A stretch of DNA of 64,000 nucleotides from assembly GCF_034356035.1 (NCBI RefSeq), contig NZ_CP136423.1, forward strand, positions 62,001 through 126,000, read 5' to 3'. The position numbers were made by a program, and so were the translations under genes. The first letter of the stretch is position 1, and each line of letters starts with the position of its first letter. The notes under the pieces were generated by a model. It worked only from the letters and a program-made list of their open reading frames with translations, did no database searches and had not been told where the DNA came from. Shown here one piece after another: positions 1 through 64,000 of this stretch. Source of the stretch: Blautia hydrogenotrophica DSM 10507. Lineage in GTDB: Bacteria > Bacillota > Clostridia > Lachnospirales > Lachnospiraceae.

Positions 1-191
1 AATTTACGGAAACCGGAGAATTGGAATTCAAGGTGGAAGCTTTGGAGGCGGATGCTTTTTTCGATGAGATTGGAAGCGCATTGAAGATTAAACAGATACA
101 GCGGGAGAAGAGGGAATTTTTGGAGTCTCTGGAATTGTACTATAGAGTTTTCTTCCTTGGGGAAGAAGCGGACAGCGAGGAAGTGGAATGA
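1..191 (+). CDS. C-terminal end of an unidentified protein (partial)
   Basis: An open frame enters from the left edge (codons in phase with base 3) and stops at TGA 189-191, overlapping the dusB start by 4 bases. About 62 residues are visible. They are acidic and end in a helix-like Glu/Lys-rich stretch. I do not recognise the family. The ATGA overlap suggests translational coupling with dusB and one transcript. Confidence 0.6.
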   Translation, partial: FTETGELEFKVEALEADAFFDEIGSALKIKQIQREKREFLESLELYYRVFFLGEEADSEEVE

Positions 192-1150
192 GTCTGCGGA
201 TAGGAACAGTGGTTTTGGACAATCCCCTCATATTGGCACCAATGGCAGGAGTCACAGACCTGCCATTTCGCTTGTTATGTAAAGAGATGGGCGCGGGTCT
301 GCTGTGCATGGAGATGGTAAGTGCCAAGGCCATTTATTATAAGAATAAGAATACAGAGAGCTTAATGGAAATTCATCCGGCGGAGCATCCGGTGTCTTTG
401 CAGCTTTTTGGCTCGGATGCGGATTTGATGGCTCAGATTGCCACTCAGATCGAGGAGCGTCCTTTTGAGATTCTGGACATCAACATGGGATGTCCGGTTC
501 CCAAAGTGGTAAATAACGGGGAAGGCTCCGCGCTTTTGAAAAATCCAAAACTGATTCGGGAGATTGTGACAAAGGTATCTGGTGCGATTCGAAAGCCCCT
601 CACTGTCAAGGTGAGGATAGGCTTTGAGGGCTATCCGGTGGATGTGGTGGAGATCGCGAAAATTATTGAAGATTCGGGAGCAGCGGCAATTGCCGTGCAT
701 GGAAGAACAAGAGAACAGTATTATTCAGGCCATGCGGATTGGGATGCAATCAGGAGAGTAAAGGAGGCAGTTCAGATTCCGGTAATTGGAAATGGAGATG
801 TGGATTCTCCACAGAAGGCAGTTCAACTTCTGGAAGAGACGGGATGTGACGGAATTATGATTGGACGTGCGGCTCAGGGAAATCCATGGATTTTCCGGGA
901 AATCAATCACTGGATGAAGACAGGGGAATTCTTACCAAGGCCAGGACGGTCTCAGATTGTGGAAATGATTTTGAGGCATGCCAGGCTTCAGATTGAATAT
1001 AAAGGTGAGTACACAGGAATTCGGGAGATGAGAAAACATGTGGCCTGGTACACACAGGGTCTGCCCCACTCCGCCAGACTTCGCCGTGAAGTAAATCGGG
1101 TGGAAGCTTATTCTCAATTGGAGGAACTGATGACATCCCTAGTGGATTGA
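188..1150 (+). CDS. dusB: tRNA-dihydrouridine synthase, DusB type
   Basis: A flavin enzyme that reduces uridine to dihydrouridine in the tRNA D-loop. The protein has 320 residues, the usual size. The TIM-barrel signature is clear: LAPMAGVTDLPFR near residues 16-29, the catalytic DINMGCPVPKV motif near residues 96-107, the phosphate-binding VHGRTREQYY segment near residue 169 and GNGDV near residue 201. The ATG overlaps the preceding stop, supporting this start. A dusB-greA-lysS order is known in other Clostridia, which fits a housekeeping context. Here dusB is separated from greA by a palindromic repeat and a new promoter. Confidence 0.95.
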   Translation: MSLRIGTVVLDNPLILAPMAGVTDLPFRLLCKEMGAGLLCMEMVSAKAIYYKNKNTESLMEIHPAEHPVSLQLFGSDADLMAQIATQIEERPFEILDINMGCPVPKVVNNGEGSALLKNPKLIREIVTKVSGAIRKPLTVKVRIGFEGYPVDVVEIAKIIEDSGAAAIAVHGRTREQYYSGHADWDAIRRVKEAVQIPVIGNGDVDSPQKAVQLLEETGCDGIMIGRAAQGNPWIFREINHWMKTGEFLPRPGRSQIVEMILRHARLQIEYKGEYTGIREMRKHVAWYTQGLPHSARLRREVNRVEAYSQLEELMTSLVD

Positions 1151-1181
1151 TTGTGACTGTGAGCGGAGGATTCCTTTTTAT

Positions 1182-1355
1182 GTAACTATTCAGCTATGCG
1201 ACTGATAAGAACAAAAATTCGGAGCAAGCTTGCTTGCAGAGGAATTTTGTTCTTATCAGGCATATGGTGTTTAGCCATAAGCGAGGATTTAGTCGCATAT
1301 GCGGAGATATAAGCTGCGTAGCAGCCAATTCGAGCTGTTATGGCTGAATAGTTAC
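1182..1355. repeat. MITE-like palindromic repeat (about 174 bp)
   Basis: The element is bounded by perfect 13-bp inverted repeats, GTAACTATTCAGC (1182-1194) and GCTGAATAGTTAC (1343-1355). Inside it is a second inverted repeat of about 18 bp (1202-1220 with 1242-1259, one bulged base) around a small GCAAGC/GCTTGC palindrome. It contains no gene. It fills most of the dusB-greA gap (1151-1529). The nested structure suggests a non-autonomous mobile repeat or a structured RNA. No target-site duplication is obvious. Confidence 0.6.
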
Positions 1356-1384
1356 CTTTTTATAGTGTGAAAATGGCTTAAATC

Positions 1385-1413
1385 TTGACATTTCTGGGAG
1401 TTTTCGCTATAAT
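1385..1413 (+). promoter_or_regulatory. Consensus sigma-A promoter of greA-lysS
   Basis: TTGACA at 1385-1390 and TATAAT at 1408-1413 with a 17-base spacer, a perfect housekeeping promoter. Transcription would start near 1420, giving a greA leader of about 110 nt. Confidence 0.85.
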
Positions 1414-1529
1414 ACTGGAATTGCAAATATCTTTAGAAATAAAGAAGAGATGAAGATGAGAGTAGCACAAAAGAAAGAAAATTGACGAGTGTTTTAGATA
1501 TAATGTAAGGAAAGGGAGTTAGCTGAAAA

Positions 1530-2012
1530 ATGGAAGGAAAGAAGAATTTACTCACGTATGCGGGCCTGAAAAATCTGGAAGAAGAGCTGCATGATTTGAA
1601 AGTGGTAAAAAGAAAAGAAGTAGCTCAGAAGATCAAAGAGGCTAGAGAACAAGGAGATTTGTCTGAGAATGCGGAGTACGATGCTGCAAAGGATGAACAG
1701 AGAGATATTGAGGCTCGAATTGAGGAGATTGAAAAAATTCTGAAAAATGCAGAGGTTGTAGTTGAGGACGAAGTAGATTTGGATAAGATTAGCGTCGGCT
1801 GCAAAGTGAAGCTGTACGATTATGAGTATGAAGAGGAGATTGAATTCAAGATCGTAGGTTCCACAGAAGCAAACAGCCTGCAGGGAAAGATTTCTAATGA
1901 GTCTCCTGTAGGGAAAGCTTTGATCGGAGCGAAGGTGGACGACGTAGTCAAAGTTGAGATGCCTGCTGGTATGGTGGAATATAAAGTATTGGAAATTCAG
2001 AGAAACGTCTAA
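1530..2012 (+). CDS. greA: Transcription elongation factor GreA
   Basis: Rescues backtracked RNA polymerase by stimulating transcript cleavage through its secondary channel. The 160 residues match the family length. An N-terminal antiparallel coiled coil (about residues 8-75) carries the acidic tip [16 protein letters not shown] near residues 42-57, followed by the C-terminal FKBP-like domain, which includes [16 protein letters not shown]. The GGGAG ribosome site lies about 12 bases before the ATG. It shares a promoter with lysS, which starts 25 bases downstream. Confidence 0.95.
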
Positions 2013-2037
2013 GATAAATATAGAAGGAGTGAAAAGA

Positions 2038-3984
2038 GTGGCAGGACAGAAGAAGCAGGAGCAGGATATTAATCAGTTGTTGAAGGTGCGTAGAGAAAAG
2101 TTGGCGGACCTTCAGGCAAATGGAAAAAACCCATTTGAAATTATGAAATATGACGTCACCCATCACAGCGAAGATATTCGTGAACAGTTCCAAGAGCTGG
2201 AAGGGAAAACCGTATCTGTCGCGGGCAGGATGATGTCAAAACGTGTCATGGGCAAGGCTTCTTTCTGCCATGTTCAGGACCTGAGAGGACAGATTCAGTC
2301 CTATGTAGCCAGAGACAGTCTGGGCGAGGAAGCCTACAAAGAATTTAAGAAGATGGATGTGGGCGATATTGTTGGCATAAAAGGAGAAGTTTTCCGCACA
2401 AAGACCGGAGAAATTTCTATCCATGCCGCGGAGGTTACTCTGTTGTCAAAGAGTCTTCAGGTACTCCCGGAGAAGTATCATGGACTGACAAACACAGATC
2501 TGCGTTATCGCCAGAGATATACAGATTTGATTATGAATCCGGAAGTGAAGGACACTTTTATCAAACGCTCTAAAATCATCAGCAGTATCCGAAAGTATTT
2601 GGATGCACAGGGCTTTATGGAAGTGGAGACTCCGATGCTGGTGGCGAACGCAGGCGGTGCGGCTGCCCGTCCTTTTGAGACTCACTTTAATGCTCTGGAT
2701 GAGGACTTTAAGCTTCGCATATCACTGGAATTATATTTGAAGAGATTGATTGTGGGCGGCATGGAGAGAGTCTATGAGATCGGCCGTGTTTTCCGCAACG
2801 AGGGACTGGATACCCGTCATAACCCGGAGTTTACCTTGATGGAGCTGTACCAGGCTTACACAGATTATCACGGCATGATGGACTTGACGGAGAATTTGTA
2901 CCGTCATGTGGCTCAGGAGGTTCTGGGAACCACCAAGATTACCTATAATGGAATAGAAATGGACTTGGGTAAGCCATTTGAGAGAATCACCATGGTGGAC
3001 GCTGTAAAGAAATATTCTGGTGTGGACTTTAACGAGATTCACACGCTGAAAGAAGCAAGAGCAGTGGCGAAAGAACACCATGTGGAGTATGAGGAGAGGC
3101 ATAAGAAGGGAGATATTCTCAGTCTGTTCTTCGAGGAGTTTGCGGAGGAACATTTGATTCAGCCTACCTTCGTTATGGACCATCCCATCGAGATCTCTCC
3201 GCTGACCAAGAAAAAGCCGGAAAATCCGGAGTATACGGAGAGATTTGAATTCTTTATGAATGGCTGGGAGATGGCGAATGCCTACTCAGAGTTGAATGAC
3301 CCGATTGACCAAAGAGAGAGATTTTTGGCGCAGGAGGAGCTTCTGGCTCAGGGAGATGAAGAGGCAAACCACACAGACGAAGATTTCCTGAACGCGTTGG
3401 AAATCGGAATGCCTCCGACGGGAGGAATCGGTTTTGGAATTGACCGTATGTGTATGTTGCTCACTAATAGTGCTGCAATCAGGGATGTACTTTTATTCCC
3501 AACCATGAAGTCACAGGGCGCTGCAAAGAATGAAGCAAACAATGCGGTACAGTCTGCTCCGGCTGAAAAGACAGTGGAAAAAGTAATTGCTGAAGTGAAA
3601 GAGGCTTATGATTTCTCTAAGGTAGAAGTGGAGCCTTTGTTTGAGGATATGGTGGATTTCGATACCTTCAGCAAGTCGGACTTCCGTGCTGTGAAGGTAA
3701 AAGAATGCGAGGCGGTGCCAAAGAGCAAGAAGCTTCTGAAATTCGTTTTGGATGACGGCAGCGGAGAGGACCGCGTAATTTTAAGCGGAATTCACGACTA
3801 TTATGAGCCGGAAGAGCTGGTTGGGAAGACCTTGATTGCGATCGTGAACCTACCGCCGAGGAAGATGATGGGAATTGATTCCTGCGGTATGATTATCTCA
3901 GCGACCCACCTTGTGGAAGGAAGAGAAGGGCTGAACCTGCTGATGGTGGATGACCGGATTCCGGCGGGAGCGAAGTTGTATTGA
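2038..3984 (+). CDS. lysS: Lysyl-tRNA synthetase (class II) with C-terminal tRNA-binding domain
   Basis: Charges tRNA-Lys. I chose GTG 2038 because it follows a good AAGGAG site; longer in-frame starts run into greA. The 648 residues exceed the usual ~500. An OB-fold anticodon domain (about residues 55-165) is followed by the class II core with motif 2 ([17 protein letters not shown], about residue 261) and motif 3 ([10 protein letters not shown] near residue 462). An extra ~110-residue C-terminal domain (from about residue 540) resembles Trbp111/EMAPII and the MetRS C-terminus (DFRAVKV, SGIHDYY). Such a fusion should strengthen tRNA binding. A low-complexity linker (about residues 505-530) joins the parts. 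Confidence 0.93.
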
Positions 3985-4002
3985 TTCTGAAAAAAGAATA
4001 AG

Positions 4003-4032
4003 ACAGCCGGGAGCGAGAAAGTTCCCGGCTGT
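4003..4032. terminator. Hairpin at the end of lysS
   Basis: A 10-bp GC-rich stem (ACAGCCGGGA at 4003-4012 with TCCCGGCTGT at 4023-4032). The T-rich tract lies on the minus-strand side, so it may mainly stop leftward transcripts from the precursor genes. It could also protect the lysS 3' end. Confidence 0.6.
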
Positions 4033-4038
4033 GATGAA

Positions 4039-4081
4039 AAAACCTTGAGATGCCTTTGAAAATCAGGCAAATCAAGGTTTT
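4039..4081. terminator. Bidirectional terminator between lysS and the RiPP precursors
   Basis: A stem pairs AAAACCTTGA (4039-4048) with TCAAGGTTTT (4072-4081), with an inner TGCCT/AGGCA pairing. T-runs flank it on both strands, so it can end both lysS and the leftward precursor operon. Confidence 0.75.
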
Positions 4082-4088
4082 TATTAGT

Positions 4089-4397
4089 TTACCATCTTCT
4101 ATTCGTGACAGTATTTACAAATCCGCCAACGGATGCGGTGGCGCCGCAGACGCCAAGTATGGCCATAACGGTTGCGGAGATTGCGAAACCTCCGGCAACA
4201 TTTTCCAATTCATCCTCCTGCAGTTCTTCAGATGCTTTTGCAGCAAGCATTTTTTGCAGGCAAAGAATATCATCGATGGATAAATCCAGATTTTTTTCTT
4301 TTAAAGCAGTTTTTACTTCTTCAGCAGTTTCACATTCCAAAAGTGAATTTACAAAAACTTCGTCAGAAAAAATATCTTTGATTAACGCTTCGTTCAT
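4089..4397 (-). CDS. Nif11-type RiPP precursor peptide 2
   Basis: A 102-residue precursor. I chose ATG 4397 (MNEALIKDIF) because it follows AGGAAGGTGG; a GTG three codons upstream is also possible. The leader (about residues 1-70) is Nif11-like, acidic and helical, and nearly parallel to that of the adjacent precursor. It ends in ENVAGG, a double-glycine site for a C39 peptidase. The core is hydrophobic, with one Cys, small residues and a basic end, NTVTNRRW. No lanthionine-type Ser/Cys pattern is evident. The two adjacent Arg residues near the C-terminus are candidate substrates for the locus arginase-like enzyme. The gene starts just after the stop of precursor 1, so the two are co-transcribed. 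Confidence 0.88.
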   Translation of the reverse strand: MNEALIKDIFSDEVFVNSLLECETAEEVKTALKEKNLDLSIDDILCLQKMLAAKASEELQEDELENVAGGFAISATVMAILGVCGATASVGGFVNTVTNRRW

Positions 4398-4399
4398 GA

Positions 4400-4711
4400 T
4401 TACCACCTTCCTCTTGTAAAGGTATGTACAAAGGTACCACCACTGGCTGTCGCACCGATAACACCGGCGATGGCAGAAACGATTCCGGCTGTAATCGCGA
4501 AACCTCCGGCAACATTTTCCATCTCATCTTCGGATAGTTCTCCGTTTTCCTGTGAGGTAAGTGTTTTCTGAATTTTTAAGATGTCGTCGATGGATAAATC
4601 CAGGCCTTTTTCTTTTAAGGCAGCCTGAACCTCTTCTGCGGTCTCCATTTCGGATAAAGATTTAAGAAAGGCTTCATCGGAAAAAATTTCTTTGATTAAT
4701 GCTTCGTTCAT
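4400..4711 (-). CDS. Nif11-type RiPP precursor peptide 1
   Basis: A 103-residue precursor preceded by AAGGAG. The leader begins MNEALIKEIFSDEAF and ends ELSEDEMENVAGG, the Nif11 leader with a double-glycine cleavage site. The core (about 33 residues) is rich in Ala, Gly, Ile and Val and ends HTFTRGRW. Precursors 1 and 2 share the leader closely and keep the pattern Thr, x, Arg, x or Arg, Trp at the end. It is transcribed divergently from the radical SAM gene, from the intergenic region 4712-4868. Both the leader type and the GG motif match the C39 exporter encoded 9 kb away. Confidence 0.9.
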   Translation of the reverse strand: MNEALIKEIFSDEAFLKSLSEMETAEEVQAALKEKGLDLSIDDILKIQKTLTSQENGELSEDEMENVAGGFAITAGIVSAIAGVIGATASGGTFVHTFTRGRW

Positions 4712-4784
4712 AATTATTCTCCTTATAATACTAAAGATGTTTTTATATAAGTTACGTACTCTAATACACGAAAATACAAAAAAC

Positions 4785-4809
4785 GTTACAAAATTTGAGA
4801 AAATGTAAC
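4785..4809. promoter_or_regulatory. Palindrome in the divergent promoter region
   Basis: GTTACA (4785-4790) and TGTAAC (4804-4809) form an interrupted palindrome in the AT-rich region between the leftward precursors and the rightward maturase gene. Flanking A- and T-runs extend the symmetry. It may be an operator shared by both directions, or a weak terminator. Confidence 0.4.
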
Positions 4810-4868
4810 ATTTTTTTTGGTGCGGTGTATTAATTAATGAAACCTGTATGAATTAAAGGAGAAAATGC

Positions 4869-6746
4869 GTGGCAAAGATAAAAGAATTTATAGAATATTT
4901 GAGCGCGGAAGAGTATACGGGACTGTTTCGTGAAGCATGTGAAAAAGGATGGGAGAATATCAAAGACCAGTATGGAGATTTGGATGTAAGAGAAACCATA
5001 CAAGAAGTACATTTGGCACAGAAAGAGAGAACTTGTGATTACTCCATAAAAGTCGAAATGGAAAAAGATCCCCATATGAAAGAATACTGGCTGGAACTGG
5101 ACGATACGGCTTGTGGAAAGCTGCCTATTGAACCTTGTTGGTTTGTAGACGCTCAAAAGGCTGTGCCCGGAGAAAAAAATGACTGGATCTATGAGCGGGT
5201 GTTTCGAAAGAAATTGACAGAAGAAGAGATTCAGAGTATTCGACCAATGTTAGATATCTGCATTGGCCTTTTAAAAGGAAAGAATGAAAGTTTGTTTCAA
5301 CTAGGGATTATGGAGGGAAGAGGGGAAAAATCCGTTCGTCTGTTTACCAGTGAATTGAGTAAGAATGATTTTCTAGAATATCTCAGAGAATTGAAATGGG
5401 AAGGAAATATTGAAGAATTAGAAAAATGGCTCACAAAACTGGAACCTTACGCAGAGAGAAAACAGTTTATTTTGGATTTCGACGTGTTTTCGAGAGGGAT
5501 TTCCGAAAAGATAGGGATTAATTTTGGAACTCGAAATAAAAAAGAAAGTACGGTCACAGAATTTCTTGATTTTTTGGTGAAAAACAAGCTCTGTCTGGAA
5601 TCAAAAGCAGAAGATGTCAAGCGATGGATTCAAAGGTATCCTTCACACACCCCGTTTATAGAAAATGATATCTCACATTTTAAGCTTCCCTTTGCGGACG
5701 GAAGAGTCACAGATGCGAAGGCCTATTTGCGGCAGGGGACGATTCCCTATGTGGAGCCGCTGGTCTATGAGACTCCGTGTCTGATGAATCTGGAACTGAC
5801 GACGAAATGTCCACTCAGATGTCCTCAGTGTTATTGCACTCTGGAAGGAGGAAAAGACCTGCCCCTGGAGTTGGCAGAACATTGGATAAGAGAAGCTGAA
5901 AAAGCGAAGGTGCAGACCATTAATTTAAGCGGCGGTGAGACCATGTGTTACCCGCATATTCATGAAGTAGTACGAAGCGTTGCAGAGAAGGGAATGGAAC
6001 CTAATATTGCGGTGTCGGGATATCGTTTTACGAAATCGGAGTTGGAGCAGTTTATTCAGGATGGAATCGGGGAAATCTGTGTTTCCTTAAATGCTCCGTC
6101 CAGAGAGAAAAACAGTCTGACAAGGGATGGGTTTGATCTTGCGGTTCGGGCATTGGAAGTGCTGAAAGAGGGCAGATTTCCCAGGACGTGTATCAACTGG
6201 GTGATGCACAACAGCAATGCGGATACTTTTTCGGAGATGCTGAAGCTAGCGGAGGATTATCGAGTGAGCGCGATCGCGGTCATGGTATTTAAACCGGACG
6301 CGGCGAATCAAAGGAAAAGTCTGCCCACTGTGGAACAGATGAAGACGGTGTCATCCGTGATAAAAAGATATAAAGGCCCTGTGAAAATTGAGATAGAGAG
6401 CTGCTTTTCCCAGATGCGAGCCCTCGTGGGAAAGACTTTTTTCTTCAACAAAAACGTGGGAGTCACGCGGGGCTGTGGAGCAGGAAGAGATGCCGTTTCG
6501 ATTACCGTGGATGGGGAAATTACTCCCTGCAGACATATTGAAATTGAGGAAAATACAAAAGACTTAATGGAGTACTGGAAAACTTCGTCAACGGTGCAAA
6601 AGCTGAGAACTGTGGAAGAAAGAATGGAAGAACCCTGTTCCGCCTGTAGTCTTCGCAGAAACTGCCTTCCGTGTATGGCAGTAAATCTAAAGATGAATAA
6701 AGCTTTATATATGGGTGAAAATACCTGTGAATTATGGAGGGATTGA
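4869..6746 (+). CDS. Radical SAM/SPASM RiPP maturase (Nif11-class)
   Basis: A 625-residue protein. GTG 4869 follows AAAGGAG. The N-terminal ~300 residues are helical and probably bind the precursor leader; I see no certain RRE fold. The radical SAM core starts with CX3CX2C in KCPLRCPQC (Cys314, 318, 321) and continues with SGGE near residue 355. A SPASM-type C-terminus has many Cys (RGCGAGRD, TPCRH, EEPCSACSLRRNCLPC) for auxiliary Fe-S clusters. Enzymes of this type install epimerisations, thioethers or C-C crosslinks in peptides; which one is not readable here. Its position beside two Nif11 precursors makes them the likely substrates. The IPP isomerase gene starts 1 base after the stop codon. 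Confidence 0.88.
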   Translation: MAKIKEFIEYLSAEEYTGLFREACEKGWENIKDQYGDLDVRETIQEVHLAQKERTCDYSIKVEMEKDPHMKEYWLELDDTACGKLPIEPCWFVDAQKAVPGEKNDWIYERVFRKKLTEEEIQSIRPMLDICIGLLKGKNESLFQLGIMEGRGEKSVRLFTSELSKNDFLEYLRELKWEGNIEELEKWLTKLEPYAERKQFILDFDVFSRGISEKIGINFGTRNKKESTVTEFLDFLVKNKLCLESKAEDVKRWIQRYPSHTPFIENDISHFKLPFADGRVTDAKAYLRQGTIPYVEPLVYETPCLMNLELTTKCPLRCPQCYCTLEGGKDLPLELAEHWIREAEKAKVQTINLSGGETMCYPHIHEVVRSVAEKGMEPNIAVSGYRFTKSELEQFIQDGIGEICVSLNAPSREKNSLTRDGFDLAVRALEVLKEGRFPRTCINWVMHNSNADTFSEMLKLAEDYRVSAIAVMVFKPDAANQRKSLPTVEQMKTVSSVIKRYKGPVKIEIESCFSQMRALVGKTFFFNKNVGVTRGCGAGRDAVSITVDGEITPCRHIEIEENTKDLMEYWKTSSTVQKLRTVEERMEEPCSACSLRRNCLPCMAVNLKMNKALYMGENTCELWRD

Positions 6747-6747
6747 T

Positions 6748-7275
6748 ATGGAAGACAGAGTGATATTAGTAGACATTTTTGATAATCAAATCGGTTCCGG
6801 GGAGAAAATGAGAGTGCACAGAGAAGGAAGGTTGCATCGCGCTTTTTCGGTGTTTTTGTATGATGGCAGGAAAATGCTGATTCAGCAAAGAAATCCGGAG
6901 AAATATCATTCCGGAGGGCTTTGGGCAAATGCCTGCTGTTCCCACCCAAGAGACCGGGAGACGCTGGAAGAAGCCGTGGACAGAAGAATGTCGGAAGAAC
7001 TGGGAATTCAGCCTGAGGTTCGGGAAATTGACAGCTTCGTTTACCGTGCAGTGTATGGCGATGGATTGTCAGAATATGAGTATGACCATGTATTTTTGGG
7101 AAAATACCGAGGAGAAGTACAGGCAAATCCAGATGAAATCAGCGAAGTAAGGTGGGTGGAATTGGATGAGCTGTCCAGAGATCTTCAGATGCATCCTGAA
7201 AAATATTGCGCCTGGTTTTTAATCGCAGCGCCGAAGGTTATCAAAAAAATTCAAGAAGAATGGGAAGATAAGTAG
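6748..7275 (+). CDS. idi: Isopentenyl-diphosphate delta-isomerase, type I (Nudix)
   Basis: Interconverts IPP and DMAPP. ATG 6748 follows GGAGGG. The 175 residues match type I IDI. The active-site Cys lies in ANACCSHPR (residues 60-68), a Nudix-like EEAVDRRMSEELG segment follows at about residues 74-86, and the catalytic acidic pair lies in SEYEYDHVFLG near residue 110. The gene sits 1 base after the maturase stop and 8 bases before the UPF0489 gene, so it belongs to the operon. No prenyltransferase is visible nearby, so its role in the RiPP locus is unclear. It could be a passenger or a re-purposed Nudix enzyme. Confidence 0.85.
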   Translation: MEDRVILVDIFDNQIGSGEKMRVHREGRLHRAFSVFLYDGRKMLIQQRNPEKYHSGGLWANACCSHPRDRETLEEAVDRRMSEELGIQPEVREIDSFVYRAVYGDGLSEYEYDHVFLGKYRGEVQANPDEISEVRWVELDELSRDLQMHPEKYCAWFLIAAPKVIKKIQEEWEDK

Positions 7276-7283
7276 GAAAATTT

Positions 7284-8183
7284 ATGAGTAAAATACCTGT
7301 ATATATCATGGAAGAGCATCATGAAGCTTTTTATTACTGGAATTATTTTATAGAGTGCGGACTGATACCACCGAAGCACAATTACTTGCTGCATATAGAT
7401 CATCATGATGATATGGAAGCGGGCGGATATGACTGGGATTTTCGGATTCCCTGGGAGTCTCTCGAACAGATCAGGACGTTTACCTATGAAAAACTGGGGA
7501 TTGCAGATTTTATTACGCCTGCCTTATATCAGGGGATTTTTGATACCGTTCATATAATGAAAAATCTGCTTCCCAAACCGTGCACAGAGATGGAATTTTT
7601 TGTACAGCGTGTGGGAAAAGGCCATCTCAGGCAGGGAAAGTATATTCCATTTGTTCACAGTGGATATAAAAGAGAGAAAAATCCAGATTACAGTTTTTAT
7701 ACGCTCAGAGAAAACGGTCTAAATGATTGGACGGAACGAGAAAGAAGTGTGGTTTTGGATCTGGATTTAGATTATTTTTGTTGGGATGATTCCCTGAGCA
7801 CGGCGGGTGTGAAACAGATGGAGATTACAAGAGAAGCTTATGAGGAGTATTGGGAAAATCTCTATCATCCGTTTCGGATTCTTCCCAAAAGGCTGATGCA
7901 GGCGAAAGAAAAGGATGGAAGATATTATCTGGAATATCGGGAGTTTGTGAAACCGGATGCGAAGCCGGATAAAGAGAGGATAAAAAACAGAATTAACCAT
8001 TTGCTGGACTGGCTGGAAACGGAAAAGATCAAGATAGCAGTGGTTGACATATGCAGGTCCAGGTATTCAGGTTATCTGAATAATGAAATTTTTCCTTGGG
8101 TCGAGGAGGAATTTTTGAAAAAGTTGGGTGAAAGAACAGATTATGTAAGGAGAGAAATTGGGAGAAATGAAGATAACAAATAG
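7284..8183 (+). CDS. UPF0489 family protein, probable peptide arginase
   Basis: A 299-residue protein of the UPF0489 family, which includes the RiPP enzyme OspR that turns peptide arginine into ornithine. Visible metal-ligand motifs are EEHHEAFYYW (residues 10-19), HIDHHDDME (residues 37-45) and a second acidic motif LDLDLDYFCWDD near residues 157-168. These resemble the Mn-binding HxDxH and DxD elements of ureohydrolases. The precursor cores carry Arg near their C-termini, which gives a plausible substrate. The gene starts 8 bases after idi, and its end overlaps the STAS gene. The family assignment is good; the reaction is inferred from family and context. Confidence 0.82.
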   Translation: MSKIPVYIMEEHHEAFYYWNYFIECGLIPPKHNYLLHIDHHDDMEAGGYDWDFRIPWESLEQIRTFTYEKLGIADFITPALYQGIFDTVHIMKNLLPKPCTEMEFFVQRVGKGHLRQGKYIPFVHSGYKREKNPDYSFYTLRENGLNDWTERERSVVLDLDLDYFCWDDSLSTAGVKQMEITREAYEEYWENLYHPFRILPKRLMQAKEKDGRYYLEYREFVKPDAKPDKERIKNRINHLLDWLETEKIKIAVVDICRSRYSGYLNNEIFPWVEEEFLKKLGERTDYVRREIGRNEDNK

Positions 8184-8466
8184 AAAAAATGATTTGGGAG
8201 TGGTTCTTCAGGTGGAAGGAAGAATCGACACTTATACGGCAGAGACATTTGAGCAGGCGCTCTTAGAGCTTTTGGAAAAGGAGTCAGTGGTGACAGTCGA
8301 TTTTGAGGATGTGGAATATGTGTCCAGTGCAGGCCTGCGCGCGCTGCTGAATGGACAGAAAAAAGCAAACAGTCAGGGAAAAGAGATGATCTGTGTCAAT
8401 ATCAATGAGACGGTGGAAGAAGTTCTGGAGATGACAGGCTTTATTGATATTTTAACGATTGAATAA
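8167..8466 (+). CDS. STAS-domain anti-sigma factor antagonist
   Basis: A 99-residue single-domain protein of the SpoIIAA/RsbV type. The phosphorylatable serine lies in EYVSSAGLRAL (Ser53/Ser54). In this family the unphosphorylated form binds the anti-sigma kinase and frees the sigma factor. ATG 8167 overlaps the UPF0489 3' end; a TTG at 8158 with a better-spaced AAGGAG is an alternative start. The next gene encodes the matching kinase, and the PP2C phosphatase and sigma factor lie downstream. Confidence 0.88.
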   Translation: MKITNRKNDLGVVLQVEGRIDTYTAETFEQALLELLEKESVVTVDFEDVEYVSSAGLRALLNGQKKANSQGKEMICVNINETVEEVLEMTGFIDILTIE

Positions 8467-8481
8467 AGTGTGGGACAAAGG

Positions 8482-8898
8482 ATGAGAGAATGGACAATTC
8501 CTGCCACGAAAGAGGCGGTGGCAGCTGTAATGCATAGCCTTGAAAGAGAAATGGAAGCAAATGAGTGTTCAGAAAAAAAGAGAAGACAGCTGAATATAGC
8601 GTTGGAAGAGCTGATGGTCAATATTGTAAATTATGCCTATGGGGAAGAGCACGGAATAATCAGGATTTCCTATGAGTTCTGGAAGACAGAAGGAGGCGTC
8701 TGTCTGAAACTGATCTGTGCAGATCATGGAAAGAGCTATAATCCGCTGAAGAAAAAAGAGCCGGATGTTTCCCTGCCGGCAGAAAAAAGAAAGGCGGGAG
8801 GACTGGGGATTTTTATGATGAAAAAACTGGTAGATTCCATAGAGTATGAAAGGGTAGGAGGGGAGAACCAGATTACAATCATAAAACAAATGAATTGA
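8482..8898 (+). CDS. Anti-sigma factor, RsbW/SpoIIAB-like serine kinase
   Basis: A 138-residue GHKL ATPase (142 if GTG 8470 is used). The N-box is ALEELMVNIVNYAYG, the G1-like box CADHGKSYNP and the G2 box KAGGLGIFMMKKL. Members of this family phosphorylate the STAS partner and sequester a sigma factor. With the STAS gene 15 bases upstream and a PP2C phosphatase downstream, it completes a partner-switching module. An inverted repeat (8912-8955) follows and probably marks the end of this operon. Confidence 0.85.
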   Translation: MREWTIPATKEAVAAVMHSLEREMEANECSEKKRRQLNIALEELMVNIVNYAYGEEHGIIRISYEFWKTEGGVCLKLICADHGKSYNPLKKKEPDVSLPAEKRKAGGLGIFMMKKLVDSIEYERVGGENQITIIKQMN

Positions 8899-8911
8899 TA
8901 AAGGATACGCG

Positions 8912-8955
8912 CAGCAGTTCAGGTATACGCCATTTAGCGGCTGCCTGAATTGCTG
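8912..8955. other. Inverted repeat after the RsbW-like gene
   Basis: CAGCAGTTCAGG (8912-8923) pairs with CCTGAATTGCTG (8944-8955). There is no T-run, so it is either a weak terminator, an RNA-stabilising hairpin or a regulator site. Confidence 0.45.
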
Positions 8956-8985
8956 TGGTCATGTGCTGTCAGTCTGATTTCACGC

Positions 8986-9014
8986 TTGTAAGGAAAAATT
9001 AGGTATGCTATAAT
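8986..9014 (+). promoter_or_regulatory. Distal promoter of the leader/exporter operon
   Basis: TTGTAA (8986-8991) and TATAAT (9009-9014) with a 17-base spacer. A transcript from here (start about 9021) would carry the leader ORF at 9065 and the whole tetranucleotide repeat. Confidence 0.6.
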
Positions 9015-9064
9015 AATAATGAAATTTCAGGGCAGAAAACTGTTATAAAAAAGGATTGACAAAA

Positions 9065-9187
<123 letters not shown>

Positions 9188-9206
9188 GGCATAGAAACAC
9201 TTATAA

Positions 9207-9246
9207 GGGCACTGCGATGTCAATAGGGCATTGCAGTGTCCTTTTT
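9207..9246 (+). terminator. Leader terminator 2 (attenuator)
   Basis: A continuous 15-bp stem (9207-9221 with 9227-9241, three G-U pairs), a 5-base loop, then five T. It lies about 50 bases before the small precursor and would limit read-through unless bypassed. Confidence 0.8.
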
Positions 9247-9298
9247 GTGTGCGCGTCTGACGGCGCAGATAGATTTTTAAGGGAAGGGTGGTGAAAAA

Positions 9299-9436
9299 AT
9301 GAAGAAAGAATGGAAGACAGACGCTGAGAAAAAGCTTCGGAAAGAAAAGAAGACAGATAGAGAAATCACTCCGGAAGAGATGGAAAAAGTATCTGGTGGA
9401 GCGAGTCGCTATCAGCATCGCAGGCCTGTACGCTAA
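9299..9436 (+). CDS. Small GG-leader precursor peptide with Arg-rich core
   Basis: A 45-residue peptide starting at ATG 9299 after GGAAGGG. The leader is strongly basic and then acidic, ending TPEEMEKVSGG, a double-glycine site parallel to ENVAGG of the Nif11 precursors. The predicted core is only 11 residues, ASRYQHRRPVR, with four Arg. It is too short to carry a full Nif11 domain. Its position directly ahead of the phosphatase, sigma and C39 exporter genes suggests export by that system. It could be a third RiPP substrate or a secreted signal sensed by the operon. The gene would be missed by usual length cut-offs. Confidence 0.7.
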   Translation: MKKEWKTDAEKKLRKEKKTDREITPEEMEKVSGGASRYQHRRPVR

Positions 9437-9441
9437 AAAAG

Positions 9442-9459
9442 GAGCCGCTTCGGCGGCTC
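9442..9459 (+). other. UUCG-loop hairpin after the small precursor
   Basis: GAGCCGC and GCGGCTC flank a TTCG tetraloop. There is no T-run. It probably stabilises the upstream precursor mRNA or partially reduces read-through into the phosphatase gene. Confidence 0.7.
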
Positions 9460-9483
9460 AAATAAAGGAGACAGAGAAAAAAT

Positions 9484-11013
9484 ATGGATGGGCATGTAAT
9501 CCGGGAATGTCTTTATATGGGAATCATGTATCTGCAGATTATAATATTTATGGCGTTTATGATTTCTAAGACGTTGGAACTTGAGAAGACGCAGAGAACT
9601 GCCGTTGTGTACTGGGGAGTAGCGGGGCTGTCCGCTTTTTTGTTCGGAATGGGAATTCAGTATGCGGCGCAGCAGATGATTGCATTTTTAGATCAGAAAG
9701 CATTTCAGAGTGAAGGCGGAGCCATCGTGCAGATGTACTACAGCGGCGTAACTCTTGTCCATGTGGTTCAAAATATGATGCCGGCCCTGATCGCCACTGC
9801 TTTTGTTTTGGTTATTTATCGGGGAAAAAGAAGTACAAAGGTATTCGTATCGCTGTTGTTTATGTTGGTGGTGGCCGTAACCTTTCAGTTTTTTTCAGAA
9901 ATTACTTATATTTTCTTTTCCGATGGCGATAACGGTTATTTGCGGAATCAGCCGGTGCCTATTGTGAGAAGTCTGATAGATTTTGGATGGCTTTTTTGTA
10001 TTATCTGTATCTATAGAAAATTTCTAGAAACTTCATTGAAAAATATTTTGGAGACCGCCAGAGAACAGATTGTACATATTATTACGATTTCCTGTCTCGC
10101 CTACATAGCATTTGAGGTTGTGAAAGGGACTTTGGATACTTATGGAATTACACTAATGGCTGTAGACCCTGGAAATTTTTTGATTGCAGTTACAATCATT
10201 ACTGCGCTGATTCTTATTTACATTTTAATATATTGGTCCATCTTCAAGGTGGTGACCGTATCAGCCAGTTCGGCAAAAGTAAAAGCAGAGCTGGATGTGG
10301 CGAGCAAAATTCAGTTATCAGCTCTGCCCAATAAATTTCCTGCTTTTCCGGACAGAAAAGAAATAGAAGTTTATGCGGAAATGTTTCCGGCAAAAGAAGT
10401 CGGAGGAGATTTCTATGATTTTTTCTTCATTGATGAGGAACATCTGGCAGTTCTGATAGCAGATGTCTCAGGAAAAGGGGTTCCGGCCGCACTGTTTATG
10501 ATGAGTGGACGGGCGGTCATACGCAATCAGGCGTTTTTAAAGATGAAGCCTGGAGAGATATTGAAGAATGCTAACAATCAGTTAGAAGAGAACAATCATG
10601 AAGGTATGTTTATCACGGCTTTTCTCGGTATTCTCAATGTGAATACGGGAGAATTTGAATACAGCAATGCAGGGCATAATGTGCCTTATCTTTGCAAAAA
10701 GAGCGGAGAAGTCATTCCAATTCCGGTAAAATCCGGATTTGTTCTGGCGGGAATGCGGAATATACGATATAAAACGGAGAAAATAATTCTGGAAAAACGA
10801 GAGAAGTTAATTTTATATACGGATGGGATAACAGAAGCGGAAAATCCTCAAAAAGATATGTATGGAGCAGAACGCCTTATGGAAGCTCTCGGAGACTGTA
10901 CGGAGAAGACGGTAGATGAAACAGTCAGGAAGATTGTTGTATCGGTTGAAAATTTTGCGCAGGATTCGGAGCAGGCGGACGATATTACTGTTTTGGCGGT
11001 GGAAAGACTGTAA
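9484..11013 (+). CDS. Membrane-bound PP2C (SpoIIE/RsbU-type) serine phosphatase
   Basis: A 509-residue protein. The N-terminal ~255 residues hold about six to seven hydrophobic membrane segments, and the C-terminal ~240 form a SpoIIE-type PP2C domain. Metal-binding motifs are KEVGGDFYDFF near residue 305, IADVSGKGVPAALFMM with Asp327, SNAGHN, LYTDGITEAEN and QADDITVL at the end. It would dephosphorylate the STAS protein in response to a membrane signal. ATG 9484 follows AAAGGAG. The next gene is a sigma factor, so the input and output of the switch are adjacent. Confidence 0.9.
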   Translation: MDGHVIRECLYMGIMYLQIIIFMAFMISKTLELEKTQRTAVVYWGVAGLSAFLFGMGIQYAAQQMIAFLDQKAFQSEGGAIVQMYYSGVTLVHVVQNMMPALIATAFVLVIYRGKRSTKVFVSLLFMLVVAVTFQFFSEITYIFFSDGDNGYLRNQPVPIVRSLIDFGWLFCIICIYRKFLETSLKNILETAREQIVHIITISCLAYIAFEVVKGTLDTYGITLMAVDPGNFLIAVTIITALILIYILIYWSIFKVVTVSASSAKVKAELDVASKIQLSALPNKFPAFPDRKEIEVYAEMFPAKEVGGDFYDFFFIDEEHLAVLIADVSGKGVPAALFMMSGRAVIRNQAFLKMKPGEILKNANNQLEENNHEGMFITAFLGILNVNTGEFEYSNAGHNVPYLCKKSGEVIPIPVKSGFVLAGMRNIRYKTEKIILEKREKLILYTDGITEAENPQKDMYGAERLMEALGDCTEKTVDETVRKIVVSVENFAQDSEQADDITVLAVERL

Positions 11014-11026
11014 AAGGGTAGATAAG

Positions 11027-11542
11027 ATGGAAGATATCCAGTTTGAAAATCTATATAAACAGTATAAAAATAGAATTATTGCTTATATCAGCAAACGGAT
11101 TTCATCGCAGGAAGATGCGGAAGAATTGACGGGAGATATTTTTTTAAATTTATACAAGAACAGAGGGTCATATGAAAAGGAAAAAAGCAGTATGGAAACA
11201 TGGATTTTTGCGATTACAAATAACAGATTAAAAAATTATTATAGAGATCGAAAAGATGAAATTTTGACAAATTCTGTAGAAATATATGAGTCTTCTTGTG
11301 AGATTAGCGTGGAGAAAGAGGTTTTTCAAAGACAGATGAAGGAAGATATCTCCTGGGCGTTGCAAAGACTGTCAGAGAGAGAAAGAAAAATTCTTGTAAA
11401 AAAGTACTATCAGGGAAAGGGGGCAAGAGAAATTGCGGAAGAAATGCAGATCACGGAGGGAAATGTCCGGGTAATTGCCAAGCGTTCCCTGGATAAATTA
11501 AAGAGAATTATAAACGAAAGATTAGGAGGCAACAATGTCTGA
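11027..11542 (+). CDS. RNA polymerase sigma factor (sigma-70/ECF-like)
   Basis: A 171-residue protein. Region 2 is visible in LYKQYKNRIIAYISKR and SSMETWIFAITNNRLKNYYRDR, and region 4 in QRLSERERKILVKKYYQG and AREIAEEMQITEGNVRV, the helix-turn-helix. ATG 11027 lies 13 bases after the phosphatase stop; its 3' end overlaps the HlyD gene by 8 bases. It is the likely target of the RsbW-like anti-sigma factor and may direct transcription of the RiPP locus. Confidence 0.87.
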   Translation: MEDIQFENLYKQYKNRIIAYISKRISSQEDAEELTGDIFLNLYKNRGSYEKEKSSMETWIFAITNNRLKNYYRDRKDEILTNSVEIYESSCEISVEKEVFQRQMKEDISWALQRLSERERKILVKKYYQGKGAREIAEEMQITEGNVRVIAKRSLDKLKRIINERLGGNNV

Positions 11543-13469
11543 TTTATTTAGAAAGTCAGCGATTGAGAAACTGTCATCACCGGAACAACTGGATAAGGCG
11601 ATTGTTATTACCCCGCCTTCCTTCTGGATTGCGTTAGCAGGAGGAGTCTTGATTGTTGTTGTAGCTCTGCTGTGGGGGATTTTTGGAAAATTGCCAGTAA
11701 AAGTGGAGACGAATGGGATTTATCTGAGCGATGATGGAACGAGGGGAGTTTATTCGGAAGTTTCGGGTGTCGTGACAAAGATGAATGTAGAAGATGGAGA
11801 TTATGTAAAGAAAGATCAGGTGGTCGCGTATATTGGCGGAGGAGAACTGGCCCAGGAGCAGAAGAATCTTTCCAAAAGGATTTCTTCCGTTCAAGACGTA
11901 ACCTTGAAGAGTAAAGGGGATAAAGCTACCTCGGACAACAAATCCCTGCTGGATATAAAAAGTGAATTTACGCCCCTTCAGGCCACCTACGAGCAAAGCA
12001 AAGAGACTTTTGAAAAGAAGAAAAAAGAATTAGAGAGTCAGAAAAATAAAGTTTCAGAGAAAAAAGCGGAGGCAGACAAATTAAAAGAACAGTACTATGA
12101 CTCGATCGGAGGAGCCGGCGCTCAGGAACAGTTGGAATACACCGAGGCGCAGGCAGACTTAAGCAGCGCGAAACAATATTATGAAAGCGCCTATTCCCAG
12201 TATGAGCAGGCAAGGACGCAAAAAGACGCTGCCGATCAGAGTTACAGCTTAACGGAGCAGAACTATTATATGGTTCAGACCAGTACACAGGCGATTGAGA
12301 CAAGGCTGAATCAGAAAAAGGCCGAGCTTCAGGGAAAGCAGGAAGAACTGAACAGATTGGTGCAGGCGGGCGCAGAACAAAGCGAGATCGACCGGATGCA
12401 GACAGAAATCAATCAGATGGAGACTGAACTAGAAGGAATTCAGGAACAGGCGGATTTCGCTCAGAAGGAATTGGCTGACGCGGCGGAGTCCTATGGACAG
12501 GCTCAGATGGAGTTAAGCTCGGCCGAGAGTGTCTATACTGCGGCGGAAGCGGCATACGAGAGATATGGAATGGAATATGAAAATGCGGAAGCGGCCTTCG
12601 AACAGGCAAAAGCACAGTATTCAGACATTTTAGCTTCTCAGGAGTTTGCTACGAGAGACCAGACGGCGGCAAACAACGAGTATTCTCAGGCTATGTCAGA
12701 GTATTCTACGGAAAAATCCATGTATGAGTCGATGAAACAGGAGGTAGAAAATCTGGAGATCCAGACAAAACAGGCTAAAAAGGAAATGGATATGAAAAGC
12801 GCGAGTCTTCAGAATTCTTTCACAGCCACCAAAGAGTCGGTTTTGGACAGCCTGGAAACAGAACTGAAAAAATGTACAGAGAACCTTAAAAAATACGAAA
12901 TTGTTTCCTCGACAGAAGGAGAAGTGCAGGAACTAGTCGCGGATATGGGAAGTATTGTCGGTGCCGGTTCTGAGATTATCAAAATCAAGCAGAAGGAGGA
13001 CAGTCAGGAAGTCATCTGCTATATTCCTGTCTCAGAAGGCAAAAAGGTGAAAGCAGGAATGGAAGTTATGGTTTATCCTACGACTGTGAATACACAGGAA
13101 TATGGCCATATGAGAGGAACAGTCAGGGCAGTCTCAGATTATGTGATTTCTTCTAATGAGATGAAGAAAAAATTAGGAGATGAGACTTTAGTTCAGGCAT
13201 TTTTGAATACGGGTCCGGTTCTTGAGGTGATTTGTACTTTGCAGGAAGATGACAGCACAGTCAGCGGATACGCATGGTCCAGCAAGAAAGGTGCTGATAT
13301 TGAAGTAACAGAGGGAACGATGCTGACGGCCAATATTGTAACAGAGGAAAAAGCTCCGATTACGATGCTTTTGCCTTATTTGAAAGAAAAGCTTACGATT
13401 AAGGCAGGTTCAGATGCTGACGGAAGTAGCACAGGAAATTTGGCGGCAGAGTCAGGCAAAGAGGTGTGA
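11535..13469 (+). CDS. NHLM-type secretion adaptor (HlyD-like membrane fusion protein)
   Basis: A 644-residue protein with one N-terminal membrane segment (ALAGGVLIVVVALLWGIFG, about residues 34-52). A biotinyl-lipoyl-like half (GVVTKMNVEDGDYVKKDQ) near residues 78-95 is followed by a very long coiled coil rich in Gln, Glu and Ala (about residues 115-450). The second lipoyl half and a beta-barrel region follow. It bridges the ABC exporter to the exterior. The overlap with the sigma gene and the 1-base gap to the next gene show one operon. Confidence 0.88.
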   Translation: MSDLFRKSAIEKLSSPEQLDKAIVITPPSFWIALAGGVLIVVVALLWGIFGKLPVKVETNGIYLSDDGTRGVYSEVSGVVTKMNVEDGDYVKKDQVVAYIGGGELAQEQKNLSKRISSVQDVTLKSKGDKATSDNKSLLDIKSEFTPLQATYEQSKETFEKKKKELESQKNKVSEKKAEADKLKEQYYDSIGGAGAQEQLEYTEAQADLSSAKQYYESAYSQYEQARTQKDAADQSYSLTEQNYYMVQTSTQAIETRLNQKKAELQGKQEELNRLVQAGAEQSEIDRMQTEINQMETELEGIQEQADFAQKELADAAESYGQAQMELSSAESVYTAAEAAYERYGMEYENAEAAFEQAKAQYSDILASQEFATRDQTAANNEYSQAMSEYSTEKSMYESMKQEVENLEIQTKQAKKEMDMKSASLQNSFTATKESVLDSLETELKKCTENLKKYEIVSSTEGEVQELVADMGSIVGAGSEIIKIKQKEDSQEVICYIPVSEGKKVKAGMEVMVYPTTVNTQEYGHMRGTVRAVSDYVISSNEMKKKLGDETLVQAFLNTGPVLEVICTLQEDDSTVSGYAWSSKKGADIEVTEGTMLTANIVTEEKAPITMLLPYLKEKLTIKAGSDADGSSTGNLAAESGKEV

Positions 13470-13470
13470 C

Positions 13471-15618
13471 ATGGGGAAACTTTATGCAAAAACGCCGACA
13501 ATTTATCAGATGGAGGCGACAGAATGCGGAGCAGCGTCCCTAGCGATGATTTTAGCTTATTATGGAAAATATTTACCGTTGGAGCAGATGCGTATAGAAA
13601 CTGGCGTGTCCAGAGACGGATGCAATGCAAAGAACATCATGCGCGCGGGAAAAAAATTTGGCCTGGAGGTGAAAGGCTACCGCAAGTCCCTGGACAGTTT
13701 ATTGGAAGTAGAACCTCCATGTATTATACATTGGAATTTTAATCACTTCGTCGTTTTTGAAGGCCATAGAGGGAAATACTATTATATCAACGATCCCGGA
13801 ATGGGAAGGAGAAAGCTAAGCTACGAGGAACTGGACGCGGCATTCACCGGAATTGTTTTGACTTTTGAGAAAACGGAAAATTTTCAAAAAACGAAAAAGG
13901 AGCGGACATTTTTTTCTTTTGTCAAAGAGAGGCTGAAAGGGCAGTATTTGTCTATTCTCGCGCTGGTAAGCATTGGGCTGCTGCTGGTATTTCCGGGGTT
14001 GATCATTCCGGTATTTTCTCAGATTTTCATAGATGATATTCTGCTGGGCGGAAATGATAAGTGGACAACTGTATTTTTGTGTATTATGGGATTTACCATG
14101 CTGTTTCAGGCGGCGCTTATGTTTTACAGGGGAATTTTGCTTCAGCGCCTTCAAAACAAAATGTCTATGATCTCGGCCCATAAATTTCTGTCACATATGT
14201 TTCGGCTCCCCATGGGATTTTTTGACCAGAGATATGCCGGAGATCTGGCAGAGCGTGTGGAAAACAACAATAACGTAAGCGTGTTTTTGGCCGGAGATCT
14301 GGCGGAGACGGTACTAAATATCTTTGTGGCGGTGTTTTATCTGGTGCTCTTGCTGTTGTACAGCCCCGTTTTGACTTTGATTGGCATTGTCAGTATTGGA
14401 ATTAATGTGGTACTGATGAAAGTAAGTTCCAATGCCATTGCGAATTCCACGATGAAAATGCAGCAGGATCAGGGGAAGATGATCGGAGCTGTATTTGCGG
14501 GTCTGAATATCACCAGCACGCTGAAAGCGTCGGGAGCGGAGAATGAGTATGTCAGCCGTGTTTTGGGGTATTACGCGAAGACAATTTTGATGGAGCAAAA
14601 GCTGGGAAAGCTGCAGCAGATTTTAAACGCGGTTCCGGAGGTGTTTACTGAGATCGCGAATGTTCTGGTTCTGATGTTTGGGGGACTGTTGGTTATCAAA
14701 GGAGAGATGACGGCAGGTATGTTGGTGGCTTACACGAGCCTTCTTGCTTCTTTTATCGAGCCTGTAAATAAGCTGGTGGGATTTATTCAGAGAATCCAGA
14801 CTTTGAAAGCGGATATGAGTCGTGTGGAAGACATTATGAGATATGAACAGGATGGGAAATTTGAGGAGGCGGAAGAAAAAATTCCTATGACGGCGAAACT
14901 GACGGGTGAGGTGGAGTTGAGAGATGTTTCATTTGGATATAATATTTTGGAACGTCCGCTGGTGGAAAATTTTAATTTTCATTTGAAAAGTGGGAGCTCC
15001 ATCGCGTTTGTGGGGAGTTCCGGGTGCGGAAAATCTACTGTGTCAAAGATTGTAAGCGGGTTGTATCTTCCCTGGAGCGGAAATGTTTTTATGGACGGGA
15101 TGTCTCTGAAACAGATTCCAAAAGAAATTTTAAGCTGCAGCGTATCGACAGTCAGTCAGGATATCACTTTATTTTCCGGAACGATCCGGGATAATTTAAC
15201 CATGTGGAGCAGCAGTGTCCTGGAAGAGGATATGATCCGGGCGGCAAAGGATGCCTGTATTCATGATATTATCACGAAAAAACCAGGGGCGTATGAGTAC
15301 GAATTGACGGAAGGCGGTTCTAATTTGTCAGGAGGACAAAGGCAGCGCCTGGAAATTGCCAGAGCTTTGGTGACGAATCCGACGATTTTGATTATGGATG
15401 AAGCGACAAGCGCCCTGGATCCTCTGGTTGAGAAAGAGATCGTTGACAATATTAAGAGAAGGGGATGTACCTGTGTGATTGTAGCTCACAGATTGTCAGC
15501 GATTCGCGATTGCGATGAAATTATTGTCATGGACAGAGGCAAGATTGTGCAGAGAGGGACACATGAGGAACTGAAAACTCAGGAAGGCCATTACCAAAGA
15601 TTAATTCAGAATATTTAG
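13471..15618 (+). CDS. NHLM-type ABC exporter with C39 peptidase domain
   Basis: A 715-residue fusion of a C39 peptidase, a membrane domain and an ATPase. The peptidase has Cys19 in ATECGAAS, His92 in FNHFVVFEG and Asp108 in INDPG. Membrane helices span about residues 150-430. The ATPase has GSSGCGKST (Walker A), LSGGQRQRLEIARAL (signature) and ILIMDEATSALDP (Walker B). This enzyme cleaves leaders after Gly-Gly and exports the core, which fits the VAGG and VSGG precursors in the locus. ATG 13471 follows GAGGTG. Confidence 0.93.
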   Translation: MGKLYAKTPTIYQMEATECGAASLAMILAYYGKYLPLEQMRIETGVSRDGCNAKNIMRAGKKFGLEVKGYRKSLDSLLEVEPPCIIHWNFNHFVVFEGHRGKYYYINDPGMGRRKLSYEELDAAFTGIVLTFEKTENFQKTKKERTFFSFVKERLKGQYLSILALVSIGLLLVFPGLIIPVFSQIFIDDILLGGNDKWTTVFLCIMGFTMLFQAALMFYRGILLQRLQNKMSMISAHKFLSHMFRLPMGFFDQRYAGDLAERVENNNNVSVFLAGDLAETVLNIFVAVFYLVLLLLYSPVLTLIGIVSIGINVVLMKVSSNAIANSTMKMQQDQGKMIGAVFAGLNITSTLKASGAENEYVSRVLGYYAKTILMEQKLGKLQQILNAVPEVFTEIANVLVLMFGGLLVIKGEMTAGMLVAYTSLLASFIEPVNKLVGFIQRIQTLKADMSRVEDIMRYEQDGKFEEAEEKIPMTAKLTGEVELRDVSFGYNILERPLVENFNFHLKSGSSIAFVGSSGCGKSTVSKIVSGLYLPWSGNVFMDGMSLKQIPKEILSCSVSTVSQDITLFSGTIRDNLTMWSSSVLEEDMIRAAKDACIHDIITKKPGAYEYELTEGGSNLSGGQRQRLEIARALVTNPTILIMDEATSALDPLVEKEIVDNIKRRGCTCVIVAHRLSAIRDCDEIIVMDRGKIVQRGTHEELKTQEGHYQRLIQNI

Positions 15619-15629
15619 GAGGAGACTGT

Positions 15630-18179
15630 ATGGAATCAGTTTATCTAAAAGGCGGAAAAATGTTCCTGACTGATCAGACGGAAATGGCCTTTCGTGTTGA
15701 CGAGGGACATGTTCTGATTTACATAGTGCCATATGCAGAGGGAAAACCAGGAAGAAGATTTCTGCTGTATGAGGCGGAAGAAGGAGATAAAATACCGGCT
15801 TTTGCCTGGGAACATGAGCAACTTGGAATCTGGCGGTTCGGCCTGGTGGCTTTGGAAGAGGCCAGAATTCATCCTTATAAGCCGGAGAATATGGACGAGG
15901 AGAAAATGGAATTTGCGAAGCTGATACAGCTTCGCCTTTTCTCAGCGGATGAATTTGAGGAAGAAATAGCAGAACAGTACAATATCAATATTATCAAAGA
16001 AGAAGGATATATCTACGCAGCTTCACTGGAACAGGAAAGTACATACGAGAAGGGCCTGCAGATTATTTTGGATATGTTCCGGAAAAAAAGACATAGACAG
16101 AATACACCGAAAAGCGGAAACCGGATGTATGACGCCGCGGCCTTTGTCTGTGATTTCATGGGAGTATATATTGCTCCTTTTGAGAAGGTCAAAGAAAGCT
16201 GCCGAAAGAAATTCAGCCTTTGGGATATCGGGAGATTATCCCATTTTACCAGCAGAGAAATTGTCTTAGAGGAAAATTGGTATAAGAAGGATTCAGGGCC
16301 GATGATTGCGTATACGGCCAAGGGAAGGCTGCCTGTGGCCTGTGTTCCGGCAGGACCGGGCGCCTATACCGCTCATGACGTAACTACGGGAAAAAATTAC
16401 CGTGTAGATCAGAAATTTGCGGACAGCTTAGAGCCCAAAGCAGATATGATTTACCGGCCGTATCCCAACAAAAAAATCGGATGGAAGGAATTGCTGACTT
16501 TCGGGCTGAAAAGTGCCTATGTGAGAGATTTTGTGAATATCGGCATTATGGCGCTTATCGGAACGCTGATAGGGCTGCTGTTACCTATGATAAATGAACA
16601 GTTATATGACAAGTTCATACCGATGGCAGACAGCAGCGGGCTGGTGCAGATCTGCATGGTGATTTTGGCGTGTACGGTAGGAAATCTCACATTTACAATT
16701 GTGAAAAATTTAGCAACCTTTCGAAGCATGAATGCAATGGAATATGCGGTACAAAGCGCTACCTACGATCGTCTGTTCAATCTTCCGGAAAGCTTTTTCC
16801 GGGAATACGAATCCGCAGATTTGGCTTCGAGAGCCATGGGAATCACGACGATCTTTCAAGTTATGGCAGATGTCATGGTGAAAACTCTTCTAAGCGGTGT
16901 TTTTTCTTTGCTATATTTATGGAGAATGTTTCAGTATTCTAAAAATCTGGCGAAAGTGTCGATTGTCATGATTTTGGCAGCTATGCTCCTGATTGGTTTT
17001 ATCGGATACCGGCAGACCCGGTACGAAGGTAAGAAAATGGAAATAGACGGAAAGTTGTCTTCTATTATGTATCAGTTTTTATCGGGAATCGCCAAAATCA
17101 GAATTGCAGGGGTGGAAAACCGGGCTCTATATGAATACCTGAAGCCTTATGCGGAATCCAGAAAAATTTACATGAAAAAAGAGAAAATGGGCATTGTAGT
17201 GGATAGTCTGATAGCGGCGCTGCAGGTATTTTTTTCTATTGTACTGTATTATATTATGATTCGCAAAAATGTGGGGCTGAGTGTCGGAAGTTTTATGGCG
17301 TTTATGACAGCGTTTGGTTCTTTCTCCGGGGCTATGCTGCAGGTAGTTTCCTCTTTTTTGGATGTAAATGCAGTGGTACCTGCGTATCAGCGGTGCAGAC
17401 CTATTCTGTCTGCTCTACCGGAGTATGAGGAGAACACAGTACTGCCAGGGATTCTTACTGGAGATGTGGAGGTCTCCAACGTAACATTTGCGTATGATAA
17501 AGAGTCAGGCCCTGTGCTGAAAGACGTTTCTTTTCATATTAAACCAGGAGAGTATATTGGCGTCGTGGGAGCGTCCGGCTGCGGAAAGTCTACTCTGATG
17601 AAGATTCTTCTGGGGTTTGAGCGTCCGCAAAAAGGAAAAGTTTTTTATGACGGAAAAGATATTGACAGTATGGATAAGAGGGAATTGAGAAAAAAATTCG
17701 GCGTGGTGCTTCAGGACGGTAATTTGATCTCGGGAAGCATCTATGAGAATATTACAATTACAGCTCCCCATACGACAATGAAGAGAGTACAGCAGGTTAT
17801 TCAGGAAGTAGGACTGGAAAAAGATATTAAAGATATGCCGATGGGACTTCATACGGTGCTATCTGAGAACAGCGGGACAATCTCGGGCGGACAGCAACAG
17901 AGAATTCTGATTGCAAGGGCGATTGTAGGAAAACCGAAGATTTTATTTTTTGACGAAGCGACATCAGCGCTGGACAATGTGACACAATCCATGGTCTGTG
18001 AGAGCCTTGCGGGCTTGAAAGCGACGCGCATGGTCATTGCGCATCGTCTCAGTACAGTTATGGATTGTGACAGGATTTTTGTTATGGATCAAGGAGTGAT
18101 TGTAGAACAGGGAAATTATGAGGAACTCATGCAGAAGAAAGGGGTGTTTTATCAATTAGCAAGCCGTCAGATGGCCTGA
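15630..18179 (+). CDS. NHLM-type ABC transporter, ATP-binding/permease protein
   Basis: An 849-residue protein. The first ~290 residues contain no C39 catalytic triad that I can see and are typical of the second NHLM exporter subunit. A membrane domain follows (about residues 290-560), then an ATPase with GASGCGKSTL, ISGGQQQRILIARAI and ILFFDEATSALDN. It probably forms a heterodimer with the C39 exporter. Its start lies 11 bases after that gene, with AGGAGG. A strong hairpin follows at 18202. Confidence 0.9.
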   Translation: MESVYLKGGKMFLTDQTEMAFRVDEGHVLIYIVPYAEGKPGRRFLLYEAEEGDKIPAFAWEHEQLGIWRFGLVALEEARIHPYKPENMDEEKMEFAKLIQLRLFSADEFEEEIAEQYNINIIKEEGYIYAASLEQESTYEKGLQIILDMFRKKRHRQNTPKSGNRMYDAAAFVCDFMGVYIAPFEKVKESCRKKFSLWDIGRLSHFTSREIVLEENWYKKDSGPMIAYTAKGRLPVACVPAGPGAYTAHDVTTGKNYRVDQKFADSLEPKADMIYRPYPNKKIGWKELLTFGLKSAYVRDFVNIGIMALIGTLIGLLLPMINEQLYDKFIPMADSSGLVQICMVILACTVGNLTFTIVKNLATFRSMNAMEYAVQSATYDRLFNLPESFFREYESADLASRAMGITTIFQVMADVMVKTLLSGVFSLLYLWRMFQYSKNLAKVSIVMILAAMLLIGFIGYRQTRYEGKKMEIDGKLSSIMYQFLSGIAKIRIAGVENRALYEYLKPYAESRKIYMKKEKMGIVVDSLIAALQVFFSIVLYYIMIRKNVGLSVGSFMAFMTAFGSFSGAMLQVVSSFLDVNAVVPAYQRCRPILSALPEYEENTVLPGILTGDVEVSNVTFAYDKESGPVLKDVSFHIKPGEYIGVVGASGCGKSTLMKILLGFERPQKGKVFYDGKDIDSMDKRELRKKFGVVLQDGNLISGSIYENITITAPHTTMKRVQQVIQEVGLEKDIKDMPMGLHTVLSENSGTISGGQQQRILIARAIVGKPKILFFDEATSALDNVTQSMVCESLAGLKATRMVIAHRLSTVMDCDRIFVMDQGVIVEQGNYEELMQKKGVFYQLASRQMA

Positions 18180-18201
18180 GGCAGTTTAGAATAAGATACA
18201 G

Positions 18202-18243
18202 AGCGGATAACTATGAAGAAAAAAGTTATCCGCTTTGTATTTT
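18202..18243 (+). terminator. Terminator of the exporter operon
   Basis: A perfect 11-bp stem, AGCGGATAACT (18202-18212) with AGTTATCCGCT (18224-18234), followed by a T-rich stretch. Confidence 0.75.
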
Positions 18244-18275
18244 GTTCGATAAGCCTGGCAGGAAGTTCTTCTGCA

Positions 18276-18304
18276 TTGAATAAACCTCTCTCAGATGATA
18301 TAAT
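18276..18304 (+). promoter_or_regulatory. Promoter of feoAB
   Basis: TTGAAT (18276-18281) and TATAAT (18299-18304) with a 17-base spacer. No clear Fur box is visible. Confidence 0.6.
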
Positions 18305-18397
18305 TGGAGCATATTTTGGAAACAGAGCTGTCCTGGCGGAACGGGAAGCTTTTGCAGAATGAAAAGCTTGGATAACGAAAGAGAAAGGGAAGAGGTT

Positions 18398-20728
18398 ATG
18401 AGACTAAGTGAGCTTCAGATAGGGAAGACAGCCACGATTCTTTCCGTGGGGGGAAGCGGGGCTTTGCGGCAGCATTTTTTAGATATGGGCTTGATTCAGG
18501 GGACAGAGGTCACAGTGATGAAATATGCTCCCATGGGAGACCCCATTGAATTGAGAATCCATGGGTATGAGTTGACTATCCGGCTGGAGGACGCGAAAAA
18601 TATAGAAATCAGCGAAGCACATCCGCCGGTTTCCTCTGGAATGGATGTCCGCAGCTCAGAGACACCGCATCCAGGATATGGAGAAGGGGGAAAATATCAT
18701 AACCGGAAGAACGAGAATCCTTTGCCAGAGGATGAAGTACTCACTTTTGCATTGGTGGGAAATCAAAACTGTGGAAAGACGACGCTATTTAACCGGCTGA
18801 CAGGGGCAAAACAGCATGTGGGAAACTTTCCCGGCGTGACGGTGGACCGGAAAGACGGTGTAATCAGAGGACATAAAAACACTCTGATTACAGATTTGCC
18901 GGGTATCTATTCCATGTCTCCATACAGTAATGAAGAGATTGTGACCCGGGAATTCATTCTGAGGGAGAAGCCAAGAGGGATTATAAATATCGTAGACGCG
19001 ACCAACATCGAGCGAAATATGTATCTGACTATGCAGCTTATGGAGCTGGGATTTCCCATGGTGATCGCGTTGAATATGATGGATGAACTCAGAGAGAATG
19101 GGGGGTCTGTTTTAGTAAACGATATGGAAGCTGCCCTTGGTGTCCCTGTGATTCCAATATCTGCGGCGAAGGGAGAGGGCATCGAGGAGTTGATTCAGCA
19201 TGCGATACATATAGCGAAATATCAAGAAGCGCCGATGTCCATTGATTTTTGTGAAAAAGAAGAAGGGATTCATAGAGGAATACATGCGGTGATGCATCTG
19301 ATTGAAGATCATGCCAAGAGAAATGGGATTCCCATTCGTTTTGCTGCCAGCAAGATCTTAGAGGGAGATAAAAAGATTTTAGAGCAGCTTCAGCTTACGG
19401 AAAACGAACAGGAAACTTTGGAGCATATCGCAAAGCAGACGGAGGAAGAGACAGGGCTGGACCGAGCAGCGGCTATCGCGCAAATGCGTTTCCGGTATAT
19501 CGAGAGTGTCTGCCAGGCGACGGTAGTAAAGCCCAAGGAAAGCAAGGAACGGGTTCGGAGCAGAAGAATTGACCGGTTTTTAACAGGAAAATATACGGGG
19601 ATTCCCGCGTTTATCGGAATTATGGGGCTTGTGTTCTGGCTGACCTTTAATGTAATCGGAAGTACTTTACAGGGTATATTGGAGCTGGGAGTTACTTGGC
19701 TGACGGAGGCTGTGGACGCTGCGATGGAAACAGCCCATGTGAATCATGCTCTTCACTCCCTGGTGATAGATGGAATTTTTAACGGAGTAGGAAGTGTCCT
19801 GAGCTTTTTACCGATTATTGTGACTTTGTTTTTCTTTCTCTCGCTTCTGGAGGACAGCGGTTACATGGCCCGGGTCGCTTTCATCATGGACAAGCTGCTG
19901 AGAAAATTGGGGCTTTCCGGCAGGAGCATTGTTCCGATGCTGATTGGATTTGGTTGTACGGTGCCCGGAGTGATGGCAAGCAGAACTCTTCCTTCAGAGA
20001 GGGACAGAAAGATGACCATTTTGCTGACCCCGTTTATGAGCTGCACTGCAAAGCTGCCGATTTATGCGTTTTTTACTGCGGCATTCTTTCCGAATTACGC
20101 GGCGATTGTGATGATTGGACTCTATTTGTTTGGAATAGCTTCTGGAATATTAATGGCTCTGATTTTCAAGAAAACGAAGTTCAAAGGAAAGGCGGTTCCT
20201 TTTGTCATGGAGCTTCCCAACTACAGAATGCCTGGGGCAAAAAATGTGGGGCATTTGCTTTGGGATAAAGCGAAAGATTTCTTACAGAGGGCGTTCACCG
20301 TCATTTTTATAGCGACGATTGTCATCTGGTTCCTACAGAATTTCGATATGAGTCTGAATATGGTTTCAGATTCTCAGAACAGTATTCTGGCTGTTGCAGC
20401 GGGTATTCTTGCACCGATTTTTATTCCCGTCGGCTTTGGAGATTGGAGGATTGTAACTTCTCTGATCTCTGGATTTTTGGCGAAGGAGAGTGTTGTATCA
20501 TCCTTGACTGTGCTGTATGGAAGTACCGGATTGCTTCAGAATAGCTTGGCTGTGCCGGGCGCTGTTTCACTGTTGGTCTTCTGTCTGTTGTATACTCCGT
20601 GTGTGGCGGCAATTGCATCTGTGCGAAGAGAACTTGGAGGCAAGTGGGCGGCCGCTATGGTGTTTGGACAGTGTGCGGTAGCGTGGATTGCATCGTTTTT
20701 GATTTATCATATTGGGATTTTATTTTGA
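18398..20728 (+). CDS. feoB: FeoA-FeoB fusion, ferrous iron transporter
   Basis: Imports Fe2+ across the membrane. A FeoA-type SH3 domain (about residues 1-75; LSELQIGKTATILSV) is fused by a polar linker to FeoB. The FeoB GTPase has GNQNCGKTTLFN (G1), the G2 VTVDRKDG, DLPGIYS (G3) and NMMD (G4). The membrane part has two gating repeats with GFGCTVPGVMASRT near residue 520 and later membrane helices. I chose ATG 18398 because it follows GGGAAGAGG and aligns with FeoA starts; an upstream in-frame ATG at 18359 adds 13 residues. The gene stands alone between two hairpins. Confidence 0.93.
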   Translation: MRLSELQIGKTATILSVGGSGALRQHFLDMGLIQGTEVTVMKYAPMGDPIELRIHGYELTIRLEDAKNIEISEAHPPVSSGMDVRSSETPHPGYGEGGKYHNRKNENPLPEDEVLTFALVGNQNCGKTTLFNRLTGAKQHVGNFPGVTVDRKDGVIRGHKNTLITDLPGIYSMSPYSNEEIVTREFILREKPRGIINIVDATNIERNMYLTMQLMELGFPMVIALNMMDELRENGGSVLVNDMEAALGVPVIPISAAKGEGIEELIQHAIHIAKYQEAPMSIDFCEKEEGIHRGIHAVMHLIEDHAKRNGIPIRFAASKILEGDKKILEQLQLTENEQETLEHIAKQTEEETGLDRAAAIAQMRFRYIESVCQATVVKPKESKERVRSRRIDRFLTGKYTGIPAFIGIMGLVFWLTFNVIGSTLQGILELGVTWLTEAVDAAMETAHVNHALHSLVIDGIFNGVGSVLSFLPIIVTLFFFLSLLEDSGYMARVAFIMDKLLRKLGLSGRSIVPMLIGFGCTVPGVMASRTLPSERDRKMTILLTPFMSCTAKLPIYAFFTAAFFPNYAAIVMIGLYLFGIASGILMALIFKKTKFKGKAVPFVMELPNYRMPGAKNVGHLLWDKAKDFLQRAFTVIFIATIVIWFLQNFDMSLNMVSDSQNSILAVAAGILAPIFIPVGFGDWRIVTSLISGFLAKESVVSSLTVLYGSTGLLQNSLAVPGAVSLLVFCLLYTPCVAAIASVRRELGGKWAAAMVFGQCAVAWIASFLIYHIGILF

Positions 20729-20740
20729 GTTTAGTTTATA

Positions 20741-20783
20741 AAAAATGAGATATTCCGTGCCATGCGTGGAATATCTCATTTTT
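20741..20783. terminator. feoAB terminator
   Basis: A 16-bp perfect stem (20741-20756 with 20768-20783) with terminal T-run, likely usable from both strands. Confidence 0.85.
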
Positions 20784-20785
20784 TT

Positions 20786-20815
20786 ATGTAATAGGAAAGC
20801 CTTTTCCTATTACAT
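20786..20815. repeat. Short palindromic repeat
   Basis: ATGTAATAGGAAA (20786-20798) and TTTCCTATTACAT (20803-20815) form a perfect palindrome. GC-rich palindromic patches follow to about 20,920. No gene is visible between 20,729 and 20,962. Confidence 0.5.
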
Positions 20816-20962
20816 AAACGCTCCGCTAAGGATACGCACGCCGCAAGGCGGCGCGCAAAGTGGGATGTGCCCCTTAAAGACTGAGGGGATGGGGTACTGA
20901 AGTGGGTCTGCCCACTTTGTTCAATAGAAAAGATCTCATTATGGCGGTGTATATTTCGGATT

Positions 20963-22144
20963 TCAGTTTAGAACTTTTATATCGCTGGTACCTGGCTGCC
21001 CTACCGGCAGTGAAGTATCGCTGGGCCAGTAGGTTTGGTTTGGATCAATGCTGAATGTCAAGTGCTGTCCGTTGTATTGACTTAGACCTTCGCTGTTGAA
21101 AATACGGATCATGGAAACTTCTCAGCTCCGTGTTCCCGGGTCGCCGCCAGATCTCAGGTCCATAACCTGCGGCGTATCTAGCACAATCAGATGGTAGCTC
21201 ATACCTGTGGATGAGCCGCCGTTGGGGTCCGGCGTTCCCTGTAGAGCAATCACCTGGTCGTAGCTGTAGTTGTCAATAGTACCTTGAAAGACAATTCTTC
21301 CGCTGTCTTCGGGAAGGGCAGCTTCTTCTGGCGCTTCACTGCTTTCCAACGCAGTTCCCTCTGAGCTGTTTTCAGTATTATTGGAGGCTTCGGTTGAATT
21401 GGAGGTAACGGCCGTCCAGTTGTCAAGGGCATCGGTATTGCTGACGTCGTTCCAGTTGATCGTTTCGCTGTTTAAAGCTTCGGGAACTGAATCTCCGAGA
21501 CGGCCATTCCATTCTGGCGATGTACTGATAGAACCGCCTTCTAATGTGACGCGGGAAACTGACATGTCTCCGGTTCCGCTGGAAACTTCAGTGAGTGATA
21601 ATCCATTACCATCTCTCATGATGCCTAAGCTGCCGCGGAAACCGCCCACTCCAGCAGTGCCTTCCGTAATGGTTTCTGAGGGCTGGGACATAGTCTGGTC
21701 GTCAGGGTTGTACTGAAACACACGTATGAAATACAGTCCATTTTGGGTTTCCTGAGATAAGAGAAGTGCAGGAATTGGATTGTCGCTTTGCATCTGTACA
21801 AGGGCATATTTGTAATTTCCCGTGGGGATGTTGCTTCCTGTGGAATCATATGGATAAGAATCCGCCTGACTGAGAATGATCTTATACTGTTCTAGCACCT
21901 GGCTATCGGTCTGTGAGTTTTCTGCCTTAATAGACTGCACTTCATCAGAGGATTTTTCTTCTGATTGTCCGTCATCGGGTGTTGGAGTCTCAGAAATTTC
22001 AGTGTTCGCAGACGCGCTGGTTTGGGACTCCGATTTTACTTCGGGTGTGTCTGCTGATGAGCTGTCTGTGTCTTTACATCCCAAAAAGCTTAAACTGACC
22101 GTGCATATGATTGTGGATATGCATATAAATTTTTTAAACTTCAT
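20963..22144 (-). pseudogene. Secreted lipoprotein with in-frame TGA
   Basis: The reading frame from ATG 22144 encodes a lipoprotein: a signal peptide ending in SLSFLGC (lipobox Cys near residue 23), then a Ser/Thr/Glu-rich linker and a ~200-residue domain with YALVQMQSDNPIPALLL. The frame stops at TGA 21122-21124 after residue 340. The same frame then continues for 52 codons (MIRIFNSEG and FSIDPNQTYWP) to TGA 20963. The continuation reads like a natural C-terminus, so a nonsense change or a base-call error is likely. The intact product would be about 393 residues. The family is not recognised. No operon partner is seen. Confidence 0.7.
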
Positions 22145-22433
22145 TTTACGGTTCCTCCTGGTTATTATAAAAATCTTCGTTTATTATACCAAAATGTTGT
22201 CGGTGTTCGTAATTTTCATTTATAGAAGATTTTGGATTTTGAGGTTTGTCATGTCTGGATAAAAAGTAATTATGATAAAGCGTGTTTCCTCATACAGAGA
22301 AAAATCAAAATTGATAAAAAGAGAGTCAAGATCAGTAATAGTAAATAAGCAACAGATTTGGGATAATACATTCATAAAAGTTGTGCACAATGAATAATCA
22401 AGAATATAAGAAATAACCAAGAAGGAGAAAAAA

Positions 22434-23888
22434 ATGGAATTTTTCAACAATGCGATAACACAGGTAAATTCCATTGTCTGGAGTAACGTACTGGTTGTGA
22501 TTTGTCTGGTGGCGGGGGTATATTTTTCTATCAGACTGAAGTTTCCGCAGATTCGACTGTTCAAGGATATGATACATTTGCTGGTGAAAGCAGACCCTGA
22601 CAGCAAAAGCGGAATTACACCATTCCAGGCATTTGCCACGACAGTTGGTTCTCGTGTGGGAATGGGAAGTGTGGCCGGAGTTGCCACAGGGATCTACTTT
22701 GGAGGGCCAGGTGCGGTATTTTGGATGTGGGTTTTGGGACTATTAGGAGCGGCTACAGCACTCATGGAGTCCACACTTGCACAGGCTTATAAGACTAAAA
22801 TTAATGGAGAGTATATTGGAGGTCCTGCGCTGTTTATAGAGAGAGGACTGAAGATTAAGCCATATGCGGTTTTGTTTGCATTGGCTACAATATTAGGACC
22901 TGGAATTTTAATGCCGGGGCTGCACGCCAATTCTGTGGCGAGCACATTCCAGAGATCTTTTGGCACAGGAATGATTACAGGAGGCGTGATCTTATGTGTG
23001 TTTCTGGCTATTGTAGTATTCGGTGGCGTGAAAAGAATCGGTAAGTTTGCTGAGAAGGCAGCTCCGATCATGTGTTTGGTCTACATGTTGATGGCGATCG
23101 GAATTGTTGTGATTTATTTCAAAAATATTCCGGGTGTAATCGGCCAGATCTTCGGTTCCGCGTTCGGGGTGGATGCGGTGTTTGGAGGAATCGTAGGTTC
23201 CGCGATTGCGTGGGGAGTAAAAAGGGGTGTGTACTCCACAGAGGCAGGCCAAGGTTCTGGTGCGATTGTATCTGCGGCCGCTGAGGTGACGCATCCGGCA
23301 AAACAGGGACTGGTACAGGCGTTGTCCGTATATATTGTTTCTTTTATTGTTTGTACTTCCACAGCTATTATTTTGCTCTTGAGCAATTCCTATAATGTCA
23401 TCAATGAAACGACGGGGAAAATGATTGTTGAGTATCTGCCAGGGAGTCAGTATGGTGTAGGTTGGTCACAGGATATTCTGGAAGCCACCTATGGTTCTCT
23501 TTTGGGCGGTAAGCTGTTTGCGATTATCATTGTATTGTTTGTGTTCACGAGCCTGATTGGGTATGAATACCAGGCTGAGAGCAATGTGAATTACCTGTTT
23601 AAAGGGAAAAAGACAGCAGTCTGGGTAATTCGTACAATCTTTATTCTGTCCACTTTCTCAGGTGTTTTGGTCAACGCAGATATTATCTGGACGATGGGAG
23701 ATACAGGAGCAGGTATTATGACCTGGCTGAATATTATCGCAGTTGCGCTGATGTCGAAGCAGGCTTTTGCGATATTTAAAGATTATGAGGAACAGAAAAA
23801 ACAGGGAAAAGATCCTGTCTTTCATCCAGAGCAATTTGGAATTGACGATCCGGAAGGAATCTGGGCGATCGAAGAAAAACGTAATTAA
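22434..23888 (+). CDS. Alanine/glycine:sodium symporter (AGCS family)
   Basis: A 484-residue membrane protein with about ten helices. Family motifs include TTVGSRVGMGSVAGVATGIYFGG near residues 64-85 and KRGVYSTEAGQGSGAIVSAAA near residues 266-286. It imports small neutral amino acids with Na+. The start follows AAGGAG. The glyA gene lies 40 bases downstream, so glycine/serine use is a likely shared role. The 289-base gap upstream (22145-22433) is AT-rich and shows no gene and no recognisable glycine riboswitch. Confidence 0.92.
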   Translation: MEFFNNAITQVNSIVWSNVLVVICLVAGVYFSIRLKFPQIRLFKDMIHLLVKADPDSKSGITPFQAFATTVGSRVGMGSVAGVATGIYFGGPGAVFWMWVLGLLGAATALMESTLAQAYKTKINGEYIGGPALFIERGLKIKPYAVLFALATILGPGILMPGLHANSVASTFQRSFGTGMITGGVILCVFLAIVVFGGVKRIGKFAEKAAPIMCLVYMLMAIGIVVIYFKNIPGVIGQIFGSAFGVDAVFGGIVGSAIAWGVKRGVYSTEAGQGSGAIVSAAAEVTHPAKQGLVQALSVYIVSFIVCTSTAIILLLSNSYNVINETTGKMIVEYLPGSQYGVGWSQDILEATYGSLLGGKLFAIIIVLFVFTSLIGYEYQAESNVNYLFKGKKTAVWVIRTIFILSTFSGVLVNADIIWTMGDTGAGIMTWLNIIAVALMSKQAFAIFKDYEEQKKQGKDPVFHPEQFGIDDPEGIWAIEEKRN

Positions 23889-23928
23889 ATTACATATATA
23901 GTGAGAAATTTGAAAGGAGATTTTTAAC

Positions 23929-25185
23929 ATGTTAAAGGTAACAAGAGCTACAGATCCAGTTTTGGCGGGATTAGTGGACGAGGAATTAAAACGTCAGGAA
24001 CATAATATTGAAATGATCGCTTCTGAGAGTACGGCGCCGTTGGCAGTTATGGAGCTGACCGGAAGCGTGTTTACCAATAAAACACTGGAAGGCTATCCGG
24101 GAAAGAGATTCCAGGCAGGCTCTCATATTGCGGATAAAGTGGAAGAATTGGCCTGCGAGAGAGCGAGAGAGCTGTTTGGAGCAGACCATGTGAACATTCA
24201 GTCTTATTCCGGTTCCACCGCAAACTACAGTGTGTTTGCATCTATTCTGGAGCCAGGAGACAAAGTGTTGAGTATGAGACTAGACCAGGGAGGCCATTTG
24301 ACTCATGGTTCACCTGCTAACTGGGTAAGTAAGATTTATCACTTTGAATTCTATGCGATGAACTCGGAGACAGAGTTGATTGATTACGACGCACTGGAGG
24401 AGAAAGCAAAAGAATACCGCCCGAAATTAATTATCGCAGGGGCTAGTTCTTATTCCAGACTGATCGACTATGAGAGAATCGCGAAAGTAGCAAAAGAGGT
24501 AGGGGCTTATTTCATGGTAGATATGGCTCATGTGGCTGGACTGGTGGCAGCAAAAGTAATTCCAAGTCCGATTCCGTATGCTGATTTTGTGACTTCTTCT
24601 ACCACAAAGACTTTCTGTAGTGCGAGAAGTGGTATGGTATTCTGTAAAGCGGAGCATGCAAAGCTTCTGGATAAAGGAACCTTTCCGGGAGCTCTGGGTT
24701 CCATTCAGTTACATACCATGGCGGCTAAAGCATGGTCCTTTCAATATGCTGCGTCTGATGAATTTAAAGCGATTATGGAGCAGGTAGTGAAAAATGCGAA
24801 ATGCTTGGCAGAAGAGCTGACAAACTATGGATTCCGAATTGTGAGTGGCGGAACAGACAATCATCTTCTGGTGGCTGATCTGAGAGGAAAACACATCACA
24901 GGAAAAGCATTCCAGAACGCGCTGGACGCTGTGGGAATCACTGTAAATAAGAATATGATTCCGTTTGACCCAGAGAAACCATTTGTGACCAGCGGTGTCC
25001 GTATTGGATTGACAGCAGTTACACAGAGAGGATTAAAAGAGCCAGAGATCAAAGAGATCGCGGCAATCATGAATAAAGTTGCAGACGCGCCGGAAGATCA
25101 GGAAAATCTTGCGGCCTGCAAAGCACAGGCAGAGGCTCTGATTGCGAAGTTCCCACTGTATCCGGCAGGAGCCTTTGAAGACTGA
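23929..25185 (+). CDS. glyA: Serine hydroxymethyltransferase
   Basis: A PLP enzyme converting serine and tetrahydrofolate to glycine and methylene-THF. It has 418 residues, the usual length. Visible motifs are NIEMIASESTAP near the N-terminus, YPGKRFQAG, VDMAHVAGLVAA around residue 200 and the PLP-lysine site VTSSTTKTFCSARSG near residue 228. The substrate-binding SGTDNHL-type loop appears as SGGTDNHLLVADL. AAAGGAG precedes the ATG. A terminator follows at 25266. Confidence 0.94.
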   Translation: MLKVTRATDPVLAGLVDEELKRQEHNIEMIASESTAPLAVMELTGSVFTNKTLEGYPGKRFQAGSHIADKVEELACERARELFGADHVNIQSYSGSTANYSVFASILEPGDKVLSMRLDQGGHLTHGSPANWVSKIYHFEFYAMNSETELIDYDALEEKAKEYRPKLIIAGASSYSRLIDYERIAKVAKEVGAYFMVDMAHVAGLVAAKVIPSPIPYADFVTSSTTKTFCSARSGMVFCKAEHAKLLDKGTFPGALGSIQLHTMAAKAWSFQYAASDEFKAIMEQVVKNAKCLAEELTNYGFRIVSGGTDNHLLVADLRGKHITGKAFQNALDAVGITVNKNMIPFDPEKPFVTSGVRIGLTAVTQRGLKEPEIKEIAAIMNKVADAPEDQENLAACKAQAEALIAKFPLYPAGAFED

Positions 25186-25265
25186 TAAAAGAAGATAGGC
25201 AATCGGTAATGTTTTATGCCATGTCCCTCCGAACGTGAGCGATTGTCTTGCAACAAATCATAAAG

Positions 25266-25291
25266 AGCTGCCAAATGAATGGCGGCTTTTT
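25266..25291 (+). terminator. glyA terminator
   Basis: AGCTGCC (25266-25272) pairs with GGCGGCT (25281-25287), followed by a T-run. It is the last clear host feature before the ICE. Confidence 0.7.
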
Positions 25292-25299
25292 ATGAATAC

Positions 25300-25629
25300 T
25301 AAAGCAAGTGAACAAGTTGTAAAGATAGAAGAACAAAATTTGACAAGAACCGTGGATTCTTTTATCTTTATTAAATAACAACTCTGATTATCTCCAAAAA
25401 GCCCGGAAATACGGGCATTTCACGGGATATAAGAACTGAATTTACTACCGATTTACTACTTTCGGATTGAGCTTTGACACGCTTCTGCCTCCCGTGAAGC
25501 CCACCGCCCAAATAGTGACACATCGAAAATCGAATACGACACCGCAGACGGCGGCGTTCTCTTTTCCCCTTTGGGGAGATCAGGACGCCGCTTTTTTTGC
25601 GCCCAAAACCAGAAAGGAGGCGACCGCCT
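25300..25629. other. ICE left-end non-coding region
   Basis: No convincing gene. Contents: an AT-rich tract, a small GCCCG/CGGGC hairpin near 25400, tandem TTTACTAC repeats near 25440-25460, and a large hairpin (about 25549-25601) whose GCGGCGTT and GACGCCGC arms flank a TCCCC/GGGGA palindrome and end in a run of seven T. The latter looks like an attenuator ahead of the first ICE gene. Confidence 0.5.
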
Positions 25630-26775
25630 ATGTACTTTACTTCCGGCAGCGACCGGGCCTTTGAACAGCTCATGCAGACGAGGCCGGGCGCAGATCATTT
25701 TGACAGCGGCGAGGCCGGAGCGCCGGAGGACTGCGGCACCTGCCGTTTCTACCGCCCGCACTGGAAGTACCAGTTTTGTGTGTATGAGGAATGTCCCTAC
25801 CAGCCGGGCAAGCTCACCGCCCTTGACGGCGCGGTGAAATTTCAAGTGAAAGGAGTGGACGACGAGATGGCAGTTTTTCGAGTGGAGAAAAACCGGGGCT
25901 ACACGGTGATGTCCAACCACCACCTGCGGAACAAGGACTTGTCCCTGAAAGCCAAGGGGCTGCTGTCGCAAATGCTGTCCTTGCCGGAGGATTGGGACTT
26001 TACGCTGAAAGGCTTGTCCCTTATCAACCGGGAGCAGATCGACGCGATCCGGGCGGCTGTCCGAGAGCTGGAACAGGCGGGCTATATCGTGCGTTCCCGT
26101 GAGCGTGACAGCCAAGGCCGCCTGCGCGGGGCGGATTACATCATTTACGAACAGCCCCAGCCTGTGCCGGATTCACCTACATTGGAAAATCCAACATTGG
26201 ATAATCCAACGCAGGAAAAGCCTACGCAGGAAAAACCAACGCAATTAAATAAAGATAGATCAAGTAAAGAGAAATCAATTACAGATGGATCAAATACCGA
26301 TTCCATTCCTATCCTTTCCCCTCCCTCTCCTTTGGGGGAAGAAGCGGCTGCGCCGCCGGAACGGAAAGGAACGGGAGCGAAATCACAGAGCGCCGTAGAG
26401 ATTTATCGGGAGATCATCAAGGACAACATCGAGTATGAACACCTTTGCCAGTACGCCAAGGGGATTGACCGGGATATGCTGGACGAGATCGTGGACTTGC
26501 TGGTGGAAACCGTATGCAGCGCCCGAAAGACCATCCGCATTGCCGGGGACGATTACCCCGCCGAGCTGGTGAAATCCAAGCTGATGAAGCTGAACAGTTC
26601 TCACATTGAGTTTGTCTTTGACTGTATCAGCAAAAACACCACGGAAATACGGAACATCAAAAAATACCTGCTGGCGGTTCTGTTCAACGCCCCAAGTACC
26701 ATCAACGGCTATTACACGGCGCTGGTGGCCCATGACATGAACACAGGCAGTTGGGGAACCCCGCAAAATCGGTGA
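25630..26775 (+). CDS. ICE replication initiator-like protein (DUF6017) fused to a Cys-rich N-terminal module
   Basis: The 381-residue frame has two parts. The first ~79 residues carry a zinc-ribbon-like pattern, CGTCRFYRPHWKYQFC. The second part begins at an internal ATG 25867 (MAVFRVEKNRGYTVM) with its own AAAGGAG, and contains a winged-helix region (MLSLPEDWDFTLKGLS) and a C-terminal conserved domain. In related elements, as I recall them, these are two overlapping genes in different frames. Here they are continuous, so both a fused product and an internally started 302-residue protein are possible. The role is probably replication of the excised circle. Confidence 0.75.
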   Translation: MYFTSGSDRAFEQLMQTRPGADHFDSGEAGAPEDCGTCRFYRPHWKYQFCVYEECPYQPGKLTALDGAVKFQVKGVDDEMAVFRVEKNRGYTVMSNHHLRNKDLSLKAKGLLSQMLSLPEDWDFTLKGLSLINREQIDAIRAAVRELEQAGYIVRSRERDSQGRLRGADYIIYEQPQPVPDSPTLENPTLDNPTQEKPTQEKPTQLNKDRSSKEKSITDGSNTDSIPILSPPSPLGEEAAAPPERKGTGAKSQSAVEIYREIIKDNIEYEHLCQYAKGIDRDMLDEIVDLLVETVCSARKTIRIAGDDYPAELVKSKLMKLNSSHIEFVFDCISKNTTEIRNIKKYLLAVLFNAPSTINGYYTALVAHDMNTGSWGTPQNR

Positions 26776-26876
26776 TTTTGTGGGGAGAGGAGAAACAGCG
26801 AAATGAGCGAGCTTTTCACGCTTGCGTGGAAACAAGCGATATGGAGCTTGTGACGACGAGAAAGGAGGACGGCCCT

Positions 26877-27089
26877 ATGAAACAGGGTGCTTTGATTTTT
26901 GACGAGCAGACAGACCGCTACGACATCCGCTTTGACCTTGCGGACTATTACGGCGGCCTGCACTGCGGAGAAACTTTTGATGTGATGGTGGGCGGCAGAT
27001 GGAGGCCGACCCGCATTGAAATGGCCGAGAACTGGTATCTGGTGGGAATCCATGCCGACGATCTCTCCGGCCTGCGGGTGCGGATTTAA
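26877..27089 (+). CDS. DUF5348 family ICE protein
   Basis: A 70-residue protein (MKQGALIFDEQTDRYDIRF) after AAAGGAGG. It is conserved in Tn1549-like elements, where its function is unknown. It lies between the replication and PcfB genes. A longer upstream frame exists but lacks a ribosome site. Confidence 0.75.
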   Translation: MKQGALIFDEQTDRYDIRFDLADYYGGLHCGETFDVMVGGRWRPTRIEMAENWYLVGIHADDLSGLRVRI

Positions 27090-27131
27090 GCCATCCGCCT
27101 GCCTGCTGACTTTCCAAAGGAGGGATAGCAG

Positions 27132-27608
27132 TTGCAGGAAGAAGTAGACCAGAAAACCATAGCGTTAGCGGTTAAGACGGGCAAGCTCACCGCCCAAGTG
27201 CTGCAAGCGGCCATCCGAAAATATCTGGCCGCCCGGCAGAAAGGGACGGGCAAGGCCCATCACGGCCAGCAGAGCTTACGGCAGCTCAAAAAGGACGGTT
27301 CCGCCCTGTCCAACATTGAGATCACCGACGCCAACATTGGCTTATTTAAGCCCTGCGCCAAGAAATACGACATTGATTTTACCCTGCGGAAAGACCGCAC
27401 CACCCATCCGCCCCGGTATATCGTGATCTTCAAATCCAAGCAGGCGGACAATCTGGAACAGGCGTTTAAGGAGTTTACGGCCAAGAAGCTCCAACAGCAG
27501 GAACGCCCCTCCATCCGAAAAACCCTTGCCGTCCTGAAAGAAAAGGCAGCGGCCAGAAGCAGCCAGCAGGCCAAGGAGAAAATCAAGGAAAGGGGGCTGT
27601 CACGATGA
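27132..27608 (+). CDS. PcfB-like conjugation protein (DUF3801)
   Basis: A 158-residue protein with TTG start after AAAGGAGGG. It is basic and matches the DUF3801/PcfB group encoded just before the coupling protein in Firmicute ICEs, where PcfB helps bring the relaxosome to VirD4. Its end overlaps the VirD4 start by 4 bases. Confidence 0.85.
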   Translation: MQEEVDQKTIALAVKTGKLTAQVLQAAIRKYLAARQKGTGKAHHGQQSLRQLKKDGSALSNIEITDANIGLFKPCAKKYDIDFTLRKDRTTHPPRYIVIFKSKQADNLEQAFKEFTAKKLQQQERPSIRKTLAVLKEKAAARSSQQAKEKIKERGLSR

Positions 27609-29410
27609 AGCCGGAAATGAAAAAGCTGATAATCGCCAACCTGCCCTACCTGCTGTTCGTTTACCTGTTCGGCAAGCTGAGACAGACCTACCGGCTGGCG
27701 GCTGGGGCGGACTTGTCGGAGAAACTGCTGCACCTTGCGGACGGCTTTTCCCTTGCCTTTGAAAGCGCCGCCCCCAGCTTCCACCTGTTCGATCTGGCGG
27801 TGGGTGTGGCCGGTGCGGTGGCACTGCGGCTGATGGTGTACTGCAAGAGCAAGAACGCCAAGAAATACCGCCGGGGCGTCGAGTACGGCAGCGCCCGTTG
27901 GGGCGGGCCGAAAGATATAGCCCCGTACATCGACCCGGTGTTTGACAACAACATCCTCCTGACCCAGACGGAACGCCTCACCATGAACAACCGGCCCAAA
28001 GACCCCAAGACCGCCCGGAATAAAAATGTGCTGGTGATCGGCGGTTCCGGCAGCGGCAAGACCCGGTTCTTTGTGAAGCCCAACCTCATGCAGTGCGTGT
28101 CCAAAGACTACCCGACCTCATTCGTGATTACTGACCCGAAAGGAAGTCTGATCGGCGAGGTGGGCCAGCTCCTTGTGCGGTGCGGCTACCGGGTAAAGGT
28201 GCTGAATACCATTAACTTTTCCAAGAGTATGCGCTACAACCCGTTTCGCTACATCCATTCGGAAAAGGACATTTTGAAGCTGGTAAACACGCTGATCTGC
28301 AACACCAAGGGCGAGGGCGAAAAGAGCGCCGAGGATTTTTGGATCAAATCGGAACGCCTGCTGTATTCGGCCCTCATTGGCTATATCTGGTACGAAGCGC
28401 CGGACGATGAAATGAATTTCACCACGCTTCTTGAAATGATAAACGCCAGCGAAGCCCGCGAGGACGACCCGGAATTTCAATCCCCGGTAGACCAGATGTT
28501 TGAACGGCTGGAAGAAAAAGACCCGGAACACTTTGCGGTGCGCCAGTACCGTAAATTCCTGCTGTCGGCAGGCAAGACCCGCAGCTCCATTTTGATAAGC
28601 TGCGGAGCCAGATTAGCGCCCTTTGACATCCGGGAGGTGCGGGAGCTGATGGAGGACGACGAACTGGAACTTGATACCATCGGGGATAAAAAAACAGCCC
28701 TGTTCCTGATTATGTCGGACACGGACACGACCTTTAATTTCATTCTGGCAATGGTGCAAAGCCAGCTTATCAACCTTTTGTGTGACCGGGCCGATGACAA
28801 ATATGGCGGGCGGCTGCCCGTCCATGTGCGGCTGATTCTGGACGAGTTCGCCAACATCGGCCAGATTCCAAACTTTGACAAGCTGATCGCCACCATCCGA
28901 AGCCGGGAAATCTCGGCTTCTATTATTTTGCAGAGCCAGTCGCAGCTAAAGGCCATTTACAAGGACGCGGCGGAAATCATTTCCGACAACTGCGACTGTA
29001 CGCTGTTCCTTAGTGGCAGGGGCAAGAACGCCAAGGAGATCGCGGAGGTGCTGGGCAAGGAAACCATTGACAGCTATAACCAGAGCGAGAACCGGGGCGC
29101 GCAGACCTCCCACGGACTGAACTACCAGAAACTCGGAAAGGAGCTGATGAGCCAAGACGAAATTGCAACGATGGATGGAGGTAAGTGTATTTTGCAGGTG
29201 CGCGGCGTGAGGCCGTTTTTCAGTGAGAAATACGACATCACCCGCCACCCCCGCTATCAATACCTCTCGGACGCTGACAAAAAGAATACCTTTGATGTGG
29301 ACAGCTACCTGTCGTCCCTGCGCCGGAAAAAGCGGCGCGTGATAACGGAGGACGAACCCTTTGACCTCTACGACATTGAGCTGTCGGAGGAAGATTTTGC
29401 CGCGGAATAA
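27605..29410 (+). CDS. VirD4/TraG-type coupling ATPase
   Basis: A 601-residue type IV coupling protein that links relaxase-bound DNA to the mating channel. Two N-terminal membrane segments (about residues 8-22 and 60-79) precede a Walker A VIGGSGSGKTRFF near residues 143-155 and a Walker B LILDEFANIGQIPN near residues 412-425. The C-terminus is acidic, as expected for substrate binding. Confidence 0.93.
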   Translation: MKPEMKKLIIANLPYLLFVYLFGKLRQTYRLAAGADLSEKLLHLADGFSLAFESAAPSFHLFDLAVGVAGAVALRLMVYCKSKNAKKYRRGVEYGSARWGGPKDIAPYIDPVFDNNILLTQTERLTMNNRPKDPKTARNKNVLVIGGSGSGKTRFFVKPNLMQCVSKDYPTSFVITDPKGSLIGEVGQLLVRCGYRVKVLNTINFSKSMRYNPFRYIHSEKDILKLVNTLICNTKGEGEKSAEDFWIKSERLLYSALIGYIWYEAPDDEMNFTTLLEMINASEAREDDPEFQSPVDQMFERLEEKDPEHFAVRQYRKFLLSAGKTRSSILISCGARLAPFDIREVRELMEDDELELDTIGDKKTALFLIMSDTDTTFNFILAMVQSQLINLLCDRADDKYGGRLPVHVRLILDEFANIGQIPNFDKLIATIRSREISASIILQSQSQLKAIYKDAAEIISDNCDCTLFLSGRGKNAKEIAEVLGKETIDSYNQSENRGAQTSHGLNYQKLGKELMSQDEIATMDGGKCILQVRGVRPFFSEKYDITRHPRYQYLSDADKKNTFDVDSYLSSLRRKKRRVITEDEPFDLYDIELSEEDFAAE

Positions 29411-29438
29411 AGCGGCCACAAAGAAAGGAGCGTGACCG

Positions 29439-29666
29439 ATGGGACACTCGGACGAATGGACATTTGCGGATTATTTCAAGTATGAGAAAGAAATCTACCG
29501 GGCGATCATTTCCGCTGCGGTGCTGTGCCAGTGGATCGCGGAACATGATACCCCGCCCACGGACGGGGAAGCCGAAGAACTTGCAAGGGAAATAGACCGC
29601 AGACTGTGTGAAGCATGGGGCGAGATTTTTTCGCTGGCTGTGCTGGAATGGCGGGACGGCCAGTAA
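29439..29666 (+). CDS. Small conserved ICE protein, unknown function
   Basis: A 75-residue acidic helical protein (MGHSDEWTFADYFKYEKEIY) after AAAGGAG. Located between virD4 and maff2. No motif recognised. A GCCGC/GCGGC terminator with seven T follows at 29695-29719. Confidence 0.65.
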   Translation: MGHSDEWTFADYFKYEKEIYRAIISAAVLCQWIAEHDTPPTDGEAEELAREIDRRLCEAWGEIFSLAVLEWRDGQ

Positions 29667-29762
29667 CTCCGGGCTGTCTGCGGATTGTGAGGCTGCCGCT
29701 GTGAACGGCGGCTTTTTTTGCACCCAAACACCATCACAATCTGAATTTATGGAGGTATATTT

Positions 29763-29882
29763 ATGGAATTTTTCAATAGTGCAGTTGATACTTTGCAGAC
29801 CATCGTTGTGGGCCTCGGCGGGGCGCTTTGCGTATGGGGCGGCGTCAATCTTTTGGAGGGATACGGGGCGGACAACCCGGCA
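29763..29882 (+). pseudogene. maff2: maff2 5' half, interrupted by the IME
   Basis: The start of a Maff2 (VirB2/TrbC pilin-like) gene: MEFFNSAVDTLQTIVVGLGG, a first membrane helix, then LLEGYGADNPA. Homologous sequence ends at CA 29881-29882. A hybrid frame continues six codons into the IME and stops at 29903. The matching 3' half begins at 41503. The split should abolish this membrane protein of the mating apparatus unless the IME excises. Confidence 0.85.
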
Positions 29883-30133
29883 AGCAATGCTCATGTACGG
29901 TAAGGAAGCAAGCAACCGAAAACAAGAGATAGACCGCCAGCACTACACTATTCCGAACCAAAGACCAAAAGATAAGCATTGTGGGAAAATCTAAACTTTT
30001 GGATTTTCCTACAATGCCGACTACGGCGGAATCCTTCCCACTCCTTATATCTTTATTTCCGTATACATTGAATTTGTATTTAGTAAATGCTATAATGTCC
30101 CTATTCAAATTATAAATGTGTTGAATTAGTTAC

Positions 30134-30376
30134 ATGTACATATTTTTTGTGCCGCATAAATACCCTGTTGAGGTTGTCGTTCTTTGTCCAGATGTGGAAA
30201 CAATAAAAGGAAGGGAACGATACAGGGAGAAAACAGGCTATTCCGGCTTTACGGTTGAAACCTTATACGATACATTTATGCAGACAACACCACGGATCGG
30301 CTTTTGGCTGGACAATTCCAACCAAACACCACAGCAGACAGCAGAAACCATTCTGAACGCCAGAAAGTCGGTATGA
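30134..30376 (+). pseudogene. Truncated P-loop kinase-like fragment
   Basis: Eighty codons resemble the C-terminal half of AAA_33/chloramphenicol-phosphotransferase-like kinases (VVVLCPDVETIKGRERYREK and TPRIGFWLDNSNQTPQQTAE). The P-loop N-terminal half is absent, so it is a remnant. It lies just upstream of the tet promoter and probably travelled with it. The stretch 29904-30133 holds no gene. Confidence 0.6.
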
Positions 30377-30438
30377 TTGTTACATATAAGGGGAAGAAAA
30401 ATTTCTTTTAGGTACTTTCTTTCCTAAAACTAATGTGA

Positions 30439-30444
30439 TATAAT
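30439..30444 (+). promoter_or_regulatory. -10 box of the tet promoter
   Basis: TATAAT at 30439-30444, with a weak -35 (TTTCTT near 30416). The layout upstream of the leader matches the tet(M)/tet(O) regulatory region. Confidence 0.6.
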
Positions 30445-30473
30445 AGCATCATTCCAAAAAAGGAGTAAAAAAT

Positions 30474-30497
30474 ATGCGGCAAGGTATTCTTAAATAA
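30474..30497 (+). CDS. tet leader peptide 1 (7 codons)
   Basis: ATG to TAA encodes MRQGILK after AGGAG. Its GGTATTCTTAAA stretch is complementary to TTTAAGAATAC near 30570, so its translation can alter leader folding. The same short frame is, as I recall, conserved upstream of tet(M) and tet(O). Confidence 0.55.
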   Translation: MRQGILK

Positions 30498-30633
30498 AAC
30501 TATAATCAAATAGTGGGAACAAAGGATTATGATAGTCCCTTTTGTGGGGGCTTGGTTTTTTGTACCCAATTTAAGAATACTTTTGCCTTATCAATTTTGA
30601 CATATCCGAAAAACAGCAATCACAAACAGGTGT

Positions 30634-30678
30634 ATGCTGTATATGTGTATGTCCGCAAATTATAATCCCCAGTGGTAA
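30634..30678 (+). CDS. tet leader peptide 2 (14 codons)
   Basis: MLYMCMSANYNPQW, similar in opening to the tet(M) leader peptide. It ends inside the terminator hairpin (30664-30704). Ribosome behaviour on it is the classical basis for tetracycline-dependent read-through in this gene group. Confidence 0.6.
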   Translation: MLYMCMSANYNPQW

Positions 30679-30704
30679 AAGTATTTTACTGCTGGGGATT
30701 TTTA
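30664..30704 (+). terminator. tet attenuator hairpin
   Basis: AATCCCCAG and CTGGGGATT arms with an inner TAAAA/TTTTA pairing and a T-run. It lies 35 bases before the resistance gene. Confidence 0.8.
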
Positions 30705-30738
30705 TGCCCTTTTGGGGCTGTAAAAGGAGGACAATCAC

Positions 30739-32658
30739 ATGAAAATAATCAATATTGGAATTCTCGCCCATGTAGACGCAGGAAAAACAACATTGACGGA
30801 AAGCCTGCTGTACACCAGTGGAGCGATTGCGGAACAAGGAAACGTGGATAAAGGAACTACAAGAACAGACACTATGATTTTGGAACGGCAGCGCGGAATT
30901 ACCATTCAGACAGCGGTTACTTCTTTTTGCTGGAATGATTATAAAATCAATATCGTGGACACTCCCGGTCATATGGATTTTTTAACCGAAGCATACCGCT
31001 CTTTATCTGTCCTTGACGGAGCTGTTTTAGTCATTTCGGCAAAAGACGGCGTACAGGCACAAACCCGTATATTATTCCATGCGCTTCAGAAAATGGACAT
31101 TCCGACAATTATCTTTATAAATAAGATAGACCAAAATGGGATCGACCTGCGGCGTGTTTACCAAAGCATTAAAGATAAACTTACCAGTGATATGATTGTC
31201 ATGCAGGAGGTTTCCCTGTCGCCAAAGATAACCATGACCGATATTTCTGATTTGGACAAATGGGATATGATTATTTCCGGAAGCGATGAACTATTAGAAC
31301 GATATGTTGCAGAGGATTCTTTGGATATACAGGAATTACAATATGAAAAGTGCAAAAGAACCAGATGCTGCTCTTTGTTTCCTGTTTATCATGGGAGTGC
31401 AAAAGACAATTTAGGAACAGAAAAACTGATTGAAGCGATTACAGAAACTTTCATTACAGAAACAGACGATATTCAGTCTGAATTATGTGGATATGTTTTT
31501 AAGGTTGAGTATACAGAGCGGAAAAAACGGCTTTCTTATTTACGCCTGTATCATGGGACGCTCCATTTACGGGATACCCTGCTGCTGTCAAAAAAGGAAA
31601 AAATAAAGATTACAGAAATGTGTATTCCGTCAAATGGTGAAATCGTCCCGGTTGACCATGCCTGTCCGGGAGAAATTGTTATTTTAGCTGATGATACTTT
31701 GAAACTGAACGACATTCTGGGAAATGAAAAACTCCTGCCTCACAAAACACGGATTGATAATCCCATGCCATTACTTCGGACAACGGTAGAGCCGCAAAAG
31801 CCGGAGCAAAGGGAAGCCCTGTTAAATGCCCTCACAGAGATTGCTGATACAGACCCTCTTTTGCATTTTGACATTGATACTGTTACACATGAGATTATAT
31901 TATCTTTTTTGGGAAAAGTACAGTTAGAAGTTATTTGTTCGCTATTAGAAGAAAAATATCATGTGGGCGTGGCTATGAAAGAGCCTTCGGTTATTTATCT
32001 GGAAAGACCGCAAAAAAAAGCGAGCTACACGATTCATATTGAAGTGCCGCCGAATCCGTTTTGGGCATCTATTGGTTTGACTGTAACACCGCTTCCTGTT
32101 GGAAGCGGAACACAATATAAAAGCGAGGTATCTCTCGGCTATTTAAACCAAAGTTTTCAAAATGCCGTCATGGAGGGTGTGCGTTATGGAATGGAGCAGG
32201 GCTTATATGGCTGGGGAGTGACAGACTGCCAAATTTGTTTTGATTATGGAGTTTATTACAGCCCGGTCAGCACCCCCGCTGATTTTCGTTTTCTTGCGCC
32301 TGTCGTGTTGGAGCAGGCATTGAAAAAAGCAGGAACACAACTGTTGGAACCATACCTTTCCTTTACCCTTTTTGCACCGCAGGAATATCTTTCACGGGCT
32401 TATAATGACGCACCAAAGTATTGCGCAATCATTGAATCAACCAGACTTGAAAAAGATGAAGTTATTTTTAAGGGGGAAATCCCTGCCCGTTGTATTGGTG
32501 AATATAGAAATGATTTGAATTTTTATACAAATGGAAGAAGTGTCTGCATTACAGAATTAAAAGGGTATCAGGAAACTTCCGGCGAGCCTGTGTTTCAGCC
32601 ACGCCGCCCGAACAGCCGTTTAGACAAGATCCGGCATATGTTTCAGAAGATAATGTAA
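30739..32658 (+). CDS. tet(32): Ribosomal protection protein, Tet(32)-type tetracycline resistance
   Basis: A 639-residue EF-G-like GTPase that removes tetracycline from the ribosome. GTPase motifs: AHVDAGKTT (residues 10-18), DTPGHMDF near residue 74 and NKID near residue 128. The C-terminal domain IV ends with the conserved [13 protein letters not shown] sequence, here [18 protein letters not shown]. The length is that of Tet(M/O/W/32). The sequence matches my recollection of Tet(32) better than Tet(O), Tet(M) or Tet(W), but the exact allele or mosaic cannot be fixed without alignment. AAAGGAGG precedes the ATG. Confidence 0.9.
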
Positions 32659-32739
32659 CATCTTGCGCAATGCAAACGTTCATTGCTGGCTATTGCGAAA
32701 TATCATTGATAAAATCAGCATCAGAGAGGAGGAACCATT

Positions 32740-33194
32740 TTGAACCAGAAACAGACGGATATTACAACAGGAAAGCAAATACGTCATCTGCGAACACAAT
32801 CGGGAATGACACAGGAAGAACTGGCTGGGAAATTGAATGTTACCCGGCAGGCGCTATCGAATTGGGAGAGAGATGTTAATGAACCCGATTTAAATACGTT
32901 GAAAAAAATTTGTTTTCTTTTTGGAGTCCACATGGACGATTTTGCGAAGGAGGTAATAACAAAAATGGAAACATGTGAAAAAAAGAGAAACGACAATTTA
33001 ATAAGTATGATATGGCAATTGGACTTTTTTATGGTGTCGGGATATTTCTTGGCATTGGTATTTTCTTTGTTGGCGGTTTTATGACAATGTCGGGTGCAGG
33101 GTGGGGAGCATCACTATTTGGCGGTGGCTGTTTTTCTCTTGTATTTGGCTTGATATGCCATGCAGTTATTACATTGAGAAGAAATGACAAATGA
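32740..33194 (+). pseudogene. XRE-family regulator with membrane C-terminus, frameshifted
   Basis: TTG 32740 follows GAGGAGG. The first ~90 residues form an XRE helix-turn-helix (QIRHLRTQSGMTQEELAGKL and ALSNWERDVNEPD). Near 33000 the frame is lost: the reading frame runs to TGA 33084, while the neighbouring frame from about 33005 to 33194 encodes KYDMAIGLFYGVG and two hydrophobic helices typical of the C-terminus of such regulators. A one-base change around AATAAGTATG explains it. A truncated 114-residue soluble product is still possible. Confidence 0.65.
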
Positions 33195-33277
33195 TGACAT
33201 ATCCTGCTTTCTAGTCTTTTCGGTCATATCGCGTAAAAAAGCCGCTGCTTTTGGCTTTCCAATAGCGGCGGCAAAGG

Positions 33278-33310
33278 GAAATATCCTTTGAATACCTTAC
33301 AGAAGAAAAG
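33278..33310 (+). pseudogene. Remnant of a sigma-factor gene
   Basis: 33 bases are nearly identical (3 mismatches by my count) to 34500-34532 inside the sigma gene and translate as EISFEYLTEEK versus EISLEYLTDEK. It suggests that cargo insertion left a fragment of a related regulator. Otherwise 33195-33407 contains a small GCCGCTGCTTTTGG/CCAATAGCGGCGGC hairpin and no gene. Confidence 0.5.
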
Positions 33311-33407
33311 TTTTGCAGCATTATAAAAATAAAAGCCTATACCATTTTGGAAAGAAAAGATACATAATAGTCAAGACGGCAACAATCAGAAGTTATGGAG
33401 GGTAACA

Positions 33408-34175
33408 ATGGAATATAGTAAGGAAGATTTAATGGAAGCAAAAAGGCAAATTTTGGGAGTGGGAGAGAACATGGGAACAGAGGAAAGCAAAAAGATCTGG
33501 GAGAAAAACGCACAATTTTGGGATGATGCAATGGGTGACGAATCCAATGAATTTCACAGAGAGGTAGTACGTCCCAAAGTAACGGAACTTCTCTCTCCTG
33601 ATCCTTCGGATTACATTTTGGATATTGCGTGCGGCAATGGAAATTATTCTTCGTATCTTGCACAGAGAGGCGCTTCGGTCGTCGCTTTTGATTACAGCAA
33701 AAAAATGATAGAATTGGCTAAAAGACGGCGATCACAATATGCAAAACAAATTGAGTTTTGCGTAGCGGATGCGACCAATAGAGAAAGCTTATTAGGATTA
33801 AAAAGAAATCGAGCCTTTACGAAAGCAGTTTCTAATATGGCAATTATGGATATTACGGATATTGAACCGCTTTTTATGGCTGTTTATGAACTATTGGAGG
33901 AAAACGGGATTTTTGTCTTTGCAACGCAGCACCCTTGTTTTATCACATTGACTGAAAAATATATGACACCGCACAGTTACTATGATATAGCGATCGAAGG
34001 GCAGCCGGAGGAGCAGATTTATTATCATCGTTCCATACAAGATATTTTTAACCTTTGTTTCAGAGCTGGATTTGTCATTGATGGATTTTATGAAGAATGT
34101 TTCAAAAACAATAAAGAAATTCCTATGGTAATGATAGTAAGGCTTAAAAAGGTAAAACGTGATAGCTTAAAATAA
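33408..34175 (+). CDS. Class I SAM-dependent methyltransferase
   Basis: A 255-residue protein. Motif I is YILDIACGNGNYSSYLA (near residue 70), followed by motif post I VVAFDYSKKMIELAK and FCVADATNR. The substrate is unknown. The first ~16 residues (MEYSKEDLMEAKRQI) look like the start of an unrelated small conserved protein; a natural methyltransferase start may be ATG 33471 (MGTEESKKIWE). This suggests a 5' junction from recombination. AT-rich like the tet segment, it ends where GC-rich IME backbone resumes. Confidence 0.75.
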   Translation: MEYSKEDLMEAKRQILGVGENMGTEESKKIWEKNAQFWDDAMGDESNEFHREVVRPKVTELLSPDPSDYILDIACGNGNYSSYLAQRGASVVAFDYSKKMIELAKRRRSQYAKQIEFCVADATNRESLLGLKRNRAFTKAVSNMAIMDITDIEPLFMAVYELLEENGIFVFATQHPCFITLTEKYMTPHSYYDIAIEGQPEEQIYYHRSIQDIFNLCFRAGFVIDGFYEECFKNNKEIPMVMIVRLKKVKRDSLK

Positions 34176-34215
34176 ATTCAAGTTTGCCGGATAAATAGCA
34201 AACCCGGCCGAGCCA

Positions 34216-34254
34216 GTCAACGGTCAAGATGAACGGGCTTCGCCCGCCGTTGAC
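34216..34254. other. Compound hairpin at the cargo/backbone junction of the IME
   Basis: GTCAACGG (34216-34223) pairs with CCGTTGAC (34247-34254) around an inner CGGGC/GCCCG stem. It marks the change from AT-rich cargo to GC-rich backbone. Confidence 0.5.
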
Positions 34255-34379
34255 AGCCCCGCCCGGTTTTGCAGTTAGGCAGTCAAGGAGCGACAGCCTA
34301 AAGTGCTGCCGCCCCTTACTATCATAAAAAGCAACTACTAACCAGCCACAGCCCTTTTGGGAGGAAAGGGGGATTTTCC

Positions 34380-34826
34380 ATGACCTGTACAGAAGAATAT
34401 CGGGAACATATCGAGTACACTTTCCATGCCTTTTGCAAAGTCGTTATCCGAAATGCAACGATCAACGCAGCGAGGACACGGAGCAGGAAGCACAAAAGAG
34501 AAATATCCCTTGAATACCTCACAGACGAAAAGCACTACCCTTTAGGCACGACAGATGAATATTTCCAAGCCCCGGAGCCGGACGAGGAATACATACTTAC
34601 CCTTTGCGGCGATACGGTCATTTTCAGCAGCGGTTTACTTGCGGAAGCCCTGTCACGGCTGGACGAACGGGAGCGGGAAATGATTTACCTGTCCTTTTTC
34701 AAGCGTATTCCACAGCACGAAATTGGCAGACAGTACGGGCGCAGCCGCAGCACAGCGGGCTACCATATCCGAAAAGCCCTACGGCAGCTCCAAGCGGAAA
34801 TGGAGGGAATGGCATATGAGAAATAA
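34380..34826 (+). CDS. Sigma-70 family regulator of the IME
   Basis: A 148-residue protein with a region 4-like helix-turn-helix at the C-terminus (SRLDEREREMIYLSFFKRI and HEIGRQYGRSRSTAGYHIRKAL). Such small sigma-like proteins regulate Tn916- and Tn1549-type elements. It overlaps the next small gene by 11 bases. Confidence 0.8.
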   Translation: MTCTEEYREHIEYTFHAFCKVVIRNATINAARTRSRKHKREISLEYLTDEKHYPLGTTDEYFQAPEPDEEYILTLCGDTVIFSSGLLAEALSRLDEREREMIYLSFFKRIPQHEIGRQYGRSRSTAGYHIRKALRQLQAEMEGMAYEK

Positions 34827-35019
34827 TAGGCTTCTCCCCTATGAAACAATCGTCCAAGCCGCCAGCGGGGAGCCGGAAGCGGTGGGAACTGTATTGCAGT
34901 ATTACCGCCGCCGCATACAATGTGCCGCCCGTGTGAATGGACGGGTAGACCAAGATACAGAGGACTACATCACCCAGACGCTTCTCACAGCTATTTTCAA
35001 GTTCCGCTTTGGGAGATAG
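34816..35019 (+). CDS. Helix-turn-helix domain protein (Tn916 Orf8-like)
   Basis: A 67-residue protein starting at ATG 34816 (MRNNRLLPYETIVQAASGE), a typical small partner encoded after the sigma-like gene in conjugative elements. It likely regulates mobility genes. Its function is unproven. Confidence 0.7.
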   Translation: MRNNRLLPYETIVQAASGEPEAVGTVLQYYRRRIQCAARVNGRVDQDTEDYITQTLLTAIFKFRFGR

Positions 35020-35231
35020 CCCTACCGCCTACAACTGAATAACCGCCGCTTCGCCGGCAACCAGAAAGCAGTAAATCTATTCAACAGATTTGCTGCTTTT
35101 TTTCGTTCCTGTTTGGCATTTTTGAAAATCCCCAGTATGAAAAAACAAAAGGGAAAATAGCCGCCGCAGTTGGCAAAATCCCTTACTTATCCGTAGAGGG
35201 TATCAAAGAAAAAAATACTGCCATTGTCCGC

Positions 35232-35552
35232 CTATTCCGGCTTGCGTGGTGTTGTAGGGAATAGAGGGGAAATTCTAAAAATCTCCGTCCATTTTGCTTT
35301 GCGTGGTGTTGTAGGTAGTGAAAGGAAAATTTTCAAGATAAGCCGGAATAGCGGGTAGCAAAGCCCTTTTGAAACGTTTTGTTAGCGGAAAGGACGGGAG
35401 CCGGGGAACGCCGGAGTTTTTCAGAGCAAGATTCTACCGAGGTGCCAAAATTCGCTCTCCGCTTATTTTTGCCCCTGCGGGAATCTTGTTGGGGAGTGCC
35501 TTCCCCAAACCCTGCTATGCGCCCTGTCGGGCGAGAAAGGAGGTCACAGACC
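35232..35552. other. Candidate oriT/control region of the IME
   Basis: This 533-base gap (35020-35552) precedes mobC. It has two 17-bp direct repeats TTGCGTGGTGTTGTAGG (35242-35258 and 35299-35315), enclosed by a 12-bp inverted repeat (CTATTCCGGCTT at 35232-35243, AAGCCGGAATAG at 35340-35351). Next to mobC is the hairpin TTGGGGA..TCCCCAA (35489-35508), which resembles hairpins beside the ICE mobC. The location and structure fit a transfer origin. Confidence 0.6.
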
Positions 35553-35951
35553 ATGCGAAAGAAATACAATACGCCCCACCGCCGTCATGTGGTAAAGACC
35601 CGCATGACCGATGAAGAATACGCCGACTTCACCGGGCGGCTGGCGGCTTATGAAATCAGCCAGTCCGAGTTTATCCGGCAAGCCATACGGAAAGCGACCA
35701 TACGCCCCATTGTCACCGTTTCCCCGGTCAATGACGGGCTGCTTGCCGCCCTCTCCAAGCTCACGGCAGAGTACGGGAAAATCGGCGGCAACTTAAACCA
35801 GATTGCCCGGAGCCTGAACGAATACGGAAGCCCCTACCGGGGGCTGGAAAAGGAAGTGCGGGGAGCCGCCGCCGACCTTGCCGCCTTGAAGTTTGAAGTC
35901 TTGCAGAAAGTAGGTGAAGCCGTTGGCGATACTCAAACATATCAGCTCTAA
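35553..35951 (+). CDS. mobC: MobC-like relaxosome accessory protein (IME)
   Basis: A 132-residue basic protein: an N-terminal ribbon-helix-helix-like part (VVKTRMTDEEYADFTGRL) followed by the MobC signature GGNLNQIARSLNEYG near residue 85. ATG 35553 follows AAAGGAGG. Its end overlaps the relaxase start. Confidence 0.85.
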   Translation: MRKKYNTPHRRHVVKTRMTDEEYADFTGRLAAYEISQSEFIRQAIRKATIRPIVTVSPVNDGLLAALSKLTAEYGKIGGNLNQIARSLNEYGSPYRGLEKEVRGAAADLAALKFEVLQKVGEAVGDTQTYQL

Positions 35952-37545
35952 AAATGCCAACTACGGGGACGCTGAAAAATACCTCACATTCGAGCATGAC
36001 GAGTTTACCATGAAGCCCACCCTTGACGCAGACGGGCGGCTCATACCGAGGGTAGACTACCGCATATCCTCTCTGAATTGTGGCGGGGAGGATTTTGCCG
36101 TTGCCTGTATGCGCTCCAATCTCCGCTACGGCAAGAACCAGAAACGGGAGGACGTAAAGAGCCACCACTACATCATCAGCTTTGACCCACGGGACGGCCC
36201 GGACAACGGCTTGACCGTTGATCGGGCGCAGGAGCTGGGCGAGAAGTTCTGCGCCGAGCATTTCCCCGGACACCAGGCCCTTGTCTGCACCCACCCGGAC
36301 GGACACAGCCACACCGAAAATATCCATGTGCATATCGTCATTAACAGTCTGCGGATTGCGGAGGTTCCCATGCTGCCCCACATGGACAGGCCAGCGGACA
36401 GGAAAGCAGGCTGCAAGCACCGCTGTACGGACGCAGCTATGAACTATCTGAAAGCCGAAGTCATGGAGATGTGCCACAGCGAGGGGCTTTACCAGATAGA
36501 CCTTTTGAACGGCAGCAAAGAACGCATTACCGAGCGTGAGTATTGGGCGCAGAAGAAAGGACAGGCTGCCCTTGACAGAGCCAACGCCCCTATTGCTGCG
36601 GACGGTATCGCGCCCCGGCAGACCAAGTTTGAAACGGATAAGGCGAAGCTGCGCCGGACTATCCGGGAAGCCCTTGCCGCTGCTTCCGGCTTTGATGAGT
36701 TTGCCGCCCTGCTTCTCCGGCATGGTGTGACCGTCAAGGAGAGCCGGGGGCGGCTAAGTTACCTCACGCCGGACAGGACGAAGCCAATTACCGCCCGGAA
36801 GCTGGGGGACGATTTTGACCGGGCTGCTGTCCTCTCCGTTTTGGAGCAGAACGCCGCCAGAGCCGCCGAAAAACCCGCAGCCATAGCGGAATACCCCGGC
36901 AGTATCAAAGACCGCTTACGGACGAAAAAAGAAGCGAAAAACGCCCCGAACAATGACGCTGTACAGCGCATGGTAGACATAGCCGCCAAGCGAGCCGAGG
37001 GGAAAGGACGGGGCTATGAGAAGTGGGCGACCATGCACAACCTCAAACAGATGTCGGCTACCCTCATGCTCTACCAGCAGTATGGCTTTTCTTCCCCGGA
37101 CGAGCTGGACGCTGCCATTTCCGCAGCCAACACCGCCACGCAGGAGAGCCTTGCCGGACTGAAAGGGCTGGAAGCCGCTATCCGGGAGAAAAAGGAATTG
37201 CAGCGCAACCTTTTGGGCTATATCGGCACGAAGCCCGCCCGTGACGGTCTGAAAGCGCAGAAATCGGAGAAAGCCCGGAGAGCCTACCGGGAACAGCACG
37301 AAAGCGATTTTATCATAGCGGACACAGCCGCCCGTTATTTCCGGGAGCATGGAATAACCAAGCTGCCAGCCAGCAAAGCCCTGCAAAGGGAGATTGAGCA
37401 GCTTACCGTCCAGAAGAACGCCGGATATAACGACTACCGGGAGAAACGCCAGCGGGCGCAGGAGCTTCAGACAGTCAGACGCAATATCGACCAGATTTTA
37501 AGGGGCGCACCGAGCCAGCAGAAAAAGCGTGAACAGGAGCGTTAA
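35923..37545 (+). CDS. Relaxase/mobilization protein of the IME
   Basis: A ~540-residue relaxase (TTG 35923, MAILKHISSKN; GTG 35914 is an alternative). The N-terminal catalytic domain has the metal-binding HUH-type motif TENIHVHIVINS near residue 133, preceded by HPDGHSH. The C-terminal half is a helical, Arg/Lys/Glu-rich region. It would nick the IME oriT and use an ICE mating channel for transfer. Confidence 0.87.
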   Translation: MAILKHISSKNANYGDAEKYLTFEHDEFTMKPTLDADGRLIPRVDYRISSLNCGGEDFAVACMRSNLRYGKNQKREDVKSHHYIISFDPRDGPDNGLTVDRAQELGEKFCAEHFPGHQALVCTHPDGHSHTENIHVHIVINSLRIAEVPMLPHMDRPADRKAGCKHRCTDAAMNYLKAEVMEMCHSEGLYQIDLLNGSKERITEREYWAQKKGQAALDRANAPIAADGIAPRQTKFETDKAKLRRTIREALAAASGFDEFAALLLRHGVTVKESRGRLSYLTPDRTKPITARKLGDDFDRAAVLSVLEQNAARAAEKPAAIAEYPGSIKDRLRTKKEAKNAPNNDAVQRMVDIAAKRAEGKGRGYEKWATMHNLKQMSATLMLYQQYGFSSPDELDAAISAANTATQESLAGLKGLEAAIREKKELQRNLLGYIGTKPARDGLKAQKSEKARRAYREQHESDFIIADTAARYFREHGITKLPASKALQREIEQLTVQKNAGYNDYREKRQRAQELQTVRRNIDQILRGAPSQQKKREQER

Positions 37546-37731
37546 AGACCGCCCCGAAATGATACCGAAACCCTACAAAAATACAGGTATGATATGAACC
37601 CTTACCGCAATACTCCCCGACTTCCAAACGGGGCTTACAGGGCAGAAAAAGCCCGAAAATGATACCGAGAACATACAGAAAATGCCCCCTATCCCGCTAC
37701 ACCGATAGGAACGGCAGAAAGGAGCTTACCA

Positions 37732-37923
37732 TTGCCGAGAATGAGCAAGAAGCGGCGGCTGGAATGGTCTTTCTTCCTCAACCACCGCAACCGTATCACT
37801 TACAACGACCTATGCCGGGGCTGCACCCGTGACTGCAAACAGAGCTTCCGGGCGGTTATCATACTATGCCCTCGCTATTATTCCAAACGCTGGAAAAAGG
37901 AGGACGCAGCCTATGGCAGATAA
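37732..37923 (+). CDS. Small Cys-containing IME protein
   Basis: A 63-residue basic protein (TTG 37732, with ATG 37741 alternative) with a CRGCTRDC motif. It overlaps the replication gene start by 11 bases. It is probably translated in the same operon. Function unknown. Confidence 0.5.
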   Translation: MPRMSKKRRLEWSFFLNHRNRITYNDLCRGCTRDCKQSFRAVIILCPRYYSKRWKKEDAAYGR

Positions 37924-38671
37924 CCGCAAATATTACTACCTCAAGCTGAAAGAGAGCTATTTTGACGATGATGCAATCGTTCTGCTGGAAAGTATGCAGG
38001 ACGGCGTTATCTATTCCAACATTCTCTTGAAGCTGTACTTGAAATCGCTGAAAAACGGCGGGAAATTGCAGCTTGACGAGAATATCCCCTACACCGCCCA
38101 GATGATTGCGACCATTACCCGCCAGCAGGTAGGTACCGTAGAGAGAGCTTTGAAAATCTTTATGAAGCTGGGGCTTGTGGAGCCTTTGCCAAGCGGCGCA
38201 CTCTACATGAGCAACATTGAGCTTTTAATCGGCCAGTCCTCTACCGAGGGGGAGCGCAAGCGCAGGGCGCGGCTGGCTTTGCAGGAACAAAAAGCCCTGC
38301 CGCAGACAGGGGCGGACAAATGTCCACCATATCGAGCGGACATTTGTCCACCAGAGATAGAGATAGAGAAAGAGATAGATATAGAAATAGAAAAAGAGAG
38401 AGAGTTAGAAACGGGACACCCCGCCCCCGCCGCCTATGGCAGATACCACAATGTCATTCTTTCCGATACGGAGCTTGACGGGCTGAAAACAGAGCTTCCC
38501 GGCAAGTGGGAGTATTACATTGACCGCCTATCCTGCCATATCGCTTCCAGCGGGAGGAAATACAAGAGCCATGCAGCCACGATTTTCAAGTGGGCGCAGG
38601 AGGACGCAGCCAAGAAAGCCCCGAAAAAGGGCATACCCGATTATACCTGTAAGGAGGGCGAGAGCTTATGA
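37913..38671 (+). CDS. Phage replisome organizer-type replication protein
   Basis: A 252-residue protein starting at ATG 37913 (MADNRKYYYLKLKESYFDD) after AAAGGAGG. The N-terminal winged-helix domain is typical of replisome organizers; a charged Glu/Ile-rich linker (about residues 155-175) leads to a DnaD-like C-terminus. With the DnaC-like ATPase downstream (4-base overlap), it suggests that the excised IME circle replicates. Confidence 0.82.
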   Translation: MADNRKYYYLKLKESYFDDDAIVLLESMQDGVIYSNILLKLYLKSLKNGGKLQLDENIPYTAQMIATITRQQVGTVERALKIFMKLGLVEPLPSGALYMSNIELLIGQSSTEGERKRRARLALQEQKALPQTGADKCPPYRADICPPEIEIEKEIDIEIEKERELETGHPAPAAYGRYHNVILSDTELDGLKTELPGKWEYYIDRLSCHIASSGRKYKSHAATIFKWAQEDAAKKAPKKGIPDYTCKEGESL

Positions 38672-39525
38672 CGAATGGATTTGATGAAATGATTTTGAAT
38701 ATGACCGACACCACGCCGGAGCCGGAGGACTACACCGGCGAGGACGGGCTTTTATACTGCGGGAAGTGCCACAAGCCCAAAGAGGGCTATTTCCCCAAAG
38801 AAACCGCCGCATGGCTGGGGCGTGACCGCCACCCGGCAGAATGTGACTGCCAGCGGGCAGAGCGTGAGGAACGGGAAGCCGCAGAGAAACAGCGCAGTCA
38901 CCTTGAAACTGTCGAGCGGTTGAAGCGGCGGGGCTTTACAGACCCGGCTATGCAGGGCTGGACGTTTGAGAACGACAACGGCAAGTGCCCGCAAATGGAA
39001 CACGCCCATTTCTATGTGGAGAACTGGGAAACCATGAAAGAGCGCAACATTGGCTATCTGCTATGGGGCGGCGTTGGCACAGGCAAGAGCTATTTTGCGG
39101 GCTGTATCGCAAATGCCCTTATGGAGCGTGAAATCCCCGTGTGCATGACAAACTTTGCATTGATATTGGGTGACCTTGCCGCCAGCTTTGAGGGCAGGAA
39201 TGAATATATCTCCCGACTTTGCAGCTTCCCGCTGCTTATCCTTGACGATTTTGGAATGGAACGGGGAACGGAATACGGCTTAGAGCAGGTCTACAACGTG
39301 ATTGACAGCCGTTACCGCAGCGGCAGGCCGCTGATCGTCACGACTAATCTCACGCTGGAGGACTTGCAGCACCCGGAGGACACCGCCCACGCCCGCATTT
39401 ATGACCGTCTGATTGAAATGTGTTCTCCTGTCCGCTTTACCGGGAGCAACTTCCGAAAAGCCACGGCGCAGGAGAAAATGGGACAACTGAAAAAGCTGAT
39501 GAACAGAAAGGAGAGCCGCCTATGA
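38668..39525 (+). CDS. DnaC/IstB-like helicase-loader ATPase
   Basis: A 285-residue AAA+ ATPase. Walker A is WGGVGTGKSYFAG near residue 133, Walker B LLILDDFGMERG near residue 190 and sensor IVTTNL near residue 228. An N-terminal zinc-binding cluster (YCGKCHKPKEGYF and CDCQ) is visible. It would load the replicative helicase at the element origin. Confidence 0.88.
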   Translation: MTNGFDEMILNMTDTTPEPEDYTGEDGLLYCGKCHKPKEGYFPKETAAWLGRDRHPAECDCQRAEREEREAAEKQRSHLETVERLKRRGFTDPAMQGWTFENDNGKCPQMEHAHFYVENWETMKERNIGYLLWGGVGTGKSYFAGCIANALMEREIPVCMTNFALILGDLAASFEGRNEYISRLCSFPLLILDDFGMERGTEYGLEQVYNVIDSRYRSGRPLIVTTNLTLEDLQHPEDTAHARIYDRLIEMCSPVRFTGSNFRKATAQEKMGQLKKLMNRKESRL

Positions 39526-39704
39526 CCAACACCCCAAAGAATGACCGCAGCACCCGCCGCCCGGATTGCGTGACGGAAATCCGCATAGGTAATTCTGTCC
39601 TTGTCGTTTCCGGCTATTTCAAGCAGGACACCACCGCCACCGCCGCCGATAAAATGCTGAAAGTGCTGGAAGCGGAAGCTGCTACACAAAAATCGGCAAT
39701 TTGA
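39522..39704 (+). CDS. TnpW-like small protein
   Basis: A 60-residue protein (MTNTPKNDRSTRRPDCVTEI) similar to transposon TnpW/transposon-encoded proteins with the IGNSVLVVSGYF motif. It lies just before the recombinase in related elements. The function is unknown. Confidence 0.72.
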   Translation: MTNTPKNDRSTRRPDCVTEIRIGNSVLVVSGYFKQDTTATAADKMLKVLEAEAATQKSAI

Positions 39705-39804
39705 CGGGACGTAAAGAAGCAGAAAGGACTGTACAGCCAGCCCCGGCGTGTGGTATGATAGTCATACGGAATAGTGGGGCTGGCTGTCGGAAATGGAGGA
39801 CACT

Positions 39805-41415
39805 ATGTTAAGACAGACCACCCGAAACCTTATTACCGCCCTTTATCCGAGATTATCCCACGAGGACGAGCTGCAAGGTGAGAGCAATTCTATTTCAAAC
39901 CAGAAGCGTATTCTTGAAACCTATGCGAAGCAGAACGGCTTTTCCAATCTGCAATGGTACACAGATGACGGTTATTCTGGGGCGAACTTCCAAAGACCCG
40001 GTTTTCAAGCCATGCTTGCGGACATTGAAGCCGGAAAAGTCGGCACCGTTATCGTCAAGGATATGTCACGGTTAGGGCGAAACTATCTGCAAGTGGGAAT
40101 GTATACGGAAATGATTTTCCCACAGAAAGGCGTCCGCTTTATCGCTATCAATGACGGAGTGGACAGCGCACAGGGCGACAATGATTTTGCCCCTCTGCGG
40201 AACATTTTTAACGAATGGCTGGTGAGAGATACGAGCAAGAAAATCAAAGCAGTAAAACGGTCTAAGGGTATGAGCGGGAAGCCCGTCACGAGCAAACCCG
40301 TATACGGCTACTTTATGGACGAGGACGAAAATTTTATCATTGACGGGGAAGCCGCCCCTGTTGTGCGGCAGATTTACAGCTTGTGCCTTGCCGGGAACGG
40401 GCCGACCAAGATAGCCCGTATGCTCACAGAGCAGGAGATCCCCACGCCGGGAACGCTGGAATACCGTCGGACGGGAAGCACCCGCCGCTACCACCCCGGC
40501 TATGAGTGCAAGTGGGCGACCAATACCGTGGTACATATCCTTGAAAACAGGGAGTACACGGGCTGTCTGGTAAACTTCAAGACGGAGAAGCCGTCCTACA
40601 AGACCAAGCACAGCGTAGAGAACCCCATTGAGAAACAGGCGATTTTCGAGAACCACCATGAGCCTATCATTGACACCCAGATGTGGGAGCGTGTGCAGGA
40701 GTTACGCAAGCAGCGCAAACGCCCGAACCGCTATGATGAAGTGGGCTTATTCTCCGGCATACTCTTTTGTGCCGACTGCGGCAGCGTCCTTTACCAGCAG
40801 CGTTACCAGAACGCCACCCGCAAGCAGGATTGTTATATCTGCGGGAGCTACAAGAAGCGTACCCGTGACTGTACGGCGCACTTTATCCGCACCGACCTGT
40901 TGACCGCCGGAGTGACCGACAATCTGCGGAAAGTCACCAGCTATGCAGCGAAGCACGAAGCCCGGTTTATGAAGCTGCTGATCGAGCAGAACGAGGACGG
41001 GGGCAAGCGCAGGAACGCCGCAAGGAAAAAGGAGCTGGAAGCCGCCGAGAAGCGTATCAGCGAGTTATCCGCTATCTTCAAGCGGCTGTATGAGGACAGC
41101 GTGACCGGGCGCATTTCAGACGAGCGTTTCACGGAGCTGTCGGCAGACTATGAAGCCGAGCAGAAAGAACTGAAAGAGAGAGCCGCCGCTATCCGGGCAG
41201 AGCTTTCCAAAGCGCAGGAAGCCACGGTAAACGCAGAAAAGTTTATGAATGTTGTCCGCAAGTACACCAGCTTTGAAGAACTTACCCCTACCCTTTTGCG
41301 TGAGTTTGTGGAGAAAATCGTTGTGCATGAGTGCAGCTATGACGAGAACGGCACACGCAGACAGGACATTGATATTTATTACTCTTTCGTTGGCAAGGTA
41401 GACCTGCCCGAATGA
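39805..41415 (+). CDS. Large serine recombinase (TnpX/TndX type)
   Basis: A 536-residue integrase/excisionase. The N-terminal resolvase domain has the catalytic serine in YPRLSHED near residue 16 and VKDMSRLGRNYLQVG near residue 84. The recombinase domain follows, then a zinc ribbon (CADCGSVLY..CYICGSYKK) and a coiled coil (about residues 400-480). ATG 39805 follows GGAGGA. Close to the right IME end, it is the enzyme expected to have inserted the element in maff2. A terminator (41425-41455) follows. Confidence 0.93.
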   Translation: MLRQTTRNLITALYPRLSHEDELQGESNSISNQKRILETYAKQNGFSNLQWYTDDGYSGANFQRPGFQAMLADIEAGKVGTVIVKDMSRLGRNYLQVGMYTEMIFPQKGVRFIAINDGVDSAQGDNDFAPLRNIFNEWLVRDTSKKIKAVKRSKGMSGKPVTSKPVYGYFMDEDENFIIDGEAAPVVRQIYSLCLAGNGPTKIARMLTEQEIPTPGTLEYRRTGSTRRYHPGYECKWATNTVVHILENREYTGCLVNFKTEKPSYKTKHSVENPIEKQAIFENHHEPIIDTQMWERVQELRKQRKRPNRYDEVGLFSGILFCADCGSVLYQQRYQNATRKQDCYICGSYKKRTRDCTAHFIRTDLLTAGVTDNLRKVTSYAAKHEARFMKLLIEQNEDGGKRRNAARKKELEAAEKRISELSAIFKRLYEDSVTGRISDERFTELSADYEAEQKELKERAAAIRAELSKAQEATVNAEKFMNVVRKYTSFEELTPTLLREFVEKIVVHECSYDENGTRRQDIDIYYSFVGKVDLPE

Positions 41416-41424
41416 CCGCCCGAC

Positions 41425-41455
41425 CTATCCGGCGCAATGCGCAAACGCCGGATAG
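41425..41455 (+). terminator. Recombinase terminator
   Basis: CTATCCGGCG (41425-41434) pairs with CGCCGGATAG (41446-41455); a T-run follows after ten bases. It may also insulate the IME from ICE transcription. Confidence 0.65.
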
Positions 41456-41502
41456 GAACGGCAAAATTTTTTACACTTCTACTACTTCTTTATCACACAT
41501 CA

Positions 41503-41598
41503 GCAAAGTCACAGGGAATCAAGCAGCTTGTCGCCGGAGGTGGCGTTGCCCTGATCGGCATGACCCTTGTTCCGCTGCTGTCCGGGCTGCTGGGATAA
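41503..41598 (+). pseudogene. maff2: maff2 3' half
   Basis: Encodes AKSQGIKQLVAGGGVALIG and a second hydrophobic helix ending LLSGLLG before TAA 41596. It has no start codon of its own; it is the counterpart of the fragment at 29763-29882. Confidence 0.85.
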
Positions 41599-41669
41599 CC
41601 CCATGTGTGTTAGAAAACTCTCCGCGCCCTCTCTGATCTGGGAGGGCGCGGGAAAGGAGGTGTCCCCAC

Positions 41670-42533
41670 ATGATCGGTGATTTAATCGGGGAATGGATCA
41701 AAGGAATCCTGATCGACGGTATCATGGGCAACCTGTCCGGCCTGTTTAACACAGTCAATACCAAAGTCGGGGAAATCGCGTCGGATGTGGGCAGTACCCC
41801 GCAGGACTGGAACGGCGGCATTTTTTCCATGCTGCAAAACCTGTCTGAAACGGTGATCGTCCCCATTGCGGCGGCCATTCTCGCCCTTGTGATGTGCTAT
41901 GAGCTGATCGACATGATTGTAGAAAAGAACAATATGCACGACTTCGACAGCTCCATGTTCTTTCGCTGGATTTTCAAAAGCGCCTTTGCCATCCTCATTG
42001 TGACGAACACATGGAATATCGTTATGGGCGTATTTGACGCCACCCAGCAAGTCGTCAACCAGAGCGCCGGGGTGATTATCGGAGATACCAGCATTGATTT
42101 TGACACGCTGCTCCCCGATCTGGAAAGCCGCCTTGAAGCAATGGACATTGGACCGCTGCTGGGCCTGTGGTTCCAGACCCTTGTTGTAGGGCTGACGATG
42201 AACATTCTTTCCATCTGCATTTTCCTTGTGACCTATGGAAGAATGATTGAAATTTACGCCGTGACCGCATTGGGGCCGATCCCCCTTGCCACGCTGGGCA
42301 ATGCAGAGTGGCGCGGCATGGGCCAGAACTACTTGAAATCCCTGCTTGCGCTGGGCTTCCAAGCCTTTTTAATCATGGTGGTTGTCGGGATTTATGCGGT
42401 GCTGATCCAGCAGATCGGAACCGCTGACGACATATCCGGCGCAATCTGGGGCTGTATGGGCTATACCGTTTTGCTTTGCTTCTGTCTGTTCAAGACGGGA
42501 AGTATCAGCAAGGCCGTATTTACCGCCCACTAA
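41670..42533 (+). CDS. VirB6/TrbL-like membrane protein
   Basis: A 287-residue polytopic protein with about six hydrophobic segments (for example IVPIAAAILALVMCYELI). It forms part of the inner-membrane mating channel. AAAGGAGG precedes the ATG. Confidence 0.85.
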   Translation: MIGDLIGEWIKGILIDGIMGNLSGLFNTVNTKVGEIASDVGSTPQDWNGGIFSMLQNLSETVIVPIAAAILALVMCYELIDMIVEKNNMHDFDSSMFFRWIFKSAFAILIVTNTWNIVMGVFDATQQVVNQSAGVIIGDTSIDFDTLLPDLESRLEAMDIGPLLGLWFQTLVVGLTMNILSICIFLVTYGRMIEIYAVTALGPIPLATLGNAEWRGMGQNYLKSLLALGFQAFLIMVVVGIYAVLIQQIGTADDISGAIWGCMGYTVLLCFCLFKTGSISKAVFTAH

Positions 42534-42552
42534 AGAAACGAGGTGACTTTTT

Positions 42553-43002
42553 ATGGCTTATGTAACTGTCCCCAAGGATTTAACCAAGGTCAAATCCAAG
42601 GTAGTATTCGGGCTAACGAAACGCCAGCTCATTTGTTTTGGCGGTGCGCTGCTGGTAGGCGTCCCGCTTTTCTTTTTGATCCGGGGCCGCGTCCCGACCA
42701 GCGCGGCGGCGCTCATTATGGTGTTCGCCATGCTGCCGGGCTTTCTGCTGGCGCTTTACGAAAAACACGGCCAGCCCCTTGAAGTGGTGGTACGCCAGAT
42801 CGTAGCGTGCTGCTTCATCCAGCCCAAGGAACGGCCCTACCAGACCAATAACGCTTATACCGCCCTTGTGCGGCAATCCCAAATGGAAAAGGAGGTCAAC
42901 GCCATTGTCCAAAAAGCAAAAGAACGAAACGAGCGCAAAAGCGCCGGTCAAGCTCACCCGCGCCGAAAAGAAAGAGATTCAGGCCGTCATCCGAAAGTAT
43001 AA
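42553..43002 (+). CDS. PrgI family conjugation protein
   Basis: A 149-residue protein (MAYVTVPKDLTKVKSKVVFG). Two adjacent membrane helices (LICFGGALLVGVPLFFLI and AALIMVFAMLPGFLLALY) are the PrgI/VirB3-like pattern. It overlaps the VirB4 gene by about 98 bases in another frame. Confidence 0.85.
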   Translation: MAYVTVPKDLTKVKSKVVFGLTKRQLICFGGALLVGVPLFFLIRGRVPTSAAALIMVFAMLPGFLLALYEKHGQPLEVVVRQIVACCFIQPKERPYQTNNAYTALVRQSQMEKEVNAIVQKAKERNERKSAGQAHPRRKERDSGRHPKV

Positions 43003-45310
43003 AGGCGACGGCAAGCCCCATTCGGCGCAGGCCAGTATTCCCTATGAGGCCATGTATCAGGACGGCGTATGCCGGGTAACGCCCCGCACCTTTTCCAAGT
43101 GCATTGAGTTTACGGACATCAGCTACCAACTGGCGCAGGCGGACACCAAGACAGCCATCTTTGAAAACCTGTGCGACCTCTACAACTATCTGGACGCTTC
43201 CATTCATGTGCAGTTTTCCTTTATCAACCGCAAGATCGACCCCAAGCAGTACGCCAAGAGCTTTGAAATCCGGGCGCAGGGGGACGACTTTGACGACATC
43301 CGCAGCGAGTATTCCGACATTTTGCAAAACCAGCTTGTGAACGGGAACAACGGCCTGATGAAGCGGAAATTTATGACCTATACCATCGAGGCAGACAGCC
43401 TGAAAATGGCCCGCGCCAGACTGCGCCGGATCGAAACCGATCTTTTGGGCTATTTCAAGAGCATGGGGGCCTCCGCGTGGGGACTGGACGCAAAGGAACG
43501 GCTGGAAGTCATGCACAGCATTTTCCACCCGGACGGGGAACCGTTCTCCTTTGACTGGAAGTGGCTTGCTCCATCGGGGCTTTCTACCAAGGACTTTATC
43601 GCCCCGTCCTCGTTCCGCTTTGGCAATGCCCGGATGTTCGGGCTGGGCGGCAAATACGGGGCGGTGAGCTTTCTGCAAATCCTCTCCCCGGAGCTGTCGG
43701 ATGAAATGCTGGCCGACTTCCTCAACACGGAAAACGGTATTGTGGTGAACCTCCATGTGCAGGCCATTGACCAGAGCGACGCTATTAAGACGGTCAAGCG
43801 CAAGATCACCGACCTTGACGCCATGAAGATTCAGGAACAGAAACGGGCTGTCCGCAGCGGCTACGACATGGATATACTTCCCAGCGACCTTGCCACCTAC
43901 GGGCAGGACGCCAAGGAGCTGCTAAAGACCTTGCAGAGCCGGAATGAACGGATGTTCCAGCTTACCTTTTTGGTGCTGAACACCGCAGACACCCGGCAAA
44001 AGCTGGAAAACGATGTGTTCTGGGCTGCCGGGATCGCCCAGAAATACAACTGTTCCCTTGTGCGGCTGGACTACCAGCAGGAACAGGGGCTTATGAGCAG
44101 CCTGCCGCTGGGGGCCAGCCACATCCAGATTGAACGCTCCCTGACGACTTCCAGCGTGGCCGTGTTCGTCCCTTTTGTGACGCAGGAGCTTTTTCAGGGC
44201 GGCGACGCCATGTATTACGGGATCAACGCCAAGACCGGCAACATGATTATGCTCGACCGCAAACGGGCGAGGTGTCCCAACGGGCTAAAGCTGGGGACAC
44301 CGGGAAGCGGCAAAAGTATGAGCTGTAAATCAGAAATTTTGAGCGTGTTCCTCTGCACCCCGGACGATGTGTATATCTGTGATCCAGAGGCCGAGTATTA
44401 CCCCCTTGTGAAGCGGTTGCGTGGGCAGGTGGTGAAGCTGTCGCCTACCAGCAAAAACTATGTGAACCCGCTGGACATCAACCTGAACTACTCCGAGGAT
44501 GAAAACCCGCTGGCCTTGAAATCCGACTTTGTGCTGTCGTTCTGTGAGCTTGTCATGGGCGGCAAGAACGGGCTGGAAGCCATTGAAAAGACGGTGATCG
44601 ACCGGGCGGTACAGGTGATCTACCGGCCTTATCTGGCAGACCCCAAGCCGGAAAATATGCCCATCCTTGCAGACCTGCACAAAGCCCTTTTAGACCAGCA
44701 TATCCCGGAGGCCGACCGGGTGGCGCAGGCCCTTGACCTGTATGTGTCCGGCAGCCTAAATGTGTTCAACCACAGAACCAACATCGACATTCAAAACCGC
44801 ATTGTGGCCTTTGACATCAAGGAGCTGGGCAAGCAGCTAAAGAAAATCGGTATGCTCATTGTCCAAGACCAGATTTGGGGGCGCGTCACCCAAAACCGCA
44901 GCAAGGGCAAGGCGACATGGTATTTCTGTGATGAGTTCCACCTGCTTTTGCGTGAGGAACAGACGGCGGCCTTTTCCTGTGAGATTTGGAAGCGTTTTCG
45001 TAAGTGGGGCGGGATTCCCACAGGTGCGACACAGAATGTGAAAGACCTGCTTTCCTCCCCGGAAATTGAGAACATTTTGGAAAACAGCGACTTTATCTGC
45101 CTGCTCAATCAGGCCAGCGGCGACCGCAAAATCCTTGCGGAACGGCTGAACATTTCGCCCCAGCAATTACGGTATGTGGACAATTCCGAACCCGGCGAGG
45201 GGCTTCTCATTTACGAAAATGTGATCCTGCCCTTTAAGAACCCCATCCCGAAAAACACCCAGCTCTACCAGATCATGACGACCCGGTTAGGCGAGGGGGC
45301 GACGGTATGA
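42905..45310 (+). CDS. VirB4-type conjugation ATPase
   Basis: About 801 residues. I chose TTG 42905 because it follows AAAAGGAGG; an in-frame ATG 13 codons upstream has no ribosome site. Walker A is GTPGSGKSMSCK near residue 463, and Walker B FCDEFHLLL near residue 675. It energises substrate transfer and pilus-like assembly. The start is nested in the PrgI gene. Confidence 0.92.
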   Translation: MSKKQKNETSAKAPVKLTRAEKKEIQAVIRKYKGDGKPHSAQASIPYEAMYQDGVCRVTPRTFSKCIEFTDISYQLAQADTKTAIFENLCDLYNYLDASIHVQFSFINRKIDPKQYAKSFEIRAQGDDFDDIRSEYSDILQNQLVNGNNGLMKRKFMTYTIEADSLKMARARLRRIETDLLGYFKSMGASAWGLDAKERLEVMHSIFHPDGEPFSFDWKWLAPSGLSTKDFIAPSSFRFGNARMFGLGGKYGAVSFLQILSPELSDEMLADFLNTENGIVVNLHVQAIDQSDAIKTVKRKITDLDAMKIQEQKRAVRSGYDMDILPSDLATYGQDAKELLKTLQSRNERMFQLTFLVLNTADTRQKLENDVFWAAGIAQKYNCSLVRLDYQQEQGLMSSLPLGASHIQIERSLTTSSVAVFVPFVTQELFQGGDAMYYGINAKTGNMIMLDRKRARCPNGLKLGTPGSGKSMSCKSEILSVFLCTPDDVYICDPEAEYYPLVKRLRGQVVKLSPTSKNYVNPLDINLNYSEDENPLALKSDFVLSFCELVMGGKNGLEAIEKTVIDRAVQVIYRPYLADPKPENMPILADLHKALLDQHIPEADRVAQALDLYVSGSLNVFNHRTNIDIQNRIVAFDIKELGKQLKKIGMLIVQDQIWGRVTQNRSKGKATWYFCDEFHLLLREEQTAAFSCEIWKRFRKWGGIPTGATQNVKDLLSSPEIENILENSDFICLLNQASGDRKILAERLNISPQQLRYVDNSEPGEGLLIYENVILPFKNPIPKNTQLYQIMTTRLGEGATV

Positions 45311-45329
45311 GGCACAAGGAGGTGAAGTC

Positions 45330-47285
45330 ATGGAACCCTTAAAACCCCGCGACAAGGTAACGCAGCACATGACCCGCGACGGCCTGACGCTGGATAACCA
45401 GACCACCGGCGAAAGCGTCAATGTGTCCAGCCGGGAGGCCGAGCAGGAATACACCGCCCAGCCAGAGGGCGCGGCGGAAAAAATACTGGAACGGGCGGAT
45501 GAACTGCACGACCGCCACAAGGCAAAGAAAGCGGCCAAGGACGCCGGGGAAACCGTGGCGCAGGCCACCAGCCCTGTTTCCCGGTTGCAGTTTACCGCCG
45601 AGGAACGGGCTTCCCCGGAGCTTGCCCCGTATATCAAAAAAGCGGAAAAGCGGGCGGATAAGCTGGAAGCGGCCAAAGAAGCCCTGCCGAAAAAGCGCGT
45701 CGTCACCAAGGAAACCGTCTATGACGAAGCCAAGGGCAAGGCCAAAAGCAGGCTGTATTTTGACAAGGTGGAGAAAGCCCCTCCCCAGCTCAAACCAAAC
45801 CCGGCCAGCCGCCCCATACAGGAAGCCGGGCTTTACCTCCACGGAAAAATCCATGAGGTAGAACACGAAAATGTGGGCGTGGAGGGCGGCCACAAGGGGG
45901 AGGAACTGGCGGAACGGCAGGCGAGCCGCATGATCCGCAGCGGCGTCCACCGCCATAAGCTCAAACCCTACCGGGCCGCAGCCAAGGCCGAGCGAAAGTC
46001 CATTGCCGCCAACGCCGAGTTTGCGTATCAAAAATCCCTGCGGGACAACCCGGAGCTGGCGCAGGCGGCCAAAAATCCCGTTTCCCGCTTCTGGCAGAAA
46101 CAGCACATTAAGCGGGAATATGCCAAGGCAGCAAGGGCGGCGGGCCAGACCGCACAGGGGGCGGCAAGCACCGCCAAGACCACGGCTGCCGCAGCCAAGA
46201 AAGCCGCAGAGAAAAGCAGACAGGCCGCGTCCTTTGCCGCCCGGCACTGGAAAGGGGCGCTGATCGTCGGCGGCGTGGGCCTCATGCTCCTGCTGGTGAT
46301 GGGCGGCCTGCAATCCTGCACCGCCATGTTTGGCAGCACCGGGACGGGACTTGCCGCCACCTCCTATCTCTCCGAGGACAGCGATATGCTGGGAGCCGAA
46401 GCCGCCTATGCCGCGCTGGAAGCAGACTTGCAGCACGAACTTGACAACTACGAAAGCCTGCACCCCGGCTATGACGAATACCGTTTCGATCTGGACGAGA
46501 TCAAGCATGACCCCTATGTGCTGACCTCCATCCTCTCCGCGCTGCATAACGGCGTGTTCACTTTGGGGGAGGTACAGGGCGACCTTGCCATGCTCTTTGA
46601 AAAGCAGTACATCCTGACCCAGACCATCGAAACGGAAACCCGCTACCGCACTGAAACGAGGACGGACAGCGAGGGAAACACCTACACCGCGGAAGTCCCC
46701 TACACCTACTACATCTGCAATGTGAAGCTGGAAAACTTCGACCTGTCCCACCTGCCCATCTACATTCTCACCGAGGAACAGATGGGCTTTTATGCTGCCT
46801 ATATGCAGACTTTGGGCAACCGGCCAGACCTGTTCCCCAACGGCAGCTATCCCCACGCCTCCACCCCGAAAGAGCCAACCTACTATGAAATCCCCCCGGA
46901 GGCGCTAAAGGACGAAGCCTTTGCCGCCATGATCGCGGAGGCGGAAAAGTATGTGGGCTATCCCTATGTGTGGGGCGGCAGCTCCCCAAGCACCAGCTTT
47001 GATTGTTCCGGCTTCATTAGCTGGGTTATCAATCATTCCGGCTGGAATGTGGGACGCCAGACGGCTCAGGGGCTTTACAACATCTGCACTCCCGTTTCCC
47101 CGGAGCATGCCAAGCCCGGCGACCTTGTATTTTTCGTCGGTACTTATGACACTGCCGGGATGTCCCATGTGGGGCTGTATGTGGGAAATTCGGTCATGCT
47201 GCACTGCGGCGACCCCATTTCTTACACGAACCTCAATTCAAGCTACTGGCAGCAGCATTTTTATTGTTACGGGCGTTTGCCTTAA
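45330..47285 (+). CDS. Membrane-anchored NlpC/P60 cell-wall hydrolase (VirB1-like)
   Basis: A 651-residue protein: a long basic, Ala-rich cytoplasmic part (about residues 1-305), one membrane segment (ALIVGGVGLMLLLVMGGL, about residues 310-327) and an extracellular region ending in an NlpC/P60 domain. Catalytic residues are in SFDCSGFISW near residue 558 and MSHVGLYVG near residue 612. It opens the peptidoglycan for the mating channel. Confidence 0.9.
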   Translation: MEPLKPRDKVTQHMTRDGLTLDNQTTGESVNVSSREAEQEYTAQPEGAAEKILERADELHDRHKAKKAAKDAGETVAQATSPVSRLQFTAEERASPELAPYIKKAEKRADKLEAAKEALPKKRVVTKETVYDEAKGKAKSRLYFDKVEKAPPQLKPNPASRPIQEAGLYLHGKIHEVEHENVGVEGGHKGEELAERQASRMIRSGVHRHKLKPYRAAAKAERKSIAANAEFAYQKSLRDNPELAQAAKNPVSRFWQKQHIKREYAKAARAAGQTAQGAASTAKTTAAAAKKAAEKSRQAASFAARHWKGALIVGGVGLMLLLVMGGLQSCTAMFGSTGTGLAATSYLSEDSDMLGAEAAYAALEADLQHELDNYESLHPGYDEYRFDLDEIKHDPYVLTSILSALHNGVFTLGEVQGDLAMLFEKQYILTQTIETETRYRTETRTDSEGNTYTAEVPYTYYICNVKLENFDLSHLPIYILTEEQMGFYAAYMQTLGNRPDLFPNGSYPHASTPKEPTYYEIPPEALKDEAFAAMIAEAEKYVGYPYVWGGSSPSTSFDCSGFISWVINHSGWNVGRQTAQGLYNICTPVSPEHAKPGDLVFFVGTYDTAGMSHVGLYVGNSVMLHCGDPISYTNLNSSYWQQHFYCYGRLP

Positions 47286-47308
47286 ACGCCAGAAAGGAGT
47301 AAATCACT

Positions 47309-47566
47309 ATGGCAATGAACAAATTGGAACGCATTGAAAAGGATATTGAGAAAACCAAGGGCAAGATCGCGGAGCTGCAAAAGCAGCTTCGGGAGCTGGA
47401 AGCGGCCAAGACCGAACAGGAAAACTTGCAGATCGTCCAGCTTGTGCGCGGCCTCAACATGACCCCGCAGGAGTTCGCCGCCTTTGTGCGCGGCGGCGCA
47501 TTGCAGGCGGCCCCGGCCCCGATCCCGGACTTTGAACAGGAGGACAGCGCCCATGAAGAAATCTAA
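47309..47566 (+). CDS. DUF4315 coiled-coil protein
   Basis: An 85-residue protein, mostly a Lys/Glu coiled coil (about residues 4-40) and a short C-terminal region ([13 protein letters not shown]). Standard in Tn1549-like ICEs. It overlaps the next gene by 14 bases. Confidence 0.8.
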
Positions 47567-48314
47567 ACTGTTCCGCACCTTGACGCTGGCTGTGGCCGCT
47601 GCGCTCTGCATGGCGACCACGACCGTTACCGCCTATGCCGGAGGCGCTGACCCTGACCCTGTGCCGCTGCCGGAAACCACCGAAGCCCCCGCAGAGGTGC
47701 CGGAGGAAACCGAAGAACCCACCACCGGCGGCATGGAGCCGGAGGGCGTACCTGTTACCCCGCAGGGCAACGCTGCGCTGGTGGATGATTTTTTCGGGGA
47801 TAAACAGCTTATCACTGTCACTACCAAGGCCGGGAATTATTTTTACATCCTGATCGACCGGGCCAACGAGGACAAGGAAACAGCGGTGCATTTCCTCAAC
47901 CAAGTGGACGACGCCGACCTGCAAGCCTTGTTGGAGGATGGAAAAAAAGAGCCGGAGGTCTGCACCTGTACGGCCAAATGTCAAGCTGGGGCCGTCAATA
48001 CGGCCTGCCCGGTCTGTAAAAACAACCTGACCGCCTGCAACGGGCCGGAGCCGAAGCCCCAGCCGGAGGAAGAACAGCCGCAGGAGGAAAAGCCAAGCGG
48101 CATGGGCGGCCTTGTGGTGTTCTTTGTGGTGGTGCTGCTGGGCGGCGGCGCAGCCCTCTACTTCCTGAAATTCAAAAAGGAAAAAGCCGACACCACAGGC
48201 AATGACGATCTGGCCGAGTATGACTTTGGCGAGGACGAGGACGACGAGGACGAAGCCCCGGAGCCGGACGAGGATATGACAAGTGAAGATGGAAATAAGG
48301 AGGACGAAGTATGA
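47553..48314 (+). CDS. DUF4366 secreted/membrane ICE protein
   Basis: A 253-residue protein. It has a signal peptide (ends near TVTAYAGG), a Pro/Glu-rich linker, a conserved domain ([18 protein letters not shown]), a Cys cluster ([10 protein letters not shown] and [11 protein letters not shown]), a C-terminal membrane segment ([18 protein letters not shown]) and an acidic tail. Likely a mating-surface component; the function is not known. Confidence 0.83.
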
Positions 48315-50401
48315 GCTATCAGTTAGTAATTGCAGAGAAACCAAGCGTAGCCCGCAGCATTGCGGGCGTGATCGGCGCGGACAAGAAACAGGACGGCTAC
48401 ATGGAGGGGAACGGCTATCTGGTGAGCTGGTGTATCGGCCACCTTGTTTCCCTTGCCGACGCCGGAACTTATGACGAGCGTTTCAAAAAATGGCGCTATG
48501 ACGACCTGCCGATTCTGCCGCAGGAATGGCAGTACATCATTCCCGACGATAAGAAAAAGCAGTTTGACACCCTGCGTTCTTTGATGGAGCGCCCCGATGT
48601 CACCGGCCTTGTGTGCGCCACCGACGCCGGGCGCGAGGGGGAATTGATTTTCCGTTTCGTCTACCAGATGGCGGGCTGCAAGAAACCGTTTCAGCGCCTT
48701 TGGATTTCCAGCATGGAGGACGCGGCCATTCAAGACGGCTTCGCCCATCTGAAACCGGGAACCGATTATGATAACCTGTATCAGTCGGCCCTTTGCCGGG
48801 CGCAGGCGGATTGGCTGGTGGGGATCAACGCGACCCGGCTGTTCTCTATCCTCTACCACAAGACCCTGACCGTGGGCCGTGTCCAGACGCCGACCCTCAA
48901 AATGCTGGTTGACCGGGAGGCCAAGATCAGCAGCTTCCAGAAAGAGAAATACCACATCGTCCAGATCGCGGCGGGCGGCATGGAGGCGGCCAGTGAACGC
49001 ATGGGAAACGCAGACGACGCCAAGGCCCTGAAAGCCGCCTGTGAAACGGCGCAGACCGTTTGTGTGTCGGTAACACGGGAGAAAAAGACGGAGCAGCCGC
49101 CCCGCCTCTATGACCTCACCACCTTGCAGCGGGAGGCAAACCGCCTGTTTGGATTTACCGCCAAGCAGACCCTTGACTATGCCCAGCAGCTTTATGAAAA
49201 GAAGCTGCTGACCTATCCCCGCACTGACAGCCAGTATTTGACCGATGATATGCTGCCAACGGCGGAAAGCCTTGTGTCCGGCCTGTGGCCTATGCTTCCC
49301 TTTGCGGCGGGGCTTGACCTGTCCCCGCAGTTTGGCCGAGTGCTGAACAGCAAAAAGGTGAGCGACCACCACGCCATTGTCCCGACAATGGAATTTGTGC
49401 AGAGAGGCTTTGACGGGCTGACCGAGGGGGAAAAGAAACTGCTGTCCCTTGTGTGCTGCAAGCTGCTGTGCGCCGTGGCCGCGCCCCATGTGTACGAAGC
49501 TGTCACCGCTACATTCACCTGTGCCGGGAACACCTTTACCGCCAAGGGAAAGACCATCCTGACCCCCGGCTGGAAAGAGCTTGACCGCCGCTTTAAGGCG
49601 TCGTTCAAAACAGACGCCGACGACACCGCCCCGGAGCCTGCGCGGGAACTTCCCCAAATTACCGAGGGACAGACCTTTGACAAGGTAACTGCCGCCGTCA
49701 CCGAGCATTTCACCGCACCGCCAAAATCCTACACGGAAGATACCCTGCTTTCCGCTATGGAGCGCGCCGGTGCGGACGATCTGCCGGAGGACGCCGAGCG
49801 GCAGGGATTGGGAACCCCGGCCACCCGCGCCTCCATCTTAGAAAAGCTGGTGCAGATGGGCTTTGTAGAGCGCAGGGGCAAACAGCTACTTCCCACCAAG
49901 GACGGCCACAACCTTGCCTGCGTGCTGCCGGAGGTGCTGACCTCTCCCCAGCTTACGGCACAGTGGGAAACGGAGCTGACGGCCATTGCCAAGGGACAGG
50001 CCGACCCGGAGGGCTTCATGGCTGGCATTGCAGAAATGACAAGGGGCCTAATTGCAAACTACTCCCAGATCAGCGAGGACGCGCAGAAGTTGTTTCAAAC
50101 CGAGCGTGTGGTTATCGGCAAATGTCCGCGCTGCGGGGAAAGCGTCTACGAGGGCAAAAAGAACTACTACTGCGGAAACCGAAGCTGCCAGTTTGTCATG
50201 TGGAAGAATGACCGATTTTTTGAGGAACGGGGCAAGGCGTTCACCCCGAAGATCGCCGCCGCGCTCCTTAAAGACGGAAAAGCAAAGGTAAAGGGCCTGC
50301 GCTCCATGAAAACCGGCAAAACCTATGACGGGACGGTGCTTTTGGCTGATACTGGCGGCAAGTATGTGAACTACCGCGTGGAACAGAGGGGCAAGAACTA
50401 A
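48311..50401 (+). CDS. topB: DNA topoisomerase III (type IA)
   Basis: A 696-residue enzyme. The Toprim domain starts [18 protein letters not shown]; the catalytic Tyr is in [12 protein letters not shown] near residue 305. A C-terminal zinc-ribbon-like part ([17 protein letters not shown]) is present. ICE TopB probably resolves DNA during transfer or replication. It overlaps the DUF4366 gene by 4 bases. Confidence 0.93.
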
Positions 50402-50403
50402 AA

Positions 50404-50441
50404 ACAGCAAGCATAGGGAGTGTAGCCACACTCCCGGCAAA
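50404..50441 (+). repeat. 38-bp inverted repeat, copy A (oriT-like hairpin)
   Basis: Identical, in reverse orientation, to 59530-59567. It contains the hairpin GGGAGTGTAGCCACACTCCC. Here it lies directly after topB. A second hairpin TTTGGGG..CCCCAAA follows at 50482-50498, resembling the one beside the ICE mobC. Confidence 0.8.
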
Positions 50442-50554
50442 ATCCCTGACCCGGCGCACCTGCCGGGCCGGGGATTTTCTCTTTGGGGAAGCCCCAAACC
50501 CCTTGTATCCAGCAAATTTACAATTCATCTATTCCAAGATACACCATGTCATAG

Positions 50555-50560
50555 TATAAT
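50555..50560 (+). promoter_or_regulatory. -10 box of the TudS-like gene
   Basis: TATAAT at 50555-50560 in an AT-rich stretch; the -35 is weak. It indicates that the cargo gene has its own promoter. Confidence 0.5.
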
Positions 50561-50595
50561 AAAGCCAACGATAATATCCATTTGAGGTGATAAGT

Positions 50596-51054
50596 GTGAA
50601 AATATTAGTTAGTGCTTGTATTATGGGAGTGGATTGTAAATACAATGGAAAAAATAACAAAAATCTGGCAGCTATCAACTACTTAAAAGATAAAGAAATT
50701 ATTTGCATTTGTCCAGAGCAATTAGCAGGTATGGCTACTCCCAGACCTTGTGCAGAGATTGTGAATGGTGTAGTAACAGACGAAAATGGAAATGATGTTG
50801 ATTTGGAATATAAACGAGCAGTATCAATGGCATTATCCAAAATTCAACATGAAGATATTGAGTTAGCTATACTACAATCCAGAAGTCCTACCTGCGGAGT
50901 AAATCAAATATATGATGGTAGCTTTACCGGAAAATTGATTTCTGGAATGGGATTGTTTGCAAAGGCATTAAAAGAACGAGGCATCAAAGTTATTGATGTT
51001 GAAGAAGTAGAAAGCTTTAATTTGTTAGACTGTCCCCAGCTTCAATCAATCTAA
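50596..51054 (+). CDS. DUF523/TudS-like thiouracil desulfurase family protein
   Basis: A 152-residue protein (GTG 50596 after GAGGTG). Conserved Cys: VSACIMGVDCKYNG (residues 6-19) and SRSPTCGVN near residue 99, with CPEQLAGMATPRPCAEI between. In the family these bind a 4Fe-4S cluster used to desulfurise thiouracil-like compounds. It is AT-rich and alone between topB and the LtrC-like gene. CCAGCA occurs at both edges (50509-50514, 51100-51105), so it is probably inserted cargo. Confidence 0.82.
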   Translation: MKILVSACIMGVDCKYNGKNNKNLAAINYLKDKEIICICPEQLAGMATPRPCAEIVNGVVTDENGNDVDLEYKRAVSMALSKIQHEDIELAILQSRSPTCGVNQIYDGSFTGKLISGMGLFAKALKERGIKVIDVEEVESFNLLDCPQLQSI

Positions 51055-51168
51055 CCCAAACTTTCAAAATTGAATATCAGCCGCTTATTATCGGCCCACC
51101 CAGCAGGAAATTTTTCAAAGGTTTCCTGCTTTTCTTATGCCATTTTTCAGAAAGGATGTGAACCCAAA

Positions 51169-54100
51169 ATGTCTTACAGCTCCTACGACCACGACGATTT
51201 AGAACCGGCCAGCACCATGCGGATCGAGCGCCGGATTTACTTTGAAAGCGGCAAGGCCGATCTTTCCGAAGCGGTAAAGCTGCCCCTTGCGGAGCTTCTT
51301 TCCCTGCGGGCGGAAAGCGCCGCCGCAGAACAGGAAGTGTTTGACCGCCTGAAAGAACAGGCCGCCGCATGGGAGGAACAGGCCGGAAGAACCCTGCTTC
51401 TGGACAAAGCCCTTGAATATGCCCGGACGCTTCCCGTCACCCACACTGCAAACCAGTGGGAGGTCCCGGACGAATACCGCCATATCCGCAGCAACATGGT
51501 TTACCAGATGGATTATTCCATTTCCGAGAATACCCGGTATGACAGCGCCGCCCAAAAATCCGTTCCCTACTCGTGGACGCTCCGCTGGGGCCTTTATACC
51601 AACGCACCCCACGGCAACCCGACGGAAAAGATCACCGGACAGGAACGAAAAGTCTTTTCCAGCCGGGAAGAACTGGACAAGTACCTGAATGGCCGGATCA
51701 AAGCCCACGACCATTACTTTACCGAAATTTCCCCGGCCATCCCCAAGGAATACGCCGACTGCTTTAAGGTCAACGGCTGCCTGCTCCCCGGCTACACCAT
51801 TGAGGGGGAGGAACCGGCAAAAGCCGCAGAGCTTCCCGCGCAGGAAGAAACCGCACAGCCGCAGCAGACCGTAGCCACCCCGGAAAGGAGGGAACCCGTG
51901 AACGAAGTATTTTCTATTTTTCTTGATAACCGCGCCGAGGCGCAGACCGGCGGGCCGCATGGCTACTGGCTTTCCCTGCCGACTACCGCCGAACAGGTAC
52001 AGGAAGCCCTAAAGGAAATCCACATCACCGCCGACAACCAGCAGGACTTGTTCATTGGCGGCTTTTCTGCCCCGGAGGGAAAACCGCTGGAACTGCCGGA
52101 GGATTTGATAAAGGCCGCCAGCGTGGACGAACTGAACTTCCTTGCCGTCCAGCTTCAAAGGCTGGACGCCGTGGAGCTGGCGGAGCTGAACGCCGCCATG
52201 CAGTCCCCGGCAAAAATGCAAACCATCGGGCAGCTTTTAGACTACGCTGAAAACACCGATTGTTTTGTCTTAATCAACGCCAAGGACAGCCGCAGTCTGG
52301 GGGAATATTATCTGAATGATTCCGGGCTGTTTGTCGTTCCCGACCCGTGGAAACCGGCCATTGACACGGAACGGCTGGGGAGCTTTATCGCCAGCGAGGA
52401 ACAGGGAACCTTTACCGATTACGGCTATATCCTGCGAACCAGCGACGAATGGCAGCGCGTCCATGAGGGCCAGCCGGTGCCGGAACAATACCGGGTGATG
52501 GCCTATCCTGCGCCGGAAATTCTGCGGGAGGAAAGCAAGGTACAGCCGGAGGCGGCAGCGCCTACAAAGGCCCCGCAGCCTGTCACCCCCATTCTCTTAA
52601 ACGGCCAGAACAGCGCCGAGCGCATGAAAGAGATCACCGACCGGCTGGAAACCGGCATACAGGAGCTTTTCGAGAGTGAACGCTACAAAGCCTATCTCAC
52701 CTCTATGGCGAAGTTCCACAGTTACAGCTTCAACAACACCCTCCTGATCGCCATGCAGGGCGGACAGCTTGTGGCGGGCTACAACAAGTGGCGGGACGAT
52801 TTTCACCGTAATGTAAAGAAAGGCGAAAAGGCCATCAAGATACTGGCCCCGGCCCCGTTCAAGGCAAAAAAGGAAGTGCAAAAGCTGGACGCACAGGGCA
52901 GGCCGGTGATGGGAAAGGACGGAAAGCCTGTTACCGAAGTACAGGAAATACAGGTTCCGGCCTTTAAGATCGTTTCCGTCTTTGATGTGAGCCAGACCGA
53001 GGGGGAACCGCTGCCCTCTATCGGCGTGGAAGAACTGACCGGCAGCGTGGAACGCTACGGGGAATTTTTCAAGGCGCTGGAACAGACCTCCCCGGTTCCC
53101 ATTGGTTTTGAGGACATTCCGGGCGGTTCCCACGGCTACTACCACCTGACGGAAAAGCGGATCGCCATTCAGGAGGGCATGAGCGAATTACAGACCCTAA
53201 AGACGGCCATCCATGAGATCGCCCATTCCAAGCTCCACGCCATCGACCCGGAAGCCCCGGCCATAGAGCAGGCCGACCGCCCCGACAGCCGCACCCGCGA
53301 GGTGCAGGCCGAAAGTGTGGCCTATGCCGTCTGCCAGCACTACGGGCTGGACACCTCCGACTATTCCTTTGGCTATGTGGCCGGTTGGAGTTCCGGCAAG
53401 GACTTGAAAGAGCTGAAAGCCTCCCTTGAAACCATCCGGGCCACCGCCCATGAACTGATTACCACCATTGACGGCCATCTTGCCCAGCTTCAGAAAGAAC
53501 GGCAGGCCCAGCAGGAGCAGCCGCAGGCCGCGCCGCTGGAACAGGCCGCCGAGCAGTCAGACCCGGACAGTGTATTTTCTAAGCTGCCCCCGGAGCAACA
53601 GCAGGAAATGACCGACAGCGTAAAAGCCATGCTGCAAACCCTCATTGACGCGGATTTGAAATCCACCGGCGAAGTGTCGCAGGGAACCAAGGAGGCGGCG
53701 CAGGCGCAGGGCTTTACCATTGCCGGGGATGGAACGCTGGAACAGGCCAAAGCCCCGCAGGAGGCCGCCTACCGTCTGGAAAGCGGCGATTACCTGTATA
53801 TCCAGACATCGGAAACCGGCTATGACTACACGCTGTACGGCCCCGACTACAAGGAACTGGACGGAGGCCAGCTTGATAATCCCGGCCTGTCCCTTGCGGA
53901 AGCCGGAAAAGAAATCCTTGCCATCCATGAGCTACCGGCTGGGACGATGGAACCCCTGACCGGCGACAGGCTGGATGATTTTCTGGAAGCAACCGAACAG
54001 GCCAACGCCATTCCCCAGCCGCAGGCATGGAACGGGATCGACGGCCTTTTGAATGGGAAACCGTTCATGCCGGAGGCGTCCCCGGCTGACCGGGCCGCCG

Positions 54101-55833
54101 CCCTGATCGAGCTGGCAGAGAAAAACGCCCCGCGTTTGGGCAGCGAGGAACGGCAGTTGATCGTGGCCTATGCCGAGGCCGTGGGCGATAACGACAAGGT
54201 GATCGGGCTTATCAACCGCCTGTGTGAACAGGGCTATGAGCTGCAAAAGGGCCAGATGGATTCCTTTGTGAAAAGCGAGATCGAAAGTGAGATTGCCATT
54301 GCCAACGCCCAGCGGCAGATCGCGCAGAATCCGGCAGCGGAGCCGGTTGTCACGATCCTTTGGAGTGAAAGCCCCCATCTGAAAGACGGCCAGCAAATGC
54401 CGCTGCATGAAGCCGAGGCCGTTTTCAAGGAGCTGGACAGTGCCAGACGCCATGAACAGGAGCAGCCGGGCTATACGGGCCATTGGTACGACAAGACCAA
54501 GTTCCGCATTGATTTTACCATGCAGGGCCAGCCGGACAGCTACGAGGGACGGCAGGACTTTGGCGACGGGGACGGTTCCCTGATCCAGCATATCCGGGGC
54601 TATCACGAATACTACGCACAGGATGAAAGCTGGAAAAACCATGTGCTGCACCATGAGGGGCCGGAGGCATGGGAGGCGGACAAGGCCCAGCGGGATATGC
54701 TGCTGCATGAGTTTGTCCCGTATATGGAGCTGCATTGCAATCTGGCCGCTATGGAGCAGGAGGCCCGGCGTCCCCTGCGATCCGGGGAAACCCTGACGCC
54801 GGAACAGACCGCTTATTTCAACGCGGTTTTGGACTATGTAAAGGAGTGCCGCCCGCTTCTCAATCAGGGCCAGTACCACTTGCCGGAGCCGCCGCAGCTT
54901 GCCGACTTCGACCAGAGCTTGCAGGCATACAAAAAACAGATCGAGGCAGAGCTGGAACAGGAGGCCGCCGCTGCCGGGCTGACGGTGGAGGAATATGTTG
55001 CCTCTGATTATGAAGCACCGGCGCAGCCCAACTTTTCCATCTACCAAGTGCCGCCCGGCCCGGAGGGGCGCGACTTCCGCTACCGTTCCTATGAGGACTT
55101 GCAGGCGGACGGGCTTTCGGTGGACAGGAAGAATTACCAGCTTGTCTACACCGCGCCGCTGGACAAGGACACCACACTGGACGAGATTTACCGCCGCTTC
55201 AACATAGAACATCCCGCCGATTACAAGGGACATTCCCTTTCTACGGGGGATATTGTGGTGTTCCGGCAGGATGGGAAACAGACTGCCTACTATGTGGACG
55301 AGGGAGCCGACTACCGGCAGGTGCCGGAGTTTTTCGCCCAGCCGGAAAAGCAGCTCACGCCAGACGAGTGCATGACCGGCGAACAAATCCAGACGCCGAG
55401 AGGCCGTTTCTATCTGACCGACAGGAGCCGGGAACAGATGGAGGCCGCCGGGTATGGATTCCACCACCAGTCGGAGGACGGCAAGTATCTTATTATGGCA
55501 AACGGCACAAGGGCCTTTGCCATCCCCGCCCAGCAGGAAAGCCATATCAAGACGGCAGAAATGTCCACCGAGCAGAATTACAACATGATCGACGGCATGA
55601 TGAACAACGCCCCGTCTATGGAGGAACTGGAAGCAAGGGCAAAAGCTGGGGAACAGATTTCCCTTTTGGATGTGGCCGAGGCAGCCAAGGCGGAGGCCAA
55701 AAAGCCCAAGCAGACCCGCAGGACGACGCAGAAACAAAAGAAACCGTCCATCCGGGCGCAGCTTGCCGCCGCCAAGGAGGAACAGAAAAAGAGGCCCCCG
55801 GCGCGGGAAAAATCAAAAGAAATGGAGGTATGA
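51169..55833 (+). CDS. Giant LtrC-like multidomain protein with antirestriction domains
   Basis: 1554 residues, starting at ATG 51169 after AAAGGATG. Domain order as read: N-terminal unknown domain (about residues 1-215); an ArdA-like antirestriction module (VFSIFLDNRAEAQTGG, from about residue 245); an ArdC-like ssDNA-binding part (SYSFNNTLLIAMQGG, about residue 520); an IrrE/ImmA-type metallopeptidase with HEIAH at residues 682-686; YodL-like modules (YRLESGDYLYI and NFSIYQVPPGPEG); and a basic C-terminus. GTG 51898 (residue 244), after AAAGGAGGG, could start a separate in-frame product beginning with the ArdA-like part. It is probably delivered or expressed early to protect incoming DNA. 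Confidence 0.8.
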   Translation: MSYSSYDHDDLEPASTMRIERRIYFESGKADLSEAVKLPLAELLSLRAESAAAEQEVFDRLKEQAAAWEEQAGRTLLLDKALEYARTLPVTHTANQWEVPDEYRHIRSNMVYQMDYSISENTRYDSAAQKSVPYSWTLRWGLYTNAPHGNPTEKITGQERKVFSSREELDKYLNGRIKAHDHYFTEISPAIPKEYADCFKVNGCLLPGYTIEGEEPAKAAELPAQEETAQPQQTVATPERREPVNEVFSIFLDNRAEAQTGGPHGYWLSLPTTAEQVQEALKEIHITADNQQDLFIGGFSAPEGKPLELPEDLIKAASVDELNFLAVQLQRLDAVELAELNAAMQSPAKMQTIGQLLDYAENTDCFVLINAKDSRSLGEYYLNDSGLFVVPDPWKPAIDTERLGSFIASEEQGTFTDYGYILRTSDEWQRVHEGQPVPEQYRVMAYPAPEILREESKVQPEAAAPTKAPQPVTPILLNGQNSAERMKEITDRLETGIQELFESERYKAYLTSMAKFHSYSFNNTLLIAMQGGQLVAGYNKWRDDFHRNVKKGEKAIKILAPAPFKAKKEVQKLDAQGRPVMGKDGKPVTEVQEIQVPAFKIVSVFDVSQTEGEPLPSIGVEELTGSVERYGEFFKALEQTSPVPIGFEDIPGGSHGYYHLTEKRIAIQEGMSELQTLKTAIHEIAHSKLHAIDPEAPAIEQADRPDSRTREVQAESVAYAVCQHYGLDTSDYSFGYVAGWSSGKDLKELKASLETIRATAHELITTIDGHLAQLQKERQAQQEQPQAAPLEQAAEQSDPDSVFSKLPPEQQQEMTDSVKAMLQTLIDADLKSTGEVSQGTKEAAQAQGFTIAGDGTLEQAKAPQEAAYRLESGDYLYIQTSETGYDYTLYGPDYKELDGGQLDNPGLSLAEAGKEILAIHELPAGTMEPLTGDRLDDFLEATEQANAIPQPQAWNGIDGLLNGKPFMPEASPADRAAALIELAEKNAPRLGSEERQLIVAYAEAVGDNDKVIGLINRLCEQGYELQKGQMDSFVKSEIESEIAIANAQRQIAQNPAAEPVVTILWSESPHLKDGQQMPLHEAEAVFKELDSARRHEQEQPGYTGHWYDKTKFRIDFTMQGQPDSYEGRQDFGDGDGSLIQHIRGYHEYYAQDESWKNHVLHHEGPEAWEADKAQRDMLLHEFVPYMELHCNLAAMEQEARRPLRSGETLTPEQTAYFNAVLDYVKECRPLLNQGQYHLPEPPQLADFDQSLQAYKKQIEAELEQEAAAAGLTVEEYVASDYEAPAQPNFSIYQVPPGPEGRDFRYRSYEDLQADGLSVDRKNYQLVYTAPLDKDTTLDEIYRRFNIEHPADYKGHSLSTGDIVVFRQDGKQTAYYVDEGADYRQVPEFFAQPEKQLTPDECMTGEQIQTPRGRFYLTDRSREQMEAAGYGFHHQSEDGKYLIMANGTRAFAIPAQQESHIKTAEMSTEQNYNMIDGMMNNAPSMEELEARAKAGEQISLLDVAEAAKAEAKKPKQTRRTTQKQKKPSIRAQLAAAKEEQKKRPPAREKSKEMEV

Positions 55834-55836
55834 GGA

Positions 55837-56037
55837 ATGTATTTCACCGTGGAAGAAGAAAACCTGATCTGTCTGTACCACAACGCCGACCACCGCAGGA
55901 CGGCGGCAAATCTCCGGGCAGTTTTGCCGGACATGGACAAGGAAATGGCGGCGCTGGCCTGCCAGACCGCCGATAAGCTGGCCGCCATGAGTGACGCCGA
56001 CTTTGCGGCGCAGCGGTTCCACTTCACAGACGAATAA
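55837..56037 (+). CDS. Transposon-transfer assisting family protein (TTRAP-like)
   Basis: A 66-residue protein (MYFTVEEENLICLYHNADHR) conserved after ltrC in Tn1549-like ICEs. It starts 3 bases after the LtrC-like stop. A hairpin terminator (56040-56081) follows. Confidence 0.75.
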   Translation: MYFTVEEENLICLYHNADHRRTAANLRAVLPDMDKEMAALACQTADKLAAMSDADFAAQRFHFTDE

Positions 56038-56039
56038 GC

Positions 56040-56081
56040 AAAACGCCGGGCGCGGAGGCTATCAAAGCCTCTGCGTCCGGC
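56040..56081. repeat. 42-bp direct repeat, copy 1 (terminator hairpin)
   Basis: Contains a GCCGG..CCGGC hairpin with inner GCGGAGGCT/AGCCTCTGC stem and is followed by T-rich sequence. It is identical over 42 bases to 57323-57364. The copies flank the protein-kinase gene. Confidence 0.9.
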
Positions 56082-56085
56082 ATTT

Positions 56086-57252
56086 TTATATGGTCTTAAA
56101 CGCTGAAATCATATCGCGAATATTTTGAAATCTTTTGGCTTTATCCGGGTTCAATCCTTTCTCAACAAAAGATCGTAAATTCTGATTCGTAATTTTTTCT
56201 GTATTAGTTTTACCTGTCATTACAAAATAAATAACTCTGGTGAGAGCATAAGTTTCGTGAACTATGCCATAAGTGTTAAACCCCTCGACAACCAGTGCAG
56301 GATCATTAAAATAGCCCTTGAACTCCGTATTAACTGTTGTTAGCGTACTATCAGGAATTTTTACAAGTCCAAAATCCGAAAGTTTAACCACAAGGGTATC
56401 GTCGTACTCTTTTATCAAAATATTTTTAGGGCTTATATCACGATGTAGATGTCCTTTTGAATGAAGATAATCAAAAGCGCGTAATATTTGTTGGGCGATT
56501 CCTTTTCGCTGTATAATTGTTAAGGTGGAGTTATGAGCAGCGATATATCCGTCCAGTGTATAATCCATATATTCCATAATATACTCATTTTTATCGGGAT
56601 TGTAGCAGTAAACTTCAAGTATGTATGGAGAAGATAGATCATTCATTACATCAAATTCTCTTTTGAAACGGGCAATTTCTTTATCTGTAAGTTCCTTTTT
56701 TGCGCGCTTCAAAATAAAAGGTCGATTATAAAAAGTATCCTTATATTTATAAACATTAGCATAAGAACCGTTTCCGATCAGTTTCAAATCAAATGTAAAA
56801 TCTTGTTGCTTATGTGAAATGGTTATGCTACTAAGAGGTAGAAAAATAGGAAGCGTATAATATAATTCGACCTTTGCCATATTGGGCGGCAATGAACTTC
56901 CACCGCTTGAACTAAGAAAATCTCGACAGCGTGTGAGTAAATCTAAATAGTATGGGTCTATTTGAAAGGCTAAAGGAGTTTCCTTTAGTGAACTTACTAA
57001 GCCGAATATCATTTCAATTCTCTTAATTAAATCTCTACTCGGTTCTGCCCAAAAGTGCGCTTCATGTTCCCCGGTTGGTAGTCTTTCATTCATTGTTCTA
57101 AAAAGCCCAACCAGATCATGATGTAGGGTCATAAGAATTTCCCGCAGTTTTTGATTTCTAAAGGATTTATATAAATCGGAGTATTCCGCATTTATTTGAC
57201 TACATGATAATAACTCTCTGTACTGTGATTCAATATAGTTTTCAATATTCAT
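56086..57252 (-). CDS. Eukaryotic-type Ser/Thr protein kinase, ICE cargo
   Basis: A 388-residue protein. The N-terminal ~155 residues are a helical domain of no recognised family. The kinase domain follows with glycine loop GNGSYANVY (about residue 161), Lys in FILKRAKK, HRDISPKNIL near residue 270 and DFGLVK near residue 292. All key catalytic motifs are present, so it is probably active. No membrane segment or PASTA repeat is visible. AT-rich in a GC-rich backbone and flanked by a 42-bp direct repeat, it is acquired cargo. A phage-defence role is possible, but only inferred. Confidence 0.85.
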   Translation of the reverse strand: MNIENYIESQYRELLSCSQINAEYSDLYKSFRNQKLREILMTLHHDLVGLFRTMNERLPTGEHEAHFWAEPSRDLIKRIEMIFGLVSSLKETPLAFQIDPYYLDLLTRCRDFLSSSGGSSLPPNMAKVELYYTLPIFLPLSSITISHKQQDFTFDLKLIGNGSYANVYKYKDTFYNRPFILKRAKKELTDKEIARFKREFDVMNDLSSPYILEVYCYNPDKNEYIMEYMDYTLDGYIAAHNSTLTIIQRKGIAQQILRAFDYLHSKGHLHRDISPKNILIKEYDDTLVVKLSDFGLVKIPDSTLTTVNTEFKGYFNDPALVVEGFNTYGIVHETYALTRVIYFVMTGKTNTEKITNQNLRSFVEKGLNPDKAKRFQNIRDMISAFKTI

Positions 57253-57322
57253 ATAAGTTCCACCGTTTCCCGCTTTATTTTACTGTATTATATCATGCTA
57301 TTACATAATCGGCAATTATCCA

Positions 57323-57364
57323 AAAACGCCGGGCGCGGAGGCTATCAAAGCCTCTGCGTCCGGC
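57323..57364. repeat. 42-bp direct repeat, copy 2 (terminator hairpin)
   Basis: Second copy of the hairpin at 56040-56081, now serving the leftward MobC-relaxase-VLP operon end. Between the two copies, DNA is AT-rich and of different origin. Confidence 0.9.
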
Positions 57365-57476
57365 GCCTCTTTTTTGTCCATTTTCCCGCATTTAGAACCC
57401 CGTTTTGAGGGGAACAGGATAACTTTATCCACCTGCCTGCCGACCATGCGGAAAAACCCTTGATTTCCGTGGACTT

Positions 57477-57848
57477 TTACCGCCCTAAATGCGTAGACAG
57501 GAGGTATCTTTTTCGTTGGCGCTCTGCCTCTTTCTTCCGGCGTACCTGCACCGCACAATCCGGGCAGTATTTGGCCCGGTTGGAGTTGGGCGTAAACGCA
57601 GCCCCGCAGACGGCGCAGCGTTTGATCTCGTCCCGGCCTTTGGTGATCTCGGCGCACAGGGCCGCGTCCAGCGGCAGGACGGCCACCTTGAACCACCGGC
57701 ACAGCAGCGAATAGGAAATACTCTGCACACAGACACATTCCTCCCCATCGTCCAGCAGGAGGCAGTTTCCGTTACAGTAGTTGCAGCACTCATGGGTGAG
57801 CCTGCGGGCCTTGCGGTATTGGGGGTAACTCATTCTCGGTATGTTCAT
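57477..57848 (-). CDS. Cysteine-rich VLP-domain protein
   Basis: A 123-residue protein with Cys clusters HECCNYCNGNC and CAVCGAAF..YCPDC, the latter a zinc ribbon. The family is encoded next to relaxases in Tn1549-like elements. Its ATG overlaps the relaxase stop by 4 bases, so translation is coupled. Confidence 0.8.
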   Translation of the reverse strand: MNIPRMSYPQYRKARRLTHECCNYCNGNCLLLDDGEECVCVQSISYSLLCRWFKVAVLPLDAALCAEITKGRDEIKRCAVCGAAFTPNSNRAKYCPDCAVQVRRKKEAERQRKRYLLSTHLGR

Positions 57849-59179
57849 CGTTCCTGCGTATGCTCCTTTTCCGGCGCTGTCCGCAAAATGCTGTCTACAT
57901 TCTGTTTGACAATGCCGTATTCTTTCAATTTCTGTTTCGCTTCGCTATACTGTGCGGACAGCCGTTCCCGTTCTGCGTCCAGCTTTTTATACTCGGTTTT
58001 GAGGGCGTACAGGTTGGGGAGCTTTGTGACCCCGGCCTCTTTGAGCGCCTTTGCTGCCGCCTCATACAAGATCAGTTGGCTTTCATGCTGCCGCCGGAAC
58101 GCGGCCATGTCTTTGGCGTTTCGCAGTTCCAGCGCCACAGGCCGGAGCTGCTTGTAGGTGGAGAGGTTTTTTATCAGCAGCACCATATCCCCAAGGCGGC
58201 GTTCTGCGTCTTTCAGGGCGGAGGCCGCCGCGTCGTTTGCCGCGCTGATCTCGGCCAGCCTACTTTCCAAGCCCTCGTAGCTGTCGATCTGGTGTTCTGT
58301 AATGAAGTTTAAGGAATTGGCGGCCTGCTTCAAGTTGTGCAGCTTCGCCCATCGCGCATAGCCCACCGACTGCTGGGCCTTGATACTGTCCTCCAAGGCG
58401 ATCCGCAGGGAGATTTCCCTGGTGCTTCTTCTGCGCGGCCCCCGGTCGATGGCAATGCCCTTGATCCGCTGGGTGATCCGTTCCTCGGTGTAATCCTCCC
58501 CCAAGGTCTTGCAGCGGGTGAAGCGTTCCTGTCCGGGGGCGCGGAATGAAATAAACTTGCCCTGTTTGACTTCATAGCCCTGCGCCTCCATGAGCCGCAG
58601 AAAACTATCAAAGTCTTTGGCCTGCGGGATGGCCGCGTCGATGGCGATTTTCAGTTTTGCTTTCCAGCTCTTACCCTTTTTCTGTGCGTCCCACTCGGCG
58701 TAGGTCTTGCCTTTGTCCTTGCCGGGCTTTACCACAGACAGGCCGTGTTCCTTGCACAGCCGGTCGCTGGTGCGCCGGATAAAGGCATAGCTCTGGCGGT
58801 TGGAAATGTACTTGCGCTGGTTCGCCATATCCACGGCGCAGAAAATGATGTGGTTATGCAGATGGCCCTTGTCGATGTGGGTGGTAATCACATAGGGGTA
58901 TTTGCCTTGCAGCACTTCATCGGCAAGCTGCCGCCCGATCTCATGGGCCTGTTCCGCCGTGGTTTCCCCCGGTTCAAAGGCTTGTATCAGGTGGTGGGCC
59001 AGATTGTTGCCCTTTTGGTACGCCTGATCTAACAGCATTTGAAATTCAATATCCGCCGTTTCATAGGAACAGCCATAGGAAGAAACGAACAGCTTTTCAT
59101 CGGTCTTGTCCGGGTTCTCGATGTAGTCCAGCGCCTTTTTCAGCGTTGACTTGATAGGATGGATCTTTGTAACTGCCAT
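57845..59179 (-). CDS. ICE relaxase (MobP/PF03432 type)
   Basis: A 444-residue relaxase. I chose ATG 59179 (MAVTKIHPIKSTLKKALDYI), the family start; a longer frame is not supported. The metal-binding motif is HIDKGHLHNHIIF near residue 115. The C-terminal half is coiled-coil-like. It overlaps mobC by 40 bases and is followed by the Cys-rich VLP gene. It would nick at the oriT upstream of mobC. Confidence 0.9.
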   Translation of the reverse strand: MAVTKIHPIKSTLKKALDYIENPDKTDEKLFVSSYGCSYETADIEFQMLLDQAYQKGNNLAHHLIQAFEPGETTAEQAHEIGRQLADEVLQGKYPYVITTHIDKGHLHNHIIFCAVDMANQRKYISNRQSYAFIRRTSDRLCKEHGLSVVKPGKDKGKTYAEWDAQKKGKSWKAKLKIAIDAAIPQAKDFDSFLRLMEAQGYEVKQGKFISFRAPGQERFTRCKTLGEDYTEERITQRIKGIAIDRGPRRRSTREISLRIALEDSIKAQQSVGYARWAKLHNLKQAANSLNFITEHQIDSYEGLESRLAEISAANDAAASALKDAERRLGDMVLLIKNLSTYKQLRPVALELRNAKDMAAFRRQHESQLILYEAAAKALKEAGVTKLPNLYALKTEYKKLDAERERLSAQYSEAKQKLKEYGIVKQNVDSILRTAPEKEHTQER

Positions 59180-59487
59180 ATCTGTGCCAGCGCCCCCTTG
59201 ATGTCCTCCAAGTCCTGCGCGTACACAGTCCCGGTACTGTTGATACGCCTTGCAATCTGGTTGATGTTGACGCCGATCTTTTGCAGCTCTGCGGTCTGCG
59301 CCCGGACAGGGCCAGTGTCGATATGGACGATATAGCCGTCGATCAGCATTTTCCGGGCGTAGGCAGAAAAGTTCTTTGTGCCAAGCTGGGCCATCTTCTG
59401 TTGGATCAGCGCCCGTTCCTCCGGCGTCACCGGGACGCGCAGCACAAACTTCCGTTTTCGGTTTGCCACTTTCGCACCTCCATTCAT
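59140..59487 (-). CDS. mobC: ICE MobC-like accessory protein
   Basis: A 115-residue protein (MNGGAKVANRKRKFVLRVPV) with a ribbon-helix-helix-like N-terminus and the MobC signature GVNINQIARRINSTG near residue 75. The gene is preceded by GGAGG. It helps the relaxase open oriT. Confidence 0.85.
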   Translation of the reverse strand: MNGGAKVANRKRKFVLRVPVTPEERALIQQKMAQLGTKNFSAYARKMLIDGYIVHIDTGPVRAQTAELQKIGVNINQIARRINSTGTVYAQDLEDIKGALAQIWQLQRSILSSQR

Positions 59488-59697
59488 TCAGGGTTTTGGG
59501 GACTTCCCCAAGATACAAACGGGAAGCCGTTTGCCGGGAGTGTGGCTACACTCCCTATGCTTGCTGTCTTTGTTCTTCTTCCCCTAAAAAGCGTTCTGCC
59601 CCCAAGGAAATACCCGCAAAATCCCGGTTTTTCCGAAAACCGCACAAAAAAAGAGAGGGCGCAGCTTGCGTCCTCCCAAAAACAAAACAGAGGGTTA
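59488..59697. other. Candidate oriT of the ICE
   Basis: The gap upstream of mobC contains the palindrome TTGGGGACTTCCCCAA (59496-59511) and, 18 bases further, the 38-bp element with the GGGAGTGT/ACACTCCC hairpin (59530-59567). The first palindrome and its CCCTG flank resemble the IME sequence beside its own mobC (35489-35513). The position and structure fit a transfer origin. Confidence 0.65.
59530..59567 (-). repeat. 38-bp inverted repeat, copy B
   Basis: Reverse complement of 50404-50441, no mismatch over 38 bases. Conservation of both copies suggests a protein-binding or nicking role. Confidence 0.85.
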
Positions 59698-60066
59698 TCA
59701 TGCACCCTCCGTTTCGTCATTCTTCTGTTGAATTTGAATGGCCCCGTCAATCGCGCCCTCGATGATCGGCAGAAATTCTTCCGGGCAGAGTTTCAGCTTG
59801 TGGCTGACCCGCTGCCGCTGTGCGCTTTCCTCCCGCATGATCTCCGGGTTAAAATACCGTTCCACGGGAAGCCCGCAGATTTTGATAAGCTGTATGATAA
59901 CCGGCAGGCTGGGAATCGTGCCGTCATTTTCGATGTTGGCAAGATAGCGCCAGTCGATATTGACCTGTTCCGCCAGCGTCTTACGCGATAACTGCTTGAC
60001 TTTCCGCGCCTCTTTTACATCTGCGCCGAAAGTTTCAAAGCCGGGACAATCTTTGATATTTGCCAT
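59698..60066 (-). CDS. XRE-family transcriptional regulator (ICE)
   Basis: A 122-residue protein from ATG 60066 (MANIKDCPGFETFG); an upstream in-frame ATG at 60108 is less likely. The helix-turn-helix is VKQLSRKTLAEQVNIDWRYL. It is divergent from the two-component system and may repress ICE transfer genes. Confidence 0.83.
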   Translation of the reverse strand: MANIKDCPGFETFGADVKEARKVKQLSRKTLAEQVNIDWRYLANIENDGTIPSLPVIIQLIKICGLPVERYFNPEIMREESAQRQRVSHKLKLCPEEFLPIIEGAIDGAIQIQQKNDETEGA

Positions 60067-60221
60067 ATAGCACCACCCATCTACATTGTATATTTCATAT
60101 TTTCTCAATGGAATGTTGCTATATGCAGTAAGATTAAATTTTATAATTCATATTTTGTGCCTTGTACGGAAAAGCAGGCTATCCTATAATAAAGAAAAAG
60201 CACTTTTTTGAAAAAATCCGT

Positions 60222-60258
60222 CCGCTGTAACATTTCGCGGACATTTGCCTGTTATACT
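60222..60258 (+). promoter_or_regulatory. Response-regulator operator and promoter 1
   Basis: A 26-bp element (60222-60247; CCGCTGTAACATTTCGCGG core) lies 5 bases before the -10 TATACT (60253-60258). The same 26 bp recur at 62106-62131 with identical spacing. This indicates autoregulation of the two-component operon. Confidence 0.7.
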
Positions 60259-60286
60259 ATCTGCAAAAAGCAAAGGAAGTGAGGAT

Positions 60287-60979
60287 ATGAAGCAGATTTT
60301 AATTGTCGAGGACGACAGTTTTTTGAATAAGATGTTAGACTATAACCTGACCGCAGACGGCTACGGCGTGACTTCTGCCCTAAATGCCAGAACCGCAGCC
60401 GAAGCTATCCGCCAGCGGGAATTTGATTTAGTGCTGCTGGACATCAACCTGCCGGACGGGAACGGTTTTGAGCTGTGCAAGCTGATAAAGCCCCAGCACC
60501 CGGACACCATCGTAATATTCCTGACCGCCAACGATCAAGAGAGCGACCAGATACGGGGCTATGAAGTGGGCGCGGTGGACTACATCACAAAGCCCTTTGT
60601 GATCGGGGCCTTGCAGCGGAAAATCAAAGCAATGTTCGCCATGCTGGAACACCACAAACCGGCTAAGGACATTTACGACGACGGGCGGCTGTTTCTGGAC
60701 TTCTCGGAGCAGACGGCTTCCTTAAACGGCAAGCCCCTGACCCTATCCCCGATGGAGTACAAAATGCTGAACCTATTTCGTAAAAATCCCCGGCAAGTGC
60801 TGACCCGTGGGCAGCTTTTGGAAAAGCTGTGGGATATAGACGAGAGGTTTGTAGACGAACACACCCTGACAACCTCCATCAGCCGGATTCGCAGCAAGAT
60901 CGAATCCGACGGCGGCGCACCCTACATCAAGACCGTTTACGGCATGGGCTATCAATGGACGGGAGGCGAGGCAAAATGA
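60287..60979 (+). CDS. OmpR-family response regulator
   Basis: A 230-residue protein from ATG 60287 (MKQILIVEDDSFLNKML). The phospho-acceptor Asp is in LVLLDINLPDGNGF near residue 52; Lys in ITKPF near residue 103. The C-terminal winged helix has RGQLLEKLWD and TSISRIRSKIE. It overlaps the kinase start by 4 bases. Likely VanR/BceR-like. Confidence 0.92.
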   Translation: MKQILIVEDDSFLNKMLDYNLTADGYGVTSALNARTAAEAIRQREFDLVLLDINLPDGNGFELCKLIKPQHPDTIVIFLTANDQESDQIRGYEVGAVDYITKPFVIGALQRKIKAMFAMLEHHKPAKDIYDDGRLFLDFSEQTASLNGKPLTLSPMEYKMLNLFRKNPRQVLTRGQLLEKLWDIDERFVDEHTLTTSISRIRSKIESDGGAPYIKTVYGMGYQWTGGEAK

Positions 60980-62007
60980 AGTTTCAAAACCTATCGGTAA
61001 AGCGGCTGTTTGGCCGGGTGGCAATGGGGCTTGTCCTCTCCATGTCCGGGATCACCATAGCCCTGTTTCTTGTGACGAAACAGATGGCGGTGCTGCTGAC
61101 AGGCGGGGCGCTGCTGCTGTGCGCCCTTGTGGGAATTTTTGTACTGACGCAGGCGTTTGGAAAACGGTTGTCACAGTTTACCGCTAACTTATGCCAGACC
61201 TTAGACCACATGATCGCCGGGAATGAAGCGCCCCAGCGCCCGGAGGACAGCGAAACCCAGCTTGCCAGAATCGGACACCGGCTGGCAAGGCTTTACCAGA
61301 TCATGCAGGAGAACCGCCGCCGGGTAGACGAGGAACGGCAGGAGTTACAGACCCTTGTATCGGATATTTCCCATCAGGTGAAAACGCCGGTAAGCAATCT
61401 GAAAATGGCGACGGACACCCTGCTGGAAAAGCCCATGACCGAGGCGGAGCGCACCGACTTTATCCGGGGAATCCGCAGCCAGACGGATAAGCTGGACTTT
61501 CTCTTTCAGGCTCTTGTGAAAACCTCCCGGTTGGAAACGGGCGTGATCCAGTTGGATAAGAAGCTGGGCCTCCTATTTGATACCGTGGCGCAGGCCATGA
61601 GTGGGATTGTGTATGCAGCGGAGAAAAAGGAAATTGCCGTGTCCGTGGACTGCCCGGAGGATTTGGTCGTTTCCCATGACAGCAAGTGGACATCCGAAGC
61701 CCTCTTTAACCTGCTGGATAATGCGGTGAAGTACACCCCGGCAGGCGGGAAAATCGCTGTGTCGGTGGTGCTGTGGGAAATGTATGTGGAGATCAAAGTG
61801 ACCGACACCGGCAAGGGCATTTCAGAAAGCAATCAGGCCGCCATCTTCCGGCGCTTTTATCGTGAGGAAGAAGTACACGAACAGCAGGGCGTAGGCATTG
61901 GCCTGTATTTGGCCCGCGAGATCGTAACGAGGCAGGGCGGCTATATCAAAGTGGTTTCGGAGCCGGGCAAGGGTTCGGAATTTTCCATTATGCTGCCGAC
62001 TAAATAG
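60976..62007 (+). CDS. Sensor histidine kinase, BceS/VanS-like
   Basis: A 343-residue kinase with two close N-terminal membrane helices and a very short loop, as in intramembrane-sensing kinases for antimicrobial peptides. The phosphorylated His is in DISHQVKTPVSNLK near residue 133; the N-box is LFNLLDNAVKYTP and the G-box GVGIGLYLAREI. It probably senses a peptide antibiotic through the adjacent ABC transporter. Confidence 0.9.
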   Translation: MKFQNLSVKRLFGRVAMGLVLSMSGITIALFLVTKQMAVLLTGGALLLCALVGIFVLTQAFGKRLSQFTANLCQTLDHMIAGNEAPQRPEDSETQLARIGHRLARLYQIMQENRRRVDEERQELQTLVSDISHQVKTPVSNLKMATDTLLEKPMTEAERTDFIRGIRSQTDKLDFLFQALVKTSRLETGVIQLDKKLGLLFDTVAQAMSGIVYAAEKKEIAVSVDCPEDLVVSHDSKWTSEALFNLLDNAVKYTPAGGKIAVSVVLWEMYVEIKVTDTGKGISESNQAAIFRRFYREEEVHEQQGVGIGLYLAREIVTRQGGYIKVVSEPGKGSEFSIMLPTK

Positions 62008-62105
62008 AACGCGGCGGACGGCCATTTCCGGCTGCCCGCCGTAAATTTTTTTGAAATGTCCGAGCGTTGTAACATTTCACCCTGATTTTCAATGAAATTT
62101 TTTGG

Positions 62106-62142
62106 CCGCTGTAACATTTCGCGGACATTTGGGTTTTACAAT
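62106..62142 (+). promoter_or_regulatory. Response-regulator operator and promoter 2
   Basis: The 26-bp element of 60222-60247 recurs here without a mismatch, 5 bases before a -10 TACAAT (62137-62142). An additional GAAATG..CATTTC inverted repeat lies at about 62053-62078. It should drive the transporter operon. Confidence 0.7.
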
Positions 62143-62174
62143 AGCCTTATCAACAAAAGTGAGGAGGCAACGCA

Positions 62175-62432
62175 ATGGAACTGACCCCGACCTTGATTTT
62201 GAATCTGGCGCTGCTGATCGTCCCGCCCGTTGCCCTTGTGCTGGTGTTCCGGCAATGGCTGGCCCGGCACATCCGCTGGACGGTTGCCTTGACTGCCCTC
62301 TGTGATGTTCTCCTGTTTTGGGATGAATTGTTCTACTATGAGAGCTTCGGCCTGTTCGCTGTGCTGACTCTGGTACAGTTGGCGGCCACCGGCGCAATAG
62401 CGTTCCGCATTTATCACAATATCTATTTATAG
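62175..62432 (+). CDS. Small two-helix membrane protein, copy 1 (3' end altered)
   Basis: An 85-residue hydrophobic protein (MELTPTLILNLALLIVPPVA) with three hydrophobic segments and the motif WDELFYYESFG. Its family is not recognised. Its last residues (HNIYL) come from the inserted VanZ segment. DNA 62163-62413 is duplicated at 63155-63405 with nine mismatches by my count. Confidence 0.65.
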   Translation: MELTPTLILNLALLIVPPVALVLVFRQWLARHIRWTVALTALCDVLLFWDELFYYESFGLFAVLTLVQLAATGAIAFRIYHNIYL

Positions 62433-62449
62433 GAGGAAGGAGTATAATT

Positions 62450-63121
62450 ATGGAAGGTATTACAAACAATCAAACGGTTTCAGCTACGCAATTAGGCTTA
62501 TTTGAGTCTATTGCGGATTTATTGCTGATTGATCCTATTTTCATATTTGGAATAGTTTTAATTGCTGTACCCTTGATGTTAATATGCAAAAAGGAAGGTA
62601 GTGTTCATAAGGGAAAGATGATTTTTTTATCATTGGTAATGTACTATTACTTGTGTGTAATGTTGGGACATATCGTAGGCATTCCAACCTTGAAAGAATA
62701 TATAAGATTATCTCGTTTGGGAGAAACATTCTTTAATCCAAAATTAAATTTAATTCCTTTGAGTGATGGATTTAGTTTGAGTTTTGTCCTAAATATTTTT
62801 CTTTTTATCCCGCTGGGATTTTTGTGTCCTTTTATAAGCAAAAGTTATAAAAAGATGAAAAATACTCTTTTAATTGGTATTGGTCTTTCGCTATTTATTG
62901 AAATTGCCCAGCTATTCACACTGTATAGAGCAACCGATATAAATGATTTACTAACAAATGTGATGGGGACATTTATAGGGTATCTATGTTCAAAATGGAT
63001 ACTTAGCAAAAGAGAAGGGCTTGAAGCTTATTCAGAGACAACACCTATAAAAAGAGATTGTACGGTATATGTACCTATCATTATTATAGCGGTTACTAGC
63101 ATATTGGGGTTTTTTAGTTGA
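62450..63121 (+). CDS. VanZ-like membrane protein, cargo
   Basis: A 223-residue protein with about five membrane segments and the VanZ-domain sequence: NLIPLSDGFSLSFVLNIFLFIPLG near residues 100-123 and RATDINDLLTNVMGTFIGYL near residues 164-183. VanZ proteins confer low-level teicoplanin or lipoglycopeptide resistance. It is AT-rich between two copies of the 85-residue gene, with its own AGGAGGAAGGAG. Confidence 0.85.
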   Translation: MEGITNNQTVSATQLGLFESIADLLLIDPIFIFGIVLIAVPLMLICKKEGSVHKGKMIFLSLVMYYYLCVMLGHIVGIPTLKEYIRLSRLGETFFNPKLNLIPLSDGFSLSFVLNIFLFIPLGFLCPFISKSYKKMKNTLLIGIGLSLFIEIAQLFTLYRATDINDLLTNVMGTFIGYLCSKWILSKREGLEAYSETTPIKRDCTVYVPIIIIAVTSILGFFS

Positions 63122-63166
63122 AATGAACCATATCAACTAAAGTGAACAAATAAGGGAGGCGACGCA

Positions 63167-63427
63167 ATGGAACTGACCCCGACCTTGATTTTGAATCTGG
63201 CGCTGCTGATCGTCCCGCCCGTTGCCCTTGTGCTGGTATTCCGGCAATGGCTGGCCCGGCACATCCGCTGGGTGGTTGCCTTGACTGCTCTCTGTGATGT
63301 TCTCCTGTTTTGGGATGAACTGTTCTACTATGAGAGCTTCGGCCTGTTCGCTGTGCTGATTCTGGTACAGTTGGCGGCCACCGGCGCAGCAGCGTTCCGC
63401 ATTTACAACAAACAAAGAAAGGATTGA
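63167..63427 (+). CDS. Small membrane protein, copy 2
   Basis: An 86-residue protein nearly identical to copy 1, ending YNKQRKD. It lies 5 bases before the ABC ATPase gene, so it is probably the original ICE gene with its natural 3' end. Confidence 0.7.
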   Translation: MELTPTLILNLALLIVPPVALVLVFRQWLARHIRWVVALTALCDVLLFWDELFYYESFGLFAVLILVQLAATGAAAFRIYNKQRKD

Positions 63428-63432
63428 ATTTT

Positions 63433-64000
63433 ATGAGCATTTTACAGACTATCGACCTGAAAAAGTATTACGGCACAGAGCCGAATATCACCCGCGCCCT
63501 TGACGGCGTGAACTTCTCCGTAAATGACGGCGAGTTTGTGGCTGTTGTGGGAACCTCCGGCAGCGGCAAGTCCACCCTGCTTCACATGATGGGCGGGCTG
63601 GACACTCCCACCAGCGGAACCGTGATTGTCCGAGGCGAAGAACTGGCAAAGAAGAACGACGAGCAGCTTACCATCTTTCGCCGCCGCAACATCGGCTTTA
63701 TCTTCCAGAACTATAACCTTGTTCCCATCTTGAATGTGTATGAGAACATCGTCCTGCCGGTGGAGCTGGACGGGGACACGGTGGATCAGAAGTTTTTGGA
63801 CGAGATTGTTCACTTGCTGGGGCTGGAAGATAAACTGAAAAATATGCCAAACAATCTTTCCGGCGGCCAGCAGCAGCGTGTGGCTATCGCCCGCGCCTTG
63901 ATTACCAAACCGGCTATTGTTCTGGCCGACGAGCCAACCGGCAACCTTGATAGCAAGACCAGCGCCGAGGTGCTGGGGCTTATCAAGCGCACCAGTGCAG
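63433..64000 (+). CDS. ABC transporter ATP-binding protein, BceA-like (partial)
   Basis: The first 189 residues are in the window and the frame runs off the right edge. Walker A is [16 protein letters not shown] near residue 42, the signature [15 protein letters not shown] near residue 145, and Walker [14 protein letters not shown] near residue 165. The MacB/BceA group exports or detoxifies peptide antibiotics. A large BceB-like permease gene is expected just outside the window. Confidence 0.9.

What the first reader, a model, noticed from the sequence alone, without database searches (positions are those of the whole stretch)
4089..18179. Complete RiPP locus combining Nif11 precursors, radical SAM enzyme, peptide arginase-like protein and NHLM export
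The window holds two Nif11-leader precursors, a SPASM radical SAM maturase, a UPF0489 protein and a full C39/NHLM exporter. Peptide arginases (OspR) are known from few RiPP pathways, mainly cyanobacterial. The combination with a SPASM enzyme instead of a lanthionine synthetase or PoyD-type epimerase, in a Lachnospiraceae-like genome, appears unusual. The motifs are seen directly; the pathway is inferred.
Basis: partly seen in the sequence, partly recalled or inferred. Interest (0 to 1): 0.88.

Follow-up and report, generated by a model that had tools for sequence, protein, structure and literature searches.

The report
Prenyltransferase–radical SAM peptide-modification gene cluster
A gut-type bacterium carries a gene cluster that appears to make short exported peptides whose arginine-plus-tryptophan tail is altered by an arginase and by one large enzyme that fuses a prenyl-attaching domain to a radical enzyme, a combination for which I found no description.

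Summary
In detail: two Nif11-type precursors, a radical SAM/SPASM protein, a UPF0489 peptide arginase and a complete NHLM exporter lie at 4089-18179. (1) The "radical SAM" protein is a fusion: its first 300 residues match no described family, but a confident model (pLDDT 93.8) has the prenyltransferase (ABBA) fold. (2) The next gene is a type I isopentenyl-diphosphate isomerase; in 16 of 120 listed relatives it is fused on as a third domain, and it was seen in 0 of 12 related loci without a recognisable prenyltransferase domain. (3) Precursors end in a tail (R)xRW: 73 of 91 in relatives and window end in Trp, against 1 of 28 control precursors. (4) Arg beside that Trp tracks the arginase: 15 of 15 loci with it, 1 of 7 without. 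(5) A divergent pair of ECF-type promoter motifs, the only two in the genome, separates precursors from enzymes and recurs in 8 related loci. (6) A third double-glycine peptide lies at 9299-9436. Best reading: an ECF-controlled RiPP class with Arg-to-Orn conversion, prenylation and radical chemistry on a C-terminal tail. The chemistry is inferred, not shown.

The parts
4089..4397 (-). Precursor A1, Nif11-like leader, GG site, core ending TNRRW (start codon is my reading)
   Evidence: TIGR03798 27.5 bits, below cut-off 32.3; sequence
4400..4711 (-). Precursor A2, Nif11-like leader, GG site, core ending TRGRW
   Evidence: TIGR03798 41.1 bits, above cut-off; 96 of 120 listed homologues end in W
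4764..4790 (-). ECF-type promoter motif TGTAAC-N15-GTGTAT in front of the precursors
4804..4830 (+). ECF-type promoter motif TGTAAC-N15-GTGTAT in front of the enzyme genes
4869..5768 (+). N-terminal ABBA-type prenyltransferase-fold domain (residues 1-300) of the fusion protein
5769..6746 (+). Radical SAM/SPASM domain of the same protein (residues 301-625)
   Evidence: PF04055, PF13186 over cut-off; nearest solved PqqE 6c8v 4e-12
6748..7275 (+). Type I isopentenyl-diphosphate isomerase (Nudix)
   Evidence: TIGR02150 116.1 bits, cut-off 105.8; solved IDI matches with active-site residues kept
7284..8183 (+). UPF0489 peptide arginase
   Evidence: PF12640; 8brp 8.4e-45; EEHHEAF, DHHDD, LDLDLDY
8167..8466 (+). 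STAS anti-sigma antagonist
   Evidence: PF01740 70.2 bits
8470..8898 (+). RsbW-like HATPase anti-sigma kinase
   Evidence: PF13581 98.9 bits; RsbW models 45 bits, under cut-off
9056..9243 (+). Sigma-A-like promoter (11 of 12), (GACA)19.5 array at 9089-9166, 17-pair terminator at 9205-9243
9299..9436 (+). Third small double-glycine peptide (45 aa, Arg-rich tail, no Trp in the tail)
   Evidence: relative in L023 618-791
9484..11013 (+). Protein with C-terminal SpoIIE-type PP2C phosphatase
   Evidence: PF07228 171.2 bits
11027..11542 (+). ECF-type sigma factor (start codon is my reading)
   Evidence: TIGR02937 98.0 bits, cut-off 42.9
11535..13469 (+). NHLM HlyD-type secretion protein
   Evidence: TIGR03794 265.4 bits
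13471..15618 (+). C39 peptidase/ABC exporter (NHLM ABC1)
   Evidence: TIGR03796 1079.4 bits
15630..18179 (+). NHLM ABC2 exporter
   Evidence: TIGR03797 954.8 bits

Best explanation
The locus is an ECF-sigma-controlled RiPP cluster that modifies a short C-terminal (R)xRW tail on small hydrophobic, bacteriocin-like peptides. Proposed steps: the ECF sigma factor (11027-11542), held or released by the STAS/RsbW/PP2C module, opens the divergent promoters at 4764-4830 [motif shown, regulation inferred]. Nif11-type leaders bring the precursors to the enzymes [inferred]. The UPF0489 arginase turns the Arg next to the C-terminal Trp into Orn [family, metal-ligand motifs and covariation shown; reaction inferred]. 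The IPP isomerase makes DMAPP, and the ABBA-fold domain attaches a prenyl group to the tail, most likely to the Trp indole [fold and gene linkage shown; activity, site and chain length inferred]. The fused radical SAM/SPASM domain then acts on the terminal Trp; since Trp is the feature most widely kept, with or without arginase and prenyltransferase domain, I favour chemistry at that residue, such as oxidative decarboxylation as MftC does on a C-terminal Tyr [inferred, weak]. The C39 exporter cuts behind GG and the NHLM complex exports the product [family assignment shown].
Against: No enzyme was assayed. W is also kept in loci without the prenyltransferase domain (L023, L024, L026, L028, L029, L030), so W is not proof of prenylation. 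The isomerase was not found in 16 of 25 sources with the domain, though several contigs are cut short. Only 5 Foldseek matches reach E 0.001, with TM about 0.5 and rmsd 6.5-7.7 A. The window arginase misses the cut-off of the FlmR/OhkR model (200 of 350). No cross-link partner or known sub-family fixes the radical reaction. Eighteen of 91 precursors do not end in W; five of these are from the distant loci L047/L048. The precursor set was first gathered with a model that included the tail, which may favour W. The promoter pattern was written after seeing the window and relatives, and 31 of the 40 sources scanned have no match.
Confidence: 0.62

Rival explanations
1. The ABBA domain is a real prenyltransferase, but its target is the Orn or Arg side chain made available by the arginase, or another core residue, while Trp serves only the radical SAM domain.
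For: Trp persists in loci without the domain. [quoted passage not shown]
Confidence: 0.2
2. The ABBA domain no longer transfers prenyl groups and only binds the leader or core for the radical SAM domain, much as RRE domains do; the isomerase is a passenger.
For: No PqqD/RRE-type match appeared among the ten window proteins scanned against Pfam (RRE domains are easily missed); the fusion would place a binding domain next to the catalyst.
Against: Charged barrel residues are kept; isomerase linkage; the domain also exists alone as a 439-455 aa protein in L033, L034 and L037.
Confidence: 0.12
3. The radical SAM domain makes a cross-link from the tail Trp to a nearby residue, as in streptide or WgkB-type products, rather than changing Trp alone.
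For: Trp-linking SPASM enzymes are a known kind (WgkB model hit 63 bits, far under its cut-off of 650).
Against: Residues -1 to -3 vary freely among arginase-free variants (HTW, GQW, LMW, VGW, IPW), so no partner residue is conserved.
Confidence: 0.3
4. The peptides are plain double-glycine class II bacteriocins and the enzymes serve something else.
For: Weak Bacteriocin_IIc match, 21.6 and 18.4 bits under a cut-off of 27.1; a bact_IIb_cerein model scores 23.0 for A2, over its cut-off of 21.5, and 21.4 for A1; cores are hydrophobic and glycine-rich.
Against: Tail residues covary with the presence of the arginase gene, and enzymes and precursors share one divergent promoter region.
Confidence: 0.05

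Closest known systems
Landornamide pathway (OspR peptide arginase)
   Same: UPF0489 arginase with the three metal motifs; only solved match 8brp
   Different: The Osp maturases named in the passages read are OspD, OspM and OspR. Here the partners are an ABBA-rSAM fusion and an IPP isomerase, and the arginine sits in a C-terminal RxRW tail
mpp lanthipeptide pathway (MppC, Nif11-leader precursor, Trp geranylation; PMC12715784)
   Same: Nif11-type leader and ABBA-fold enzyme beside a Trp-containing core
   Different: MppC works with the lanthionine synthetase MppM; here the ABBA domain is fused to a radical SAM/SPASM domain, with an isomerase and an arginase
Cyanobactin prenyltransferases (PatF, PagF, KgpF)
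   Same: Fold (Foldseek rows 6, 8 and 9)
   Different: 7-9% identity; no Pfam prenyltransferase family matched; fused to radical SAM; acceptors likely linear leader-bearing peptides
Mycofactocin MftC
   Same: Radical SAM/SPASM enzyme acting on a C-terminal aromatic residue of a RiPP precursor (PMC5682303 passages)
   Different: Tyr, not Trp; mycofact_rSAM model only 66 bits of 265; likeness of the reaction is a guess
NHLM-exported Nif11 peptides
   Same: Exporter trio and leader type
   Different: ECF sigma factor with a STAS/RsbW/PP2C module in the cluster

Membership tests
Peptide arginase (PF12640) | PF12640 match over cut-off | tested here: met
   53.3 bits, cut-off 27
Peptide arginase (PF12640) | Motifs EEH(N/H)EAF, DXHXD, LDIDLDYF with six metal ligands | tested here: met
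   EEHHEAF, DHHDD, LDLDLDY in the window. Over 15 sources the regular expressions match 10, 15 and 15 of 15; the five misses for motif 1 read DEH(H/N)(E/D)A, with the ligand His kept
Peptide arginase (PF12640) | Arg to Orn conversion on the precursor | not testable with these tools
   needs MS
FlmR/OhkR-type peptide arginase (NF052474) | Score over 350 | tested here: not met
   200.4 bits
ABBA prenyltransferase | Alpha-beta-beta-alpha barrel fold | tested here: met
ABBA prenyltransferase | Match to a described sequence family | tested here: inconclusive
   No Pfam prenyltransferase match in 16 members, none in PDB sequences, none in NCBIfam for the two members scanned
ABBA prenyltransferase | Diphosphate-binding basic and Tyr residues on barrel strands | tested here: inconclusive
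   R157, K214, K272, K284, Y286 conserved and on strands; equivalence to known ligands not superposed residue by residue
ABBA prenyltransferase | Prenyl transfer | not testable with these tools
   needs assay
Type I IPP isomerase | TIGR02150 over cut-off | tested here: met
   116.1, cut-off 105.8
Type I IPP isomerase | Active-site Cys, His and Glu | tested here: met
   H..H, CCSHP, EYE aligned with solved IDI; residue roles recalled
Radical SAM/SPASM peptide maturase | CX3CX2C and SPASM cysteines | tested here: met
   C314, C318, C321 and C536, C554, C590, C593, C599, C602, C620 invariant in 32 rows
Radical SAM/SPASM peptide maturase | A named NCBIfam sub-family over cut-off | tested here: not met
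   None of the best 25 shown, of 52 families matched, reaches its cut-off
Nif11-like leader RiPP precursor | TIGR03798 over 32.3 bits | tested here: met
   A2 41.1; A1 27.5, under the cut-off; Pfam Nif11 PF07862 16.4 for A2, under its 23.8
NHLP (proteusin) precursor | TIGR03793 over 50.9 bits | tested here: not met
   12.9 and 14.5 bits
Class IIb bacteriocin, lactobin A/cerein 7B (TIGR03949) | Score over 21.5 bits | tested here: inconclusive
   A2 23.0, just over; A1 21.4, just under; the matched stretch is the GG site and hydrophobic core
NHLM exporter | TIGR03794, TIGR03796 and TIGR03797 over cut-off | tested here: met
Mycofactocin MftC-type decarboxylase | Decarboxylation of the C-terminal aromatic residue | not testable with these tools
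   needs MS (-46 Da)

The most novel reading that the evidence does not exclude
The prenyltransferase-radical SAM protein, with the isomerase as a third domain in relatives, is one assembly line that makes its own DMAPP, prenylates the C-terminal Trp and then does radical chemistry on that same residue, next to an Orn made by the arginase. That would define a new class of prenylated, ornithine-bearing RiPPs in anaerobic Firmicutes, with some members in other phyla.
Probability: 0.35. Interest if true: 0.9.

Novelty: new variant of a known kind. Interest (0 to 1): 0.8.

Why it matters
If right, it adds a fused prenyltransferase-radical SAM enzyme, sometimes carrying its own IPP isomerase, to RiPP chemistry, and gives a simple handle (the C-terminal (R)xRW tail) for finding the class. 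It offers a natural route to peptides with Orn, prenyl and radical modifications on a four-residue tail, useful for peptide engineering, and a testable link between an ECF sigma factor, a partner-switching module and peptide production.

Tried and rejected
The isomerase as mere housekeeping: set aside because it is fused in 16 of 120 listed relatives, is the only type I isomerase over cut-off in the genome (type II was not searched), and the genome has IspH of the MEP route, which by established knowledge yields DMAPP as well as IPP.

The N-terminal domain by sequence: no useful Pfam, NCBIfam or PDB-sequence match; a Glyco_hydro_39 hit in 1 of 16 members (E 0.0009) was taken as noise. Only the fold searches answered it.

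A first genome-contig scan with the single protein found nothing; the alignment scan found 33 loci. PF07862 found no Nif11 domain in the own genome, while TIGR03798 did.

Three of the five family genomes with UPF0489 (G192, G112, G284) showed none of the cluster genes around it in the stretches fetched, nor did the arginase model built here find their UPF0489 gene (L044-L046): UPF0489 alone does not mark this cluster. These three were left out of the counts.

Rows dropped from the control: six loci from the four genomes with the prenyltransferase domain (L055, L058, L063, L066, L079, L080). Two of these precursors, in L079 on another contig of G158, do not end in Trp; adding them would make the control 1 of 30. 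Only the best 30 loci entered the control, and the single Trp-ending control is itself a weak match (17.7 bits).

DUF7005 (PF22541) is labelled in 13 of 37 sources and has an HExxH stretch, but is not detected in this genome (where no control genome rang either). A fold for it could not be obtained.

The promoter-like and terminator-like scan of 3950-11600 found 17 and 11 sites against 15.3 and 5.9 in shuffles, so single sites there are weak evidence, except the 17-pair terminator.

Paper searches showed, by title and start of abstract, no paper on a prenyltransferase-radical SAM fusion or on a C-terminal Trp Nif11 class; only open-licence PMC papers were searched, so absence from print is not shown. 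The 2020 peptide arginase paper and its list of Nif11-linked clusters were not seen, and kin of this locus may be among them.
Full report
What is there. Between genes that read as lysS and feoAB (names recalled from the sequence, no family search) lies a block of 13 open frames. Reading outward from the divergent region at 4712-4868: two tandem precursors on the minus strand, and on the plus strand the radical SAM protein, a Nudix gene, the UPF0489 gene, a STAS gene and an RsbW-like gene, tightly spaced or overlapping; then, after a gap with a repeat array, a small double-glycine peptide, a PP2C protein, an ECF sigma factor and the three NHLM export genes.

The Nudix gene is an IPP isomerase. 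It passes both the TIGR02150 and PRK03759 cut-offs and keeps the active-site residues of solved isomerases (their roles are recalled). It is the only type I isomerase over the cut-off in the genome, which also has IspH. Of the 120 proteins listed by the search (174 found, candidates capped at 8000, own protein included), all 120 carry the prenyltransferase and radical SAM parts and 16 carry the isomerase as a third domain. Among 37 sources with the radical SAM part (36 loci and the window), the isomerase occurs in 9 of 25 with the prenyltransferase domain and 0 of 12 without (Fisher 0.018); several of these contigs are short. In L023 and L024 only remnants of the domain remain and no isomerase is labelled; L024 is covered for 10 kb, but the L023 contig ends 655 bases after the gene.

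The precursors share a C-terminal tail. With a model of the leader alone, 91 precursors were found in 31 sources; 73 end in Trp as the very last residue, in 29 sources. The leader model was made from precursors first gathered with a full-length model, so some bias towards the tail is possible; it added no new precursor. In 28 distinct Nif11-type precursors from other genomes of the same family, found with the same leader model, 1 ends in Trp; 13 of the 28, that one included, are weak matches under 25 bits. A protein search with precursor A2 listed 120 homologues (122 found), of which 96 end in Trp; Arg stands at -1 in 86, -2 in 47 and -3 in 38 of those 96 and is rare elsewhere in the core. These 120 include near-identical copies of the query and a few odd, chimeric-looking ends.

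Arg next to Trp follows the arginase gene. Of 29 sources with Trp-ending precursors, 7 without arginase whose contigs end within 5 kb of the radical SAM gene on at least one side were set aside (L008, L009, L015, L016, L028, L030, L033). Of the remaining 22, all 15 with the arginase have Arg within five residues of the Trp and 1 of 7 without it does (p 9e-5); by precursor 38 of 38 against 4 of 19. The exception, L010, ends inside the second exporter gene, whereas its sisters L011-L013 carry the arginase beyond that gene. Precursors of one locus, and related loci, are not independent. Of the loci set aside, six have Arg near the Trp in at least one precursor and L028 does not.

Distribution. 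The prenyltransferase domain was found in 4 of 397 genomes sampled from the family (own included) and in 1 of 391 sampled from the class, which is the own genome. UPF0489 is in 5 of 397 family genomes; in three of these (L044-L046) none of the cluster genes is labelled around it. Named loci include Lachnospiraceae, Selenomonadaceae, Family XIII, Syntrophomonadaceae, Treponema and other Spirochaetaceae, and an Acidobacteria bin; most are metagenome bins, so some names may be wrong. Of the 37 sources, NHLM-type ABC genes are labelled in 27, arginase in 15, DUF7005 in 13, STAS in 12, RsbW-like in 10, ECF in 10 and PP2C in 6; the L038 exporter hit is weak.

Regulation. The divergent region holds TGTAAC-N15-GTGTAT once on each strand; a slightly looser pattern gives these 2 in the window against 0.07 expected, and the strict pattern occurs nowhere else in the 3.6 Mb genome. 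A pattern widened after looking at relatives (TGTAAC, 13-17 bases, then [GT]TGTAT or [CG]GTGT) gives 16 sites in 606 kb of loci and window against 0.65 in base-to-base resampled sequence; 14 lie within 400 bases upstream of precursor or enzyme genes, the other two in front of another small double-glycine frame in L023 and L024. The sites fall in 9 of 40 sources. The pattern is post hoc, but the double-sided layout in L008, L015, L026 and the window is hard to get by chance. That the ECF factor of the cluster reads it, and that the STAS/RsbW/PP2C genes govern that factor, are inferences from gene order; such modules are best known with sigma-B type factors (recalled).

The third peptide. A 45-residue frame at 9299-9436 has a double-glycine leader of another type and an Arg-rich tail without Trp; L023 has a relative in the same place before the PP2C gene (60% identity in the matched stretch). 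It may be a signal peptide read by the PP2C protein, or a second arginase substrate; neither was tested.

What is known. PF12640 peptide arginases with NHLP, Nif11, SCIFF and other precursors are described, with motifs and the -42 Da reaction (PMC12703449, first two of five parts read; PMC10028609, passages). Trp geranylation of a Nif11-leader lanthipeptide precursor by an ABBA enzyme is described (PMC12715784, first of three parts). A 2026 review of peptide prenylation does not contain the word radical (PMC13290415, term search and passages), and passages of a genome-mining review (PMC11002830) treat prenyltransferases and SPASM enzymes apart. MftC decarboxylates a C-terminal Tyr (PMC5682303, passages). 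None of the papers seen describes the fusion or the tail class; the library holds open-licence papers only.

Verdict. A real, conserved RiPP cluster of an apparently undescribed variant. Shown by computation: the gene content, the fold, the isomerase, the tail signature, its covariation with the arginase, and the promoter pair. Inferred: every chemical step, their order, and the control by the sigma factor.

Noticed in passing
window 9056-9243: A near-perfect sigma-A promoter followed by (GACA)19.5, the only run of five or more GACA in the genome, and then a 17-pair terminator before the third peptide gene. The stretch 9092-9260 folds far better than shuffles (z -5.85). It could be a length-variable switch or a small RNA.
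   Followed up: partly
window 25597-55830: An integrative conjugative element seems to sit next to the cluster (coupling protein, relaxase, serine recombinase, TraG-like ATPase, topoisomerase, ArdA-containing polyvalent protein), mostly with G+C of 0.50-0.59 against 0.40-0.45 in the cluster.
   Followed up: partly
window 30739-32658: An intact-looking tetracycline ribosomal-protection gene of the TetM/W/O/S family (NF033148 1284.7 bits, cut-off 1100) inside that element.
   Followed up: no
L006 4089-4943, L011 18297-19325, L014 8779-9654, L024 12479-13321, L029 17335-18267: DUF7005 (PF22541) recurs in the related clusters (13 of 37 sources) and has a conserved HExxH stretch in the 8 members aligned, suggesting a metallo-enzyme that may be a further maturase or leader peptidase. 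It is not detected in this genome.
   Followed up: partly
L033 1688-2434, L034 8977-9717, L037 9086-9826: A 246-248 aa protein (no Pfam match for the L034 copy) lies between the stand-alone prenyltransferase domain (with the arginase after it in L034 and L037) and the radical SAM gene in Syntrophomonas-type clusters.
   Followed up: partly
L023 1402-1674 and L024 1693-1959: A further small double-glycine frame beside the ECF gene, with its own copy of the TGTAAC promoter motif.
   Followed up: no
L047 and L048: More distant members with the prenyltransferase-radical SAM pair, but precursors with Cys-, Trp- and Tyr-bearing cores that do not end in Trp: possibly another branch of the chemistry.
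   Followed up: no
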